From contig CAIYYN010000020.1 in assembly GCA_903930435.1 (NCBI GenBank), forward strand, positions 1 through 64,000: a stretch of DNA of 64,000 nt, read 5' to 3'. The translations under genes were made by a program, and so were the position numbers. Shown here piece after piece: positions 1 to 64,000 of this stretch. Below the pieces are notes generated by a model, which saw nothing but the letters and a program-made list of their open reading frames with translations, made no database searches and was not told the DNA's origin. This DNA is from an uncultured Hyphomicrobiales bacterium (lineage in GTDB: Bacteria > Pseudomonadota > Alphaproteobacteria > Rhizobiales > Ancalomicrobiaceae). Position 1 is the stretch's first letter. Each line of letters begins with the position of its first letter.

Positions 1-441
1 ACCAAGGCACTCACGATCACGGCGAACAACTAGACCAAGACCTATGGCTCGACGTTGAGTTTCGCGGGAACGGAGTTCACGACATCCGGCCTTGTCAATG
101 GCGACACGGTGACATCGGCGACGCTTTCCTCTGCGGGCGCGGCCAATACTGCGATCGTCGGCAGCTACGGGATCGCAGCTTCCGCCGCCATTGGAACGGG
201 CCTGTCGAACTACGCGATCAGCTATACCGGTGGTATGCTGACGGTCACGGAGAGGACCGCACAACCAGACCCAGCTTCCGAAGCTATCCTGCGCAATTCG
301 AACATTGGTCCTGTCGACAACGATAAATTTTGTTCCCTCACCGATAACGCGATTACGTGCCTTTCCATACAACAAGGCCCGCTCGGACGTGGTTTTCCCT
401 GGGTTACAAGCCAATTCCGATTTCTTGTCGCGTGGCAGTAG
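1..441 (+). pseudogene. 3' end of an MBG-repeat adhesin gene, interrupted by an amber codon
   Basis: Frame 1 reads TKALTITANN, then TAG at 31-33, then TKTYGSTLSFAGTEF and onward to a stop at 439-441. This is the MBG-2 type repeat seen in very large secreted haemagglutinin-like surface proteins; the stop falls inside one repeat, where a residue such as Gln is usual, so a single CAG-to-TAG change would explain it. A TTG at 55 could be called a start, but it lies in the middle of the repeat and has no convincing ribosome site. After LTVTERT the last 60 or so residues show no repeat and contain two cysteines. The true 5' end is left of the window. The family reading is fairly sure; whether the stop inactivates the gene or is a sequencing error cannot be decided here. 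Confidence 0.6.
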
Positions 442-571
442 ACTTGGCCGCGTAAGTTCGCCGGCGTATTCGTGACTGGAGCAGCGAAGGCGCGGGGCGG
501 GCCATACTCACAGGGAACGGGCGACCGTTTGCAAGCACCCGACGAAATGACGTGACGCGTTCTTTCCATGC

Positions 572-587
572 ATCAAATCGATTTGAT
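572..587. promoter_or_regulatory. Perfect 16-bp palindrome upstream of the MttB operon
   Basis: ATCAAATCGATTTGAT is identical to its own reverse complement. It lies about 110 bp before the start of the MttB-family gene in a 254-bp gap with no credible gene. It is a plausible operator for the operon 696-4035. The binding protein is unknown; the LysR regulator encoded at 5226-6128 is one candidate. Confidence 0.4.
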
Positions 588-695
588 CTATGGCGTCGCA
601 GAAATGAAATTGCCTTGGTTGGTGTCGGTTGAGACACTTTTAAAGTCGCTGGTGAAAAAGCGTAAGGCCTCGATTTGCCGGGCAACAGGGTGACG

Positions 696-2255
696 ATGAC
701 CGAGGATAGCCCAGCAAGATCGCGAGGATCTGCTACCGAGAAGGCATCCCGCCGTGGCCGGACAGATCGTCGGATGCCGATCGCACCATCGCAAAGGGAT
801 TGGTTTGGTTCGCGCTATGACGCGCTGCAAGCGCATGACGTGGAAACAATCCTTGCGGCTTCCCTCGATATCATGGCCAATCTTGGGGTCGCTGATGCCT
901 CGTCCCTCGTGATCGAAACGATTGTTGCTGCCGGCGGATCGCTGAGCAGCGACGGTCGGTTGCTGTTCCCGGAAGCCCTCGTCAGAACTGCCATTGCCGG
1001 GCTGAGCAAAAGCGTACTGCTGGCCGGGCGATTAGCCCAGCATGATTTGCGGCTTGAAGGAAGACGTGTCCATGCCGGTAGCGGTGGCGCGGCTCCGTTT
1101 CTCATCGATATGGAGACCGATACCTATCGTCCCTCGACGCTGCGGGATCTCTATGACGCGGCGCGGCTTGTCGATGCCCTGGAGCATGTACATTTCTTCT
1201 CGCGGTCCGTCGTGGCACGAGACATGGAAACGCCGCATGCGCTTGCCGTCAACACGGCTTTCGCGTCATTAGCGGGCACCGCAAAACACGTGATGGTGTC
1301 CGCCGATCATCCCGATCAGGTCTGTGCAATCGCCGACATGTGTTATCGCATTGCAGGGTCGGGCGATGAGTTCCGTCGGCGACCGTTCCTGTCCTTGAAC
1401 ATCAATCATGTGACGCCACCCCTGCGTCTATCGCAGGAAGCATTCGCCGTCATGGCAACGGCGATTGACCTCGGCATTCCGGTGCATGTGAATACGTTCG
1501 GCCAGATGGGGGCGTCCAGCCCGGTCACGTTGGCAGGTTGCCTGGCGCAGACAACGGCTGAAACCCTCGCCGGATTGGTGTTTGCCTGGCTCAGGAACCC
1601 CGAGGTCAAGGCGATCATGGGCATGCGTCCGATGGTGACCGATCTGCGCACAGGTGGCATGGCTGGTGGCGGTGGCGAACAGGCATTGTTGACGGCGGCC
1701 TCCATCCAGATCGCGCAGCATCTGGGCCTGCCGAATTCAACAATCGCGGGAGCAGCAGACAGCAAAATCTCCGATGCGCAGAGCGGTTATGAAAAGGCGT
1801 TGACCGTCAGTCTGGCTGCGCAGGCCGGGTGCAACATGATCACCCAGGCCTGTGGTATGCAGGCGGGATTGATGGGATGCTCATTCGAGAGCTATGTCAT
1901 TGATAATGACATGATCGGGTCGATCCTGAGTTCGCTCGCGCCCATCGAAGTCTCCGACCGGACGCTGGCACTGGCCTCAATCGCCGAAGTCGTGCGTGGT
2001 GAAGGCCATTTTCTTGGGCAATCCGAGACGTTGCAGCGCATGAATTCGGACTTCGTCTATCCGCGCCTCGCCGACCGCAGGGGTGTACAGGAATGGGAAC
2101 TGGCGGGATCGCCGGATATCCGCGGTCTTGCCAAGCCAAGGGCACGTGAAATACTCGCGGCGCATTTTCCCACCTACATGTCGGCGGATCTGATTTCGGA
2201 CTTGCGGCGGGATTTTGATATCCGGTTGCCGGATGAACACATGAGGGTGGGATGA
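696..2255 (+). CDS. Trimethylamine methyltransferase (MttB) family protein, non-pyrrolysine type
   Basis: A 519-residue protein of the MttB/COG5598 family, whose characterised members move a methyl group from trimethylamine or quaternary amines such as glycine betaine to a cobalt corrinoid protein. Recognisable family stretches include AMAGGGGEQ-like MAGGGGEQALLTAAS near the middle and AQAGCNMITQACGMQAGLM further on. No in-frame amber codon is present, so it is not a pyrrolysine enzyme. I start at ATG 696, after AGGGTG; TTG 675 and GTG 690 lie upstream in frame. Its stop overlaps the start of the next gene by four bases (ATGA), so the two are translationally coupled. No corrinoid protein or corrinoid reductase gene is in the window, which leaves the methyl acceptor unexplained. 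Substrate unknown. Confidence 0.82.
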   Translation: MTEDSPARSRGSATEKASRRGRTDRRMPIAPSQRDWFGSRYDALQAHDVETILAASLDIMANLGVADASSLVIETIVAAGGSLSSDGRLLFPEALVRTAIAGLSKSVLLAGRLAQHDLRLEGRRVHAGSGGAAPFLIDMETDTYRPSTLRDLYDAARLVDALEHVHFFSRSVVARDMETPHALAVNTAFASLAGTAKHVMVSADHPDQVCAIADMCYRIAGSGDEFRRRPFLSLNINHVTPPLRLSQEAFAVMATAIDLGIPVHVNTFGQMGASSPVTLAGCLAQTTAETLAGLVFAWLRNPEVKAIMGMRPMVTDLRTGGMAGGGGEQALLTAASIQIAQHLGLPNSTIAGAADSKISDAQSGYEKALTVSLAAQAGCNMITQACGMQAGLMGCSFESYVIDNDMIGSILSSLAPIEVSDRTLALASIAEVVRGEGHFLGQSETLQRMNSDFVYPRLADRRGVQEWELAGSPDIRGLAKPRAREILAAHFPTYMSADLISDLRRDFDIRLPDEHMRVG

Positions 2256-3187
2256 AAATTGCCGTTGTTGGCGCGGGTGCCATGGGGTCGGTTTATGCCG
2301 GACTGTTTGCCGAAGCCGGGCACGAAGTGGTCGCCATTGATACATGGCTTCATCATGTGACTGCGATCAACACGAGCGGACTACATTTGAGCGGTGCCAG
2401 CGGCGACCGGGTCATCACTGGTATCCGCGCCAGCACTGATCCGTCAGAAACCGCTGGCGCATCGCTCTTTATTCTGGCGACAAAGGGTGGTGCGGTTGGA
2501 GAGGCTGCCAGGGCAATCATGCCCTATGTCGGACCCGACGCGCTGGTCATCACCATCCAGAATGGCCTCGGTGCCGCCGAGCGCATCGCCGCCCACATGC
2601 CGACAGACCGCGTGTTGCTCGGGGTTGCCGATGGTTTTGGGGCTTCGATGAAGGGGCCGGGCCATGCGCATCATAATCTGATGAAGCTGATCCGCCTCGG
2701 CGAGATCGAGGGTGGCAACAGCGATCGCCTTGAAAAGCTTGCCGACCTCTGGCGCAGCGTCGGCTTCAATGCGCAAGCCTTCCCGGATATCCAACAACTG
2801 ATCTGGGAAAAGTTCCTCTGCAATGTCACAACGTCGGCGCCCTGCGCGGTCTTCGGCTGCACGCTTGGCGAACTGATGGCCAATCCGGACTGGTGGCGCA
2901 TCGCAATCGGATGCGCGCTGGAAGCCTACGCGGCAGGGAACGCGGAAGCAGTCCGTTTCAGCTTTGCCGACCCAATTGCCTATGTCACCGCGTTCACGGC
3001 ATCAATGCCAGCGGCAAGACCGTCGCTGGCCATTGACCATCTGGCCGGACGGCGGTGTGAAATTGATGCGATCAACGGCATGGTGCCGGTTGTCGCGGCG
3101 CGGCATGGGCTTGCCGCCCCTTATAATGACGCCCTGGCAACCGTGATCCGCGCGCGTGAAAGCAGCTTCGGAAAGGACCGGACATGA
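2252..3187 (+). CDS. Ketopantoate reductase (PanE/ApbA) family oxidoreductase
   Basis: 311 residues, normal for the family. An N-terminal Rossmann motif GAGAMGSVYAG (from about residue 7) binds NAD(P)H. TIQNGLGAAERI and WEKFLCNVTTSAPCAVFG match the conserved Asn and catalytic Lys regions of the C-terminal helical domain. Classical members reduce 2-dehydropantoate to pantoate in coenzyme A synthesis. This copy lies between an MttB-like methyltransferase and an FAH-family enzyme with four-base overlaps on both sides, so it more likely reduces a 2-oxo acid in that catabolic pathway than serves vitamin synthesis. The family is clear; the substrate is inferred only. Confidence 0.85.
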   Translation: MKIAVVGAGAMGSVYAGLFAEAGHEVVAIDTWLHHVTAINTSGLHLSGASGDRVITGIRASTDPSETAGASLFILATKGGAVGEAARAIMPYVGPDALVITIQNGLGAAERIAAHMPTDRVLLGVADGFGASMKGPGHAHHNLMKLIRLGEIEGGNSDRLEKLADLWRSVGFNAQAFPDIQQLIWEKFLCNVTTSAPCAVFGCTLGELMANPDWWRIAIGCALEAYAAGNAEAVRFSFADPIAYVTAFTASMPAARPSLAIDHLAGRRCEIDAINGMVPVVAARHGLAAPYNDALATVIRARESSFGKDRT

Positions 3188-4035
3188 AATTGGCGAGTTT
3201 CCTGCGTGACGGCGTGGCGGGCTATGGTCTGGTTAATGGCGATCGGCTGTTTCCCGTGAGCGATACGTTCCGCCAGCGCTTCCCCGGCCTGAAGCAGGTG
3301 ATTGCCGCGCAAGCCCTCTCGGAACTGGCGGTGGATTGCGCAAAGAGCACGGGTGAGCCAATTTCAGCCTTTGCGCTCCAACCGCCGATCCCGGACCCGG
3401 CGCGAGTGATCTGTGTCGGGATCAATTATCCGAAGCGATATCCGCTTGATGGCAAGCCTGTCAGTCCTGACACTATCATCCTCTTTGCCAAGTTGCCGGG
3501 AACCTTGCTCGGGGACGACGCGCAGCTTGAAATCCCCACGGGTCAGGCAGCCGAGACCTTCGATTACGAGGGCGAAGTTGCTGTTATCATCGGCAAGTCA
3601 GGCCGACATATCGCGCGCGAGGACGCACTCTTGCATGTCGCGGGCTACACCGTCCTGAATGATGGGTCTGTTCGCGCGTGGCAGAAGCACAGCGTTCACG
3701 CGGGCAAGAATTTTCACGGCTCCGGATCGTGTGGACCCTGGATGGTGACCGCCGACGAGATTGATGACGTCGAGGCGATGACGATCACGACGCGGCTGAA
3801 CGGAGACGTGGTTCAGCACGCGGCGCTCCGCGAGATGTTCTTCTCGATCCCCGAGATCATTGCCTATGTTTCGCACACCATGCCGCTGGAACCAGGCGAC
3901 ATCATCGCGACGGGATCGCCGGAAGGTTCAGGTGGCAGCCGTTCGCCTCAGCGATTCCTGCGGCAAGGTGACCACCTCGAATTCGAAGTCAGCGGCGTCG
4001 GCTGCCTCAGGAACCGGGTCGGGATCGAGGGCTAG
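3184..4035 (+). CDS. Fumarylacetoacetate hydrolase family protein
   Basis: 283 residues, typical of the single-domain FAH family (COG0179), which hydrolyses, decarboxylates or isomerises acylpyruvates and related 2-oxo acids with a divalent metal. The motif VICVGINYPKRY (about residue 77) opens the fold. DYEGEVAVIIGK supplies metal-binding acidic residues, and GDIIATGSPEGSG is the C-terminal signature. The start overlaps the upstream reductase by four bases and ends the MttB operon. Its stop shares the palindrome CTAG with the stop of the convergent dehydrogenase gene, leaving no room for a terminator between them. Exact reaction unknown. Confidence 0.87.
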   Translation: MKLASFLRDGVAGYGLVNGDRLFPVSDTFRQRFPGLKQVIAAQALSELAVDCAKSTGEPISAFALQPPIPDPARVICVGINYPKRYPLDGKPVSPDTIILFAKLPGTLLGDDAQLEIPTGQAAETFDYEGEVAVIIGKSGRHIAREDALLHVAGYTVLNDGSVRAWQKHSVHAGKNFHGSGSCGPWMVTADEIDDVEAMTITTRLNGDVVQHAALREMFFSIPEIIAYVSHTMPLEPGDIIATGSPEGSGGSRSPQRFLRQGDHLEFEVSGVGCLRNRVGIEG

Positions 4036-5093
4036 TCACCGATACCCAAGGAGCGGGCAAGTGCCTGAATTTCGGACCAGGTATTTTCCGGCGACTGGAT
4101 GAGGCCCTCCGTATTGGCCTGGCGGCGTTCACGCTCGCGCTCGCCTGGAATTTCGACCCGCTCAAATCCATCAGCTGGCGGGCATTCACGCAATTCGCGC
4201 AGGATTTCTTCGGCGACGGTCTGCAATGTACCGGCCTGCCGATATCGGTTCGTATCAAGTGCCAGGACGAGCCAGTTCACTTCCGTGGTCACCGGTCCCA
4301 GCATGGCCTCGCAAATCAATTCAGCCATGACAGCGAGTCCATAGCCCATCGGTCCACCCTTTGGCAGGATGGCGCCGCCATTGAAATAGGCCTCCGGATC
4401 GCGCGATGGGACGCCATCAGCATCAATGATCGCCCCTTCCGGCACGCGCGCGCCAGCGGTGCGGGCCGCATAGAGCCATCCACCTGCAATGATCGACGTG
4501 GCGAAGTCGACGACAACGGGCCCCCGCTCGCCACCCGGCATCGCAAAACAGAACGGATTGGTTGGCAGAACAGCTTTTTTCCCGCCATAGGGCGCGACCT
4601 GACGCCAGTTCTGGCGACCGCCGCCGCCAACGATCATAACGAAAAACCCCCGGTCAGCGCCGCGCTCGGCATAGGCGCCCAATCGCCCGGTATGGCCGAC
4701 GCTCCGCACCGGCACTGCTGTAATTCCCGAGGCCGAGGCCATGTCGCAGCATGTGTCGACAGCCAGCCGCATGGCCGGGATACCAATCCCGCCGTTTCCG
4801 TCAACTTCGACGACGCCTTTGGCAGTCGTCCTGAGTTCTGGCCTTGCCTTTGCCAGCATGTAGCCGGTCCGGAATTGATTGGCATATTGCAGGCAACGCA
4901 TGATCCCGTGTGATTCAATCCCGCTCAATTCGGTTTCGACCAGATGCGCGGCAACAGCGGCGGCGGTTTCGGCGTCACACCCCAGGCGCAAGAAGATATC
5001 CGCGAGGACCTGGGTAACTTTCGACGCCTTCAGCGTCACACGATCTCCATCCAGTGACAATTTGCTGGAGAGTGTTTGTGTCGTCTTGGCCAC
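4032..5093 (-). CDS. Malate/L-lactate dehydrogenase (Ldh_2) family oxidoreductase
   Basis: About 353 residues of the Ldh_2 family (COG2055), NAD(P)-dependent 2-hydroxyacid dehydrogenases unrelated to classical LDH; members act on malate, sulfolactate, ureidoglycolate or 2,3-diketogulonate. Visible motifs are ESHGIMR (His region), VDGNGGIGIPAM, VGHTGRLGAYAE and LPTNPFCFAMP. I prefer the GTG start at 5093, eight bases after GAGGGAGG; an ATG at 5111 would add six residues. It is convergent with the FAH gene, sharing the bases CTAG, and divergent from the LysR gene about 130 bp away, the usual arrangement for a LysR target. Confidence 0.85.
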   Translation of the reverse strand: MAKTTQTLSSKLSLDGDRVTLKASKVTQVLADIFLRLGCDAETAAAVAAHLVETELSGIESHGIMRCLQYANQFRTGYMLAKARPELRTTAKGVVEVDGNGGIGIPAMRLAVDTCCDMASASGITAVPVRSVGHTGRLGAYAERGADRGFFVMIVGGGGRQNWRQVAPYGGKKAVLPTNPFCFAMPGGERGPVVVDFATSIIAGGWLYAARTAGARVPEGAIIDADGVPSRDPEAYFNGGAILPKGGPMGYGLAVMAELICEAMLGPVTTEVNWLVLALDTNRYRQAGTLQTVAEEILRELRECPPADGFERVEIPGERERERRQANTEGLIQSPENTWSEIQALARSLGIGD

Positions 5094-5225
5094 CGTGCAG
5101 GCCTCCCTCATCGATCGTCCGGACTGGCGCGTTATTGTGTGTGCAACAGCCTATGGGCGGGCGGAACATTGACAAGCGACTATCGTTCTCGGCATGGATA
5201 AAGGAAATTGAGGCTATGGGAGGCG

Positions 5226-6128
5226 TTGGGACCGTTGACGTACACCAGAAGACGTTTGCCACTCACGGCCTTGCGAACATTCGAGGTTGCTGCCCGACGC
5301 CTCAGCTTCAAGGATGCCGCTGAAGAATTGCACGTGAGTTCAACGACGGTCAGCAACCAGATCCGGCAACTGGAGAAGGATTGGGGATGCCAGCTGTTTG
5401 TCCGCAAGACGCGGCAGGTGATCCTTACCGATGCCGGGCGATCGCTGGCCCGGGTGATAAGTCGAGCATTTGATGACATTCGCGCCGAGGTGGAATCGCA
5501 TATTTCATCCATGCGGAAGACGGTGCACCTTGCGGTAGGTCCGATCTTCGGTGCCAGATGGCTCATTCCGAGGCTCAGCAAATTCTATCGATTGCACCCG
5601 AAAATCGATCTGATCCTGCATCACAGTCCGCGCATCACGAGTATCGAGCACTTGCCCGCGACGATCGCGGTGGACTGGGGTAATGGCGACTGGAAGGGCA
5701 TCGAGGCAACTCATCTGCTCGATATCCACTACAAACCGATTGTCAGCCCGTCCTTTCTCAGGGAATACGGGCCAATCAATAGTGTCGACGATCTGGCGCG
5801 GCTCCCCATCATTCACCAGAGCGAGCGGATCGAGTGGACCGCCTGGCTGCGCCTGATGGGGCGATCCGATTTGAAATTCGGCAATGAAGTCATCATCACG
5901 GACTCCAATGTCGTGACGCAGGCGGCTATCGATGGGCAGGGCATTGCGCTCGGAGCCTTCCCCTTCGTGCAGGCCGAGGTGGATTCCGGTCGATTGATCT
6001 GCCCGTTTGACGTGCCCTTGCATCCCAGCCGCGGCTATTATCTGCTGACGCATCCGGGTGCGAGAACGGTCGCGGAAGTCCGGGCAGTGTGCAGTTGGCT
6101 CGAGGCAGAGGCAGCACTGACCATCTGA
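5226..6128 (+). CDS. LysR-family transcriptional regulator, GcvA-like
   Basis: About 300 residues. The winged helix-turn-helix spans the first 65 (ALRTFEVAARRLSFKDAAEE, then HVSSTTVSNQIRQLE), followed by a linker helix and an effector-binding domain with WGNGDW and SNVVTQAAIDGQGIALG, as in GcvA-type regulators. The start is uncertain: TTG codons at 5208, 5226, 5235 and 5256 are in frame. I chose 5226 because GGAGG lies just before it. Divergence from the Ldh_2 gene suggests it controls that gene and perhaps the neighbouring MttB and ABC-importer operons. The effector is unknown; the GcvA resemblance says nothing certain about glycine. Confidence 0.85.
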   Translation: MGPLTYTRRRLPLTALRTFEVAARRLSFKDAAEELHVSSTTVSNQIRQLEKDWGCQLFVRKTRQVILTDAGRSLARVISRAFDDIRAEVESHISSMRKTVHLAVGPIFGARWLIPRLSKFYRLHPKIDLILHHSPRITSIEHLPATIAVDWGNGDWKGIEATHLLDIHYKPIVSPSFLREYGPINSVDDLARLPIIHQSERIEWTAWLRLMGRSDLKFGNEVIITDSNVVTQAAIDGQGIALGAFPFVQAEVDSGRLICPFDVPLHPSRGYYLLTHPGARTVAEVRAVCSWLEAEAALTI

Positions 6129-6295
6129 CATGTCGCCGCAAAGTGTCCTGACTTGATGCATAAAGTTTTTTTAATGTACCGAGGCCGATTTTGTGGTTTG
6201 TCAGCATTTTGGTGCCGGATCACTCTGGAGAACGCTAAAACCATGACACCAGTTCATGGATTGGACAGGACGACGGCACGGGGAGACTTGCAAAA

Positions 6296-7789
6296 ATGCG
6301 TAAACTGACGGGCCTTGTGTTTATGGCCATTCTTGCAAGCATATCGGTGGTTCGCGCCGAACCGACGGGCACATTCCGGCAGGCGCACGAGGTCGGTTCT
6401 GGCAACGCTTCGGATCTCGACCCGATCTCCAAGGGTCGCGTCTTCCAGATCACCGAAAAAATCATGAGCCGTCTGGTTCGTCCATCGATGGAAGGCACTC
6501 CGAGCCCTGATCTTGCGGTCAGTTGGTCCGCCAATTCAGACGCAACGGTGTGGACCTTCAAACTGCGCAGCGGTGTCAAGTTTCATGACGGCAAGCCGTT
6601 CACATCTGAAGATGCCGTTTATTCGCTGCAGCGGGTGATCGACCCCAAACTCGATTCCCCGGCAAAATCAACGCTGAAGGGCGTCACCAAGATTGAAGCC
6701 ATAGATCCTCTGACCCTTTCATTGACCCTGGCTGCCCCGAAGGCTGACTTGCCATTGGTCTTGACCGATTATCGCCTGCGCATGATTCCAGCCGGCTCCG
6801 GCGACACAATCAAATCGACAGGGATCGGCACGGGTCCTTTCAAGGTCGAAAAATTTGATCCGCAGGGTGTAACCGTCCTCACGGCCAACATGGACTATTG
6901 GGAAGGTCCACCCGCTGTTGCCAGAATGGAAATCATCGGCATTCCGGATGCGCAGGCCCGCTTGCAGGCGTTGCTTGGTGGTCAGCTGGATATGGAACCC
7001 GGTATTTCCCGCCAGCAAAGCGCTCTCATCCAGCGCAATCCGAAACTCAAGCTGCAGGAAGTGCCAACGGGCAACTGGCGCGGCATCGTGCTGCGGACTG
7101 ACGTCAAGCCGTTTGATGACGTGCGGGTTCGCAAGGCGATCCGCATGGCCGTTGATCGCAAGGCGATGGTCGGGCTGGTTGCCGCCGGGGCTGGGTTTAT
7201 TGGCTGCGATACGCCGGTCGGACCGAAGGACCAGTATCGCCTGGAAGAAGACGTTGCCACGATGTGCCCGCAGGATATCAAGGGTGCAAAAGCCCTTCTT
7301 GCCGAGGCGGGTTATCCGGACGGGATTGATTTTGATCTCTACGTGAGCACCGTTGAATCCGTCTGGCCAACCATCGCTGAGGCTTTCCAGCAGCAGGTGG
7401 CCGCTGCTGGCATTCGCGTCAAAATCGTCCAGGTCCCCAGTGACGGTTACTGGAGCCAGGTCTGGCTGAAGAAGGACGCGACCATGACGCGCTGGAACGA
7501 GCGTCCGGCGGACAGCCTGTTCAACGAGGTCTATCGGACTGGAGCGTCCTGGAACGAGTCACATCAAAGCGATCCCAAGTTTGATGCAATGCTGGATGCA
7601 GCAGGCAAGGAGCTGGACTTTGCCAAGCGCAAGGACATGTATGCCGCAATCCAGCGCTATCTCTGGGAAAACACGGGGACATATGTCGTCTATCACGCAA
7701 CGGTCTTCGTTGGTCTTTCGGCCCGCGTGAAGGATCTGGACGCCGTCGAAAATTTCTCGATCCGCTGGAACCGGGTCAGGGTCGATTGA
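6296..7789 (+). CDS. ABC transporter substrate-binding protein, peptide/nickel (SBP_bac_5) family
   Basis: 497 residues with a clear signal peptide (MRKLTGLVFMAILASISVVRA), so periplasmic. The family-5 signature is present: LAVSWSANSDATVWTFKLR, then GVKFHDGKPFTSEDAVYSL, and DVRVRKAIRMAVDRKAM in the middle. Members bind oligopeptides, nickel chelates, opines or glycosides. It starts at ATG 6296 after GGGGAG. It is the first gene of a five-gene importer and enzyme run (binding protein, two permeases, double ATPase, aldolase, peptidase). A pair of cysteines (GFIGCDTP and ATMCPQ) could form a disulfide. Substrate unknown; it probably feeds the enzymes on either side. Confidence 0.9.
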   Translation: MRKLTGLVFMAILASISVVRAEPTGTFRQAHEVGSGNASDLDPISKGRVFQITEKIMSRLVRPSMEGTPSPDLAVSWSANSDATVWTFKLRSGVKFHDGKPFTSEDAVYSLQRVIDPKLDSPAKSTLKGVTKIEAIDPLTLSLTLAAPKADLPLVLTDYRLRMIPAGSGDTIKSTGIGTGPFKVEKFDPQGVTVLTANMDYWEGPPAVARMEIIGIPDAQARLQALLGGQLDMEPGISRQQSALIQRNPKLKLQEVPTGNWRGIVLRTDVKPFDDVRVRKAIRMAVDRKAMVGLVAAGAGFIGCDTPVGPKDQYRLEEDVATMCPQDIKGAKALLAEAGYPDGIDFDLYVSTVESVWPTIAEAFQQQVAAAGIRVKIVQVPSDGYWSQVWLKKDATMTRWNERPADSLFNEVYRTGASWNESHQSDPKFDAMLDAAGKELDFAKRKDMYAAIQRYLWENTGTYVVYHATVFVGLSARVKDLDAVENFSIRWNRVRVD

Positions 7790-7870
7790 TAGCGGTACCC
7801 GGTGGCGCGGGCTTATCGGCAGCGCCATCAATGCTCCAGGCACAATCGCTAGAAACAAGAAGGGTAGAAC

Positions 7871-8833
7871 GTGGTCCGCCTGATCCTGCGACGACTGGGC
7901 CTTGGCCTGATCACGGTAGCGCTTGTCACGGGTATCATTTTTGTGGCCATCGAAATGCTGCCGGGCGATGCCTGCGTCGCCTATCTCGAGCGGGATGCGG
8001 TTGGACAGCGGCTGGAGAATTGCCGGGAACAACTCGGACTGAACAGGCCTGCCATTCAACGCTATGGTCTTTGGGTCGGTGCAGCAATCCGCGGCGATCT
8101 CGGTGTGTCAGCCAGCGGCGGAAAGGATATCGCGACTCTGGTTGGTGACCGATTCCGTAACACGCTGCTGCTGGCGCTTTGCGCGATTGTGGCCGGCGTA
8201 CCGCTTTCGCTCTTTCTCGGCGTAGTGACAGCCCTCAACCGGGACAAGTCTGCGGATCTGGTTGTTTCATCCATCGCAATCCTTGCGATGACGATCCCGG
8301 AATTTGTCACGGCGACTGTGCTGATCTTCGTCTTCTCGATCTGGCTCGAATGGGTGCCGGGGATCGTGATGACATCGGCCGGCGCACCTGTCGCGGCATT
8401 TTTTCCCGAAATTGTGCTGCCGACCGCGGCGCTCACCCTGGTGATGGCCGCCCATATCCTGCGCACGGTCCGGTCCAGCGTGATCGAGGTGATGGCCAGC
8501 GACTATGTCCAGATGGCGACGCTCAAGGGCGTGCCCTACTGGCAGATCATCTTCCGGCACGTGCTGCCAAACGCCCTGCTGCCTGCGATCAATGTCGTTG
8601 CGTTGACGATCGCCTGGTTACTTGGCGGCGTCGTGGTTATCGAGAAGGTGTTCAATTATCCCGGACTTGGCCGCTTGATGATTGATGCCATCTCGGATCG
8701 TGACATACCAGTGGTCCAGGCCATCGCCTTGATCCTTGCGACCGTCTATGTCGCCGTCAATCTCGGGGCTGACGTTCTGACGCTCTTGCTCAATCCCCGC
8801 CTGCGCACCCTTCAGATGCGAGGCACGCGATGA
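7871..8833 (+). CDS. ABC transporter permease, DppB-like
   Basis: 320 residues. An N-terminal transmembrane helix (LGLGLITVALVTGIIFVAIE) is followed by the BPD_transp_1 domain with about six membrane segments. The cytoplasmic coupling (EAA-type) loop is SDYVQMATLKGVPYWQIIFRHVLPNAL. This is the DppB/OppB half of an oligopeptide-type importer. It starts at GTG 7871 after AAGGGTAG. An 81-bp gap separates it from the binding-protein gene, and it overlaps the second permease by four bases. Confidence 0.9.
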   Translation: MVRLILRRLGLGLITVALVTGIIFVAIEMLPGDACVAYLERDAVGQRLENCREQLGLNRPAIQRYGLWVGAAIRGDLGVSASGGKDIATLVGDRFRNTLLLALCAIVAGVPLSLFLGVVTALNRDKSADLVVSSIAILAMTIPEFVTATVLIFVFSIWLEWVPGIVMTSAGAPVAAFFPEIVLPTAALTLVMAAHILRTVRSSVIEVMASDYVQMATLKGVPYWQIIFRHVLPNALLPAINVVALTIAWLLGGVVVIEKVFNYPGLGRLMIDAISDRDIPVVQAIALILATVYVAVNLGADVLTLLLNPRLRTLQMRGTR

Positions 8834-9723
8834 CGTCTGCGGCAACAATTCCGGAGCAAAGCGGGGGCCGACTAACAAAGTTGTACGGCGTCTTGAAGGA
8901 CATCATGTCCCGCCCGTCCGGCGCGATCGGGCTTATGCTTGTGATGGTCCATGTCGTGGTTGCCGTCGCCAGCCCGTGGATCGTGCCATTTGATTTCAAG
9001 CGCGTCGACGTGGATCTGATGCTCATGCCGCCTGATGGCGGGCACTGGTTCGGTACGGACCAGCTTGGTCGCGATGTGCTGACCCGAACCCTGATGGGTG
9101 GACGCGAAGCGATGTTTGTGACGGCCATTGCCACACCAATAGCGGTCTGTTGGGGCGGATTCCTTGGAATTCTGCTCGGGCTTGCGGGTGGACGCATTGA
9201 TGATGGCCTGATGCGGGTGGTCGACGCTTTCCTGTCACTGCCGTGGATCCTTGTCATGCTGCTCGTGATCGTGATTTTTGGGTCGAGCATGCCGGTGCTC
9301 ATCGCCGCATTGGGCTTTTTCTATGGTGTCCCGGTTATCCGGGTTGCTCGCGCTGCTGCGCATACGGTTGTCGCACGCGACTTCGTCGTTGCGGCTCGTG
9401 CACGTGGCCATGGACGACTGGCGATCATTCGCGTGGAGATCCTGCCCAATGTGCTGGATGCCCTGATGGTCGAAGGCGCCATGCGCTGGTCGTGGATGTT
9501 GCTGGCATTCAGCTCTCTGTCGTTTCTCGGATTTGGCGTCTCCCCGCCGACACCGGACTGGGGACTGATGATTGCTGATGCGCGCAGCTTGATGTCAGTG
9601 GGGCCTTGGGCTGTGCTCGCTCCGATCGTCGCTCTGAGTTCGCTGATCGTCGGTATCAACCTGACGGCAGACGCCCTGGCAAAGGCGCTCGGGATCGATC
9701 GCGCGCAGAAGGCCCCGGTTTGA
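8830..9723 (+). CDS. ABC transporter permease, DppC-like
   Basis: 297 residues. HWFGTDQLGRDVLTRTLMGG is the hallmark DppC/OppC sequence after the first membrane helix. The BPD_transp_1 domain follows, with the coupling loop FVVAARARGHGRLAIIRVEILPN and the end signature GFGVSPPTPDWGLMIADAR. It pairs with the DppB-like permease to form the channel. Start and stop codons are coupled to its neighbours (four-base overlap upstream, three-base gap downstream). Confidence 0.91.
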   Translation: MTSAATIPEQSGGRLTKLYGVLKDIMSRPSGAIGLMLVMVHVVVAVASPWIVPFDFKRVDVDLMLMPPDGGHWFGTDQLGRDVLTRTLMGGREAMFVTAIATPIAVCWGGFLGILLGLAGGRIDDGLMRVVDAFLSLPWILVMLLVIVIFGSSMPVLIAALGFFYGVPVIRVARAAAHTVVARDFVVAARARGHGRLAIIRVEILPNVLDALMVEGAMRWSWMLLAFSSLSFLGFGVSPPTPDWGLMIADARSLMSVGPWAVLAPIVALSSLIVGINLTADALAKALGIDRAQKAPV

Positions 9724-9726
9724 CCC

Positions 9727-11739
9727 ATGGAACCTGCGCTCATTCGCTTTGATGATCTCTCGGTCGGGTTTACCTCCCGCGATGGTCGACTGTTGCCCGT
9801 CCTGCGACATATTTCGCTCGCGATCGCTCCCGGCGAAACGGTCGGTTTGGTCGGCGAAAGCGGATCGGGCAAGAGCACGCTCGCTCTTGCCGCGATGGGC
9901 TACCTGAAACGTGGCCTGAAGGTCATCAGTGGCACCGTCACTTTCGCAGAACAGCACATGTTTTCGCTGGGCGGGTCGGAACTTGAACGCATTCGCGGCG
10001 GCAAACTTGCCCTGATTCCGCAAAACTCTGGCCAGTCGTTAACGCCGACCCTGCGTATAGGTGCCCAGCTCACCGAGGCTTTGCGGCTGCACAGTAAGCT
10101 GGACCCAGCCCAATTCCCGGCAAGAACCCTGGATCTCTTGCGTCAAGTCCGGTTGCCCGATCCCGAGGCAATCATAGCCCGGTTCCCGCACGAATTATCT
10201 GGTGGTCAACAACAGCGCGTGGCAATCGCCATGGCGCTTGCAGGCGAGCCGAAAGCGCTGCTGCTCGATGAGCCGACAACCGGCCTCGATGTCACAACCC
10301 AGGCCCATATTCTCGACCTTCTCAGCGATATCGCGCAAAAATCAGGTATGGCGATGGTCTACGTCAGCCATGATCTCGGTGCGATTGCCCGGGTCTGCCA
10401 GCGCGTCGTCGTCATGTACGCCGGTGAAATCGTTCTGGAGGGTACACCGGCTCAGATCTTCAAAAACCCGACGCACCCCTACGCCCGTGGTTTGCTGGCA
10501 TCGATCCCGCGCGTGAGCAATGCGCGCTTGCCTGTCGCGCTCGAAGGACGCCCGCCAGCGCCGGGCGAGGCGGGACAAGGCTGCGCTTTCGCAGATCGTT
10601 GCCCGATTGTGCAACCCGTCTGCCGTCTGGAGCGACCCGAACTCCGTGCCATCGCATCTGGCGAATGGCTTCGTTGCCATGTCCCGGAATTGGCACAAGG
10701 CATCGTGATGGAGCCAATGACTGCGCCCGCGCCTGTTGCCGAAGCATCTTCAGATACGGCGATTTTTACCCTATCCGAATTGGCGATCAGCTATCATCAG
10801 GCGAACTGGTTCAGGCAACTACTGGGTCAGGCTGATAAGTCCACGCCGACGGTCAAGGATATTTCGCTCACACTTGCGCGGGGTGAGACGCTGGGACTTG
10901 TGGGAGAATCCGGCAGCGGCAAATCGACGATCCTCAAGGCATTGGCGGGACTGACACCGCGCCAATCCGGCACCATTGCCTTTGATGCCACAGAGGATCT
11001 GGCAGCCAACGTCGACCATCGACAACCAGATCAACGCCGCAGGATACAACTCGTTTTCCAGAACCCCGATGAAAGCCTCAATCCCCGCCAAACAGTCGCC
11101 GAGATACTGGCGCAACCGCTACGGCTGTATTTCGGCCTGAGTGGACAGGCACTTCGCGCCCGCATGGTCGAGCTTCTAATTCAGGTTCGATTGGGTGCAC
11201 ATTACCTCGACCGGTTGCCAAGCCAGATGTCGGGTGGCGAAAAGCAGCGCGTCGCCATTGCTCGCGCCTTTGCAGCAGAGCCGGATGTCGTCCTATGCGA
11301 TGAAGTGACGTCTGCATTGGATGTGTCGGTGCAGGCGGCGGTGTTGACACTGCTGGATCGATTGCGGCGCGAACGGAATACAGCCTACATCTTTGTCAGC
11401 CATGATCTGGCTGTTGTTCGCGCGCTCGCCGATCGTGTCGCCGTGCTCTATCAGGGACGCCTGTGTGAAATCGGCCGTGCGTCGGACGTTTACGCCAATC
11501 CGGCCCATCCCTACACACAGGTTCTGTTGAGTGCCATTCTTGAACCGGAACTTGCAGCGCGGCCAAAATTGATGGCTGCCGACGTCCAGGAATTGTCACC
11601 ACCAGCAAAAGGATGCGCCTGTCAGCGGCGCTGTCCCCTGAAAGTTGGCATGATCTGCGAAACAGAAACACCACCCTGGCAAACAGTGACGCCCGGTCAT
11701 TCTTTCGCCTGCCATAAACCAAATAACTCAATGGGTTGA
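9727..11739 (+). CDS. Fused DppD-DppF type ABC transporter ATP-binding protein
   Basis: 670 residues, twice the usual length, because the two ATPases of an oligopeptide importer are fused. Each half has a Walker A GESGSGKST (about residues 39 and 388), a signature (LSGGQQQRVAIA; MSGGEKQRVAIA) and a Walker B (LLLDEPTTGLD; VLCDEVTSALD). Both halves end in the oligopeptide-type C-terminal extension with cysteines (CAFADRCP; CACQRRCPL), which in relatives can hold an iron-sulphur cluster. The second half has Val for Pro after the catalytic Glu (DEVTS), as in some DppF proteins. It lies directly downstream of the permeases. Confidence 0.92.
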   Translation: MEPALIRFDDLSVGFTSRDGRLLPVLRHISLAIAPGETVGLVGESGSGKSTLALAAMGYLKRGLKVISGTVTFAEQHMFSLGGSELERIRGGKLALIPQNSGQSLTPTLRIGAQLTEALRLHSKLDPAQFPARTLDLLRQVRLPDPEAIIARFPHELSGGQQQRVAIAMALAGEPKALLLDEPTTGLDVTTQAHILDLLSDIAQKSGMAMVYVSHDLGAIARVCQRVVVMYAGEIVLEGTPAQIFKNPTHPYARGLLASIPRVSNARLPVALEGRPPAPGEAGQGCAFADRCPIVQPVCRLERPELRAIASGEWLRCHVPELAQGIVMEPMTAPAPVAEASSDTAIFTLSELAISYHQANWFRQLLGQADKSTPTVKDISLTLARGETLGLVGESGSGKSTILKALAGLTPRQSGTIAFDATEDLAANVDHRQPDQRRRIQLVFQNPDESLNPRQTVAEILAQPLRLYFGLSGQALRARMVELLIQVRLGAHYLDRLPSQMSGGEKQRVAIARAFAAEPDVVLCDEVTSALDVSVQAAVLTLLDRLRRERNTAYIFVSHDLAVVRALADRVAVLYQGRLCEIGRASDVYANPAHPYTQVLLSAILEPELAARPKLMAADVQELSPPAKGCACQRRCPLKVGMICETETPPWQTVTPGHSFACHKPNNSMG

Positions 11740-11765
11740 TATGCAATAGCAGAGGGAAAAGAACC

Positions 11766-12530
11766 ATGACCGCGATGCATAGGCCAATGCCCGAAGGCAA
11801 TATCGATTACTGGCAGGAGCGGACTGAACTCGCCGCAGCATTCCGGTGGGCTGAGCGGCTCAATTATCATGAGGCAGTCGCCAACCATTTTTCGCTCGCG
11901 GTTGATGATGAGGGCAGCCAATTCCTGATCAATCCCAAACTCGTGCATTTCCGCCGCATTCGGGCCTCGCAATTGCTCCTGCTGAATGTCCATGACCAAG
12001 ATGCATTGGCAAGACCAGATGCACCGGATACGACCGCATGGTATCTGCACAGCGCTTTGCATCGTTTGTTGCCCCGCGCCAGATGCGCGCTGCATGTCCA
12101 TTCCATCTATGCGACCGTGCTTGCGACGCTGGATGATTCCGTACTTCCCCCAATCGAGCAGAATTCGACGCTCTTCTACAAGCGGATCGCTATCGATACC
12201 CAATATGGTGGCCTTGCGCTTGATGATGAAGCTGCCAGGGCGTGTAACGCCCTGCGAGACCCGCAGACCAATGTGCTTGTCATGGGCAACCACGGCGTCA
12301 TGGTCATTGGATCGAGCGTTGCTGACGCCTTCACGCGTCTCTACACATTCGAACGGGCCTGCGAGATCTACATCAAGGCCCTGTGGACGCAGAAGCCATT
12401 GCGAGTTCTGAGCGATGCCATTGCCTCAAAGACCCGCGACGAGTTTGAAACCTATCCCGGTTACGCGGAGGCGCATTTGCGCGAACTGATGGCGATCCTC
12501 GACGAAGAAGGTTCGACCTACGCGACCTGA
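11766..12530 (+). CDS. Class II aldolase/adducin family protein
   Basis: About 254 residues. Zinc-dependent class II (fuculose-phosphate type) aldolase fold: CALHVHSIYATVLATL gives the paired metal His residues and NHGVMVIG the third. YGGLALDDEAA lies between them. Family members cleave sugar phosphates or 2-oxo-acid aldols, or act as decarboxylases or dehydratases. I start at ATG 11766 after GAGGGAAAAG; a TTG at 11736 overlapping the ATPase stop is possible but poorer. It is the fifth gene of the importer operon, so it probably acts on the imported compound or its product. Confidence 0.86.
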   Translation: MTAMHRPMPEGNIDYWQERTELAAAFRWAERLNYHEAVANHFSLAVDDEGSQFLINPKLVHFRRIRASQLLLLNVHDQDALARPDAPDTTAWYLHSALHRLLPRARCALHVHSIYATVLATLDDSVLPPIEQNSTLFYKRIAIDTQYGGLALDDEAARACNALRDPQTNVLVMGNHGVMVIGSSVADAFTRLYTFERACEIYIKALWTQKPLRVLSDAIASKTRDEFETYPGYAEAHLRELMAILDEEGSTYAT

Positions 12531-12551
12531 CCCGACTGACGGAGTAAACAC

Positions 12552-13241
12552 TTGGCACGAGCCCTTGTCTTTGGAGGCGGCGGCGTAACGCATGGGGAAG
12601 ATCCTCTGCTTGAGGATGCTCTGATGACGTTGCTGCCACCAAATCCCCGCATCGGCTATATCGGGCATGCCAGACCGGAGAGGATCGAACGAGCCGAGCG
12701 CGTACGTGTGCGGTTTTCGGCGCTCGGGGCCTCGGTAACTGAATTGCCAATGGACGCAACGCGATCCGAGGCTGAGACGTTCTTCCACGACCTCGATTGC
12801 GTCTATGTGGGTGGCGGGCACACGGCGAATATGCTGGACCTCTGGCGCTCACGCGGGTTTGACCAGTTATTGATCGACGCCGCTCATCGCGGTGTCCTGT
12901 TAAGCGGTGTCAGCGCTGGTGCTGTGTGCTGGTTCGAGTATGCACTGTGGGACGGGGCGGGTACCGGGTTCAAACCCTTGCCAGCGCTTGGCATTTTCTC
13001 AGGCAGTTGCTGTCCGCATTATACGTCGGAGCCGGATCGGGCCGTGTCCTTTGCGGATCATGTCAGAGAGGGCAAGATTCCGGCGGGCTACGCCATCGGT
13101 GACGGTGCGGGCCTGTTTCTCCATGACGGCCATCCGCCCGCCGCTATCGCGGCACGAGCAGATACGGGCGTCTGGCACATGCAAATGGATGATGAAACGC
13201 TGCAATCGCGTCGAATTCCGGCTGCGGAACGCCTGGTTTGA
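12552..13241 (+). CDS. Peptidase S51 family protein (dipeptidase E / cyanophycinase-like)
   Basis: 229 residues. GVSAGAVCWF places the nucleophile Ser at residue 121, in the S51 motif Gly-x-Ser-Ala-Gly-Ala. YVGGGHTANMLDLWR is the conserved glycine-rich turn, and GAGLFLHDG lies near the end. Known members hydrolyse dipeptides with N-terminal Asp (PepE) or beta-aspartyl-arginine bonds (cyanophycinase); others are uncharacterised. The start is TTG 12552 with GGAG ahead of it. Being last in an oligopeptide-type importer operon, it may cleave an imported amide or peptide. No signal peptide, so cytoplasmic. Confidence 0.83.
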   Translation: MARALVFGGGGVTHGEDPLLEDALMTLLPPNPRIGYIGHARPERIERAERVRVRFSALGASVTELPMDATRSEAETFFHDLDCVYVGGGHTANMLDLWRSRGFDQLLIDAAHRGVLLSGVSAGAVCWFEYALWDGAGTGFKPLPALGIFSGSCCPHYTSEPDRAVSFADHVREGKIPAGYAIGDGAGLFLHDGHPPAAIAARADTGVWHMQMDDETLQSRRIPAAERLV

Positions 13242-13788
13242 CGATCGGGCGTTCGAACCTCTCTGCCCGCGTATGCGCGCCTCAACCCTGCCTGCCAAAG
13301 ACGTGAACCTCTGTAGGCGAGAGGTCAAAGGTCCCAGCAGAACAGATCTGGTGAGGATTCAACTGTCCCGTTCCTCGCTCACAAGCGGCGGCGCGGAACA
13401 TCCATTCAAGGCATGGCTTAATCAATCTCAATCACCGAACAGAACAAACATTCGGGGGTACTCATCGAAGCCCGGATCGATGAAAATCCGCATGTTGTCG
13501 GCAGATCGGTCCGGGAAGACGACGTCGCTGTGTCTGAGGTGCCAAACATTGGACGCCAACAAGGCAGGATCAAGCTCGGACTGTTTACCCAAAGCGATAT
13601 GATCATCGCGTCAACACAAAATCAAAATACAAAATAGCGCAATCCAAAAATCAGTTTAGAAATAATCCAGATTAAATCATTAGAATAGTTCTAATAAAAA
13701 TCTGAAACTATTATAATTTGATGTATTTTCAATTGACTTCGATCGTATTTCGATGAATTTCAATTCAGGTAATTCTGAGGAATGAGAA
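13242..13788. other. 547-bp gap: possible gene remnant, then AT-rich promoter region
   Basis: The first 360 bases have coding-like composition but no intact gene. On the plus strand, 13422-13637 stays open for 71 codons with GC-rich third positions (including GVLIEARIDENPHVVGRSV and QGRIKLGLFTQSDMI). It has no good start, and the frame feeding into it from upstream is offset by one base. This could be a frameshifted or truncated remnant of a gene I do not recognise, or chance. From about 13600 the DNA becomes AT-rich and holds the promoter of the peroxidase gene. Confidence 0.35.
13679..13695. promoter_or_regulatory. Irr-type iron control element (ICE) upstream of the cytochrome c peroxidase gene
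   Basis: ATTAGAA-TAG-TTCTAAT is a perfect 7-3-7 palindrome. It differs from the alphaproteobacterial Irr box TTTAGAA-N3-TTCTAAA only at its outermost pair. A half-site TTTAGAA lies 24 bp upstream at 13655-13661. It sits about 95 bp before the ATG and overlaps where a -35 would lie for a TATAAT at 13712-13717. This suggests control by iron/haem status through Irr, which is not encoded in this window. Confidence 0.65.
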
Positions 13789-15123
13789 ATGCTGAAAACA
13801 CTAAAGCATCCAGATCGCGATCAAACCTGTCGGCGTCGTTTGGTGACATCCAAAAATTTTAGCTCTCGATCCATGAGAGGTTTTCAGGGGCTATTGATCG
13901 CGGCTGTCTTGATCACGGCTATCGACCCATCCTGTGCACAAACGCTTTCTTCAGCCTCTGCAGCCGGTGCGACAAGTCGATCGGACGATGAAAATGACCT
14001 CACCCCCGAACAGTTACTTGGCAAGCGCCTGTTCGAGGACACCAACCTGTCGGAGCCTCGCGGACAGGCCTGCTCCTCGTGCCATGATCCACGACATGCG
14101 TTCCAGGGCAATAACGGCTCGCCTATTCCTGCGGTCGCGCTTGGCTCTCATGAAGGACTGCTGGGCAGCCGTAAAACCCCAACCCTGATGTATAAAGCCT
14201 ATAGTCCATCGTTTGGATTTTATATGGACGAAGATGATGGCAAGCCCAAGCTCGAGGCCAAGGGCGGTCAGTTCTGGGACGGACGGGCGGCAACGCTGCC
14301 GGAACAAGCATCGGGGCCCCTGCTCAATCCACTCGAAATGAATAATCCATCGATCGACGCCGTGGTTTCAAAGGTGAAGGCAGGACCTTACGCGGACCTG
14401 GTCACGACCATCTATGGTGAAGGTATTTTCGCCGATCCAAAAATCGCCATGGCGAAGCTCTCGCAGGCGCTTGCCTTTTATCAGAGTTCGTCCCGGTTTA
14501 CGCCATTTTCGTCACGCTTTGACGATTACCTGCGCGGCACGGCGACACTTTCCGCCGAAGAAATGGCGGGCTACAAGCTCTTCATGAACAAAAAGAAAGG
14601 CAACTGCGTGGCCTGCCACGACGGTAAGCCGGAAAGCAAAGATCCAACCGACTGGCTCTTTACGGATTTCACCTATGACGCGCTTGGCGTGCCGCGCAAT
14701 CCGGCCATCCCAGCCAACAAGGATCCGCACTCCTTTGATCTCGGATTATGCGCCCAGCCCGGGCTCGAAGCAAAACTTCCAAAGACGATCAAGTTACGTG
14801 AATTATGCGGTGCTTTCAAAGTGCCGACACTACGGAATGTCGCTGTCACAGGCCCGTATTTCCACAATGGTGTATTTGCATCCCTGCGCGATGCGGTGGC
14901 CTTTTACGCAACACGCGATACCGATCCGGGCCATTGGTATCCGAGGGGCGCAAACGGCAAGGTCGACAAGATCAACGACCTGCCAACGCAATATCGCAAA
15001 AATATCAATGTCGAAGAAGTCCCGTACGATCGGCATCCGGGCCAGAAGCCGAGGCTCAATGATCGCGAGATCGATGAACTTGTTGCCTTCCTGAAGACCC
15101 TGACGGACAAGGGAATGAACTAG
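13789..15123 (+). CDS. Di-haem cytochrome c peroxidase / MauG family protein
   Basis: 444 residues. A basic N-terminus and hydrophobic stretch (GLLIAAVLITAIDPSCA) make a signal peptide or anchor, so the protein is periplasmic. Two c-type haem sites are visible, CSSCH at Cys95-His99 and CVACH at Cys273-His277, with GPYFHNGVFASLRDAV near the C-terminus as in CcpA/MauG proteins. Relatives reduce hydrogen peroxide with electrons from cytochromes or carry out protein-directed oxidations (MauG). The start is ATG 13789, after GAGGA. The promoter carries an Irr-type iron box. It converges on the tonB operon 264 bp away, with no strong terminator hairpin between. Whether it is peroxidase or MauG-like cannot be told by eye. 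Confidence 0.87.
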   Translation: MLKTLKHPDRDQTCRRRLVTSKNFSSRSMRGFQGLLIAAVLITAIDPSCAQTLSSASAAGATSRSDDENDLTPEQLLGKRLFEDTNLSEPRGQACSSCHDPRHAFQGNNGSPIPAVALGSHEGLLGSRKTPTLMYKAYSPSFGFYMDEDDGKPKLEAKGGQFWDGRAATLPEQASGPLLNPLEMNNPSIDAVVSKVKAGPYADLVTTIYGEGIFADPKIAMAKLSQALAFYQSSSRFTPFSSRFDDYLRGTATLSAEEMAGYKLFMNKKKGNCVACHDGKPESKDPTDWLFTDFTYDALGVPRNPAIPANKDPHSFDLGLCAQPGLEAKLPKTIKLRELCGAFKVPTLRNVAVTGPYFHNGVFASLRDAVAFYATRDTDPGHWYPRGANGKVDKINDLPTQYRKNINVEEVPYDRHPGQKPRLNDREIDELVAFLKTLTDKGMN

Positions 15124-15387
15124 AGCGGTTTCGCCAAGGTCGTTTACCGAGCGCACCCGTGTCCGACGGTTACGGCAAGGGATGCGTTCGGGGAACGGAC
15201 AGCGATATGTTCGTTGAATTTGGGCGAAGTAACGCTGAAAAATCGCTGCCCAAGCCAGCCTGAACCGACGCAACCAGGGCAATTTCAGGCGTCTTCTGTC
15301 GCAGGTACACTCTTCATGGCCGTCGCAAACCGCCACCGGCGAGGCGACATCTGTCTGCACTATTCGGGTCATCTCATGACCGCCCAA

Positions 15388-16356
15388 TCATCGAAGTCCG
15401 AAATTCAAGCCCATGCTTTCGGAGAAGGTACCCTCGGGCGGGGCAGGTACATGAACTGCCCGGACAGCCTGCCTTGCCGCATCATCCAGTTCGGCATGAC
15501 CTGAGGATTGTGATATGGTCACCGACGTCGCGGTTCCGGAGCGGCCAATCGTGAAACTGACGATGACATGGCCGCTGATACTTCTGAGGCGTGCTGCTTC
15601 GGGATAGAACACGTGCGATCGGACTTCTGCGTTCACCAGAGCAGAGAATGCGGCACGCGTTTGGCCGGTCACGGCGGCTACACCGTTTGCTGTACCGACC
15701 TTATGCGCTTGCGATGCCGGTCGCGGTTTTATCGGCTTTGTCGCGGGCCTGACCTCTGTCGGCGGCTTGGTCACAGGCTGGGCTTCAGCCTTTGTCTCAG
15801 GCACCGGTTCTTGCTGCTTGACGGGAAGAGGCATCGCTTGATCCTGCACTTTTTCGACCGGTTTTACGTCGGCCGGAATTTCATTGGCAGGTTCAGGCGG
15901 CATGACCACCGGCGGCGGGTCTGAAGGTGCCACCGGTAACGCAACGGCTTCTTCCACAGGCTTGTCAGGCGGCGGAGCTGTATCGACAGGAACTGCCTGC
16001 ATTGCAGGCGCTGGCACAGGCGTCGGCTCGACGACGGGTTCGGCGGCAACCTGCTCCTTCTGGTCCATGGTTTCTTCTGGTACCGGTTCACCACGAGCAA
16101 CGAGTGTCAATTGAACTTCATCAAGTGCGGGTGGCGGCGTTTCCCGGACAGTCGACACGCCGACATAAAGCGCTGCGTGAAGGCCAAGCGCCGAGATCAA
16201 GGCCACCAACCAAAGCCATAGCGGGCGGACCGGTGGGTTCGCCCTGATGGCAACGGGTGTATCAACTTGCACAGGTGCACCAACCCGCCCCGACAAAGAC
16301 GGATGAACGTCGGTCAGGGGTTCGGGTTGTGGCAGCAGGCGCAAGGCACTCCTCAA
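15388..16356 (-). CDS. tonB: TonB family energy-transducing protein
   Basis: 322 residues. One N-terminal membrane helix (about 47-68, LWLVALISALGLHAALYVGV) is followed by a long Pro/Val/Glu/Lys-rich periplasm-spanning region to about 225. The C-terminal TonB domain includes HVFYPEAARLRSISGHVIVSF and HVPAPPEGTFS. It transmits proton-motive force from ExbB-ExbD to an outer-membrane receptor. The start overlaps the exbD stop by four bases. As the last gene of receptor-exbB-exbD-tonB, it is probably dedicated to that receptor. Confidence 0.92.
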   Translation of the reverse strand: MRSALRLLPQPEPLTDVHPSLSGRVGAPVQVDTPVAIRANPPVRPLWLWLVALISALGLHAALYVGVSTVRETPPPALDEVQLTLVARGEPVPEETMDQKEQVAAEPVVEPTPVPAPAMQAVPVDTAPPPDKPVEEAVALPVAPSDPPPVVMPPEPANEIPADVKPVEKVQDQAMPLPVKQQEPVPETKAEAQPVTKPPTEVRPATKPIKPRPASQAHKVGTANGVAAVTGQTRAAFSALVNAEVRSHVFYPEAARLRSISGHVIVSFTIGRSGTATSVTISQSSGHAELDDAARQAVRAVHVPAPPEGTFSESMGLNFGLR

Positions 16357-16862
16357 TGCGCCGCTCCGCTTGCCGGCGACGTCGGTTGATCGCTATTGGA
16401 CAAGGGAACCACGCCCGCTGCCGCGGTTGCAGCAGCGGCCAGTTTTCGCGAGTCCGAGAGGATTGCAATCTTGACCAGACCGTTCGAGGCAAGCAAATCC
16501 ATGACCGCCACGACGGCACCGTAGGGCACATCCTTATCGCCCCGCAGATGGATGACGTCATCATCGGCAGTCGCAAGCTTTGCCTTGACCGTCTCGAGCA
16601 GCACTTCGAATGCTGTATCGCTACCGTTCACCTGAATGTGGCCGTCCTGCACGATGGTGATGATCACGGGCGATTTCGGCTTCAGGGGTTGAGCAGCCTT
16701 GGCCTGCGGCAGGTTGACCTTCATGCCTGAGGCAAGCATCGGTGCCGTGATCATGAAGACGATCAAAAGCACCAGCATCACATCGACCAGCGGGGTCACG
16801 TTTATGTCGGCCAGCGGCTGATAGAGTGCCGAGCCGCCCTTCTTGGGCGCAGAAAAAGCCAT
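16353..16862 (-). CDS. exbD: Biopolymer transport protein ExbD
   Basis: 169 residues. The family opening ADINVTPLVDVMLVLLIVFMI contains the single membrane helix with the proton-carrying Asp. A periplasmic domain follows (IHLRGDKDVPYGAVVAVMDLL). The tail after about residue 140 is Ala-rich and longer than in E. coli ExbD. Start and stop overlap exbB by one base and tonB by four. Partner of ExbB in the TonB motor. Confidence 0.93.
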   Translation of the reverse strand: MAFSAPKKGGSALYQPLADINVTPLVDVMLVLLIVFMITAPMLASGMKVNLPQAKAAQPLKPKSPVIITIVQDGHIQVNGSDTAFEVLLETVKAKLATADDDVIHLRGDKDVPYGAVVAVMDLLASNGLVKIAILSDSRKLAAAATAAAGVVPLSNSDQPTSPASGAAH

Positions 16863-17497
16863 CAGATCAGCTCCTTCGATCTCTGTCCCGACGGGATCAT
16901 CAGGGTAACGCTGCGCTCTTCAATCAGATTGGCGAGTTCTCCTGCCGCACCGCCCATGGCACTTCCCAATCGGCTGTAACCAATGGAGGCCGGGATAGCA
17001 GCCAGAAGCCCCATGGCTGTTGCGGCCAACGCTTCTGCAATACCCGGCGCCACGACCGCGAGACTGGTATCCTTTGCCTCGGCTATCCCGGCAAAGCTCG
17101 TCATGATTCCCCAGACTGTCCCGAACAGACCGATGAAGGGGGCAACAGATGAAATCACGGCGAGATTGGGCAGGCCGGATTCGAGCCGTCCAATTAACAC
17201 ACGGGCAGCCCGATTCATGGTTTCCTGCAATCGCGCACGGATTTCACCGACACTTTCGCCAGGGATTTCGATGCGGCGAGCCTCTGATCCAGCAGTCAAC
17301 ACGGGAGCCACCAAGCTGTTCAATTGCCCGGCTTCGGCAGATTTTACGGCTCGCCGGAGCCGCCAGATCGAAAATGCCACGACGATGATCAGCATCCAGC
17401 ACCAGACAGAGGTCGCCAGCAATGTGATCATGACGGCTTTTCCGACGGGACCAGCCTGCAGATAGAGACCGATGGGCGATATTGAGATTGGCTCCAT
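16862..17497 (-). CDS. exbB: MotA/TolQ/ExbB proton channel family protein
   Basis: 211 residues with three membrane helices: about 17-40 (VMITLLATSVWCWMLIIVVAF), and two near the C-terminus around APFIGLFGTVWGIMTSF and IAEALAATAMGLLAAIPASIGY, both typical ExbB/TolQ stretches. It forms the ring that with ExbD converts proton flow into TonB movement. It lies 80 bp after the receptor gene and just before exbD, so I call it ExbB rather than TolQ. Confidence 0.91.
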   Translation of the reverse strand: MEPISISPIGLYLQAGPVGKAVMITLLATSVWCWMLIIVVAFSIWRLRRAVKSAEAGQLNSLVAPVLTAGSEARRIEIPGESVGEIRARLQETMNRAARVLIGRLESGLPNLAVISSVAPFIGLFGTVWGIMTSFAGIAEAKDTSLAVVAPGIAEALAATAMGLLAAIPASIGYSRLGSAMGGAAGELANLIEERSVTLMIPSGQRSKELI

Positions 17498-17577
17498 GAA
17501 ACCGGGGCTCCTTCTCGTTTGTTCGCTTGAAATACTGCGCGAGGACGGACCCGACCTCGCGCAGATACGGGCATCAC

Positions 17578-19923
17578 TCAGAAATTGATCTTCGCGCTGG
17601 CCATATATGTCCGCCCCGGAAACGGGTGGTACAGGAAGTATTGTTCGTTGAAGAGATTGTCGATGCCGACCTGGACCTTGGCGTAGTTGGTCACATTATA
17701 GTTGGCATGCAGATCAACAACGGTGAAGCTGTTGAATGAGCCCATGACATTGCTGACCGTGTCCGTATTATCCAGGGTGGAATATTGCTTTCCACTGTAA
17801 CGGAGCGCCGCCGTGAAGGCCCACTTGTCGTCAGGCCGATAGGTTGCCGCCAGCGTCGAACGCCAGTCCGGAACATAGGGCACATGCTTGCCGACAACCG
17901 TCGTTGCCGCCGCCCAGTTCGGATCTGAAATGATGCGGCTGTCGACATAGGTCACGCTGCCCGACAGTTGCAGTCCCCGGATCAGAACATTGTTTTCTTC
18001 GCCATAGACTTCGACGCCGGTATTGCGCACGTGGTTCACGTTATTGATGACCGTGTAGGTGGTCGTCGTGTTCGGCGGGATATAGCTCGTCTGCGACACG
18101 ATCGCGTTGTAGGTGTCTTCGTTGAAGATCGAGACCCGCGCCAGACCATCCTGGAAGTGACGAACAAGGGTCAGGTCACTGTCAAGTGCCCGCTCCGGCG
18201 TCAGATTTGCGTTGGGCGTCGAGATATTCGAGCCAGATGTGACCGTCTGATACAATTCGCTAACCGTCGGGAAGCGATTGGCGACGCCGAATGACGCCGA
18301 GACAGTCCAATCCTGATTGGGATCCCACGTCAGATTGGCCTTCGGAGAAAACCGGGTTGCATTGGCAGTTGCCTGGTTTACGCCTTGAGAACCCGTGATC
18401 ACACCTGTTGACGCGTTGCTGGTCGTTGCCAGCGTGTAGCCATTGAGTGCTTCCCAGCTTTCAAATCGGCCACCGAGCGTCAGCTTGTAGGTCGGCAGGA
18501 ATTTCCACGCGTCCTGCAGGAACAGGGCACCGGTCTGGGTTGTTCCCTTGCTCGTCGAATAAAGGACACCTGTCCCCGTATCCGAACCGCTGTTCCAGGT
18601 CGCAGTCTGATAGACGGGATTGGACAGATTTTCCTGGTCACCATGAACGCCGAACGTGACTTCATGCTGGCCATTCGGGCCAAACGGACGCCAGATCGCC
18701 TTGGCATCCCCGTCCTGCCAGTTGGTGCCGTCAAGCCGTGTGATCTTGCCGAAGGTGGAGAAGGTCGCGGTATTGTTCTGCTGCACCGCGAATGGGCTGC
18801 GCTGGATATCATCCAGGAAATCATACCGCGAATAGGAAACGTCCCAGTCCCAGTCGCCCTTGGTATCCGTCTTCAGCGAAAGCGAATTGGCCAGATGCTG
18901 TTCGTTGATCGAATAGTAATTGCTGCCGAAGCCGTTGACATTCCCGAAGGTCGGTTGACCCGTTGTCGTATTGGTCAGGTAGCTCTGGACGTTGGAATGA
19001 CCATTGTTCTCCCAGAAGCCGAGCGTGTAGGTCGCCGTCAGCCAGTCGGTCAGATCAAGCGAGAGCTTCAGCTTGATATTTGACATGTCGGTGTGCAGCA
19101 TTCCGCCCGCGCCAACGACGTCGGCAACAGCGCCCGTCTTGTTCAACGCGCTGTAGGTGCCCGACGTCCCGGCAGGCGCGCTGCCGTTGGTGACATAACT
19201 CAGCGGCTGGCTGTAACTGTCCTGGAAATTCCCGGTCAGGAACCAGCGGAACGCTTCAATCCGATCGCCGATCGCGAAATTCGACTGGCTTGTCGGCAGG
19301 ACCTTGTTGGTGCCGTATTGCTTGAACGTCTGAAAGGCCTCAGTTTGGTTGAAATCCCATGAGAACTTGTCCGGCATCCGGGTCGTGTACTGCAGGACGC
19401 CACCCATTGAGTTGCCCGGATAGGCTGCCGCATAGGGACCATAGAGAAAATCGACGCGCTGGATCTCCTCCGGCGCAATCATGCCCCAGCGCGGTGCGCC
19501 GATTGTATTGTTGTTTGCGATCAAGGCCGAAAGCAGGATGTCGTCGGCATAAACCAGGCTGCGTGCAGAGGAATTGACACCCCAGTTTCGCGTCTCGAGC
19601 ACGGGTTGGGTATCGCCCTCGTTGCGCTTGCGAACGAACAGGCTCGGGAAATATTTTACCGCGTCTTCGGAGTCGACGATATTGACGGTATCTTCGAGCT
19701 TTTTCTCCGTCGCGCTCGCCGTTGTATTGGGCAGATCCTGCCGTGCGGCGATTGGCGGCGTAGTGGCCTCCTTGTCACTTTTGCCTTGTGCGGGCTTGTC
19801 CGCGATTACCTCGATCGTTGGCAACTGCTCGGCGGATTGAGCCCGGGCGGCAACTGAAATGCTTGAGAACACGACTATAAGTGCGAGCGAGCTGACGCTG
19901 CGCATCAGGACAGAACTGGACAT
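17578..19923 (-). CDS. TonB-dependent outer-membrane receptor (candidate copper/metal receptor)
   Basis: About 781 residues. Signal peptide MSSSVLMRSVSSLALIVVFS with cleavage near ARAQ. A plug domain follows (VKYFPSLFVRKRNEGDTQPV, then GPYAAAYPGNSMGGVLQYTT), then a 22-strand-type barrel ending in aromatic Phe (RTYMASAKINF). It imports a scarce ligand across the outer membrane. I start at ATG 19923, seven bases after GGGGG; ATG 19947 is also in frame. Context argues for copper: a DUF2946 gene lies just upstream on the same strand, and YcnI and CopC-CopD are divergent. However, I see no diagnostic metal motif in the barrel, so a siderophore or other metal chelate remains possible. It has its own exbB-exbD-tonB downstream. 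Confidence 0.9.
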   Translation of the reverse strand: MSSSVLMRSVSSLALIVVFSSISVAARAQSAEQLPTIEVIADKPAQGKSDKEATTPPIAARQDLPNTTASATEKKLEDTVNIVDSEDAVKYFPSLFVRKRNEGDTQPVLETRNWGVNSSARSLVYADDILLSALIANNNTIGAPRWGMIAPEEIQRVDFLYGPYAAAYPGNSMGGVLQYTTRMPDKFSWDFNQTEAFQTFKQYGTNKVLPTSQSNFAIGDRIEAFRWFLTGNFQDSYSQPLSYVTNGSAPAGTSGTYSALNKTGAVADVVGAGGMLHTDMSNIKLKLSLDLTDWLTATYTLGFWENNGHSNVQSYLTNTTTGQPTFGNVNGFGSNYYSINEQHLANSLSLKTDTKGDWDWDVSYSRYDFLDDIQRSPFAVQQNNTATFSTFGKITRLDGTNWQDGDAKAIWRPFGPNGQHEVTFGVHGDQENLSNPVYQTATWNSGSDTGTGVLYSTSKGTTQTGALFLQDAWKFLPTYKLTLGGRFESWEALNGYTLATTSNASTGVITGSQGVNQATANATRFSPKANLTWDPNQDWTVSASFGVANRFPTVSELYQTVTSGSNISTPNANLTPERALDSDLTLVRHFQDGLARVSIFNEDTYNAIVSQTSYIPPNTTTTYTVINNVNHVRNTGVEVYGEENNVLIRGLQLSGSVTYVDSRIISDPNWAAATTVVGKHVPYVPDWRSTLAATYRPDDKWAFTAALRYSGKQYSTLDNTDTVSNVMGSFNSFTVVDLHANYNVTNYAKVQVGIDNLFNEQYFLYHPFPGRTYMASAKINF

Positions 19924-19944
19924 GGATAAACCCCCAACGACGGT

Positions 19945-19958
19945 CATGACGTGTCATG
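19945..19958. promoter_or_regulatory. 14-bp inverted repeat before the TonB receptor start
   Basis: CATGAC-GT-GTCATG, six-base arms around a two-base centre, 22 bp upstream of the preferred receptor start and just after the DUF2946 gene. It may be an operator or a small mRNA hairpin near the ribosome site. Short palindromes occur by chance, so confidence is low. Confidence 0.25.
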
Positions 19959-20000
19959 CCGCGACTTCATGTTCGGCGATTGCCGAGGCTCAGGAAGGTG

Positions 20001-20381
20001 TCAGGAGATTTTCGGAGGAGCACGAGCTCTGGCGTGCTCGGTGACGTCAGACGACGCCAAGCGGCTGGTCCACGAAGACCAGTCAGTGGGGCGGGTAATC
20101 GCTTCAAACCGTGCCACGATCGCCGGTACGATCAACGGCAGCGCCCCAGCATGAGCAACGGTGCAGAAGCCGCAGCACTCATCATGGGAAAGAGGTAGTC
20201 CCGGAGCCTGATCGGTCGCAGTACCAGTCTGATCGTGCTGACAGATGATCAGGCTTGCAGCCGGGTCCGCTGATGCTGCCATCGCATAGGAAGACGCAAC
20301 CGGCGCATAAACCTGCACCAGCAACGCAAACACGATTGGAACGATGGCAAACAGACGCCGAATGGACACGATAATCCTCAC
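20001..20381 (-). CDS. DUF2946 family small cysteine/histidine protein
   Basis: 126 residues. The N-terminal hydrophobic helix (LFAIVPIVFALLVQVYAPVA) is a signal peptide or anchor. The rest carries LIICQHDQTG and SHDECCGFCTVAH, the Cys/His pattern of DUF2946, a family often found beside copper receptors and copper-handling genes. Start GTG 20381 follows a strong GAGGAGAA. It is 77 bp upstream of the receptor gene on the same strand and probably begins that operon. Metal binding is plausible from the residues but unproven. Confidence 0.75.
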   Translation of the reverse strand: MRIIVSIRRLFAIVPIVFALLVQVYAPVASSYAMAASADPAASLIICQHDQTGTATDQAPGLPLSHDECCGFCTVAHAGALPLIVPAIVARFEAITRPTDWSSWTSRLASSDVTEHARARAPPKIS

Positions 20382-20620
20382 TTCTCCTCGACATATAGAG
20401 CGAGCCGGGTGAAAGAGTCGATAGAACGGGCAGGTCCTGATGTGGAGTTAAGTTGAGCAAAAAACGGTAGTCACAAAATTATCACATCAAAATCCGAATG
20501 GCGCGGAGCGAAATGTTATGGCATAGCGCGCTCGGCTGTGTGGCTGGTCTGAAGCTTCAGCCCTGCATCTCCCGACCGGTGTTTGGCGATGCATTTGCCC
20601 GTAAACGATGGAGATCCGCC

Positions 20621-21151
20621 GTGTTCAAGCCGTTTGGTTCCCGACTGTCCGCCACCCTGATTGCGTGTCTGCTGGGGACGGCAACCGCGTCTGCTCATGC
20701 CACGCTCGAAGTTCAGCAGGCTCCCGTCAACTCCGGTTACAAGGCCGTGATGCGGGTTCCCCATGGCTGCAATGGCAGTGCCACGCTGAAGGTCCGCATC
20801 CAGATCCCCGAAGGCTATATCGGGGTGAAACCAATGCCAAAGGCGGGCTGGACGCTCGAAACAGTGCGCGGCAAATACGCCAAGGAATATCAAAGCTACC
20901 ACGCGAAGATTTCCGAGGGTGTCAAGGAAGTGATCTGGACTGGCAAGCTGCTCGACGAGAACTATGACGAATTTGTTGTCAGCGGCCAGTTGGCAGGCGA
21001 CCTTCAGCCCGGGACGGTGATGTACTTCCCGACCGTTCAGGAATGCGAAGTCGGCGTGCATCGCTGGATCGAGATCCCGGAAGCGGGCAAAAGCGCGCAC
21101 GACTACAAGGAGCCGGCCCCTGCTCTGAAGCTGCTGCCACCGGCCAATTGA
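20621..21151 (+). CDS. YcnI family (DUF1775) periplasmic copper-associated protein
   Basis: About 176 residues. Start GTG 20621 (GGAG eight bases before) gives the signal peptide MFKPFGSRLSATLIACLLGT ending at ASA, so the mature protein begins with His (HATLEVQ). In YcnI that N-terminal His, with a nearby Glu and a Trp, binds copper(II). VPHGCNGSATLKVRIQIPEG and WTLETVRGKY match the family. An in-frame extension to TTG 20498 would bury the signal peptide and is unlikely. It lies two bases before the CopC-CopD gene, the same pairing as ycnI-ycnJ. Confidence 0.87.
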   Translation: MFKPFGSRLSATLIACLLGTATASAHATLEVQQAPVNSGYKAVMRVPHGCNGSATLKVRIQIPEGYIGVKPMPKAGWTLETVRGKYAKEYQSYHAKISEGVKEVIWTGKLLDENYDEFVVSGQLAGDLQPGTVMYFPTVQECEVGVHRWIEIPEAGKSAHDYKEPAPALKLLPPAN

Positions 21152-21152
21152 C

Positions 21153-22784
21153 ATGCGTGTTCAGCGGCTGGACGTCTTGCAATGGATGACGTGCAGGCTC
21201 GTTCTGCTGCCGATCATGCTGTTGGCTTCCATTGCGTGGGCAGATGCCGCGTTTGCCCATGCCTCGCTGTTGCAGACCAGTCCGACTGACGGCACCGTTC
21301 TTGCCAATTCGCCTGAGACCCTGACGCTGCGCTTCAATGAACCGGTGTCGCCAACCGTGTTCAAGGTCATCGATCCCTCGGGGGCTGAGATCATCCCCAC
21401 GTCTGTCGAAGCCCTGAACGAGACGGTTACTGTCAAACTCGGCAATCGTCTGCCTGACGGGACCAGCCTCCTCAGCTATCGTATTATTTCCGCCGATGGT
21501 CATCCAGTCGGCGGTACGATCAGCTTTTCAATTGGTCATCCAACACACAATGCAGTTGCGCTGACAACGACGGATCAGTCGGTTGCCAGGGCAATCTGGG
21601 TCACGCGTATCCTGATTTATCTCGGTCTCTTTGTTGGCGTTGGTGGTCCGTTTTTCCGGCATTGGATAGCGGCACCCGCTTCGAAGCAGGACAGCAGCGC
21701 CTCGGTCATCGGGGGCGCGATGATGGTTTGCGCGCTCTTTGCTTCCGCGCTGGCGTTGGGACTGCAAGGCCTCGATGCGTTGGGGTTGCCGCTGACACAC
21801 ATTGGTGATCGATCCGTCTGGTCGGCAGGATTGGCGACGACCTATGCAACCAGCCTCGGATTCAGCGCGATCGCAATTGTGCTTGCCCTCTATTCGGGTC
21901 GCCCCCTCCCGCGCGTTGCTTCGAAGCCCATATCGATGCTCGCGCTTCTGATGGTGGGTATGTCACTTGCCTCAAGCGGTCACGTTAGCACCATCGAACC
22001 CACATGGGTCTCGCGCAGTGCCGTGTTCCTGCACACTACTGCCGTGGCCTTCTGGGGCGGGGCGTTGCTGCCAATGCTTTTTTCGGTCGCGAGCAGGGAA
22101 CCGCAGGTAATTGTTACCCTCAGGCGCTTTTCCTTTTGGGCAATTCCGTCGGTTATCATCCTGTTCATTGCCGGTACCGGAATGGCCAAAGCGCAATTGG
22201 AAAACGTCAGTTCCCTCTGGCTGACAGACTACGGCACCGTCTTGCTGGCGAAACTGGTGGTCGTCGGACTTCTGCTCGGTCTGGCCGGGATCAACTATGT
22301 CTGGTTGACGCCCGCCGTTTTGGCTGGAAAGTCCATTGCATCCAAGCGATTACGCTGGACGATTTCCGGTGAAATTGTGCTGATTGTCGCTATTCTCGGC
22401 CTTGTCGCGCTTTGGCGGTTTACCCCTCCACCGCGCGCGCTTCTTGCCGCTGCTGCCCAGCCTGCGCACATCCATATTCACCAGCAGCGCGCCATGGTAG
22501 ACCTGACAATGGCCCCTGCTTCAACTGGTCCCGTGACTATTACCATGCAATTCCTGTCGGGAGACTTCGGTCCCTTGGTGCCGAAGGAAGTCACGATTGA
22601 ACTGTCGAAGCCCGAAAGCGGGATCGAGGCAATCGAACGTAAGGCGACACTTGGCGCAGGGGATATCTGGAACGCAGGACCGATGATCGTTCCGTTAGCT
22701 GGCAAATGGCATGTCCGGGTCGATGCACTGATCAGCGATTTCGACAAGGTCATTCTGGAAGACGAACTCGATATCCCACGTTAG
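21153..22784 (+). CDS. CopC-CopD fusion copper transport/resistance protein (YcnJ-like)
   Basis: 543 residues. After a signal sequence the mature protein starts HASLLQTSPTDGTVL, a CopC domain (to about residue 125) with the N-terminal copper His and ISADGHPVGG at its end. Then comes a CopD membrane domain of about eight helices (residues 150-430, for example IWVTRILIYLGLFVGVGGPF). A C-terminal soluble domain (about 440-543) resembles the extra domain of YcnJ-type proteins. It moves or buffers copper at the inner membrane. It is coupled to YcnI, divergent from DUF2946 and the TonB receptor. Confidence 0.9.
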   Translation: MRVQRLDVLQWMTCRLVLLPIMLLASIAWADAAFAHASLLQTSPTDGTVLANSPETLTLRFNEPVSPTVFKVIDPSGAEIIPTSVEALNETVTVKLGNRLPDGTSLLSYRIISADGHPVGGTISFSIGHPTHNAVALTTTDQSVARAIWVTRILIYLGLFVGVGGPFFRHWIAAPASKQDSSASVIGGAMMVCALFASALALGLQGLDALGLPLTHIGDRSVWSAGLATTYATSLGFSAIAIVLALYSGRPLPRVASKPISMLALLMVGMSLASSGHVSTIEPTWVSRSAVFLHTTAVAFWGGALLPMLFSVASREPQVIVTLRRFSFWAIPSVIILFIAGTGMAKAQLENVSSLWLTDYGTVLLAKLVVVGLLLGLAGINYVWLTPAVLAGKSIASKRLRWTISGEIVLIVAILGLVALWRFTPPPRALLAAAAQPAHIHIHQQRAMVDLTMAPASTGPVTITMQFLSGDFGPLVPKEVTIELSKPESGIEAIERKATLGAGDIWNAGPMIVPLAGKWHVRVDALISDFDKVILEDELDIPR

Positions 22785-22922
22785 GGCTCATTAACGAACA
22801 GGACTGGAGCGCGGCGCGAGTCGAAATGTGGCGCAAATCGCGCTGGGAATCCGATCCGTCGACCAGCCGACATGGTCCAGCAGCTAAGGGCAAGCCCAAG
22901 GCAACCAAAACAGTAGGCCTCC

Positions 22923-23627
22923 TCAATCCTGGATCAATTCTGCATGTTGCTGCAACAGGTTATCCGCGATTGCAAGGACTTCCTGGAGATGATGGCCCAT
23001 AGCAGCGACGGCGGAGGTGACATCACGGGCCAGGATGGCGTCGAGAATGGCCTGATGCTGGCCGATCAGGACGCTGACGGGCGTCGCCGAGGGCAAGGAC
23101 AGGATGCGAACCCGGTCAAACTGGACCTTTTCGCGCTCGATGATTGCCCACACACCGTCAAGACCGACGCCTTCAGCAATCGCGCGATGAAAGAGATCAT
23201 CCTGAACAATGAAATTTTCGGGATCCTGCGCGGTCTTGATCTGAGCGCGTATCGCCAGTTGGCACCGCTCCACGGCTGATTCGGGCAAGCCATCGCGTGC
23301 TGCCTGACGGACGACCGCCTGCTCAAGTGCTTCGCGTACAAAACGGGCCTGCCGCATGGCGGCGAGCGAGATCTTGGAAACGAAGCTGCCCCGTTGCGGC
23401 AAGACCTGGATCAGGCCATCGTCAACAAGCCTGATCAGGGCTTCACGGACCGGCATGCGGCTCGTGCCAAATCGCTCGGCCAGTTCGTTCTCCGACAAGC
23501 GCTCGCCCGGACGCAGACGCAAATGGGCGATCTCGCGGCGGAGCACTGCATAAATCGCGCCCGAACCGCGCAACTCCGGCGAGGCAATAGAGGTCGGGCC
23601 TGTCACAGGAAGCCGATGGATATCCAT
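22923..23627 (-). CDS. GntR-family (FadR subfamily) transcriptional regulator
   Basis: 234 residues from ATG 23627 (MDIHRLPVTG). The winged helix has LRPGERLSENELAERFGTSR then MPVREALIRLVDDGLIQVLP. An FCD effector domain follows (RFVREALEQAVVRQAA, FHRAIAEG, HQAILDAI) with the His/Asp pattern that binds a metal and acid ligand. The open frame extends to 24002, but that part is the shadow of the transporter gene. It overlaps the end of the TRAP permease gene by 25 bp and belongs to the same leftward operon. Likely target: the 20-bp palindrome at 26545-26564. Probable effector: a hexuronate or aldonate. Confidence 0.9.
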   Translation of the reverse strand: MDIHRLPVTGPTSIASPELRGSGAIYAVLRREIAHLRLRPGERLSENELAERFGTSRMPVREALIRLVDDGLIQVLPQRGSFVSKISLAAMRQARFVREALEQAVVRQAARDGLPESAVERCQLAIRAQIKTAQDPENFIVQDDLFHRAIAEGVGLDGVWAIIEREKVQFDRVRILSLPSATPVSVLIGQHQAILDAILARDVTSAVAAMGHHLQEVLAIADNLLQQHAELIQD

Positions 23628-25456
23628 GGGATCAGCGTTATCAGCAAGAGAGCGACAAACAAAGCACCGAGATGCGGCCAGACAGACCGGATCGCCACAT
23701 CGGGCGACACGCGGCCAATGGCACAGGCCAGGTAAAAGCCCACGCCGAACGGTGGCATGAACAGGCCAAAGCCCATCGCAAAGACGGCCACCATGGCATA
23801 ATGGATCGGATTGACACCGATCTGGGCGGCAATGGGAAACATCAGCGGCCCGAACAGAACGATGGCCGGCACGCCTTCGAGCACGCTGCCAAGCACGATG
23901 AACGCAATCGCCGAGATCAGCAGAAAGCCGATCTTGCCGCCCGGCACCAGCGTCATGAGGCTGACAAGTTGGGTCGAGAAGCCCGACTGGGTCAACGACC
24001 ACGCCATCGCCGTCGCTGCACCCACGACGAAGAGAACAGCACCCGACAACGACGCAGTTTCAACCAGAATCGGGTAAATTCGCCGCCAATTAAAGCGACG
24101 GTAAATGAGAAGTCCGACCAGCACCGTATAGACGATGCCGATCGTCGACACCTCGGTGGCCGTGGCAACCCCCTCCACGACAGCCGAACGGATCACGACC
24201 GGCAATCCCAGCCCCGGCAACGCGATGATGAAGAGCTTCAGGCGCGTCCAGCCTGTTGCCCGCGCGCCTTCCGGTGGTTGCTCATGCCGGGTCTGCCAGA
24301 AAACGACCGTCGCCAGTGCAATCATGCCGACAACCGCCGGCAGGAGACCCCCGGTAAAGAGCGATGCGATGGAAACGCCCGTGACGGACCCAACGGTGAT
24401 GAGCACGATGGATGGAGGGATTGTTTCAGACATGACGGCAGACGCAGACAGGAGCGACGTCAGCGTTCCTGGCCTGGTGCCGCGTTTCAACATTTCGGGA
24501 AACAGCGTCGGCGCAATGGCGGCCATGTCAGCCGCCTTTGCCCCCGAGATCCCGGAGACCAGATACATGGCACCCAGCAGCACATATTGCAGGCCGCCGC
24601 GTCGGTGGCCGATCAATGACACGAGGAACGCGATCATGACCTGGGCAAGCCCCGCCATTTCGATCAGCGCGCCGAGCAACACGAACATCGGCACAGCGAG
24701 CAGGATGATGTGCGAGACGCCCTCGGTCACCCGATTGGGGATCACGGAGATCGGGATCGAAGTAGCAAAGGCGATGTAACACACGGTTCCAAGCAAAAAC
24801 GCAAATGCGATCGGCATGCCGATCATCATCGCGACCGCGATGAACAGGACGAAGAAAATCAGGAGATTGGTGTTCCCCATCTCGTCGAAGGCATCGGCAA
24901 AATGATTGAGGCCAAAGGCCAGCGCACCAACCAGCACCAGTGCGCTGACGATCTGCTTCCAGCTTGCAAAGCGCGCCAGATTTTGCAATGCGGTCAGCAG
25001 CATCAGGATGACGCCGGTCAGGACAGCCCCGCCGCGCCAGCCCTCGTTGATCTCAAGCACCGGGGTCAGCCCGATGGACAGTTCCTCGAAGTGGGCATAG
25101 GCAGGCAGCACGAGCGCCGCCAGAACCGCTGCCGTCAGCATCATGGCGAGCGCGTCCAGCCATGAGCGGATTTCGGGCGTGAGATCACGTACGAAGGCGG
25201 TCAGCCGCATATGTTCGCCGCGCCGCAGCGCAACCGACGCCCCGAGAACTGCCAGCCAGAGAAACAGCAGCGATGCCAGTTCGTCCGCCCAGGCGAAAGG
25301 CTGGTTGAAAACGTAACGGGCGATGGTACTGGCACCGAGCAGAACCGCCTCGACGAGCACAAGTGCAGCGGCAAGTGCTTCCGTCAGCACCGTGAAAGCG
25401 CGATCAAGTCGCCCCGGCCATCCGGTCATGCGGGGTCTGTTGGCCGAGGCATCCAT
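23603..25456 (-). CDS. TRAP transporter fused permease DctQM
   Basis: 617 residues, the two membrane subunits of a TRAP importer joined. The first 160 residues are DctQ-like (four helices, with FNQPFAWADELASLLFLWLAV). From about 175 it is DctM-like, with FALLFIAV-type and GVSHIILLAVPMFVLLGALI segments and ISGAKAADMAAIAPTL, the DctM family hallmark. It imports an organic acid driven by the sodium or proton gradient. The partner binding protein is the gene just upstream. Substrate inferred from neighbours (uxuA): a hexuronate or related sugar acid. Confidence 0.92.
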   Translation of the reverse strand: MDASANRPRMTGWPGRLDRAFTVLTEALAAALVLVEAVLLGASTIARYVFNQPFAWADELASLLFLWLAVLGASVALRRGEHMRLTAFVRDLTPEIRSWLDALAMMLTAAVLAALVLPAYAHFEELSIGLTPVLEINEGWRGGAVLTGVILMLLTALQNLARFASWKQIVSALVLVGALAFGLNHFADAFDEMGNTNLLIFFVLFIAVAMMIGMPIAFAFLLGTVCYIAFATSIPISVIPNRVTEGVSHIILLAVPMFVLLGALIEMAGLAQVMIAFLVSLIGHRRGGLQYVLLGAMYLVSGISGAKAADMAAIAPTLFPEMLKRGTRPGTLTSLLSASAVMSETIPPSIVLITVGSVTGVSIASLFTGGLLPAVVGMIALATVVFWQTRHEQPPEGARATGWTRLKLFIIALPGLGLPVVIRSAVVEGVATATEVSTIGIVYTVLVGLLIYRRFNWRRIYPILVETASLSGAVLFVVGAATAMAWSLTQSGFSTQLVSLMTLVPGGKIGFLLISAIAFIVLGSVLEGVPAIVLFGPLMFPIAAQIGVNPIHYAMVAVFAMGFGLFMPPFGVGFYLACAIGRVSPDVAIRSVWPHLGALFVALLLITLIPWISIGFL

Positions 25457-25516
25457 GGTTCAAACCCGTCTGATCATGAGTCCCATGCGGCATGGGGACC
25501 GCGCCGGACTGTGCCG

Positions 25517-26524
25517 TCAGAGCGCGCCGGTGTAGCTTTCCAGCTGCGCCCAGGCCTCGGCTCCGAACTTTTCCTTCCATTCGGCATAGTAGCCGCCAGA
25601 CTTCAGCACCGCGCGATAGGCCTGCTTGTCCGCCTCCACGAAGGTAATGCCAGCTTTGGTCAAGGTCTCGACAAGGCCAGCATTGAGACGCTGGATATCG
25701 GCCCGTTCCTTCTCGGCGGCATCGGACAGATGCTTCGTGATCGCGGCCTTCAGATCATCCGGCAAGCCGGTCCAGCGATGCAGGTTCGTGTAGATATGGT
25801 GGCCGTCCCAGATGTGGCCGGTCAGCGTGATGGTCTTCTGCACCTCATAGAGCTTGGCGCTTGAGATCAGCGCCAGCGGATTTTCCTGGCCATCGACGAC
25901 ATGCGTCTGCAAGGCGGCATAGAGTTCACCGAAATTGATCGGCGTCGGGGCCGCGCCGAGTGCCTTGAACATGGACACCCAAAGCGGACTGCCGGGCACA
26001 CGGATCTTGAAGCCCTTGAGATCCTCCGGCTTGGGCACAGCCTTGCCGCCGGACGTGATATGCCGATAGCCATTGTCGAGCATCTTCGGCATCACGTGCA
26101 GCCCGACCTTCTCGAACTGCGCGCGGACGTGATCACCGAGCGCCCCGTCCATGGCAGCCCAGACCTTGTCATAGGTCTCGAACGCGAAGGCGACGACATT
26201 GATGCCACCCACCGGCAACACCGTCTGGTTCACGCCTGAGGTCGACATCATGTCGAGCGCACCAGAACGGACCTGCGAGAACATGTCGGGTTCGCTGCCA
26301 AGCTGGCTCGATGGAAAGACCTGAAGATCAACCTGGCCGTTGGTTTCCTGGGCGAGCGCAGCGGCGGCTTCCTGGATGCGCGTCACGCCGGGATGGTCTG
26401 CCGGGAACGCCGTGCCATAGCGCAGCTTCACTTTCGCGCCTTGGGCGCGGACGATGGCAGGAGCGGCAAATGGCAGACCTGCTGCGAGCAATCCAAAACG
26501 GCGACGCGAAAGGCGCGGGATCAT
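25517..26524 (-). CDS. TRAP transporter substrate-binding protein DctP
   Basis: 335 residues from ATG 26524, after GGAGACAAGC. A twin-arginine-type signal (MIPRLSRRRFGLLAAGLPFA) ends near IVRAQ, so it may be exported folded. DctP family features are FPADHPGVTRIQEAAA, LQVFPSSQLGSEPDMFSQVR, KIRVPGSPLWVSMFKALGA (the Arg contacts the ligand carboxylate) and PTPINFGELYAALQT. The frame extends to 26605, but the extension spoils the signal peptide. First gene of the TRAP operon; the divergent neighbour is uxuA. Confidence 0.92.
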   Translation of the reverse strand: MIPRLSRRRFGLLAAGLPFAAPAIVRAQGAKVKLRYGTAFPADHPGVTRIQEAAAALAQETNGQVDLQVFPSSQLGSEPDMFSQVRSGALDMMSTSGVNQTVLPVGGINVVAFAFETYDKVWAAMDGALGDHVRAQFEKVGLHVMPKMLDNGYRHITSGGKAVPKPEDLKGFKIRVPGSPLWVSMFKALGAAPTPINFGELYAALQTHVVDGQENPLALISSAKLYEVQKTITLTGHIWDGHHIYTNLHRWTGLPDDLKAAITKHLSDAAEKERADIQRLNAGLVETLTKAGITFVEADKQAYRAVLKSGGYYAEWKEKFGAEAWAQLESYTGAL

Positions 26525-26544
26525 GCTTGTCTCCTCCCATGTAT

Positions 26545-26564
26545 CTTGTATACTAGTAAACAAG
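26545..26564. promoter_or_regulatory. 20-bp near-perfect palindrome between the TRAP operon and uxuA
   Basis: CTTGTATACTAGTAAACAAG matches its reverse complement at all but one base pair (positions 6 and 15). It resembles TTGTATAC-type operators of FadR-family hexuronate regulators. It lies 21 bp upstream of the DctP start and about 150 bp upstream of uxuA, so one bound regulator could control both directions. The likely binder is the GntR protein at 22923-23627. Confidence 0.6.
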
Positions 26565-26711
26565 CCATACAGAACCATTGGGTTTGGGGCAAGTGGGGCC
26601 AGCATGTTTTGGCCGCTTTGGGTGACGGCCCGGCATCAGGGCGCGGGCGTTTGAACATCTCTGCGTCCACCGAAAGCGCTCAAGCCGGACTGATCGGGAG
26701 CACAGACATCC

Positions 26712-27908
26712 ATGGAACAATGCTGGCGCTGGTTCGGACCCGGCGATACGGTCCCGCTCACGGCAATCACCCAGGCGGGGGCGGAAGGTGTTGTCACCTC
26801 GCTGCATCACATTCCCTACGGCGAGGTCTGGTCGGTCGAGGAAATCACCAAGCGACAGGCGATGATCGCGGCTGATCCCTCTCTTAAGCTGCGCTGGACT
26901 GTCGTCGAAAGCCTGCCGGTGCATGAGGCAATCAAGCTCGGGACCGGCGATCTCGCGCCCCTGTTCGACGCCTATCGCCAATCCATGCGCAATCTCGCGG
27001 CCTGCGGCGTCAAGACGATCTGCTACAATTTCATGCCCGTCGTCGACTGGACCCGGACCGAATTACGTCGCCGTTTGCCGGGTGATGGCAGCGCGCTCAG
27101 GTTCAATCTGCATGAGTTTGCAGCGTTCGATTGCTTCATGCTGGAGCGCCGCCACGCGGAAGGTGACTACACCGAGGCGGTTCTCGTGCGTGCGCGGGAC
27201 TGGTTCGGGACGGCGAGTGAGTCCGACAAGGCAACGCTGCTGGCCAGCATCATGGCGGGCCTGCCCGGTGCCTTTGACCGCTATGATATTCCGGGGCTCA
27301 GGACCATGCTGGCCCGCTATGGCGACATCGATCACGCGACGCTGCATGCACATCTCGCACGCTTCCTCGCCGAGGTGGTGCCGACAGCCGAAGAGCTTGG
27401 CATGCGGCTCGCAATCCATCCCGATGATCCGCCGCGCCCGATCATGGGCCTGCCACGCATTGTCTCGACGGCCGATGACATCCGCAAGCTCCTCTCCTCC
27501 GTCGACTCAGATGCCAATGGTCTGACCTTCTGCACGGGATCGCTTGGCGCAGGCGCACACAATGATGTGCCCGCAATGGCGACCGAATTCGCGGCGCGGA
27601 CGCATTTCGTGCATCTGCGCAATGTCGCAAAAGATCCTGACGGATCGTTTCAGGAGGCCGATCACCTCGGCGGCGATACCGACATGGTCGCCGTCATCAC
27701 CGCCTTCCTGACCGAGCAGAAGCGGCGGCGCGATGCTGGCCAGACCGACTGGCGACTGCCGATGCGACCCGATCATGGCCACGAATTGCTCGATGACATC
27801 GGCAAGGGCAGCTTCCCCGGCTATTCGGCCATCGGCCGCCTGAAAGGCCTCGCCGAACTCCGCGGTGTCATGACCGCCGTCGCCGCGATCAAGGGCTTGC
27901 CGATGTAA
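26712..27908 (+). CDS. uxuA: Mannonate dehydratase
   Basis: 398 residues, standard for UxuA, which converts D-mannonate to 2-keto-3-deoxy-D-gluconate in hexuronate breakdown. Family stretches: WRWFGPGDTVPLTAI, TSLHHIPYGEVW, TICYNFMPVVDWTRTEL, LAIHPDDPPRPIMGLPRIVS, CTGSLGAGAHND, FVHLRNV and RPDHGHELLDD, which supply the His, Cys, Asp metal and active-site residues. The start is ATG 26712 after GGGAG. It is divergent from the TRAP operon. It is clearer in identity than most genes here and sets the theme of this block. Confidence 0.96.
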   Translation: MEQCWRWFGPGDTVPLTAITQAGAEGVVTSLHHIPYGEVWSVEEITKRQAMIAADPSLKLRWTVVESLPVHEAIKLGTGDLAPLFDAYRQSMRNLAACGVKTICYNFMPVVDWTRTELRRRLPGDGSALRFNLHEFAAFDCFMLERRHAEGDYTEAVLVRARDWFGTASESDKATLLASIMAGLPGAFDRYDIPGLRTMLARYGDIDHATLHAHLARFLAEVVPTAEELGMRLAIHPDDPPRPIMGLPRIVSTADDIRKLLSSVDSDANGLTFCTGSLGAGAHNDVPAMATEFAARTHFVHLRNVAKDPDGSFQEADHLGGDTDMVAVITAFLTEQKRRRDAGQTDWRLPMRPDHGHELLDDIGKGSFPGYSAIGRLKGLAELRGVMTAVAAIKGLPM

Positions 27909-28077
27909 GGGGGGTGATAGTGGAAAATTGAGAACGTGAGTTCTGGCAATAACATTTGGCTGAAAGATAAAATTCTCATACTTGAGCTCTACTGCTTTAA
28001 GATTGATTTGGCGTTTGCTGCAACCTAAATCAAAATCATACAAATACATATCTCGCCCTGATAAAAGGTTCAAAAAT

Positions 28078-28908
28078 ATGAGCATTTTAACTGAACAGCC
28101 AGAGATTGAAATTTGTGTTGTAGGCTTCGATTCCGCATGGACCGACCGTCCAAAGAAACCAGGGGCAATATGCGCGGTCACGCTGACGGGAGGAAACATT
28201 ATTGCTCATCATCCACCTCGTCTCGTGTCCTTCGTCGAGGCGCTCGAATTCATCAATGAAATCGCTGCGAAATCATCAGTTTTGCTCGTTGCACTTGATC
28301 AACCCACTGTCGTACCCAACCAGACAGGTTCACGCCCTGTCGAACGTGTTGCAGCCTCTGTGATTTCATGGATGGGTGGAGGCGTTCAGCCCGCCAATAG
28401 AGGCAAAGTTGGCATGTTCGATGATGAGGCACCGATCTGGCGCTTCATTCAAGGATTGGGTGCGTTGCAATTGCCAGAGAAGGCACGAACCGCGACTCAA
28501 GGGCGATATATCATTGAGGTTTTCCCGGCACTGGCTCTCGCTGCGCTTGATTCAGAATTCTTCCAACGTCTTGGTGCACCGCGATATAATCCCGAACGAC
28601 CTACATTTAAATCCAACGATTGGGGTCGAGTAATCTCGGCTGTGCATCGGGAAGCCAAGCGTCTCGGTTTTGACGAGATTGCGAATTGGGTTGAAGGTTT
28701 CAACTTAAATTCCGTAAAGAAGGCAGACCAAGATCAACTAGATTCTATTATTTGCTTGCTTATCGGACTGCGGTGGCGACTAGAACCTCGAAACGCATCA
28801 GCCATGCTGGGTACGGTCGAGAAAGGCTACATCGTGACACCAACAACAATTCCGCTCCAATCACGGCTCGCAGCTAAAGCTCAATTGCGAAATGTTCCGC
28901 TAGTTTGA
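28078..28908 (+). CDS. DUF429 family protein
   Basis: 276 residues from ATG 28078 (MSILTEQPEIEICVVGFDSA). The opening VVGFDSAWTDRPKKPGAIC, then LLVALDQPTVVPNQTGSRPVE, and the middle GRYIIEVFPALALAAL fit DUF429, a predicted RNase H-fold family (possible nuclease) whose function is not established. Base composition and codons (many AAT, ATT, TCA) are more AT-rich than in flanking genes, and the 170-bp leader is AT-rich too, suggesting recent acquisition. No operon partner. An in-frame ORF to 27982 is open, but the SD-poor upstream part looks non-coding. Confidence 0.75.
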   Translation: MSILTEQPEIEICVVGFDSAWTDRPKKPGAICAVTLTGGNIIAHHPPRLVSFVEALEFINEIAAKSSVLLVALDQPTVVPNQTGSRPVERVAASVISWMGGGVQPANRGKVGMFDDEAPIWRFIQGLGALQLPEKARTATQGRYIIEVFPALALAALDSEFFQRLGAPRYNPERPTFKSNDWGRVISAVHREAKRLGFDEIANWVEGFNLNSVKKADQDQLDSIICLLIGLRWRLEPRNASAMLGTVEKGYIVTPTTIPLQSRLAAKAQLRNVPLV

Positions 28909-29144
28909 AGCAACGCACACTGAGTTAGCATTTATAAATCTAGAGTGGGTTATAGAATTTTTTGCTCGCATTAATCATCGCAGCGGACTAATTAGCACTC
29001 ACGTTGATGACGCGTGCCAAAGGAATCGAAGTTTAAATCATCCGCCCCCCATTCCCCATCATGCATTGAAACTGGGTCATCGATGTGGTTCGATGTTAGC
29101 GCTGACGCTTTCGACAGATGGAGCGCGTGCGGGGGGAATTCGCG

Positions 29145-30518
29145 ATGGCTGGTGCTGCGACGATGGATGTGGCCGGATTGATCGAAGGGCAGAAATTCGG
29201 TCGGTTTCAGGCGGGTCTGATGATCTGGATCTGCGCCTTCATGTTCATTGAAGGCTATGACATGCAGGTGCTGGGCTATGCGGCCCCGGCGATCATCAAG
29301 GCCTGGCATGTTGACAAGTCGGCGTTTGGCTGGATTTTCGGGGCGAGCCTTGGCGGATTCATGCTCGGAGCGACGCTGCTCGGCAATCTCGGCGACGCCT
29401 TCGGTCGCAAGATCATGGTCGTGGTCGGATGTCTCGTGTTCGGCATCCTGACGCTTGCCAGCGCCTTTGCCTATGATGCCAATTCGCTGATGGTGCTGCG
29501 CGCGCTCGCAGGCCTCGGCCTCGGCGGCTCGATCCCCAACGCGATTGCCCTGATGGCGGAATATGCACCAAGCCGGACGCGGGCGACGCGCGTCGGCGTC
29601 ATGTACATCGGCTACACGCTCGGCAGTGCACTTGGCGGATTTATCGCCGCCCAGCTGATCCCGGCCTTTGGCTGGAGCAGCGTGTTCATTCTCGGCGGAA
29701 TCGCGCCGATCATTCTGGCCGTAACGCTGCTCGTTGTCCTGCCGGAATCGGTCCGGTTCCTGATGCTGCGGCGCGGGCAGACCGGTGCCGTGCTGACCTT
29801 GCTGCGACGCGCCCGTCCCGACCTTGATTTGCGCGACGGCACGCAATTCACCCTGCAGGAGACAAAGCAGACGGCCCTGCCCGTCCAGCAGCTCTTCATG
29901 GACGGTCGCGTGGTCATGACGCTGCTGCTCTGGCTCGGCTATGCCTCAAACATGGTCTCGCTGCATTTTCTGACGAGCTGGCTGCCGACGGTGATTGCCG
30001 AAAGCGGCGTTCCGCTCTCGCATGCTGTCATCGCGACGGCCCTGTTGCAGACGGGCGGCGCGGTTGGCAGCCTGATCGTCGGGGCGCTGATTGACCGGGT
30101 GGGCATTGGCGGGATTGTGGCGGCCTTGCTCGTGGTCGTGCCATGCGTTGCCGGTCTTGGACACGTCGGCACACAGGAAGTTCCGTTGATGACACTCGTC
30201 ACGCTCGCCGGATTTGGCATCATCGGCGGCCAGGCCGGGATCAACGCACTCTCGGGGACGCTCTATCCGACGTTCATGCGCTCAACCGGTACCGGCTGGG
30301 CCTTTGGCATGGGCCGGTTCGGGTCAATCATGGGACCAGTGATCGGTGGCTACCTGATCGGGCTGGGCCTGCCGCTCGGCACCCTGTTCGCCGCCGCCAG
30401 CGCGCCGATCTTTGTCTCGGCAGGTGCCCTGTTCTGCCTCGGTCGCCTGTCGATCGTCCGCAATCGCAATGAAGGTGGTGAGGCCATCCAGGCCGCCGCC
30501 GCGCCCCGTACAGCCTGA
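29145..30518 (+). CDS. MFS transporter, aromatic acid:H+ symporter (AAHS) type
   Basis: About 457 residues, 12 membrane helices. MFIEGYDMQVLGYAAPAI in helix 1 carries the Asp motif of aromatic-acid permeases (PcaK/BenK type), and LGNLGDAFGRKIMVVVGC is the MFS loop 2-3 motif. IGYTLGSALGGFIAAQLIP and LPESVRFL are also typical. I start at ATG 29145, seven bases after GGGGGGAA; ATG 29118 is in frame but has no ribosome site. It sits 10 bp before a dihydroxyphthalate-decarboxylase-like gene, so an aromatic acid such as a phthalate or hydroxybenzoate is a reasonable substrate. Confidence 0.9.
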   Translation: MAGAATMDVAGLIEGQKFGRFQAGLMIWICAFMFIEGYDMQVLGYAAPAIIKAWHVDKSAFGWIFGASLGGFMLGATLLGNLGDAFGRKIMVVVGCLVFGILTLASAFAYDANSLMVLRALAGLGLGGSIPNAIALMAEYAPSRTRATRVGVMYIGYTLGSALGGFIAAQLIPAFGWSSVFILGGIAPIILAVTLLVVLPESVRFLMLRRGQTGAVLTLLRRARPDLDLRDGTQFTLQETKQTALPVQQLFMDGRVVMTLLLWLGYASNMVSLHFLTSWLPTVIAESGVPLSHAVIATALLQTGGAVGSLIVGALIDRVGIGGIVAALLVVVPCVAGLGHVGTQEVPLMTLVTLAGFGIIGGQAGINALSGTLYPTFMRSTGTGWAFGMGRFGSIMGPVIGGYLIGLGLPLGTLFAAASAPIFVSAGALFCLGRLSIVRNRNEGGEAIQAAAAPRTA

Positions 30519-30528
30519 GGACATCCAC

Positions 30529-31518
30529 ATGAATGAAGCAGCCCTGACGCTCGCGATCAGTCCCTATGATCATGTCGAGGATCTGGTCACTGGTCGGATC
30601 ACGCCCGATGGCGTCAGGCTCACGTGCCTGACCCTGCCGGTCGAGGAGATCTTCTTCCGGTTTCTGAAGCATCGCGAATGGGATGTCTCGGAATTATCCT
30701 TCGCGAAATACGCCTCGCTGATTTCACAGGGCGATACGTCCTTGACGGCGATCCCGGTGTTTCCGTCGCGGATTTTCCGGCATTCCTCGATCTATATCCG
30801 GCGCGATGGCCCAGTGAAGACACCCGCCGATCTCGCAGGCAAGCGCATCGGCCTGCCCGAATGGGCCCAGACGGCAGCTGTCTATTCGCGCGGCTTCATG
30901 GCCCATCAATACGGCATCGATCTCACCGGGATCGACTGGGTGCAGGCAGGCGTCAACGAGCCCGGACGCTCGGAAAAGGTCGCGCTCAGTTTACCCCAAG
31001 GCATCAAGCTGACACCGGCCCCGACCAAGAGCCTCAGCCAGATGCTCGTGGACGGCGAAGTGGATGCCGTGCTGTCAGCCCATGCGCCGGACTGTTTCGA
31101 GCACAATCATCCAAACGTGACGCGGCTGTTTGAGGATTACATGTCGGTTGAGGCGGACTATTACCGCGAGACCGGCATTTTCCCGATCATGCATGTGATC
31201 GCGATCAAGCGCGATATCATCACCGAGCGTCCGTGGATCGCGATGAGCCTGCTGAAGGCCTTCGAGGAGGCAAAGCGGCGCAGCGTTGCCCGGGCACTCG
31301 AAGTGACGGCCCCGCGCTTCCCGATCCCGTGGTGCTTCGAGCACGCCCGCCGCGCACAGATCCTGTTCGGCGAGGATTACTGGCCCTATGGCGTCGATGG
31401 CAACAGGACGACGCTCGAGGCATTCTTGCGTTATGCCTTCGAGCAGGGCGTCTGCCACCGGCATCTCGCACCTGAAGATCTGTTTGCCTCGCAGGTCCTG
31501 TCACGCGTCAGGGTCTGA
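30529..31518 (+). CDS. 4,5-dihydroxyphthalate decarboxylase-like protein
   Basis: 329 residues from ATG 30529. The sequence (LAISPYDHVEDLVTGRI; WDVSELSFAKYASLISQGD; AIPVFPSRIFRHSSIYIR; GKRIGLPEWAQTAAVYSRG) matches proteins annotated as 4,5-dihydroxyphthalate decarboxylase, which removes CO2 to give protocatechuate. The fold is that of periplasmic binding proteins (NMT1/THI5 type), but there is no signal peptide, which fits a cytoplasmic enzyme. The upstream AAHS permease supports aromatic-acid metabolism. No phthalate dioxygenase genes are nearby, so the real substrate could be another ring acid. Confidence 0.8.
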   Translation: MNEAALTLAISPYDHVEDLVTGRITPDGVRLTCLTLPVEEIFFRFLKHREWDVSELSFAKYASLISQGDTSLTAIPVFPSRIFRHSSIYIRRDGPVKTPADLAGKRIGLPEWAQTAAVYSRGFMAHQYGIDLTGIDWVQAGVNEPGRSEKVALSLPQGIKLTPAPTKSLSQMLVDGEVDAVLSAHAPDCFEHNHPNVTRLFEDYMSVEADYYRETGIFPIMHVIAIKRDIITERPWIAMSLLKAFEEAKRRSVARALEVTAPRFPIPWCFEHARRAQILFGEDYWPYGVDGNRTTLEAFLRYAFEQGVCHRHLAPEDLFASQVLSRVRV

Positions 31519-31577
31519 AACCTGCGAGGGGTGGTGGTCAGCGTTCGTTGCCTGGGGAACACGCGACGCTGGTCTGA

Positions 31578-32588
31578 TCATGTCCGGCGCGCGTTGGCGC
31601 GGGCCTCGGGATTGACGATATCGGCCTCGCCTTCGCCGCTGATCATGGCCCAGAGATTGCGCGCAGCATGCCAGCCAATGCCCTCGGTGCCGTCCTTTGT
31701 CCAGGCGGCAACATGCGGCGTGCAAATGACATTGGGCATCTGGAACAGCGGGTCGTCGGTCCGGGGCGGCTCCTGATCGAAGACATCGAGTGCGGCCCCG
31801 GCAATCTTGCCCGTCTGCAGGGCCTCGCGCAGGGCGGGATAGTCGATGAGCGAGCCACGTCCCGTGTTCACCACGATTGCGTTCGGCTTCATGGCCGCAA
31901 AGGCCTCGGCGTTCAGCATGCGCAGATTGTCAGGACCGGGTGCCGCATGCAGCGTGATGAAATCCGAGCGTTCGATCAGGTCGCGAAGCCCGACGAGTTC
32001 GACGCCTTCAGGCGCGACCTTCAGGTAGGGGTCATAACCGAGGATCTTCGCTTCCCAACCGGACAGACGTTGCGCGACGCCAAGGCCGATGCGGCCAAGT
32101 CCGATGATCCCGACCGTTGCACCTCTGAGCGTGGCTGAATGAGTCAGTCCGCGCCAGCCACCGGCGCGCATGAACTCCGGTGTCCAGGTGCCGAGTTGCT
32201 TGGCAACGGCCAGCATCATGGCAACTGCATGCTCACTCACCGTGAAGATCTGGAACATGTTCGGCGTATTGCTGACGAGGATGCCGTGCTCCGTCGCCGC
32301 TTCCATATCGATGCTGTCATAGCCGATGCCATATTTCGAAATATAGCGAAGCGACGGCAAGGCTTCGATCACGCGACGCGAGACCCGCGTGCCGCTGGCC
32401 CCCATCAAGGCAATACAGCCTTGAGCCTTTTCGATCAGTTGGTCTTCCGTAAACCGCTTGAATGGCATTTCCCAGAGGGCATGCCCCAATTCGACCGCCA
32501 GGCCCTTTTCTCGCAACCACGCAATCGAACTATCCGTGGGATCATACCGTTCGAACGCGAGAACTGACATCGAATTGGCGTTGGGCAT
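31578..32588 (-). CDS. D-isomer-specific 2-hydroxyacid dehydrogenase (phosphoglycerate dehydrogenase-like)
   Basis: 336 residues. NAD-binding core VGIIGLGRIGLGVAQRL (about residue 160) and the catalytic trio: Arg in VNTGRGSLID, Glu in DQEPPRTDD, His in TPHVAAWT. Such enzymes oxidise or reduce D-2-hydroxyacids (glycerate, hydroxypyruvate, aldonates). It lies 30 bp downstream of a GntR gene on the same strand and across from a sugar ABC importer, suggesting a role in using the imported compound rather than serine synthesis. The C-terminal ACT domain of true SerA is absent. Confidence 0.9.
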   Translation of the reverse strand: MPNANSMSVLAFERYDPTDSSIAWLREKGLAVELGHALWEMPFKRFTEDQLIEKAQGCIALMGASGTRVSRRVIEALPSLRYISKYGIGYDSIDMEAATEHGILVSNTPNMFQIFTVSEHAVAMMLAVAKQLGTWTPEFMRAGGWRGLTHSATLRGATVGIIGLGRIGLGVAQRLSGWEAKILGYDPYLKVAPEGVELVGLRDLIERSDFITLHAAPGPDNLRMLNAEAFAAMKPNAIVVNTGRGSLIDYPALREALQTGKIAGAALDVFDQEPPRTDDPLFQMPNVICTPHVAAWTKDGTEGIGWHAARNLWAMISGEGEADIVNPEARANARRT

Positions 32589-32618
32589 ATTTTACTCCAG
32601 GCAAGTTTGAAATCACTG

Positions 32619-33365
32619 TCAGACGGATTGACCACGAAAGATGCGCTCGCACGTATTGCTCAAGTGCATTCGCATTGCTTCGCGCGCGCTGTCGGCATCT
32701 TTACGAGCGATGGCCTCAAAGATAGCAACGTGTTCGTTCTGCACGGCGCGAAGGTGGGCTTCGGATTTTCCAAGCGAAAGCTTGCGCGCGATGTCGATGA
32801 CGATATTGACCTGCTCGCTCATGGCCTCGAGCGCTTCGACAAACCAGTTATTTCCGCTTGCTTGCGCGACAGCGAGATGAAACGCAAAATCGGTGTCACC
32901 CGAGGAGGCCCGTTGCTCAACGGCCTTTTCAAGATCGGCCAGAGCCAGCCGGATTGCCTGCAACTGTGCCTCGGAAGCGTTCAATGCGGCGAAGTAGGCG
33001 GCTTCGCCCTCGACAGCCTTTCGATAATCATAGGCATGGCCGATTTGCTGGAAACTGTTGATCGGTGAGAACGTTGGACTGACACGCTGGGCAGATGCAC
33101 TGACGCGCTCACTCACATAGCTCCCCGAACCGCGACGCGATGAAATGATGCCTTCCTCACGCATCCGCGCCAGTGTTTCGCGAACAGTGGGCCGCGAAAC
33201 GCCAAAGCGCTCGGCAACCGTGACCTCGGACGGCAGTCGCGAGCCCGGCGGCAATTCCTCCTCAATCATCTTGACGAGCGCGAGATAGAGATCATCCCGC
33301 AGCCGTCCCGGTGGCTTCAGAAAGCGAGAATCCCCAGTCTCTTGTGTGACGTCGTTTGTTGGCAT
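32619..33365 (-). CDS. GntR-family (FadR subfamily) transcriptional regulator
   Basis: About 248 residues from ATG 33365 (MPTNDVTQET). Winged helix: LPPGSRLPSEVTVAERFGVSR and PTVRETLARMREEGIISSRRG. The FCD domain has YRKAVEGEAAYFAAL, FHLAVAQASGN and HVAIFEAIARKDA. An ORF extending to 33434 is unlikely since it would run through the regulatory region. It precedes the hydroxyacid dehydrogenase gene and is divergent from a sugar ABC operon. The 31-bp palindrome at 33428-33458 and the TTGTATGACAG at 33397-33407 are candidate binding sites. Confidence 0.88.
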   Translation of the reverse strand: MPTNDVTQETGDSRFLKPPGRLRDDLYLALVKMIEEELPPGSRLPSEVTVAERFGVSRPTVRETLARMREEGIISSRRGSGSYVSERVSASAQRVSPTFSPINSFQQIGHAYDYRKAVEGEAAYFAALNASEAQLQAIRLALADLEKAVEQRASSGDTDFAFHLAVAQASGNNWFVEALEAMSEQVNIVIDIARKLSLGKSEAHLRAVQNEHVAIFEAIARKDADSAREAMRMHLSNTCERIFRGQSV

Positions 33366-33396
33366 CTCGCGGAATTTAGCCTTATTTGTTGTAATC

Positions 33397-33458
33397 TTGT
33401 ATGACAGATTTGCCAATTTATGGAAAGTTGTCAAGCTAATTAAATATTAGATTGACAA
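33397..33458. promoter_or_regulatory. Candidate GntR operators, including a 31-bp interrupted palindrome
   Basis: At 33428-33458 two 13-base arms (TTGTCAAGCTAAT and ATTAGATTGACAA) match at 12 of 13 positions around a TAAAT centre. At 33397-33407 TTGTATGACAG matches the TTGTCTGACAA operator found before the other sugar operon at nine of eleven bases. Both lie in the 179-bp gap between the GntR gene and the divergent ABC ATPase gene, the right place for two-way control. Confidence 0.5.
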
Positions 33459-33544
33459 CAATACCGGTTTCGGACAGCTTTAGCGCAGATCAAAAAGGCT
33501 GCTCCAACGGCGGCTATCAGGGTGGAAACAGGAAAAGGCTCGGC

Positions 33545-35074
33545 ATGCTGGAGGTACGCGGCGTATTCAAGCGTTTTGGCGGCACGCAGGCATTGAACGA
33601 CGTCGGCCTGACGATCGGCAAGGGCGAAGTCGTCGCGCTGCTTGGTGAGAATGGTGCGGGCAAATCAACGCTGATCAAGATCCTCGCAGGCGTCTACACC
33701 GCAGACAGCGGCACGATTTCCTACAATGGCACCGACATGTCGCAAGCCGTGCGGCGGATGCCAGTCGCCTTCATCCATCAGGATCTCGGCCTCATCGACT
33801 GGATGACAGTTGCCGAAAACATTTCGCTCACGCTCGGTTACTCCCGCAAGTTCGGCATGATCGACTGGGAAGCAGCCCGCGCTCGCGCTCGCCGGGTTCT
33901 GGCCCGATTGGGAGCGGATATTCATCCGGACATGCGCGTCCAGAGCCTCAATCGCACTGAAAAATCCCTCGTTGCGATCGCGCGCGCGCTTGCGGCTGAC
34001 GCCGAAATTCTCGTGCTTGACGAACCCACTGCGAGCCTGCCGGCCGACGAGGTGTTGCGCCTGTTTGACGCCGTCCGACGCCTGAGGGATCAGGGGGTCG
34101 GCATGATCTATGTATCGCATCGGCTCGACGAAGTGTTTGCGATCGCCGACCGCATGGTGGTCCTGCGCGACGGCAAGGTCGTGGGCGAGCGGATCGTTGA
34201 ACAGACATCAGCCGACGAGACCATCCTGCTGATCGTCGGACGGGAACCGTCACAGGTGTTCAGCCGCCCGGTGGAGCGACTGGGCGACCCGATGCTATCG
34301 GTCACCGGGTTGAAAGTTGGCCCCGTCGGGCCGATCGATTGCAATCTCCATGCAGGCGAAATCCTGGGACTTGTCGGATTGCGGGGCGCTGGACAGGAAG
34401 TTGTCGGGCGGACGCTGTTTGGCATGCAGCAAGCCGAAGGTGGCACGATCACGATCGGCGGCAGAAGTGCTGCGGTCAAAACACCGCGCGAGGCCATGGA
34501 TCTCGGGATCAATCTGATCTGTGCCGACCGCGTCGGGGAATCCATCACACCCGGCCTCTCCATTCGCGAAAATTTCTTCCTCAATCCCTTGGCAGCCGGT
34601 GCCAACCTGACCACCTGGTTATCGCCTCAGTCGGAATCACAGATGGCACGCCATCTCGGTGAGAAAGTCGGGCTGCGACCGAATGACCCGACGCTGGCCA
34701 TTGAACTTCTATCAGGTGGAAACCAGCAAAAGGTGGTCGTCGGTCGTTGGCTGAACCTGCATTCCAAGGTCTACATCTTCGAGGATCCGACTGCCGGTGT
34801 CGACGTCGGAGCCAAGGCCGAGATCTACGGACTGTTTGATGTCGCCCTCAGCGAAGGTGCCGGGATCATCATCATTTCAACCGATTTCGAGGAAGTGGCA
34901 AAAGTCTGCCACCGAGCCCTTGTGTTTGATCGTGGCAAGGTTGTCGACGAACTCTCAGGCGACAGCCTGAACATCGAGAATTTGCTGGCCTCGGCGTCAG
35001 CAAGCATTGATCGCGCCGGCGGCAGACAGAAACAGAGCGAAAACGATAGAGACCTCAATCATGCAGTCCATTAA
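33545..35074 (+). CDS. Sugar ABC transporter ATP-binding protein (two ATPase domains)
   Basis: About 509 residues from ATG 33545, after AGGAAAAGG. It has two ABC domains as in RbsA/MglA. Domain 1 has Walker A GENGAGKST and Walker B ILVLDEPTASL, but its signature reads LNRTEKSLVAIARAL instead of LSxGQxQ. Domain 2 lacks a Walker A Lys (VGLRGAGQE), keeps the signature LSGGNQQKVVVGRWL, and its Walker B reads FEDPTAGVD, with the usual Asp-Glu order reversed. So one composite ATP site looks complete and the other degenerate. It powers import with the permease and binding protein that follow. It overlaps the permease gene by 14 bp. Confidence 0.9.
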   Translation: MLEVRGVFKRFGGTQALNDVGLTIGKGEVVALLGENGAGKSTLIKILAGVYTADSGTISYNGTDMSQAVRRMPVAFIHQDLGLIDWMTVAENISLTLGYSRKFGMIDWEAARARARRVLARLGADIHPDMRVQSLNRTEKSLVAIARALAADAEILVLDEPTASLPADEVLRLFDAVRRLRDQGVGMIYVSHRLDEVFAIADRMVVLRDGKVVGERIVEQTSADETILLIVGREPSQVFSRPVERLGDPMLSVTGLKVGPVGPIDCNLHAGEILGLVGLRGAGQEVVGRTLFGMQQAEGGTITIGGRSAAVKTPREAMDLGINLICADRVGESITPGLSIRENFFLNPLAAGANLTTWLSPQSESQMARHLGEKVGLRPNDPTLAIELLSGGNQQKVVVGRWLNLHSKVYIFEDPTAGVDVGAKAEIYGLFDVALSEGAGIIIISTDFEEVAKVCHRALVFDRGKVVDELSGDSLNIENLLASASASIDRAGGRQKQSENDRDLNHAVH

Positions 35075-36158
35075 ATCAAGCGCGCTCGAACCGACGCGCC
35101 TCGAACTGGCGGCGCTGTCACCGGCACAGAAGATCATGCGACTGGCCCCCGTCTACGGGTTGCCCATTCTCACCGTCTTCCTGATCATCCTGTTCTCGAT
35201 CCTGCTGCCAGACACCTTCCCGACAGTCCTGAATTTCCGGTCGATTCTTGCGGACAAGGCCATCGTTGCCATGCTGGCGCTTGCGGCAACCTTGCCGATG
35301 ATGGCTGGACGCATCGACCTGACGGTCGGGTTCGGCATCGTGATGTGGCACATCCTTGCCATCAGCCTGCAGGTCAAATTCGGCTTTTCGTGGCCAATGG
35401 CCATCCTGATCACGGTCCTGTGCGCGTCACTGGTCGGACTGTTCAATGGTATTCTGGTCGAGGTCGCCCAGGTTGATGCCTTCGTCGCGACGCTCGGCAC
35501 GGGCACAATTCTCTACGCGCTGGCGTTATGGCATACCGAAGGTCGCCAGATCATGGGCACCCTGCCGCCAGCCTTTCTGGCGATCAACGGGGCGTCCGTC
35601 CTCGGAATCCCGATTGCAGCGATCTATGTGGTGCTGCTTGCCATCGTGCTGTGGATCATCAGTGAGCGCATGCCGATCGGGCGCTTCATCTATGCGATTG
35701 GTGCCAACGAAAAGGCCGCTTCACTCAATGGTATCCCCGTGCGCGCCTATGTGATCGGCGTGTTCGTGGCCTCGGGCATGATCGCGGGCCTCGCCGGATG
35801 CGTCCTGGCTGCCAAACTGCGCATCGGACAGGCGAATGTCGGCCTCGACTTCCTGCTCCCGGCGCTCGTGGGTGCCTTCCTCGGATCGACAACCATCAAG
35901 CCGGGCCGCGTCAATGTCTGGGGCACGATCTGCGGCATCCTCATTCTGGCAGTCGGCATCTCGGGCATCCAGCTTTTCGGCGGTGCCTTTTTCGTCGAGC
36001 CCCTGTTCAACGGCGTGACGCTCGTGCTCGCAATTGCGCTCGCAGCCTTTGCCCAGCGCCGACGCACCGTGGTGAAGGGCAAGATTGCTCCCTCAGCCAA
36101 TGTTTCAATCAAGGAGGCGCCGACTGCTGCGCCTGGTACGGAACACGTCAGAAGCTGA
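35061..36158 (+). CDS. Sugar ABC transporter permease (RbsC type)
   Basis: About 365 residues from ATG 35061. BPD_transp_2 family with eight or more helices; typical parts are GRIDLTVGFGIVMWHILAI, VDAFVATLGTGTILYALALW and IYAIGANEKAASLNGIPVRAYV. It forms the channel of a monosaccharide-type importer as a homodimer; only one permease gene is present, in contrast to the second importer at 43299-45355. Its start lies 14 bp inside the ATPase gene. Confidence 0.9.
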   Translation: MQSIKSSALEPTRLELAALSPAQKIMRLAPVYGLPILTVFLIILFSILLPDTFPTVLNFRSILADKAIVAMLALAATLPMMAGRIDLTVGFGIVMWHILAISLQVKFGFSWPMAILITVLCASLVGLFNGILVEVAQVDAFVATLGTGTILYALALWHTEGRQIMGTLPPAFLAINGASVLGIPIAAIYVVLLAIVLWIISERMPIGRFIYAIGANEKAASLNGIPVRAYVIGVFVASGMIAGLAGCVLAAKLRIGQANVGLDFLLPALVGAFLGSTTIKPGRVNVWGTICGILILAVGISGIQLFGGAFFVEPLFNGVTLVLAIALAAFAQRRRTVVKGKIAPSANVSIKEAPTAAPGTEHVRS

Positions 36159-36238
36159 GACAGCTTTTTACGTTCAAGCCGGATCGTCCGGCACGGCTCA
36201 CGAACACGTGGCCATCTCACAAAAGGGAGGAATGGAAC

Positions 36239-37369
36239 ATGATACTTTCAAGGACATTGGCAAAGGCTCTGCTGGCATCAGCTGCGATCACGGCAGTCGG
36301 TTTCACCGCAGCCCGGGCTGACGATGCAGATTACCTGGCCAAGGCCAAGGCCTATCTGGCCAATGTTGCATCCCCGGTCACCAAGTGGGATGGCCCGACG
36401 ACTGGCGCCAAGGGTGTTGGCAAGAAGCTGATCGCGATCGTCTCGACCGACCAGCGCAATGGTGGTGCGCAGGGTGCTGGTGACGGCGCAGCTGAAGCCG
36501 CCAAGGCACTTGGCTGGGACGTGCGTCTCCTCGACGGCCAGGGAACTGTCCCCGGACACGCAACAGCCCTGCAGCAGGCGATCGCCATGAAGCCGGACGG
36601 TATTCTCAACGTCGGTATCGACTCCAAGGAACAGCAGCCGATTCTCGAACAGGCCGCTTCGCTCGGCATCAAGGTTGTCGGCTGGCATGCTGGCCCGGCT
36701 CCGGGCCCGATCGACGGTATTCCGGCTGTCTTAACGAACGTGACGACGGACCCGTCGGAAGTCGCCAAGTCGGCCGGTCTTGAAGCTGTCGTGAAGTCGC
36801 AGGGCGGCGATTGCGGCGTGATCCTGTTCACGGACTCGATCTATGCCATCGCGACTGCCAAGACCAATGCCGAACGCGCTGCCGTCGAAGGCTACTCGAA
36901 GTGCAAGGTGCTTGAAGTCGCCGACACACCGATCGCAGACCTCTCGAACCGCATGGGTCAGCTGACGACGTCGCTGCTCGCCAAATACGGCAAGAAGTGG
37001 ACCTATTCGCTGGCCGTCAACGACCTCTATTATGACTTCTCGGCTCCGTCCCTGCAGGTTGCTGGCGTCGATCCGGCCAATGGCTTCCCGCAGCAGATTT
37101 CAGCTGGTGACGGCTCCGTCCCCGCCTTCAAGCGTATCCGCGACAAGCAGTACCAGATTGCAACCGTCGCTGAGCCGCTCAATCAGCAGGGCTGGATCAT
37201 GATCGACGAAATGAACCGCGCGCTGGCTGGCCAGAAGCCTTCAGGCTTCGTGCCACACGTCCATCTGTTCACGGCGGATAACGTCGACAAGGACGGCGGA
37301 GCAGAGAACAAGTTCGATCCCGGCAACGGCTATCGCGACGAATACAAGAAGATCTGGGGCGTCAAATAA
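36239..37369 (+). CDS. Sugar ABC transporter periplasmic substrate-binding protein
   Basis: 376 residues. Signal peptide MILSRTLAKALLASAAITAV with cleavage after AARA. Peripla_BP_4-type fold: LIAIVSTDQRNGGAQGAGDG, GWDVRLLDGQGTV, ALQQAIAMKPDGILNVGIDS. A pair of cysteines (GGDCGVIL, SKCKVLEV) may form a disulfide. The ribosome site AAGGGAGGAATGG precedes ATG 36239. It is longer than RbsB (about 296), and its substrate cannot be told; the operon lacks sugar kinase or aldolase genes. A strong terminator follows. Confidence 0.88.
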   Translation: MILSRTLAKALLASAAITAVGFTAARADDADYLAKAKAYLANVASPVTKWDGPTTGAKGVGKKLIAIVSTDQRNGGAQGAGDGAAEAAKALGWDVRLLDGQGTVPGHATALQQAIAMKPDGILNVGIDSKEQQPILEQAASLGIKVVGWHAGPAPGPIDGIPAVLTNVTTDPSEVAKSAGLEAVVKSQGGDCGVILFTDSIYAIATAKTNAERAAVEGYSKCKVLEVADTPIADLSNRMGQLTTSLLAKYGKKWTYSLAVNDLYYDFSAPSLQVAGVDPANGFPQQISAGDGSVPAFKRIRDKQYQIATVAEPLNQQGWIMIDEMNRALAGQKPSGFVPHVHLFTADNVDKDGGAENKFDPGNGYRDEYKKIWGVK

Positions 37370-37389
37370 TCCTGTGATCATAACGACTG

Positions 37390-37427
37390 CGACGCTTGCG
37401 GACCCCGGTCCGCGAGCGTCGATTTTT
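37390..37427 (+). terminator. Strong intrinsic terminator after the substrate-binding protein gene
   Basis: A 15-base stem (37390-37404 with 37407-37421; one mismatch, loop CC) is followed by TTTTT. GC-rich and 20 bp after the stop codon. It would reduce transcription into the LVIVD and bicupin genes, as is common after highly expressed binding-protein genes. Confidence 0.8.
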
Positions 37428-37490
37428 GAGGATTGAGGCAGATCCAACTGCCCGGACTGCGACCATATGTGCCCGCCTAGGAGATGAACG

Positions 37491-38744
37491 ATGAGCAGTG
37501 AACTCCCGACACCTGATTACGCAACGAGCAATATGAAACTTGTCGGCTACTCCGACCAGGACGGCCGCTGCGATGGCGTGCAGATCATGGTGCATCGCGG
37601 GTATGCCTATATCGGCCATATCTTTTCCAAGGGTTTTTCCATCGTCGACGTGCGCGACCCAAAGCATCCCAAGACCGTTAAATATGTCGCGGCGCCACAT
37701 AATACCTGGTCGCTGCATTTGCAGGCGCACGATGACCTCCTGCTTGTGGTCCATAACAAGGACATGTTTGCCCAGCCCGAGTTGGCAAACGAAAAGGAGT
37801 ATTACAAGGGCAGCGTCGATCATCATGCAGGCGATGCACATGCCGAACAGGACTGGTCCGCCGGTATGGCCGTCTATGATATTTCGAAGCCGGATGATCC
37901 CCGACAGATCGGGTTCATGCCGGTCAAGGGCACAGGGTTGCACCGGATCTGGTATGTCGGCGGGCGCTGGGCCTATGCCTCGGCCCTGCTGGAAGGCTTC
38001 ACCGACTACATCATGATCACCATCGACATGGCGGATCCCACCAATCCGATCCTGACCGGCAAGTTCTGGCTGCCAGGCATGAACAAGGCGGCGGGCGAAG
38101 TCGCGAACTGGCCGACCAAGAATGGCCGCTTCGGCTTACATCATCCGATCATCCACAATGATATCGCCTATTGCAGCTGGCGCGATGCCTGCCTTGCCGT
38201 TGTTGATGTGAAGGACAAAGCCAACCCGAAACTGATCACGCACAAGGTCTGGGCACCACCCTTTGGTGGCGGCACCCACAACGCGCTCCCGCTGCCAAAT
38301 CGCGATTTGCTGCTCGTCGTGGACGAGACGGTTCTCGACAATCAGGAAGATGGCTTCAAGCCGATCTGGGTGTTCGACAACCAGGTGAAATCAAATCCGA
38401 TCAGCATCTCGACCTTCCCGCAGCCATCCGACAAGGATTACCTGAAGGTCGGCGGTCACTTTGGTCCGCATAATATTCACGAAAACCGGCCGGGGAGCTT
38501 TGTCAGCGAAGAGATCATCTTCGCGACCTATCAGAACGCGGGCCTCAGGGTTTACGACATCAAGGACCAGTTCCGCCCGCGCGAAATCGGCGCTTTTGTG
38601 CCACCGCCGCCAGCCAAATGGGTCGATCCACGCCCGAACCGGCCAATCGTCCTGCACTCCGCAGACGTGTTCGTCGACAAGAATGCACTCTGCTATGTGA
38701 CAGACTTCAGTGCAGGCCTCTATATCGTTGAATATAAAGGCTGA
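37491..38744 (+). CDS. LVIVD repeat-containing protein
   Basis: 417 residues, no signal peptide. It is built of repeats with the pattern aromatic-hydrophobic strand, Gly-hydrophobic-x-Val-Val-Asp-hydrophobic, then Asp-Pro-x-x-Pro: FSIVDVRDPKHPKTV, MAVYDISKPDDPRQIG, ITIDMADPTNPILTG, LAVVDVKDKANPKLI and LRVYDIKDQFRPREIG. This is a predicted beta-propeller (LVIVD/COG5276), distantly like selenium-binding protein. His-rich spots (SVDHHAGDAHAEQDW; GLHHPIIHND; HFGPHNIHEN) could bind metal at the propeller centre. It sits between a sugar importer and a bicupin, 18 bp before the latter, so an enzyme in the same pathway is plausible. No specific reaction is known to me. Confidence 0.8.
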   Translation: MSSELPTPDYATSNMKLVGYSDQDGRCDGVQIMVHRGYAYIGHIFSKGFSIVDVRDPKHPKTVKYVAAPHNTWSLHLQAHDDLLLVVHNKDMFAQPELANEKEYYKGSVDHHAGDAHAEQDWSAGMAVYDISKPDDPRQIGFMPVKGTGLHRIWYVGGRWAYASALLEGFTDYIMITIDMADPTNPILTGKFWLPGMNKAAGEVANWPTKNGRFGLHHPIIHNDIAYCSWRDACLAVVDVKDKANPKLITHKVWAPPFGGGTHNALPLPNRDLLLVVDETVLDNQEDGFKPIWVFDNQVKSNPISISTFPQPSDKDYLKVGGHFGPHNIHENRPGSFVSEEIIFATYQNAGLRVYDIKDQFRPREIGAFVPPPPAKWVDPRPNRPIVLHSADVFVDKNALCYVTDFSAGLYIVEYKG

Positions 38745-38762
38745 TTACGGGAGCAACTCGCA

Positions 38763-39665
38763 ATGTACGACAAGGTAGATCCCCGCGCCGCGCTCATGGC
38801 GGCGGAGGCGGCGAAGGTTGCCGTTTTCACAAGTTATCGGCCTTCGGACTACGTCCGCTTTTATGAGCGCAAGCCGCAAATCGTCGACGCGACCGGGCGG
38901 ACATGGCTGGCGCGTGGAAACAGTGCTGTCATTTCCTATTCGGAAGTCACGGCAGGTGCCAGTTTTTCGCGCCCTGACCAGATCGATGAATGGGTCATTC
39001 TGCTGCCGGATGCCGATACCAGACTGGAGGTGACGGTCGCAGGCGAAACGACCGTGATCACAGGTCATTCCATCAACTTCATTCCGGCAGGCGCATCGAC
39101 AACGCGCGTGCTGGCAGGGGGGCGGGTCGTCCGCATGTTCACGAACCGGTCGACCGATCTGGCGGAATGCAGCCTGAATGCCGGGACCTTCTCGACACCC
39201 AATCCGAATATTCCGCCCTTCGTTGCCTGGCCGGAACCGACGGATGGATGGCGCGTGCGAAGCTATAGCCTCGACGTTGCACCCCAGCCGGGTCGTTTCG
39301 GGCGTATCTGGCGCTGCACGACGTTCATGATCAATGTGTTCGATCCGACGCACGGACCGAGGGATGTGACGAAGCTTTCACCGCATCATCACAATGAGTT
39401 CGAGCAATTCTCGCTCGCCTTGCAAGGATCGTTCATCCATCACCTGCGCTGGGCCTGGACACAGGACATGACGATGTGGAAGCCGGACGAACACGAGTTC
39501 TGCGGCACGCCGTCGCTCGCCATCATCCCGCCGCCTGCGATTCATACGACGCGTGCGCTCGACCCCGGCACCAATCTGCTTGTTGATATCTTTGCGCCGC
39601 CGCGCATGGATTTCACGAAAATGGACGGCTGGGTGCTCAACAACGCCGACTATCCGATTCCCTGA
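38763..39665 (+). CDS. Bicupin domain protein of unknown function
   Basis: 300 residues in two cupin halves. The first (about 45-135; EWVILLPDADTRLEVTV, GHSINFIPAGAS) lacks metal ligands. The second (about 180-290) has SPHHHNEFEQFSLALQGSF, matching His-x-His...Glu, and PPPAIHTTRALD for the last His, so probably a metal-dependent enzyme such as an isomerase or dioxygenase. No signal peptide. It follows the LVIVD gene by 18 bp and ends the operon before a terminator. I cannot name the reaction; bicupins in sugar operons include uronate isomerases, but the match is not clear. Confidence 0.7.
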   Translation: MYDKVDPRAALMAAEAAKVAVFTSYRPSDYVRFYERKPQIVDATGRTWLARGNSAVISYSEVTAGASFSRPDQIDEWVILLPDADTRLEVTVAGETTVITGHSINFIPAGASTTRVLAGGRVVRMFTNRSTDLAECSLNAGTFSTPNPNIPPFVAWPEPTDGWRVRSYSLDVAPQPGRFGRIWRCTTFMINVFDPTHGPRDVTKLSPHHHNEFEQFSLALQGSFIHHLRWAWTQDMTMWKPDEHEFCGTPSLAIIPPPAIHTTRALDPGTNLLVDIFAPPRMDFTKMDGWVLNNADYPIP

Positions 39666-39694
39666 AAAAATACTCCCTGACCGTCGAACCAACT

Positions 39695-39731
39695 GCCTGT
39701 TGCCGGGAAAGCCGCGCAACAGGCTTTTTTT
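39695..39731 (+). terminator. Intrinsic terminator after the bicupin gene
   Basis: Nine-base perfect stem GCCTGTTGC / GCAACAGGC with a 12-base loop, then seven T residues. It ends the 33545-39665 operon and lies between convergent genes (the GntR gene runs toward it). Confidence 0.85.
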
Positions 39732-39766
39732 GTCGCAAAAGTCGGGATAAGAGCGCCATCCCGGTG

Positions 39767-40549
39767 TCAGGATTGTCTGGCTGACATGGATTGGATGGTT
39801 GTTTCCAACACGTGCTCGAGATGCCGCCGGTAGCTTTGAACGGCAGCCTCGACATCATGGGCGAGGATCGCCTCGCCGATCTCGCGATGCTGGCGCACGC
39901 TCTTGGGGATCACGCCCGGCAAAGCACTGGCAACACGGCGCTCGTCCAGTCCAACGTCGTATAGCCCCTGGGCGACTGCTGTCAGCATCCGGTTGCCACT
40001 GCCGTCATTGATGGCCTGATGATATTCGGCATCCATGAGGCGGAAGGCAACGGGGTCATCGTGGAATGCGTCACCATCCTCGGCCAGCTTCATGATGCGG
40101 CGGCGCTGAACAAGTGAGGCGTTCAGCGTACAGAGGCGGACCAGTTCAAGATCGATCAGCGCGCGCGACTGGAAGAGATCATGAACATCATAATCGGCGA
40201 ATGACATCATGGAATTGAACGGCGCAACCAACCGGCTGGGCGACAGGTCCGTGACGGTGTAACGCCGCCCTTGCCGGCTTTCGAGCACGCCCATCAACGT
40301 CAGCGCCTTCAACGCCTCGCGTAGCGGCGGTCGGCTGATGCCAAAAGCGAGCCCCATCTGCTGCTCTGTGGGCAATCGATCACCCGACTTGAGATTGCCG
40401 CTCTTGATCATCGACAGAATGCGTTTTGCAACCTGTTCGGCAATCGGTTGCCGCCCCGAAACGCTGCCGCCAAGCTCTGCAGCTGGCTTCGGCTTCCGAC
40501 CCGCCTCAATCAATTCATCAAAGGCATCAAGTTCTGCGGGCGCGTGCAC
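39767..40549 (-). CDS. GntR-family (FadR subfamily) transcriptional regulator
   Basis: About 260 residues. HTH: SGDRLPTEQQMGLAFGISR and PPLREALKALTLMGVLESRQ. FCD domain: FQSRALIDLELVRLCTLNAS, DAEYHQAINDGSGNRM and HREIGEAILAHDVEAAV. The start is uncertain: I chose GTG 40549 with GGAG nine bases before; TTG 40576 and starts up to 40741 are in frame, but the latter would cover the operator region. Divergent from the aldose dehydrogenase and second ABC importer, which it probably represses together with itself through the repeats at 40616-40664. Confidence 0.87.
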   Translation of the reverse strand: MHAPAELDAFDELIEAGRKPKPAAELGGSVSGRQPIAEQVAKRILSMIKSGNLKSGDRLPTEQQMGLAFGISRPPLREALKALTLMGVLESRQGRRYTVTDLSPSRLVAPFNSMMSFADYDVHDLFQSRALIDLELVRLCTLNASLVQRRRIMKLAEDGDAFHDDPVAFRLMDAEYHQAINDGSGNRMLTAVAQGLYDVGLDERRVASALPGVIPKSVRQHREIGEAILAHDVEAAVQSYRRHLEHVLETTIQSMSARQS

Positions 40550-40615
40550 GTCCGGCGTCTCCGGGGATGTCGGCAAGATGACGTTATCGTCGTTTTTGAT
40601 CGATCCGACACTTTT

Positions 40616-40664
40616 TTGTCTGACATGTTGTTCGGGACTTGTCAAACAAATCTTTGTCTGACAA
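40616..40664. promoter_or_regulatory. Three copies of an 11-bp operator TTGTCTGACAA
   Basis: TTGTCTGACAT (40616-40626), TTGTCAAACAA (40639-40649) and TTGTCTGACAA (40654-40664). The last is a perfect 5-1-5 palindrome; the others have one arm mismatch each. They lie in the divergent gap between the GntR gene and the aldose dehydrogenase gene (start 40723), in a typical spot for FadR-type autoregulation and control of the importer operon. Confidence 0.65.
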
Positions 40665-40722
40665 GTTACGTGCAGATCCAAGAGCCCGCTCGAAAAGGCC
40701 TGTGATCCCAGGGAGGATTTAC

Positions 40723-41763
40723 GTGCGACCGCTGCCGTCAACCCGTCGTCGCGTCAAGGCGACACAGCTGGATCTGCCTGTCTTCGGCTTCGGCTCGGCG
40801 CATCTGGGCGAACTTTACAGCGTCGTTCCGGAATCGCAGTCGATAGCGACTCTCGGTGCGGCGTGGGACCTCGGGGTGCGTTTTTACGACACCGCACCCT
40901 GGTATGGCCGTGGCCTGTCGGAACACCGGATTGGTGGGTTCTTGCGCACAAAGCCGCGCAGCGAGTTCCAGGTCACGACGAAGGTCGGACGCACCTTGCA
41001 TCGACCGAAAGATCCCGCCAGCTTTGATCGCGCACCCTGGACCGGCGGCCTGAATTTCGAGGTCAGGTTCGACTACAGCTACGACGGCATCATGGCAGCC
41101 TATGAGCAGTCGCTCGTTCGGCTCGGCCTTGATACGGTCGACGCGCTCATCATTCACGATCTCGATGAAGGCTATCACGGCGACGCCTACAAGGACCATC
41201 TGAAGGCTCTGTCCGACAGCGGGATGAGGGCGCTGACGGAACTCAAATCCAGAGGCGACATCGCTGCATTCGGCATGGGCATCAACACCAACCATGCACT
41301 CGAAGCCATCGCATCGACGGTTGATCTAGATTTTGTGCTGGTGGCGATGCCCTACACGCTGCTGGACCAGGCCAGTCTCCACACCGGAATGGCCGCTTGC
41401 CAGCGTCGCGGTATCAATGTCGTGATCGGTGCGCCCTTTGCCTCCGGTATCCTGGTGACGGGCTCGGGCAGCCAGGCGAAATATGGCTACGCGAACGCGA
41501 CGCCGGAGGTTCAGGCAAAGGTGCGTGGCCTTGAAGCGGTCTGCCGGGACCACGGCGTGACGTTACCAGCCGCCGCCCTGCAATTCCCGCTCGCGCATCC
41601 GATGGTCGTCTCCGTCATTCCTGGCGCCTCGAAGCCGAGCGAAGTCACTGAAAATGTCGCCTCACTCCAGTCGCCAATTCCAGATTCCTTCTGGAGCGAC
41701 CTGAAGGCCCGCAATCTGATCGATCCCGCATCGCCCGTCCCAACACAGATCTGGAACACCTGA
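40723..41763 (+). CDS. Aldo/keto reductase, D-threo-aldose 1-dehydrogenase (L-fucose dehydrogenase) type
   Basis: About 346 residues from GTG 40723, seven bases after GGGAGG. Aldo/keto reductase barrel: LPVFGFGSAHLGELY, GVRFYDTAPWYGRGLSE (catalytic Asp and Tyr), VTTKVGRTL (Lys) and DALIIHDLDEGY (His), the pattern of aldose 1-dehydrogenases that oxidise L-fucose, D-arabinose or L-galactose to lactones. It is the first gene of the operon with a complete sugar ABC importer, three bases before the ATPase, so the imported substrate is probably a related deoxy-sugar or aldose. Confidence 0.86.
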   Translation: MRPLPSTRRRVKATQLDLPVFGFGSAHLGELYSVVPESQSIATLGAAWDLGVRFYDTAPWYGRGLSEHRIGGFLRTKPRSEFQVTTKVGRTLHRPKDPASFDRAPWTGGLNFEVRFDYSYDGIMAAYEQSLVRLGLDTVDALIIHDLDEGYHGDAYKDHLKALSDSGMRALTELKSRGDIAAFGMGINTNHALEAIASTVDLDFVLVAMPYTLLDQASLHTGMAACQRRGINVVIGAPFASGILVTGSGSQAKYGYANATPEVQAKVRGLEAVCRDHGVTLPAAALQFPLAHPMVVSVIPGASKPSEVTENVASLQSPIPDSFWSDLKARNLIDPASPVPTQIWNT

Positions 41764-41766
41764 CCG

Positions 41767-43302
41767 ATGCAACCCGTCAGCGCCACCGATAAGGCACCGA
41801 TGATGTCGCTGCGCGGCATCACGAAGCAATTCGCCGGTGTCGAGGTGCTGCGGGACGTGGATCTCGACCTTTATCCGGGCGAGATCCATGCCCTGCTTGG
41901 CGAAAATGGCGCGGGCAAATCAACCTTTTCCAAGATCATCGCCGGTGTGCATCGCCCAACGCGCGGCACCATCACCCTGAACAGCGAGCGCGTCGAAATC
42001 AGCAATCCGCTGGCTGCACAGCGGCTCGGGATCACCCTGATCCATCAGGAACCGATCTCGTTTCCCGATCTGTCGATTGCTGAAAATCTCGTGATGGGCA
42101 GGACCGAGGGCTCGCTGCTCAAGCGGGTGACCTGGGGCGAAATGACCCGCGATGCCAACCGATTGATGAACCTGCTGGATATCCGCATTGACGTGACCAA
42201 GCCGATGCGGGGCCTGTCGATTGCCGACCAGCAGATGGTCGAGATCGCGCGGGCACTGGCCAGTGACAGTCGCCTGATCATCATGGACGAGCCGACGGCA
42301 TCGCTGACGCCCAAGGAAACGGCGATCCTGTTCCGTATCGTCAGGCGACTGCGGGATGAAGGCCGAACGATTATCTTCATCAGCCATCGTCTTGAGGAAG
42401 TTCGTGCACTCTGTGACCGCGTCACCATCTTTCGCGACGGCAATCGAGTCACAACCGATACGATCCAGTCACTGACAGATACAGATATCATCCGTCTCAT
42501 GATCGGCAGGCCGCTGCAGGATTACATGCACAAGCAGGGGACAACCATCGGCGACGTTGCGCTGGAAGCGCGGAACCTGACCTTGCCGGGGACGTTTGAA
42601 GACATCAGCTTTACGGTCAGAAAGGGCGAAATTGTTGGTCTGGGCGGTTTGGTGGGTGCGGGTCGAACGGATGTCGCCAAGGCCATTTTCGGGATTGCGC
42701 CGGCTCAGTCAGGCCGCGTGCTGATCAACGGGCAGGACGTCCAGATCCGCGATCCCAGTGACGCAATCGCGCTGAAATTGGCGTTCGTACCGGAGGACCG
42801 AGCGATTGCCGGGATTTTCCGCAGCCTGTCGGTTGAACAAAACATCACAGCCGCCGTGCCGGATCAGATCGCGCCTTCTGGCTTCATCCGCCGATCCCTC
42901 GAAAAGGGGATTGCCGAGGCCCAGGTCACCCGGATGAGCATCCGTCTCGCAAGTCAAAGGCAGCCGATTGGCGAACTCTCGGGCGGCAATCAGCAGAAGG
43001 CGATCCTCGCCCGCTGGCTTCTGACAGATCCCGAGGTGCTGATCCTCGACGAGCCAACGCGCGGCATCGACATCGGCGTGAAGGCGGAGTTTTACGACAT
43101 GATCGGCGCATTGGCGGCGAGCGGTCGCGCGATCCTGCTGATCTCGTCGGAATTGCCGGAACTGCTTGCCCTGTGTGACCGGATTCTGGTGATGTCCGAA
43201 GGTCGGCTTACCGCCAACATCCTGCGCGCAGAAGCAACCCAGGAAGCAATCATGTTCGCCGCAGTGCCCAAGACCACCCGTCAGATCGAGGGAGTGGCAT
43301 GA
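41767..43302 (+). CDS. Sugar ABC transporter ATP-binding protein (rhamnose/ribose type)
   Basis: 511 residues with two ATPase domains. Domain 1: GENGAGKSTFSKIIAG, signature LSIADQQMVEIARAL, Walker B LIIMDEPTASL. Domain 2: VGAGRTDVAKAI (degenerate Walker A, usual in this family), LSGGNQQKAILARWL, VLILDEPTRGIDIG. FIHQE-type loop LIHQEPISFPDLS. Powers the importer built from the next three genes. Four-base overlap (ATGA) with the first permease gene. Confidence 0.93.
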   Translation: MQPVSATDKAPMMSLRGITKQFAGVEVLRDVDLDLYPGEIHALLGENGAGKSTFSKIIAGVHRPTRGTITLNSERVEISNPLAAQRLGITLIHQEPISFPDLSIAENLVMGRTEGSLLKRVTWGEMTRDANRLMNLLDIRIDVTKPMRGLSIADQQMVEIARALASDSRLIIMDEPTASLTPKETAILFRIVRRLRDEGRTIIFISHRLEEVRALCDRVTIFRDGNRVTTDTIQSLTDTDIIRLMIGRPLQDYMHKQGTTIGDVALEARNLTLPGTFEDISFTVRKGEIVGLGGLVGAGRTDVAKAIFGIAPAQSGRVLINGQDVQIRDPSDAIALKLAFVPEDRAIAGIFRSLSVEQNITAAVPDQIAPSGFIRRSLEKGIAEAQVTRMSIRLASQRQPIGELSGGNQQKAILARWLLTDPEVLILDEPTRGIDIGVKAEFYDMIGALAASGRAILLISSELPELLALCDRILVMSEGRLTANILRAEATQEAIMFAAVPKTTRQIEGVA

Positions 43303-44303
43303 TGCGACTGACGGCAGGAATCGGCGCGCTCATGCGGCATCGCGAGGCCGGCAACTTCGTGATGATTGTCCTGCTGGCCATTGTTGTCGGGCTGATCCAG
43401 CCACGGTTCCTGACGCTCGAAACGCTCAGGAACGTGATGCTGGCAATCCCACTCATCCTGATTGCCGCGATGGGGCAGATGATGGTGATCATCGCCCGTC
43501 ACGTTGATCTGTCGATGGGATCGATCCTCGGTTTTTCAGCGATTGTGGCCGGCATGATGTTCCGGGACATGCCCGATGTGCCGATACTGATCGGCGTATT
43601 GGTCGCTATCCTGGTGGGGGCCGGGCTCGGCTTCCTGAATGGGGCCATCGTCACGCTCTTCGGGCTGCCGTCGATCATCGTCACGCTCGGAACCTTGAGC
43701 CTCTATCGCGGATTTGTGTTTCTCATTTCAAATTCGAGGCAGGTTGATCCGCAATTTATCCCGCGTGCCCTGATCCAGATGTCACAGACATCACCGATCC
43801 TCGGCATTCCCTGGCTGGTGATCATCGCCTTCCTGACCGCATTGGCGTCGTATCTCTTTCTCGATCACATGCGACTGGGTCGTCAGATCTATGCGCTCGG
43901 TTCCAACCCGAGCGCCGCGCCCTTGCGAGGCATTCGCGTGGTGCCCGTAACCTTGCTGGTCTTCACGCTGTCGGGGGCGCTCGCCGGACTGGCAGGCGTC
44001 ATGTATGCGGCACGCTTTGGCTATGTGAATCCCGGGATTACGGGCGTTGGCTTCGAATTCACGGTGATTGCTTCCGTCGTGATCGGTGGCGTGTCGATTA
44101 ATGGCGGCGTCGGCACGGTGCTCGGGACGATCCTCGGCGTGATCCTGCTCGGCATGGTCAATGTCGCGCTGCCGCTCCTCGGCGTCTCGGAATTCTGGCA
44201 ATCAGCGATCCTCGGGGCCGTCATCATCGTGGCGCTACTCATCGACCGCTCGGTCCGCATCAGCGGACAACAGGCGCTCGCGGCGGAAAGGAGCGCCAGA
44301 TGA
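43299..44303 (+). CDS. Sugar ABC transporter permease 1 (RhaP-like)
   Basis: 334 residues, BPD_transp_2 family. Motifs MMVIIARHVDLSMGSILGFS, LPSIIVTLGTLSLYRGFVFL and IYALGSNPSAAPLRGIRVVP. Two different permease genes sit side by side here, as in rhamnose and autoinducer-2 type importers, so the channel is probably a heterodimer. Four-base overlaps at both ends. Confidence 0.92.
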   Translation: MMRLTAGIGALMRHREAGNFVMIVLLAIVVGLIQPRFLTLETLRNVMLAIPLILIAAMGQMMVIIARHVDLSMGSILGFSAIVAGMMFRDMPDVPILIGVLVAILVGAGLGFLNGAIVTLFGLPSIIVTLGTLSLYRGFVFLISNSRQVDPQFIPRALIQMSQTSPILGIPWLVIIAFLTALASYLFLDHMRLGRQIYALGSNPSAAPLRGIRVVPVTLLVFTLSGALAGLAGVMYAARFGYVNPGITGVGFEFTVIASVVIGGVSINGGVGTVLGTILGVILLGMVNVALPLLGVSEFWQSAILGAVIIVALLIDRSVRISGQQALAAERSAR

Positions 44304-45355
44304 CGCCAGTCGGGTCCCCCAAGCCAGTCGACGCATTGGACTCTGCGGGCCAGCAGCCAACCGCGACTGTTTCGGCACCTCAGTCGGGACGCGAATTTGC
44401 CCCGGCCCGTCCCATTTGGCAGGTGCTGCTGATCAGGCCCGAAACGGTGACGCTGGCGCTGCTGATCGGCGCGATCATTGTCGGCAGTCAGCTGTCGCGG
44501 TTCTTTCTGGATATCAGCTACATTCTGGAAAGCTCGACGCTCTATTCCGAATATTCGATTGTCGCGCTCATGCTGACGCTGGTCATCATTTCGGGCGAAA
44601 TCGACCTGTCGCCAGCCTCGATGATGGCCCTGTCTGCCTGCGTATTTGCGTCCGTGTTTCAGGCGGGCGCGCCGATCTGGCTGGCTATCCTCGCGTCATT
44701 CGCCTGCGGTCTGGCGATGGGGGCGTTTAACGCGATCCTCGTCATCGGCTTCCGCCTGCCGTCGATCATCGTCACGATTGGCACGCTGACCCTCTATCGT
44801 GGACTTGCACAAGTCCTCGCCGGAGATCGCTCGATCAGCCATTTCCCGGACTGGTTCGTTGGCATCGATTACCGGGAAATTCTCGATGTGCCGGTTCCGG
44901 TGATCCTGTTCACTGTCGCGGCAATCATCGTCGGCCTGTTCCTCGGTATGACGATCCCGGGCCGTCAGATCTACCAGATCGGCACGAATGAGATCGCCGC
45001 GCGTCATGCAGGCATTCGGGTCCAGCGCATCAAGGCGGGACTTTTCGTCGGAATGGGCCTCGTCGCCTCGTTGGCGGGCCTGATCACGGCATCACGGCTG
45101 GCGTCGGTCCGTTACGACATGGCCACGGGCGGCGAATTGCAGATGGTGCTGATGGTGATGCTCGGCGGCACCTATATTTTTGGCGGACGGGGCACAATTC
45201 TGGGAACCTTTCTGGCGTCCTGGCTGCTGGTCATCATCGCCACGGGCATGACGGTGGCCAATATTGTCGTCACGTCACAACTCATTGTGATGGGGGTTCT
45301 CCTCATCACCTCGATAATCGCGACCAACGCGATCTATGCTCGATCGCAAAGATAA
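44300..45355 (+). CDS. Sugar ABC transporter permease 2 (RhaQ-like)
   Basis: 351 residues, BPD_transp_2 family, with a longer polar N-terminus (about 45 residues) before the first helix. LVIISGEIDLSPASMMALSA, LPSIIVTIGTLTLYRGLAQV and IYQIGTNEIAARHAGIRVQR mark the family. Partner of the preceding permease; its start is inside that gene's stop. Confidence 0.92.
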   Translation: MTPVGSPKPVDALDSAGQQPTATVSAPQSGREFAPARPIWQVLLIRPETVTLALLIGAIIVGSQLSRFFLDISYILESSTLYSEYSIVALMLTLVIISGEIDLSPASMMALSACVFASVFQAGAPIWLAILASFACGLAMGAFNAILVIGFRLPSIIVTIGTLTLYRGLAQVLAGDRSISHFPDWFVGIDYREILDVPVPVILFTVAAIIVGLFLGMTIPGRQIYQIGTNEIAARHAGIRVQRIKAGLFVGMGLVASLAGLITASRLASVRYDMATGGELQMVLMVMLGGTYIFGGRGTILGTFLASWLLVIIATGMTVANIVVTSQLIVMGVLLITSIIATNAIYARSQR

Positions 45356-45385
45356 CGAGCGGGCAGGCAAAACAGGAGGAAGACA

Positions 45386-46387
45386 ATGCTCAGGAAATCA
45401 CTTATCGCCGGTCTCATTGCAGGCACTGCCCTGATGGCAACGACGGCTCTGGCCGCCGACAAGACGTCCATCGTCTATATCCCGAAAAACACGGGTAATC
45501 CCTATTTCGACAGCCTCGTGCAAGGCTTCGTCGATGGCTGCGAGAAGGCAGGCTGCACGTTCACCACGGCAGCACCGGCAACCGCCGAGGCCACGTCACA
45601 AATCCCGTTTATCACCGCGCAGACGCAGCGTGGCGTGAACGTGATCGCCATTTCGCCCAACAGCCCGGACGCGCTTGATCAGGTCTTCGATCGTGCCCGC
45701 GCCAAGGGAACCCTCGTGTTCGCGGTCAATGGCGACATTACCGGCAACACGCAGCATCGCGATGCAGCCATCCTGCCGGTCGACTTCACCAAGACGGGAC
45801 CGGGCCAGGTCGAACTGGTCGGCTCCATGATCGGCTATGAAGGCGAGATCGCGATCCTGTCGGCAACGACGGACGCTCCGGACCAGAACGCCTGGATCAA
45901 GGACATGGTCGCCACGCTGAAGTCGAACCCCAAGTACGCCAAGATGACGCTTGTCGCGACCGTCTATGGCGATGACGAGCCGCAGAAGTCGACGACGGTT
46001 GCCGAAGCGCTTCTGTCAAAATATCCGAACCTGAAGGGCATCATCGCGCCAACGACGGTCGGCATCGCTGCGGCAGCGCAGGTTGTCCAGTCCGCCGGAA
46101 AGGCGAAAACCGTGCATGTCACGGGTCTTGGCACACCGAACCAGATGCGTCCGTTCATCAAGGACGGCACCGTTTCGGCGTTCCAGCTCTGGAGCCCCTA
46201 TAACGAGGGTCTGCTGTCGGCTTATTTCGCCGTCGCTGTCAAGGAAGGCAAGATCAAGAATGAGCCCGGTGCAACGCTCGACGTGCCCGGTCTTGGCAAG
46301 GTCACAGTCGGCCCGGATCACGTAATCAACACACAAGCCGAACTGACGACCTTCAACGCTGCCAATATCGACAAGTTCAATTTCTAA
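45386..46387 (+). CDS. Sugar ABC transporter substrate-binding protein (rhamnose type, RhaS-like)
   Basis: 333 residues. Signal peptide MLRKSLIAGLIAGTALMATT with cleavage at ALA. The start of the mature part, TSIVYIPKNTGNPYFDSLVQ, then GVNVIAISPNSPDALDQVF and VYGDDEPQKS, follow rhamnose/autoinducer-2 type binding proteins. Strong ribosome site AGGAGG before ATG 45386. With two permeases and one double ATPase the importer matches the rhamnose class, but no rhamnose kinase or isomerase is nearby and the operon begins with an aldose dehydrogenase. A terminator follows at once. Confidence 0.9.
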   Translation: MLRKSLIAGLIAGTALMATTALAADKTSIVYIPKNTGNPYFDSLVQGFVDGCEKAGCTFTTAAPATAEATSQIPFITAQTQRGVNVIAISPNSPDALDQVFDRARAKGTLVFAVNGDITGNTQHRDAAILPVDFTKTGPGQVELVGSMIGYEGEIAILSATTDAPDQNAWIKDMVATLKSNPKYAKMTLVATVYGDDEPQKSTTVAEALLSKYPNLKGIIAPTTVGIAAAAQVVQSAGKAKTVHVTGLGTPNQMRPFIKDGTVSAFQLWSPYNEGLLSAYFAVAVKEGKIKNEPGATLDVPGLGKVTVGPDHVINTQAELTTFNAANIDKFNF

Positions 46388-46405
46388 GCGGTAAAGCAAG
46401 CGATC

Positions 46406-46440
46406 AAGGCACTCTCCCTCACCGGGTGAGTGCCTTTTTA
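46406..46440 (+). terminator. Intrinsic terminator after the rhamnose-type binding protein gene
   Basis: Nine-base stem AAGGCACTC / GAGTGCCTT with a 13-base loop, running into TTTTT. An alternative inner stem CTCAC-CGG-GTGAG is possible. It ends the 40723-46387 operon and stands between convergent genes. Confidence 0.85.
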
Positions 46441-46442
46441 TA

Positions 46443-47855
<1,413 letters not shown>

Positions 47856-47880
47856 TCACCACGACAAAATAGCCGCGAGG

Positions 47881-48774
47881 TCAGAGCTGCACATATTTGC
47901 GCCAATTGTGCTCTTCGCGGAAGCCGAGGATCTCGCGTGCCTTCCGGTTTGACAGGGGCGCTTCATAGGGTCCGAGTGGACGCGTGACCGGAACATTCGG
48001 GCAGAAACGCTTGAGCACGTCAGCAGTCGGCTCGCGCGTGGTAATGGTGTCATTGACCGCGTTGAAGACCTGAAACCCAAGCCCATCCTTCTCGATGCAC
48101 AGGTGGACGATCTCGCCGAGATCGCGGGCATCGATATAGCTCCAGGCGTTCCGCTTGCGGGTTTCCGGCTTGGCAATGAAGGTCCGGAACTTGTCGTAGC
48201 CATCGGGCTCAATGACGTTGCCGATCCTGAGCGCGTAAATGTCGACGCCATAGCGCATGGCAAAGGCGCGCGCCGTCTTCTCGTTCACGACCTTTGACAG
48301 GCCATAGCTGTCCATCGGGTCAGTGTCATAGTCTTCTTCGAGCGGGAAAGACTTGAAGTCCTTTTCGCCCTCGGCAAAGCAGACGCCGTAGGTCGTCTCG
48401 CTTGAGGCGATGATGATCTTCTTCACGCCGAGTTTGCAGGCAGCTTCGATGACATTGTAGGTGCTCATGACGTTTGCAAAATACGTCTTGTTGTCCGGCT
48501 CGATCAACACGCGGGGAATGGCGGCAAAGTGCACGACAGCGTCCGGCGCGCGCGGAACGTGACCATCGTCAAATCCGTCAAAACCATAGTGGGTTGTCAG
48601 GGCATTGAAGGTCTGGCCGCTGTCTGTGAGATCGGTAATCAGGGTGTTGACCCCGGGCTGGGCCAGCGGTTTCAGGTCGAGATTGAGGACCTTGTAACCC
48701 TTTGCCAACAAATGCGGAATCGCATGCCGCCCTGCCCTGCCCGTACCGCCTGTAAAAATGACCCGCTTTGACAC
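47881..48774 (-). CDS. NAD(P)-dependent epimerase/dehydratase
   Basis: 297 residues from GTG 48774, eight bases after GGGAGA. Extended short-chain dehydrogenase: VIFTGGTGRAGRHAIPHLL binds NAD(P), and YGLSKVVNEK gives the catalytic Tyr-x-x-x-Lys. DAVVHFAAIPRVL is the fold's beta-4 motif. Members epimerise, dehydrate or oxidise nucleotide sugars or uronates. It lies 127 bp upstream of dgdA on the same strand and divergent from the amine oxidase. The substrate is not evident; a role in sugar metabolism linked to the importers on the other side of dgdA is possible. Confidence 0.87.
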   Translation of the reverse strand: MSKRVIFTGGTGRAGRHAIPHLLAKGYKVLNLDLKPLAQPGVNTLITDLTDSGQTFNALTTHYGFDGFDDGHVPRAPDAVVHFAAIPRVLIEPDNKTYFANVMSTYNVIEAACKLGVKKIIIASSETTYGVCFAEGEKDFKSFPLEEDYDTDPMDSYGLSKVVNEKTARAFAMRYGVDIYALRIGNVIEPDGYDKFRTFIAKPETRKRNAWSYIDARDLGEIVHLCIEKDGLGFQVFNAVNDTITTREPTADVLKRFCPNVPVTRPLGPYEAPLSNRKAREILGFREEHNWRKYVQL

Positions 48775-49020
48775 CTGAAAATCTCCCGTTCACTTTTTTA
48801 CCGAAACAGCACTGTGCGCTCGACATCACCCGATCAATGACGACAAGGCGCAAGCGTTAGTCCCAAATCTGCTGATTGAGATAGCAGACTGGCATGCAGT
48901 TGAGAGCCTTTTCAGCACGCTGGTCAGCCCTGCGTCCGTCAAGAAACGTTTCAATCAAATTCCTCTATCGTCGCGACAAGTTCCGTCTTATCGTCTGGCC
49001 TTTTCAAAGGGATAGACAGA

Positions 49021-50304
49021 ATGGAAACTGATCCTCGTTCGCATGGCCTGTTGCGGCAGACAGCACCGGCGGCCCCGCCAACGTCACCGTTAACGGGAGA
49101 CGTCACGGCCGATGTCGTAATCATCGGCGCTGGCTACACCGGATTGTCGGCAGCCCTGCATCTGGCAGAGGCCGGCCAACGGGTCATCGTGCTTGAGGCC
49201 AGAGAAGTCGGCTTTGGCGGCGCGGGCCGGAACTCCGGGCTGGTCAATGCGGGTGTCTGGATGATGCCGGATGACGTCGAAGAAACCCTGCCCGGCGATT
49301 ATGGTGCGCGTCTGCTGAAGCTTCTCGGCAATGGCCCGCAATATGTCTTCGAGGTCATAGAGAAATACGGCATCAAATGCGAGACCACTCGTACAGGTAC
49401 CCTGCATTGCGGCGTCGGCGAGGAAGGGCTTGAAGAATTGCGCAAGCGCGAGCAGCAGTGGCAGGCGCGCGGTGCGCCCGTCAGGCTCCTCGATGCGGCG
49501 GAAACAGCCGCCAAGATCGGCACCAATGCCTATCGTGGTGCCCTGCTCGATTTGCGTGCCGGTACCATCCAGCCGCTGGCCTACGCTCGCGGTCTGGCAA
49601 CAGCCGCCATAACTGCGGGCGCAACAATCCATACCGAGAGCGCTGCGACCGGCTACGAGAAGACGGCCAATGGCTGGCGTGTCACAACGTCAGGCGGCTC
49701 GGTAACCGCCAAATGGGTGATCCCGGCTGGCGAGGCCTTTTCAGTTGGTCCGTTTGCAGCGGTACGGACCGAACAGGTGCGATTGCCCTATTATCACTTC
49801 TCGACGCCCGTGCTCTCCGACAATATCCGCCGGTCAATCCTGCCCGAGCGCCAGGGTTGCTGGGACACGCGGGAAATCCTGTGTTCCTATCGGATGGACG
49901 ATAACGGTCGCCTTGTGTTCGGCAGTGTCGGCGCCTTGCGCAACACCGGGTTGGGCATTCACAAGGCCTATACCGAGCGCGCGCTCGCCAAACTGTTTCC
50001 GGCGCTGGAGGGAATCAAGGTCGAGGCTGGGTGGTATGGCTGGATCGGCATGACGGATGATTCCGTCCCGCGCTTTCATCGCTTTGCACCGGAGATCGTC
50101 GGGTTCAGCGGCTATAATGGTCGCGGCATTTCACCGGGGACAAATTTCGGTCGCGTCCTCGCCGATCTGATCCTCGGGCGGATTGAAGAGGCGGAATTGC
50201 CGTTGCCAGTCACGGACCCCAAGGATGCCAGCTGGCGTCACATCAAGGAACCCTATTATGAGGTGGGTGCGCAGATCGCCCATATCGTCGACGCCCGTTT
50301 CTGA
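49021..50304 (+). CDS. FAD-dependent oxidoreductase (DAO family; L-pipecolate oxidase or gamma-glutamylputrescine oxidase-like)
   Basis: 427 residues. N-terminal FAD motif DVVIIGAGYTGLSAALHLAE followed by EAREVGFGGAGRNSG, the PuuB/AmaA-type signature. The C-terminal GFSGYNGRGISPGTNFGRVL completes FAD binding. Such enzymes oxidise secondary amines to imines. The ALDH7-family gene starts 42 bp downstream. In Pseudomonas putida the same pair (amaA-amaB) degrades L-pipecolate, an intermediate of D-lysine breakdown, so L-pipecolate oxidase is my first guess; a putrescine-pathway oxidase cannot be excluded by eye. Confidence 0.83.
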   Translation: METDPRSHGLLRQTAPAAPPTSPLTGDVTADVVIIGAGYTGLSAALHLAEAGQRVIVLEAREVGFGGAGRNSGLVNAGVWMMPDDVEETLPGDYGARLLKLLGNGPQYVFEVIEKYGIKCETTRTGTLHCGVGEEGLEELRKREQQWQARGAPVRLLDAAETAAKIGTNAYRGALLDLRAGTIQPLAYARGLATAAITAGATIHTESAATGYEKTANGWRVTTSGGSVTAKWVIPAGEAFSVGPFAAVRTEQVRLPYYHFSTPVLSDNIRRSILPERQGCWDTREILCSYRMDDNGRLVFGSVGALRNTGLGIHKAYTERALAKLFPALEGIKVEAGWYGWIGMTDDSVPRFHRFAPEIVGFSGYNGRGISPGTNFGRVLADLILGRIEEAELPLPVTDPKDASWRHIKEPYYEVGAQIAHIVDARF

Positions 50305-50346
50305 CGTTTAAAAAACCGGGGCTCAAGCCCTCAGAAAGACTGTACC

Positions 50347-51873
<1,527 letters not shown>

Positions 51874-51891
51874 AATCCCATGCCCCTGAGC

Positions 51892-51918
51892 GATGTCGCC
51901 AGACCGATTGGCGGCATC
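51892..51918 (+). terminator. Possible hairpin after the ALDH gene
   Basis: GATGTCGCCA and TGGCGGCATC form a ten-pair stem (one G-U) with a seven-base loop, 19 bp after the stop codon. It lacks a T run, so it could be a weak or factor-assisted terminator or an mRNA-stabilising hairpin. Confidence 0.4.
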
Positions 51919-52108
51919 GGTGCATTCGACTGATTTGTCGCAAATTTGAAGGTGGTTGCCGATTTATCCACCTTCGATGACTGTGATGTGAAAACACGCT
52001 GGACAGAGGCAATGTCACTGACTATAACGCCCCCACTTCCAGTGAACGCGCCATCAGCGTTCAGCTGACAAGGACCGGCTCGCAGATCGGTTTAGCGAGT
52101 TGGTAGAT

Positions 52109-52184
<76 letters not shown>

Positions 52185-52401
52185 TTTTTTTGATGCGTTC
52201 ACGGCAACACAACACCAGAACTGCAGCGCGTATACAATCGGACATGCCTTGAGCATACGATCGTATTGATATGTAAAAAATTGAATATAGAAACCGAAAT
52301 ACTCGCCCCTTGCGTCTGGCTTAAATCTGAGTACTAGTATTCATACTAGACGGTGTGCGGACATCACAACTTTTAGTCTGTATTAACAATTAATCAACTC
52401 C

Positions 52402-54153
52402 ATGATGATAATAAATAAAATCATGAATTATGCGGGTTCCAACTCTAAACCAAACAATGCACAGACGCATGATGCGTCTGCTCAGGTTGAAGCCTATTTG
52501 CGCTCCGCACCTGCCATGATTCATTCCATTAACAGTGATGGTCGCATCCGCTTTGTCAGCGACTTCTGGCTGGAGAAGCTCGGCTATGACCGACGTGACG
52601 TCGTTGGCGCGTCGTCGTTGGATTTTCTGACACCCGCATCTCGCGAAAAAGCGCTGAAGATTGTTCAACCTCAACTTTTCAAGCGAGGATTTATCCACGA
52701 CGTCGAATATCAGGTGATCCGCAAGGATGGAACTTTGCTTGATGTTCTCGTGTCCGCCTTCGTCCATGATCGTGAATCGGCTGATCCAAAATCACTTTCG
52801 TTCATTACCGATATCACCGGTCAAAAAGCGGCGGAGCGCAAACTGATCGAAAGCGAGAGCAAGTATCGCGGCATCGTCGAGGATCAGACGGAACTGGTCA
52901 GTCTAGCCGACCCAGACTTTAACTTGCTGTTCGTGAACACGGCCTATGCGAAGCATTATGGAACCGACCCTTTCAAAATGATCGGTCGCAACATTTTCGA
53001 CTTTGTGTCGAGCGACGGCCATAAGTCCCTGCGAGATCATCTGACACGCACCATTGCGTCTATAGAAACGCAGCATGACGAAAATCAAGTGACCTTGCAC
53101 GATGGCACGGTTCGATGGGTTGCGTGGTCCAACCGGGCAATCCGCAACGGCGACGGACAGGTCACGGCAATCCATTCCGTCGGACGTGACATTCATGAAC
53201 GCAAGATGGCAGAAGCAAAGCTGATCGAGAGCGAGCAGCGCTATCGGATGCTAGCAGACCACAGCACGGATATGGTGTTCCAGTTTGATGTCAATCTGGT
53301 CCGGAAATACATTTCACCTGCCTGCCAGGAGATTCTCGGCTACACGCCCGATGAATTGATTGGCAACAGGGCACTCCTCGCGGTTCATCCGGACGATCTG
53401 GAAGAGGTTCAATCCGGCTTTCTGGACATTGCCGAAGGGCGGCGCGAGCGCGGCTCGTTTACGCATCGAATCCAGCACAGGGATGGCCGCTGGCTTTGGG
53501 TTGAAGCAGCCTTGCGCTCGACGAGAGACCCGTTTAACGGCCAGCCAAACGGTCTGATCGGTGCGCTGCGCGACATCACCGCCAAAAAGGAAGTCGAAGA
53601 AAAACTGGCCGCCGTCAATCGGCAGCTTGCCATTCTGGCGGCTCAAGACGGCTTGACCCAGCTCTATAATCGACGGTCATTTGATGAGATGCTTGCACGC
53701 GAGGTCAAGATCGCCCGGCGTGAGGGAACCACCCTGTCGCTGCTGATGATCGATGTCGACGGATTCAAGGCCTACAACGACAGGTACGGGCATCCGGCAG
53801 GAGACGACGTGTTGCGTCAGGTCAGCGCCACGATCCAAAGCTCGCTCAAGCGACCGGGCGACCTTGTGGCGCGGTATGGTGGCGAAGAGTTTGCGGTCCT
53901 GTTGCCAAATACCGATCAGACCGGCGCCGCTCAGGTGGCCGAAATCATTCGTGCCAATGTGGCGCAGCTTGGTCTGGAGCACCGGTCAAGTGACTGGGGG
54001 ATCATCACGGTCAGTGTCGGCGTCGCCTCGGCGGCCAACAGTATCAGTACCAGGTTGCGGCAGGACGCTTTGCTGAAGCAATCGGACAAGGCACTCTACA
54101 ACGCCAAACGATCCGGGCGGAATACTGTGTCAATCAAGGGTGAAAAAGCCTGA
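52402..54153 (+). CDS. PAS-PAS-PAS-GGDEF diguanylate cyclase
   Basis: 583 residues, cytoplasmic (no membrane helix). Three PAS domains at about 30-145, 155-272 and 280-402, separated by [13 protein letters not shown] and [14 protein letters not shown] linkers, feed a GGDEF domain (about 415-578). The active site GGEEF is at 493-497 and an inhibitory RxxD site (RPGD) lies at 484-487, so cyclic-di-GMP synthesis and product feedback both look intact. No EAL domain. The first ATG lies in an AT-rich leader after the tRNA gene with no clear ribosome site; ATG 52402 or 52405 or 52423 could start it. The signal sensed is unknown. Stands alone. Confidence 0.92.
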
Positions 54154-54221
54154 CGATGTGAGCACATGGGATCCAAGATCGAAAGCTTCGACAGCAACTT
54201 TTCAAAGGCCCTGCGCAAGCA

Positions 54222-54923
54222 TCAAACGCCAAGATACGCCTTGCGCACGGACTCATCGGCAGCAATTTCCGCCGCTGTGCCACTCATGACGACGCGACCG
54301 GTCTGTAGCACATAGGCTCGGTCGGCGATCGAGAGAGCCTCCGACAGTCTTTGTTCGACGAGAAGAATTGTCACGCCCAAGGCGCGGATACGAACAACAG
54401 CCGCGAAGATGTCGTCCACCAGACGCGGCATGATGCCCTGGCTCGGTTCATCGAGCATGAGCAGGCGCGGTTGCGTCATCAGGGCGCGTCCGATCGCCAG
54501 CATCTGTTGTTCGCCGCCGGATAATGTGCCGGCTCGCTGCTTGAGCCGTTCACCCAAACGCGGGAACAGATCAAAGACCAGATCCAGAGGCTTGAAACGG
54601 TCGGGATCGCCCCGTTTCGCATAGGCTCCAAGCCGAAGGTTGTCGTTCACTGTCAGGCGAGGAAACAGACGCCGTCCCTCCGGCACGAGATTGATCCCCA
54701 ATCGGGCGATCTTGTGCGACGCCAGTCCGGAAATGTCCTCGCCATCAAATCGGATAGCCCCTTCAATCGCGACTTGCCCGGCGATAGACTTCAAAAGCGT
54801 CGACTTGCCCGCACCATTGGCGCCAACCACGGTGACGATCTCGCCCGCATTTACCGTGAGGCTGATGCCTTGCAGCGCTTTCAGTCCGCGATAGCTTGCC
54901 GAGAGGCTCTCAAGCTGCAGCAT
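54222..54923 (-). CDS. livF: Branched-chain amino acid type ABC transporter ATP-binding protein LivF
   Basis: About 233 residues from ATG 54923, inside the livG end. Walker A VVGANGAGKSTLL, signature LSGGEQQMLAIGRALM, Walker B LLMLDEPSQGI, and the LivF-specific NLVPEGRRLFPRLTV. Last gene of the hyuAB-liv operon. With LivG it energises uptake through LivH-LivM. Confidence 0.94.
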   Translation of the reverse strand: MLQLESLSASYRGLKALQGISLTVNAGEIVTVVGANGAGKSTLLKSIAGQVAIEGAIRFDGEDISGLASHKIARLGINLVPEGRRLFPRLTVNDNLRLGAYAKRGDPDRFKPLDLVFDLFPRLGERLKQRAGTLSGGEQQMLAIGRALMTQPRLLMLDEPSQGIMPRLVDDIFAAVVRIRALGVTILLVEQRLSEALSIADRAYVLQTGRVVMSGTAAEIAADESVRKAYLGV

Positions 54924-55638
54924 AACGATCCCCGAGATAGGCACGGATGACATCGGGATGGCGGACGACCTCTGTGGGCAGGCCCTCAGTCAACACCTTG
55001 CCCAGATGCAAGACGACGGCGCGATCGATCAGCGGCAGCAGGACCTCCATCACATGTTCGACCATGATGATGGTGACGCCAGACGCCCTGACATCCCGGA
55101 TCAATTGCACGCCTGCCTGCGCTTCCGTCGGGGTCAAGCCCGTGAGCATTTCATCCAGCAGCAGAATGCGCGGCTCGGTCGCCAGGGCTCGGGCGACCTC
55201 CAGCCGGCGCTTCTCTGGCGGCGACAGGAGATGGGCAGGCGTATCGACACGTCCCGACAAGCCAGCAAAGTCCAGCACGCTCTCGGCCTTCTTCATGGCC
55301 TTACCCGGCGAATTCGTGCGGGCGAAGGCACCGACCATGACATTTTCCAGGACGGTCATGCTGTCGAAGCTACGCACCACCTGAAATGTGCGGGCGATCC
55401 CAAGGCGCGCGCACACCACCGGCCCTCGGCCTGAAATCCTGACCCCATCAAGCCGGATTTCACCGGAATCAGGTTCAACCTCACCCGAGATCGAGTTGAA
55501 CAGCGAGGTCTTGCCCGCGCCATTCGGGCCAATCAACCCCAGGATCTCGCCCTGATGCACATTGAAGGAGATGTCGCTGTTAGCTGCGACACCACCAAAA
55601 GTCTTGCTGACCTTGTCGACTTCGAGGAGGTGGCTCAT
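54910..55638 (-). CDS. livG: Branched-chain amino acid type ABC transporter ATP-binding protein LivG
   Basis: 242 residues. Walker A GPNGAGKTSLFNSISG, LivG-type CARLGIARTFQVVRSFDSMT. The signature is reduced to LLSPPEKRRLEVARALA (no LSGG), as in many LivG proteins, and Walker B ILLLDEMLTGLT. Four-base overlap with livM upstream and 14 bp with livF downstream. Confidence 0.93.
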   Translation of the reverse strand: MSHLLEVDKVSKTFGGVAANSDISFNVHQGEILGLIGPNGAGKTSLFNSISGEVEPDSGEIRLDGVRISGRGPVVCARLGIARTFQVVRSFDSMTVLENVMVGAFARTNSPGKAMKKAESVLDFAGLSGRVDTPAHLLSPPEKRRLEVARALATEPRILLLDEMLTGLTPTEAQAGVQLIRDVRASGVTIIMVEHVMEVLLPLIDRAVVLHLGKVLTEGLPTEVVRHPDVIRAYLGDRYAAA

Positions 55639-56636
55639 CGTGCACCCTCCGGCTTGCGAAACAGTCCCAAAAGGCTGATCAGGCCTTGCGGTCGCGCCAG
55701 AGCAATCAGCACGATCAGCGCCCCGTAGATCATCAGATCAAGGCCCGACCCTGAGCTGCCGAGATAGCTGCTCGACAATTCCTTCAGCGGGATGAGGAGC
55801 GCGCTGCCGACCAGCGGCCCCCAGAGCGTACCGACACCGCCAAGCACGGCGGGTAGAGCAATCAGGATCGAGAGATTGCCCGACATGATGCTGTCCGGGT
55901 CAATATATCCGACGAATTGCGCGAAGATGGCGCCACCAATACCCGTCAGGCAGCCACTGATGGCGGCAGCGGCCATCTTTGAGGGAAACACACGTACCGC
56001 CAGGCTGCGGGCGGCAGTCACGTCATCTTTGACGGCTCGCCAGGAATAGCCCCAACGCGAACCTTCGATGATCCAGGCGATGATCCAGGCAAGTCCGGCG
56101 TAGGCGATTACCAGATAGAGCCACGGGACCTTGGTCACGCGGAATTGCAGCTCGACAAGTGACTCATGCTTGAAGGGGATATTGATACCGCTCGCGCCGC
56201 CAATGAAATCCCAGTTCAGGAACAGGAGATAGCCGATTTCGCCGACGACGACGGTCGCAATGGCGTAATAATGGCCCGACAGGCGAAAGCACGGCCAGCC
56301 GACAAGCAGCGCGAATAGGCCGCCCACCAGCCCACCGGCAAACATGCCGAGCGTCGGCGGAATACCCAGCTTCACATAAAGCATCGTTGAGACATAGGCA
56401 CCGATGCCGAAATAGAGCGCATGGCCGAGTGAAACCTGACCGCAGTAGCCTCCAAGGATATTCCAGGCTTGGGCAAGACCGGCATAGAGGATCGTCAGGA
56501 TGATCAGGTTCTGGGTATAGACGTCCTTCACGACCAGCGGCAGAAGACACAGACCCGCAAGCACAATCAGGCCAACAATCAGTTCCAGTCGGCGGCGGCG
56601 CTGGATCGAATTATGTCCGAGGATCGATCCAGCCAT
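55635..56636 (-). CDS. livM: Branched-chain amino acid type ABC transporter permease LivM
   Basis: 333 residues, about nine membrane helices. WNILGGYCGQVSLGHALYFG is the LivM hallmark, and SWRAVKDDVTAARSLAVRVF is the cytoplasmic coupling loop. Start and stop overlap livH by one base (TAATG) and livG by four. Forms the channel with LivH. Confidence 0.94.
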   Translation of the reverse strand: MAGSILGHNSIQRRRRLELIVGLIVLAGLCLLPLVVKDVYTQNLIILTILYAGLAQAWNILGGYCGQVSLGHALYFGIGAYVSTMLYVKLGIPPTLGMFAGGLVGGLFALLVGWPCFRLSGHYYAIATVVVGEIGYLLFLNWDFIGGASGINIPFKHESLVELQFRVTKVPWLYLVIAYAGLAWIIAWIIEGSRWGYSWRAVKDDVTAARSLAVRVFPSKMAAAAISGCLTGIGGAIFAQFVGYIDPDSIMSGNLSILIALPAVLGGVGTLWGPLVGSALLIPLKELSSSYLGSSGSGLDLMIYGALIVLIALARPQGLISLLGLFRKPEGAR

Positions 56637-57511
56637 TACAATCTCCCGAACAGGCCACGCGGCCGGAACATCAACACGGCCAGGTAGATCGCGAACATGC
56701 CGACTTGCTTCAGCGATGGTTCGAGCACGAGTGCGCTCAGTGCCTCGACCTCGCCGATCACAATTCCGGCGATCAAGGCACCGCCCAGACTTCCAAAACC
56801 GCCCAGAGCCACGGTGACATAGGCAATCAGTGCGAAATTGGCCCCGACCTGCGGCGAGATGTAGTAGAAATTGGCGAGCATCACGCCTGCGACGCCGACC
56901 GCCGCCGCGCCCATGCCCCAGCCGATGGCGAAGATCCTGTCGCGATCAATGCCGATCAGACCAACCGCCTCGCGGTCCTCCCGCGTTGCTTCGAGGGCGC
57001 GACCGAATTCGGTTTTTGAAATGGCCAGAAGCAAGGCAAAGGCGAGCAGGCAGACGACACTGGCCGCCAACTGCGGCAGTGGAATGTAGATGCCGGCAAG
57101 CGCGACCGTCTTGTTCGCCAGCCAGCTGTTGTTGATCGAGCGGAATTCGCCACCAAAGAAGAACTGGGCTGCACCACGGATAAAGATCGCCAGTCCAAAG
57201 GTGACAAAGATCTGCACCATACCGGTGTTGAAGGTCACCGACAGGGCGCGGGCGATCAGAAGGCGGTAGATTGCCATCCCGACGCCGAACAGAAGCACCG
57301 CGACGATGGGCAGGAGCAGGAGCGGATCAAGGCCGAGGAGATTATGCAAAACGAGCGTGGCAAACATGGCGACCATCAGCAATTCGCCGTGCGCGAAATT
57401 GACGACGTCCATCAGGCCGAAAATGAGGCTCAGGCCGGCCGCAACCAGCGCATAAATGAGCCCCATCAACAGACCACTCAACAGCGTCTGCAGGATCAGT
57501 TCGGCGGTCAT
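56636..57511 (-). CDS. livH: Branched-chain amino acid type ABC transporter permease LivH
   Basis: 291 residues with the LivH opening LLSGLLMGLIYALVAAGLSL and IFGLMDVVNFAHGELLMVAM. ALEATREDREAVGLIGIDRD is the coupling loop. GSLGGALIAGIVIGEVEAL lies near the end. 34 bp after the binding-protein gene. Confidence 0.94.
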   Translation of the reverse strand: MTAELILQTLLSGLLMGLIYALVAAGLSLIFGLMDVVNFAHGELLMVAMFATLVLHNLLGLDPLLLLPIVAVLLFGVGMAIYRLLIARALSVTFNTGMVQIFVTFGLAIFIRGAAQFFFGGEFRSINNSWLANKTVALAGIYIPLPQLAASVVCLLAFALLLAISKTEFGRALEATREDREAVGLIGIDRDRIFAIGWGMGAAAVGVAGVMLANFYYISPQVGANFALIAYVTVALGGFGSLGGALIAGIVIGEVEALSALVLEPSLKQVGMFAIYLAVLMFRPRGLFGRL

Positions 57512-57545
57512 CCAGCCATCTCCGCCGCCATGCCCAAAGTCATGC

Positions 57546-58778
57546 TCACTTCATCCACACAGCGTCGGTTGTCGCGACATCGAACGGCCAGACGGTGACA
57601 TAGGTCCCATCCTTAACCTGCTGGATGACTGGCGTGCCCTCGATGTTCTGCCCGGTCTCGTCAAACTTGACGCCGACCCACGGCATGATGGTGTCGATAC
57701 CCTTGACGTCGGTTGCAATCAGCGCCGTGCGGATATCAGCAGGCTTGCCGGTGCCGGAGCGGTTGATCGCGTCGGCCAGGATCTGAAGCGCAGTGATTTC
57801 ACGGCTGGTGTTGTCATTGAGACTCTTGTTCTGCTTTGCCTTGAACAATTCCTGCACAGGAACGATGGCCGGACGGGCCTTGATCGCATCACCTGCAAAG
57901 CTGGAGCGGCTCAGAATGCCTTCAGCCAACGGCCCTGCGCCGGTGAGGAATCCGGACTCCTGGAACCCGGCAGCCTGGGCGACAATCGCCTTCGGCTTGT
58001 AGGCAATTTCGTTCATCGAGCGCACGATCGACAAGGCGTCGCTCGTGTAGGACGATGGCAGGATGACGTCCGCATCAGCAGCCTTCAGGCGCTGGGCTTC
58101 CGACGACAGTGACGGCGAATTGGCGCGGTACTTGATATCGGCAGCAACTGTCAGCCCAGCCGCACCGGCCAGCTTGCGCTGGACATTGGAGGAGTCGGTT
58201 CCGAAGATGCTGTCTTCATAGAACAGCGCGACAGACTTGACCGGCTTGCCGGTTTTCGCGCCGATATCCTTGAAGAAGCCGAACATTGCCGCCGAGAACA
58301 TCTCGTCATGCGGTGAGGTGCGGAAGAACCACTTCAGGCCACGCTGATTAAGGCTCGGTGACGAGTTATCCGCAGACATGTAGGGAATTTCATAGCGATC
58401 CGTGACCTGGCTGATGGTTGCAGCCGTCGCACTCGTGTAGCTGCCGACGATGGCAACGACATGCTCCTGGGTGATCAGACGCTCGGCTTCGGCGCGGGCC
58501 TTCTGGGGATCGCCCTGACTGTCAGCGAAGACAAGCTTGATGTGTGCACCACCGAGGTTCTTCAGACCGCCGCCTTCGCCCATGAGCATCGGGATCTTCG
58601 GGTGGGTGCCGTTGATGATGTCGGCTTCGACCTCATAGGCCGCTTTGGCATCCAGGCCGACCTGGGCACCATTTCCCGTCAACGGATAGATCGCACCGAT
58701 GATGATGTCATCGGCGGCAAAGGCCGGCGTTGCCAGCGACAGGAGGAAAGCACCAAGCGCAATTCGCGAAACCGACAT
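57546..58778 (-). CDS. ABC transporter substrate-binding protein, LivK (Peripla_BP_6) type
   Basis: About 410 residues from ATG 58778, preceded by GGAG. Signal peptide MSVSRIALGAFLLSLATPAF with cleavage after AFA. IIIGAIYPLTGNGAQVGLDA and VAIVGSYTSATAATISQVTD are typical of the amino-acid/amide binding family. Because the operon starts with hyuA-hyuB, the ligand may be a hydantoin, oxoproline, urea-like or amide compound rather than leucine. Confidence 0.91.
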   Translation of the reverse strand: MSVSRIALGAFLLSLATPAFAADDIIIGAIYPLTGNGAQVGLDAKAAYEVEADIINGTHPKIPMLMGEGGGLKNLGGAHIKLVFADSQGDPQKARAEAERLITQEHVVAIVGSYTSATAATISQVTDRYEIPYMSADNSSPSLNQRGLKWFFRTSPHDEMFSAAMFGFFKDIGAKTGKPVKSVALFYEDSIFGTDSSNVQRKLAGAAGLTVAADIKYRANSPSLSSEAQRLKAADADVILPSSYTSDALSIVRSMNEIAYKPKAIVAQAAGFQESGFLTGAGPLAEGILSRSSFAGDAIKARPAIVPVQELFKAKQNKSLNDNTSREITALQILADAINRSGTGKPADIRTALIATDVKGIDTIMPWVGVKFDETGQNIEGTPVIQQVKDGTYVTVWPFDVATTDAVWMK

Positions 58779-58832
58779 TTTTTTCTCCATTCAATGCGTT
58801 GGTTGTCGTCTCAGAGATCAGGATTCCATCCG

Positions 58833-60587
58833 TCAAACGGTCAAGCCAGACTTGCGCAAGGCGTCGGTCGCCGCCTCATCAACCGACCCGTCTGCGCGTA
58901 GTTTGACACCATAATCGCGTTCAGCCGATTGAGCCGACACCAGTCCGGAAAGCACATCCCGTGCCACCAGCTCGGGATCACGGGTCATTGCAGATCCCAT
59001 GCCGCCGCCGCCCGGCAGATGTAGCAGGAGCCGATCACCTTCCGGGATGATCTGAAAGCCCTTCGAGCGCAGCGTTTGCCCCGACTTCAGCTCGACGCGC
59101 CCGCCAGCCCCCATGCCACCACCCGCCCTGCCCTTTGGCGGATTGGCGATGCGGTCAAAGATGGCGTTGCAGGCAAATTCCAGATCATCATGGCCACCAA
59201 TTTCCATGATCTGGCCAAAGCCGCCACGCGTGCGACCGGGACCCCCGGAATCCGGACGCAGCTCCTTGCGCCAAATGATGATGGGCGCGACATTTTCGGT
59301 CGCTTCAACCGGCATCGTACGGACGCCCGAGGGAAACGCGGTTCCATCCAGACCATCCTGCGTCGCCCTGGCACCGGTACCGCCTGAATTGAACGTGATT
59401 GTCTCAAAATCAGGCAGAACGCGCTTGTTGCCCGTTGCCTGCCCCGAGACAGACCCGCCACCGCGCAAGGGCGGGTTCCAAAGACACGAAGATCCCTCGG
59501 CCGCGACCCGATCCGGGATCGCCTGGAACAGGCAGCCCATCATCAGATCCGGCAAGAGCTGGCCGATGACGTGGCGCACCGACACAGGATAAGGTCGCGG
59601 CGCATTGAGGATCGTGCCTTCCGGAATGTGCATGCGGAAGGGTGCAAGGCTCGCCCAATTGTTCGGGATTTCCGGTGCGACGACGACCTTGAGACCGAAG
59701 CAGGCATAGGCCCGTGTATAAGGCGCTGGCACATTGATGCCACGCGACGAGAGGCCGGAAGTTCCGGCGAAATCCACCTCGATGGTCGCATCCTTGACAG
59801 TCAAGGCGGCTTTCAGCGTCACGGGTGCCTCATAGCCGTCAGATGAAATATCCGACGACCAGGTTCCCTTCGGCAATTTGGCGATTTGTGCCTCTGTTGC
59901 TCGCAGGCTTGCCTCAAAAATGAACTCGGCCAGCGGATCGAGACTGTCCATCTGGAACTCGTCCATCATCTGGACCAGACGCCGCGCGCCCGCATCATTG
60001 CAGGCGCATAGCGAATAGACGTCGCCTTCCAGTTCGATCGGCGTGCGCGAGCCGACGCGAATGAAATCGAAGAACGTCTCGTTTGGCTTGCCCTGCTCGA
60101 AGCAGCGGACAATCGGGATATAGATGCCTTCCTCGAAGACAGAGCGCCCCTCGGGGCCCATGCCAAGCCCGCCCACGTCGATCACATGCGCCGTATTGGC
60201 AAACAGGCCGATGCATTTGCCGCCCCGAAACGCTGGGGTCACCACTGTCAGATCATGTAGATGGCCGGTACCAAGCCAGGGATCATTGGTAATGTAGTGA
60301 TCCCCCTCCTTCATGACGTCGACGGGGAACTTCTTGATAAAATGGCCAACGCTTTCCATCATCGAATTGACGTGACCGGGCGTACCGGTCACCGCTTGCG
60401 CAAGCATCCGCCCCTTGAGATCGAAAATGCCTGCCGACAGATCGCCCGCCTCGCGCACGGTCGTCGAGAAGGCCGTGCGGATCATCGTCTGCGCCTGTTC
60501 TTCGACGACAGCAATCAACCTGTTCCACATGATCTGCCGCTGGATGGCTGCAAGCTGATCAGATGCGCTCGTAATCGGATCTGGCAT
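58833..60587 (-). CDS. hyuB: Hydantoinase B / oxoprolinase family protein
   Basis: 584 residues, the length of HyuB (N-methylhydantoinase B, also in 5-oxoprolinase and acetone carboxylase). MWNRLIAVVEEQAQTMIRTA opens the family fold; NDPWLGTGHLHDL and GGTGARATQDGLDGTAFPSG are conserved; the end GGGGMGSAMTRDPELV is the Gly-rich signature. The ATP-dependent ring-opening or carboxylation reaction needs HyuA, the gene just upstream (TGATG overlap). An exact substrate cannot be assigned from sequence alone. Confidence 0.93.
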   Translation of the reverse strand: MPDPITSASDQLAAIQRQIMWNRLIAVVEEQAQTMIRTAFSTTVREAGDLSAGIFDLKGRMLAQAVTGTPGHVNSMMESVGHFIKKFPVDVMKEGDHYITNDPWLGTGHLHDLTVVTPAFRGGKCIGLFANTAHVIDVGGLGMGPEGRSVFEEGIYIPIVRCFEQGKPNETFFDFIRVGSRTPIELEGDVYSLCACNDAGARRLVQMMDEFQMDSLDPLAEFIFEASLRATEAQIAKLPKGTWSSDISSDGYEAPVTLKAALTVKDATIEVDFAGTSGLSSRGINVPAPYTRAYACFGLKVVVAPEIPNNWASLAPFRMHIPEGTILNAPRPYPVSVRHVIGQLLPDLMMGCLFQAIPDRVAAEGSSCLWNPPLRGGGSVSGQATGNKRVLPDFETITFNSGGTGARATQDGLDGTAFPSGVRTMPVEATENVAPIIIWRKELRPDSGGPGRTRGGFGQIMEIGGHDDLEFACNAIFDRIANPPKGRAGGGMGAGGRVELKSGQTLRSKGFQIIPEGDRLLLHLPGGGGMGSAMTRDPELVARDVLSGLVSAQSAERDYGVKLRADGSVDEAATDALRKSGLTV

Positions 60588-62683
60588 CACGCAACCCTCG
60601 TCAGTTCGATGTAGCCTTCGGCGGTAATCGTCCCGGTCCAGCCCGGTCCAACCAGCGTCGAGGTCTCTGTTTCAGACAAGATGGCGGGCCCCTTGAAACA
60701 GGCACCCGGGGTCATCTCAGCCCGTTCAAAAATCGCCCAGTCTGCAACAGCACCGGTCGCCGTATCACGGACCCGTTGCGAGCGGGCCGGTGTCGCATCA
60801 TAGGGCGTGACTGCGGAAACGGAGGTCGCGACCTCCGGCGGCAATGTCGCCACCGTCACGGCATAGCTCATCACCTCGACGTCGGAGCCGGGAACCGGTC
60901 GGTCGAAGAATTTGGCGTATTCGACATCATAGGCTGCCCGGATCGCGGCGACATCGTCAGCCACAAGCGTGCGCGACGGCAATGGCACGGCGATCTCGTG
61001 CCCCTGGCCAACGTAGCGCATATAGGCGACACGCGTATCCGTCGTCGGCGCGCCGAGACTGCCGACAGCCACGACTTTTGCCGCCTCTGAGGCCATGTCG
61101 GCGAGCAAGGCGTTGACGGCAGAAACGTCGAAGCTGCCAAGCCGCTGGTAGAGACTGCGGACAACCTCATAGCCAATCGGTGCGCGCAGGAAGCCAATGG
61201 CCGAGCCGACACCGGCACCCGAGGGGACCAGCACCTTGTTGATCCCGATCTTCTCGGCGATACGGGTTCCGTGCACCGGGCCACCGCCGCCGAACGCAAT
61301 CAGGGTCCGCGCATCATAAGTCTTGCCGGATTCAATGGCATGCACGCGGGCCGCATTGGCCATGTTTTCGTCGACCATCTCGATGACGCCGAGAGCCGCC
61401 ATCCCGCTGTCCAGCCCGAGTTTCGATCCGACGACGGTCTCAAGCGCTGTCGCGGCAGCCGCCGCATCAAGCTGCATGGTTCCACCGGCAAACCGGTCGG
61501 GGTCATAGCGGCCCAGTGTCAGATTGGCGTCGGTGACAGCAGGATTGACGCCGCCGCGTCCATAGCAGGCAGGCCCCGGATCAGCGCCAGCGCTTTCAGG
61601 GCCAACGGCGATCCGGCCAAGCGCGTCAATATGCGCGAGACTGCCACCGCCGGCACCGATTTCGACCATTTCGATGACCGGAATGCGCAACGGCAGGCCC
61701 GAGCCTTTGCGGAACCGACCGACACGCGCTACCTCGAACGTGCGGGCCGTCTGCGGGGCAAAATCATCGATCAGGCAGACCTTTGCGGTCGTGCCGCCCA
61801 TGTCGAACGACAGAACCTTGCCGAGACCGCAGGCTTTCGCCACACTCGCCGAGAAGATCGCGCCCCCAGCAGGCCCGGACTCGACCAATCGGATTGGAAA
61901 GCGGCAGGCTGTGTCGATCGTCGTCAGATTGCCGCCGGAGAGCATCATGAAAACCGGGGCCGTCAGGCCCATGGCGCGGAGTTCAGTCTCCAGCCGACGC
62001 AGATAACTTGCCATCAAGGGCTGGACATAGGCATTGGCTGCCGCCGTCGAAAAGCGCTCCCATTCGCGCATTTCCGGTGAGACCTCGCTTGCCAGCGAAA
62101 CGGGCACGCCGGGCAATTCGGCAGCCAATATCTCGGCAACGCGCCGTTCATGCACCGGGTTGACATAGCCATGCAGGAAGCCGACGGCGACGCTTTCGAC
62201 GTGTGCGGCCTTCATTTCGGCGACACGAGAGCGGACAGCGGATTCATCCAGCGGCAACAGGATACGGCCACGATTATCGAGACGCTCGGGAACTGTCAGG
62301 CGCAGGTTGCGCGGCACCAAGGGTTCTGGCAGCACGATATTGAGATCGTACTGATCGTAGCGGCTCTCATTGCCGAGCGCGAGCACATCGCGGAACCCTT
62401 CCGTCGTGATCAGCGCGGTCTTTGCGCCTTTGCGCTCAATTACCGCATTCGTGGCAAGCGTTGTGCCATGGATGACCAGCGCAATATCCTGGGGGGCCAA
62501 ACCGGCATCGCGCAGAATTTTCCGGACACCTTCCAGCACACCAAGTTCCGGTGACGCCGGTGTCGTGAGCACCTTGGCCGTCACTCGTCCGCCAGAAAAC
62601 TCAAGCGCCAGATCCGTGAAGGTTCCACCGATATCCACAGCGAGGCGCGCGCGCCGTTCCTGCTCATGCAACATGCGCGTCAC
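60587..62683 (-). CDS. hyuA: Hydantoinase A / oxoprolinase family protein
   Basis: 698 residues, the normal HyuA size. ARLAVDIGGTFTDLALEF opens the ATPase fold (actin-like phosphate loop), VIHGTTLATNAVIERKG is the second motif, and GLGKVLSFDMGGTTAKVCLI and FGGGGPVHGTRIAEKIGI follow. With HyuB it performs ATP-dependent opening of a cyclic amide such as N-methylhydantoin or 5-oxoproline. Starts with GTG 62683 or ATG 62674. First gene of the leftward operon whose other members form a Liv-type importer. Confidence 0.93.
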   Translation of the reverse strand: MTRMLHEQERRARLAVDIGGTFTDLALEFSGGRVTAKVLTTPASPELGVLEGVRKILRDAGLAPQDIALVIHGTTLATNAVIERKGAKTALITTEGFRDVLALGNESRYDQYDLNIVLPEPLVPRNLRLTVPERLDNRGRILLPLDESAVRSRVAEMKAAHVESVAVGFLHGYVNPVHERRVAEILAAELPGVPVSLASEVSPEMREWERFSTAAANAYVQPLMASYLRRLETELRAMGLTAPVFMMLSGGNLTTIDTACRFPIRLVESGPAGGAIFSASVAKACGLGKVLSFDMGGTTAKVCLIDDFAPQTARTFEVARVGRFRKGSGLPLRIPVIEMVEIGAGGGSLAHIDALGRIAVGPESAGADPGPACYGRGGVNPAVTDANLTLGRYDPDRFAGGTMQLDAAAAATALETVVGSKLGLDSGMAALGVIEMVDENMANAARVHAIESGKTYDARTLIAFGGGGPVHGTRIAEKIGINKVLVPSGAGVGSAIGFLRAPIGYEVVRSLYQRLGSFDVSAVNALLADMASEAAKVVAVGSLGAPTTDTRVAYMRYVGQGHEIAVPLPSRTLVADDVAAIRAAYDVEYAKFFDRPVPGSDVEVMSYAVTVATLPPEVATSVSAVTPYDATPARSQRVRDTATGAVADWAIFERAEMTPGACFKGPAILSETETSTLVGPGWTGTITAEGYIELTRVA

Positions 62684-63024
62684 CCAACTCGCCCTTTGAC
62701 ATCAATCTGCTACCCGCCAGCTGTCGCGTTCCGGGGCAACTGGATATACCTGCATATTGCATTGTGCACTTTCTATAAGCATGCCCTACAAACATACTGG
62801 AATCATTGTCAGCCATTCTCAATCGCCAAATATCACCGCGCACATGAATTTTCCCATCTTTTTGCCAACACGCACTGGCTGCGATCGCATGCGCTGGATT
62901 TGAGGATGGTATGCTCTTTTTTAACTTTAAATTAGAATTCCATCCCTGCTAATACGACAGCAAAGCAATCTTCCGGCGCTGCGAGCTGTTCGATGCCGCA
63001 CGCTCAGCACGGACGGGATCTGCC
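62684..63024. other. 341-bp divergent promoter gap between hyuA and the glutamine amidotransferase gene
   Basis: No credible gene. It is AT-rich between about 62730 and 62945 and should hold both promoters. A ten-base palindrome TGCGATCGCA sits near 62880. I see no riboswitch fold or clear operator. Confidence 0.5.
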
Positions 63025-63816
63025 ATGTGCCGACTGCTCGCCTATCTTGGAACGCCAATCCTGATTGAAGAACTCGTGGCCCTGCCCGAGCACTCGCTGG
63101 TCCATCAATCGCGTGAAGCCCATGAAGCCAAGACCGTCACAAATGGTGACGGGTTTGGCGTGGGCTGGTATGGCGAACGGCCCAATCCGGGACTCTATCG
63201 CGAAACAACGCCCGCCTGGTCCGACGAGAACCTGAAATCGGTCTGCGCGCAGGTCAGATCCGGGTTGTTCTTCGCCCACGTCCGGGCGTCGACGGGATCA
63301 TCGACATCACGGGCCAATTGCCATCCGTTTGCGGTCGGCAAATATCTGTTCATGCACAATGGGCAGATCGGTGGACACCAGCAGATCCGCCGTCCAGTCG
63401 AAAACCTGATCCCGGATGATCGCTATCAATATCGCGGCGGAACCACGGATTCCGAGGCGATCTTTCTGGCTGCCTTTGGCCACGGGCTGGAGCGCGATCC
63501 CCTAACAGCCATTGCGCAGACCTTGCAGCAACTCGTTGCGCTTCAGACCCGAGCGGGAATAGCTGAGCCTCTCCGGTTCGCCGCCTGTCTGTCGGATGGG
63601 GAAAGCCTCTGGGCGTATCGATGGTCATCTGACAGCAAGCCACCCTCGCTTTATATTCGCGAGAATGGCGACGGAACCGTGATTGGTTCCGAACCGCTCG
63701 ATTTTGGCACTGATTGGGTCGAAGTGCCCAAATATGGCTATGTCGTTGTCAAGAAAGGCGAGAAGCCAAGGTTTGGCTGCCTGTCGAAACACATGTCAGA
63801 CCTCGTCGCCGCCTGA
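63025..63816 (+). CDS. Class II glutamine amidotransferase (YafJ/EgtC-like)
   Basis: 263 residues starting MCRLLAYLG, so Cys2 becomes the N-terminal nucleophile after Met removal (Ntn hydrolase). GDGFGVGWYGE, FAHVRASTGSSTSRANCHPF, YLFMHNGQIGG and GGTTDSEAIFLAAF are the family's glutamine-binding motifs. It releases ammonia from glutamine or hydrolyses a gamma-glutamyl bond (as EgtC does in ergothioneine synthesis); the partner is unknown, and no egt genes are in view. Convergent with the kynA end. Confidence 0.9.
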   Translation: MCRLLAYLGTPILIEELVALPEHSLVHQSREAHEAKTVTNGDGFGVGWYGERPNPGLYRETTPAWSDENLKSVCAQVRSGLFFAHVRASTGSSTSRANCHPFAVGKYLFMHNGQIGGHQQIRRPVENLIPDDRYQYRGGTTDSEAIFLAAFGHGLERDPLTAIAQTLQQLVALQTRAGIAEPLRFAACLSDGESLWAYRWSSDSKPPSLYIRENGDGTVIGSEPLDFGTDWVEVPKYGYVVVKKGEKPRFGCLSKHMSDLVAA

Positions 63817-63823
63817 TCATGGC

Positions 63824-64000
63824 TCACAAGGTCGTCCGCACTTTCCAGAGTTCGGGAAACAGTTCGACTTCCAGCATCCTTCGCAAATAGGAGACTCCAG
63901 CCGTGCCGCCGGTGCCGCGCTTCAAACCAATGACGCGTTCGACCGTCGTCACATGATTGAATCGCCAGCGACGGAAATAGTCTTCCAGATCCACCAGCTT
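63824..64000 (-). CDS. kynA: Tryptophan 2,3-dioxygenase, C-terminal end (partial)
   Basis: The reverse strand reads 58 residues from the window edge to TGA at 63824-63826: [18 protein letters not shown], then [17 protein letters not shown] and [11 protein letters not shown]. This is the conserved tail of KynA, in which the GTGGT(A/G)GVSYLR stretch binds substrate; the haem His and the rest lie right of the window. The enzyme opens the indole ring of tryptophan to N-formylkynurenine. Seven bases separate its stop from the amidotransferase stop. Confidence 0.92.

Follow-up and report, generated by a model that had tools for sequence, protein, structure and literature searches.

In the window, the 64-kb stretch of DNA that was analysed, a ribose-class ABC importer is followed by an MtrY-family propeller, and a FadR-type regulator and a D-2-hydroxyacid dehydrogenase lie across a partly conserved operator region. 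The importer comprises a two-domain, RbsA/AraG-like ATPase (33545..35074, + strand), a BPD_transp_2 permease (35061..36158, +) and a periplasmic sugar-type binding protein of the Peripla_BP_4 family (36239..37369, +), the set of Pfam/NCBIfam assignments that marks a CUT2 (ribose-class) importer. A strong terminator-like hairpin (37390..37421, +) stands between the binding-protein gene and that of a seven-bladed LVIVD propeller with several invariant histidines (37491..38744, +; LVIVD domain E 1.6e-8; MtrY/COG5276 family). The gene for a bicupin of an unnamed family, with a metal site in its C-terminal half only (38763..39665, +), begins after a gap of 18 bp, and all five importer-side genes run in the same direction. 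No signal peptide was visible on the LVIVD protein.

The dehydrogenase gene (31578..32588, - strand; Pfam/NCBIfam) is divergent from the importer and encodes a phosphoglycerate dehydrogenase/glyoxylate-reductase-like protein. The regulator gene (32619..33365, -) has a probable ATG start at 33365 in an open frame that extends to 33434, and its product combines a helix-turn-helix with an FCD domain (Pfam), which places this GntR protein in the FadR subfamily. A first-pass annotation had delimited the module at 33397-39665; importer, propeller and bicupin genes fall within that range, but the GntR and dehydrogenase genes of its title lie outside it. The genes themselves proved real and positioned as it had stated (Pfam/NCBIfam), and neither a kinase nor an aldolase is present in the cluster, as it had also claimed.

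A motif search of upstream regions yielded a conserved FadR-type operator-like motif, TGTATGACAGAT (33398..33409, +). The motif TGTNNNACAGAT occurred in 5/9 upstream regions of the importer clade (shuffled mean, 0.004 loci) and had a single match in the whole window. A 33-bp inverted repeat, GTTGTC...GACAAC (33427..33459, +), is a probable operator or promoter element; its counterpart at locus L094, in a related MAG, is GTTGT-N23-ACAAC with the same spacing and position. L094 also carries a 77% identical dehydrogenase orthologue, likewise divergent, and is the one related MAG in which the divergent dehydrogenase and the 33-bp operator recur together. Another locus, L077, has a 40% dehydrogenase homologue. 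The 79% identical relatives of the dehydrogenase on Mesorhizobium plasmids are distant from any importer, so the evidence tying dehydrogenase to importer comes from the window and L094, with L077 in addition.

Neighbours of the propeller and the bicupin in other genomes

The gene mtrY follows mtrB, the binding-protein gene of the probable methylthioribose importer mtrACB; this order was reported in 2011, in a methionine-salvage setting and together with a ybdH2-mtrB2-mtrY2 trio, and mtrY (COG5276, function unknown) was labelled a mystery (PMC3228920). The LVIVD protein from the window is similar to enterobacterial MtrY over its full length (59% identity, 415 aa, to the Klebsiella protein encoded beside mtnK/mtnA), and its gene comes straight after an ABC binding-protein gene. 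The locus is very probably an MtrACBY-type importer cassette with an MtrY-family propeller. The first-pass annotation had treated the propeller as a protein of unassigned function, although it does have a known family, MtrY, and the module as undescribed; the importer-LVIVD association is genuine and recurrent, but the binding protein-LVIVD order was already on record. Its statement that no described pathway has this gene set agrees with a literature search, which found no worked-out pathway for the importer clade, and the deoxyribonate and GapMind papers make no mention of LVIVD.

LVIVD cassettes from Bradyrhizobium, Methylocapsa and Hyphomicrobiales MAGs contain relatives of the importer proteins (identities of 66-74% for the ATPase, 71-84% for the permease and 69-84% for the binding protein). 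When LVIVD was sampled across the class at E 1e-60, four homologues of 35-37% were all that came in beyond the window. Fifty LVIVD neighbourhoods were compared, a convenience sample with some related members. A ribose-class permease lay within 7 kb of LVIVD in 35/50 and a ribose-class ATPase in 31/50; 28 loci had a same-strand binding protein, of one of three types, immediately upstream, and 13 lacked every ribose-class importer part over that 7-kb distance and carried other genes or transporters instead. LVIVD was also found beside CUT1-, TTT- and branched-chain-type transporters, and on Rahnella and Erwinia plasmids a binding protein and MtrY occur without ATPase or permease. Recurrent neighbours include 2-hydroxyacid oxidoreductases or erythronate genes, and an MtnK-like kinase was present in seven alphaproteobacterial/enterobacterial loci. 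Hairpins of differing sequence occupy the gap between binding-protein and LVIVD genes in most homologous loci; the hairpin may partly uncouple LVIVD from the importer.

LVIVD clades mostly track binding-protein types. Where the binding proteins of two loci are 23% identical over part of their length (E 8e-4) or not convincingly alike, the propeller is still 58-59% identical. Importers whose binding proteins are unrelated have a near-constant propeller next to them, which shows that the role of MtrY is not specific to methylthioribose.

The bicupin matched no Pfam or NCBIfam family. In a family alignment, H208, H210 and H261 of its second half were invariant and E214 nearly so, giving the cupin-superfamily signature His-x-His...Glu...His, and the first half had no conserved His; the first-pass description of metal ligands intact in the second half only is thus borne out. 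A single-sequence AlphaFold model was unusable (pLDDT 35), and a weak likeness to KdgF (E 0.047) was set aside. Homologues of the bicupin lie beside an HpcH/HpaI aldolase in 17 of 23 loci and beside a DUF6282 protein in 14. This puts on record a cupin family that has no name but has an aldolase and DUF6282 as recurrent partners. Neither partner gene is in the window; in the source genome DUF6282 is absent and HpcH relatives are only distant (29%).

The first-pass annotation had raised the question of whether LVIVD and bicupin form a pair that travels with the importer. LVIVD was near none of the 23 bicupin loci, no bicupin was found in 8 LVIVD-bearing genomes, and in the only genome seen besides the source to hold both, they are on separate contigs, with a bicupin of 37% identity. 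Among the genomes examined the two adjoin in the window only, and the travelling pair was rejected; rarity of the pair elsewhere is the outcome that the first-pass annotation had named as refuting its reading. The bicupin is best read as a lineage-specific, local addition to the cassette.

Candidate metal site of the propeller

The AlphaFold model of the LVIVD protein (pLDDT 89) was compared with known structures. Its best Foldseek match was 5hrm (E 3e-17; next unrelated fold, 8e-9), the haloalkylphosphorus hydrolase Sb-PTE, and a profile search of PDB sequences with LVIVD matched 5hrm/5ioj and nothing else. VIA-align gave 5hrm a Z of 31.3, level with many non-enzymatic propellers, and a search of a viral fold library gave no specific match. 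The ligands of the binuclear metal site of Sb-PTE include H389, E407, E201 and H475. On that numbering, the invariant LVIVD residues H263 and E279 align with H389 and E407; E201 lies opposite a Trp, and H475 opposite a His that is not invariant itself but is three residues away from one that is. Several LVIVD blades also carry invariant His and acidic residues at or near the starts of their inner strands, the usual location of propeller active sites.

The propeller is slightly more likely than not a metal-dependent enzyme; lactone or ester hydrolysis as its reaction would be a tentative assignment, less likely than not. The metal-hydrolase match supplies candidate residues (H76, H217, H218, H263, E279 and H327) and a substrate class with which the role of MtrY can be tested.

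Interpretation of the locus

The reading preferred here, with a probability of about 0.6, is that of an MtrACBY-type cassette from a non-methylthioribose clade, with the propeller as a metal enzyme and a lineage-specific bicupin. The importer would take up some small sugar or sugar acid, with an aldonate, a keto-aldonate or a lactone as the likeliest candidates. In the cytoplasm, the propeller would hold a divalent metal in its central channel, like the Sphingobium phosphotriesterase, and carry out a generic reaction at C1, either hydrolysis of a lactone or ester or the opening of a ring, which would not differ between imported compounds; such a reaction would account for a propeller that stays constant as binding proteins and later enzymes vary. 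The dehydrogenase would interconvert the 2-hydroxyacid so formed and the matching 2-keto acid. The bicupin, probably co-transcribed, would be a metal-dependent cupin that stems from a different catabolic module, perhaps an isomerase or dioxygenase acting on the same intermediate.

A sharper and distinctly more doubtful form names a C6 aldonate (L-idonate, D-gluconate or ketogluconate) as the substrate, with LVIVD as lactonase and the dehydrogenase as an enzyme resembling 2-ketogluconate reductase. On plasmids, the binding protein has its nearest relatives (~55%) in idonate/gluconate clusters of Rhizobium etli and Martelella that hold gluconokinase, L-idonate 5-dehydrogenase, SMP-30 lactonase and 2-hydroxyacid dehydrogenase, and the PDB matches of the dehydrogenase include a 2-ketogluconate reductase. 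However, 55% identity does not fix the ligand, LVIVD is absent from the stretches of those clusters that were examined, and phosphoglycerate dehydrogenase and glyoxylate reductase are the better matches to the dehydrogenase. No solved structure related to the binding protein was found at E 1e-6.

It is unlikely that MtrY propellers are not enzymes but assist the importer or regulator in the cytoplasm, i.e., that they buffer or sense the ligand or act as an assembly factor in conjunction with the binding protein. Seven-bladed propellers are mostly binding scaffolds, and several of these tie with 5hrm in VIA-align. MtrY also tracks the binding-protein gene on the Rahnella and Erwinia plasmids and in the ybdH2-mtrB2-mtrY2 trio (PMC3228920). 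Against this stand the invariant residues near the inner-strand starts, the enzymatic nature of the nearest solved structure and the occurrence of LVIVD beside several transporter types, a variety that speaks against any one fixed partner.

The reading of the first-pass annotation, in which a single dedicated pathway, so far undescribed, unites importer, LVIVD, bicupin, GntR regulator and dehydrogenase and has LVIVD and bicupin as a catalytic pair, is improbable. The co-directional genes, the short LVIVD-bicupin gap and the literature search accord with it, but the adjacency was in no other genome examined, the closest cassettes (LVIVD 81-86%) lack the bicupin, and the bicupin's relatives accompany an aldolase and a DUF6282 protein, the latter absent from the source genome.

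Methylthioribose import for methionine salvage, the role proposed for enterobacterial mtrACBY, has the kinship to Klebsiella MtrY and the seven loci with MtnK-like kinases in its favour, but was rejected as very improbable for a source genome in which neither the kinase MtnK nor, in a search with working controls, the isomerase MtnA was found, with a binding protein unlike MtrB and an LVIVD of a different clade.

Under the preferred reading, it may be suggested, speculatively, that MtrY propellers are widespread, unrecognised cytoplasmic metal-dependent enzymes that perform one generic C1 step (lactone/ester hydrolysis or ring opening) on many of the sugars and sugar acids brought in by ABC importers; this step would then cover methylthioribose, erythronate and the compound imported here.

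Comparison with known systems

Sb-PTE of Sphingobium sp. TCM1 is likewise a seven-bladed LVIVD-type propeller; it is ~18% identical to the LVIVD protein and some 80 residues longer, at least one of its metal ligands (E201) is not conserved, and its genomic setting differs. The HpcH/HpaI aldolase-bicupin-DUF6282 modules hold a bicupin 50-57% identical in most cases, with the conserved metal residues common to both, whereas the bicupin of the window adjoins an importer-LVIVD cassette. The enterobacterial mtrACB-mtrY system shares the ribose-class importer and the LVIVD gene straight after the binding-protein gene; it differs in sequence (34% for the ATPase, 23% over part of the binding protein), in having MetJ boxes where the window has a divergent GntR gene, and in adjoining, in Klebsiella, the mtnK/mtnA genes that the source genome lacks. 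The DenD-OtnK erythronate clusters of Pararhizobium and Shinella carry a kinase and an aldolase, unlike the window cluster, and a binding protein not convincingly similar; they share with it the order ATPase-permease-binding protein-LVIVD (LVIVD 58%), a FadR-type regulator and divergent catabolic genes.

Gene content and regulatory region

All of the genes named in the first-pass annotation were found, and the families and directions assigned to them agreed with our analysis. The importer comprises one two-domain ATPase, one permease and one Peripla_BP_4 binding protein, and is followed by the LVIVD gene (37491-38744; 417 aa) and the bicupin gene (38763-39665). As no signal sequence was seen in the LVIVD protein, it is probably cytoplasmic. 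The bicupin had no match in Pfam or NCBIfam, and a family alignment bore out the earlier observation of intact metal ligands in its second half only, where there is a complete 3-His/1-Glu site.

The divergent intergenic region is 179 bp long and contains a 33 bp inverted repeat (33427-33459); the spacing is the same in the MAG locus L094, where a 77% dehydrogenase is likewise divergent from the importer. TGTNNNACAGAT occurred in 5/9 upstream regions of the window's clade (0.004 expected) and GATTGACA in 7/9 (0.08 expected), figures that are descriptive because the motifs were picked after inspection. A strong hairpin of 14 pairs followed by ATTTTT (37390-37421) lies between the binding-protein and LVIVD genes, and most homologous gaps also have strong hairpins, the sequence of which is not conserved.

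Elsewhere in the window, a further cluster encoding a ribose-class importer, a separate GntR and an aldo/keto reductase lies directly 3' (39767-46387), outside the present finding, and positions 22923-27908 encode a TRAP transporter (DctQM fusion, DctP), a GntR-like protein and a UxuA-type mannonate dehydratase.

Distribution of the bicupin

The proposal that the LVIVD protein and the bicupin travel as a pair was contradicted by genome searches: none of the 23 bicupin loci had an LVIVD gene within 5 kb, and none of the 8 LVIVD genomes searched held the bicupin. It was also absent from loci holding 81-86% LVIVD homologues (Methylocapsa, Bradyrhizobium and Hyphomicrobiales MAGs). Close LVIVD genes were present in 33/397 genomes of the order and the bicupin in 25/297; among the matches listed, the two were together in the window's genome only. 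One other genome (G192) has both on separate contigs, the bicupin at 37%. An HpcH/HpaI aldolase gene was located within 5 kb of the bicupin in 17 of the 23 loci and a DUF6282 gene in 14; DUF6282 was not found in the window's genome, which has only distant relatives of HpcH. The simplest reading is therefore that the bicupin was added locally.

An unnamed catabolic module of HpcH/HpaI aldolase, bicupin and DUF6282 hydrolase-like protein was seen in other loci (L044, L046, L051, L055, L059, L063, L102 and L103), in many cases accompanied by IclR and by transporters of the TRAP or tripartite-tricarboxylate type. DUF6282 was not mentioned in the literature searched.

The LVIVD family across importers

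The cassettes with 81-86% LVIVD homologues mostly share the window's order (ATPase-permease-binding protein-LVIVD), with importer parts 66-84% identical to the window's; the importer is oriented the opposite way in L079 and L081, and was not seen on the L078 contig. A second LVIVD gene adjoins the first in four loci (L072, L078, L079 and L081). These tandem paralogues are ~72% identical to the window copy, and the bicupin occupies the same place in the window.

Across 50 gathered loci, the importer-LVIVD arrangement was found with three binding-protein classes, the first often with MtnK, the second often with the erythronate genes DenD/OtnK, and the third being the window's. In a tree, the LVIVD sequences group largely according to these classes. 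Between classes, the propeller is 58-59% identical, the ATPase 34%, and the binding proteins 23% over part of their length or not convincingly similar. CUT1-, TTT- and branched-chain-type transporters also have LVIVD beside them in some loci.

In Rhodobacter-type genomes (L083, L084 and L088), LVIVD is the last gene of an operon with a CUT1-type importer and FGGY-like kinase, class II aldolase-like, HAD phosphatase-like and glyoxalase-like proteins (named by eye); this operon is another sugar pathway with LVIVD. In Skermanella, the gene of a more distant LVIVD protein (30%; L121, 2921-4192) is collinear with those of a tripartite tricarboxylate transporter. Rahnella and Erwinia plasmids (L098, L104) carry the binding protein and LVIVD without ATPase or permease, adjoined by a YbdH-like dehydrogenase, an arrangement that matches the ybdH2-mtrB2-mtrY2 trio of PMC3228920.

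Fold, proposed function and precedent

An AlphaFold model of the LVIVD protein (18 sequences; pLDDT 89, pTM 0.90) was a seven-bladed propeller. The Sphingobium phosphotriesterase, a metal propeller hydrolase, was its top Foldseek match (E 3e-17; next fold 8e-9) and the sole match in a sequence-profile search of the PDB. In VIA-align it tied with WD40 scaffolds (Z 31.3), giving the longest alignment and highest identity. The phosphotriesterase gene was located on Sphingobium plasmids and aligned to LVIVD: the invariant H263 and E279 of LVIVD align with H389 and E407, which we take to be metal ligands, whereas E201 has no conserved counterpart and H475 aligns ambiguously. The conserved histidines (H76, H217, H218, H263 and H327) lie at or near the inner-strand starts of successive blades, the usual location of a channel-centred metal site in propellers.

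Methylthioribose is rejected here as the substrate; neither MtnK nor MtnA was found in the window's genome.

The closest plasmid relatives of the window's binding protein belong to idonate/gluconate-type clusters, and 2-hydroxyacid-type oxidoreductases repeatedly adjoin LVIVD: a D-2-hydroxyacid dehydrogenase in the window, L094 and L077; FMN hydroxyacid-dehydrogenase-like proteins, named by eye from sequence, in L091 and L093; an FAD/Fe-S protein in L106; and DenD in L108 and L109. While the family, genomic context and fold of the LVIVD protein are established, its chemistry is a matter of interpretation: in view of these relatives and neighbours, we favour an enzyme that depends on metal and acts at C1, by hydrolysis or ring opening, and whose product would feed a 2-hydroxyacid step.

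The module had been put forward as undescribed, and this holds in part: the literature searched has no description of the breadth of the importer-MtrY association, a propeller that stays constant while the binding proteins are exchanged, the resemblance of MtrY to a metal hydrolase, the probable operator or the bicupin's true family. The importer-MtrY pairing itself is already known. In Klebsiella and Enterobacter, a 59-61% LVIVD relative lies 3' of an importer's binding-protein gene, and mtnK and mtnA are next to that importer. This type of importer has been named mtrACB, a probable methylthioribose transporter, and its LVIVD gene (COG5276) mtrY (PMC3228920). The LVIVD protein, earlier considered unassigned, thus belongs to a named family, the role of which is given as not known in that study. 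As in the window, the LVIVD gene of mtrACB-mtrY follows the binding-protein gene.
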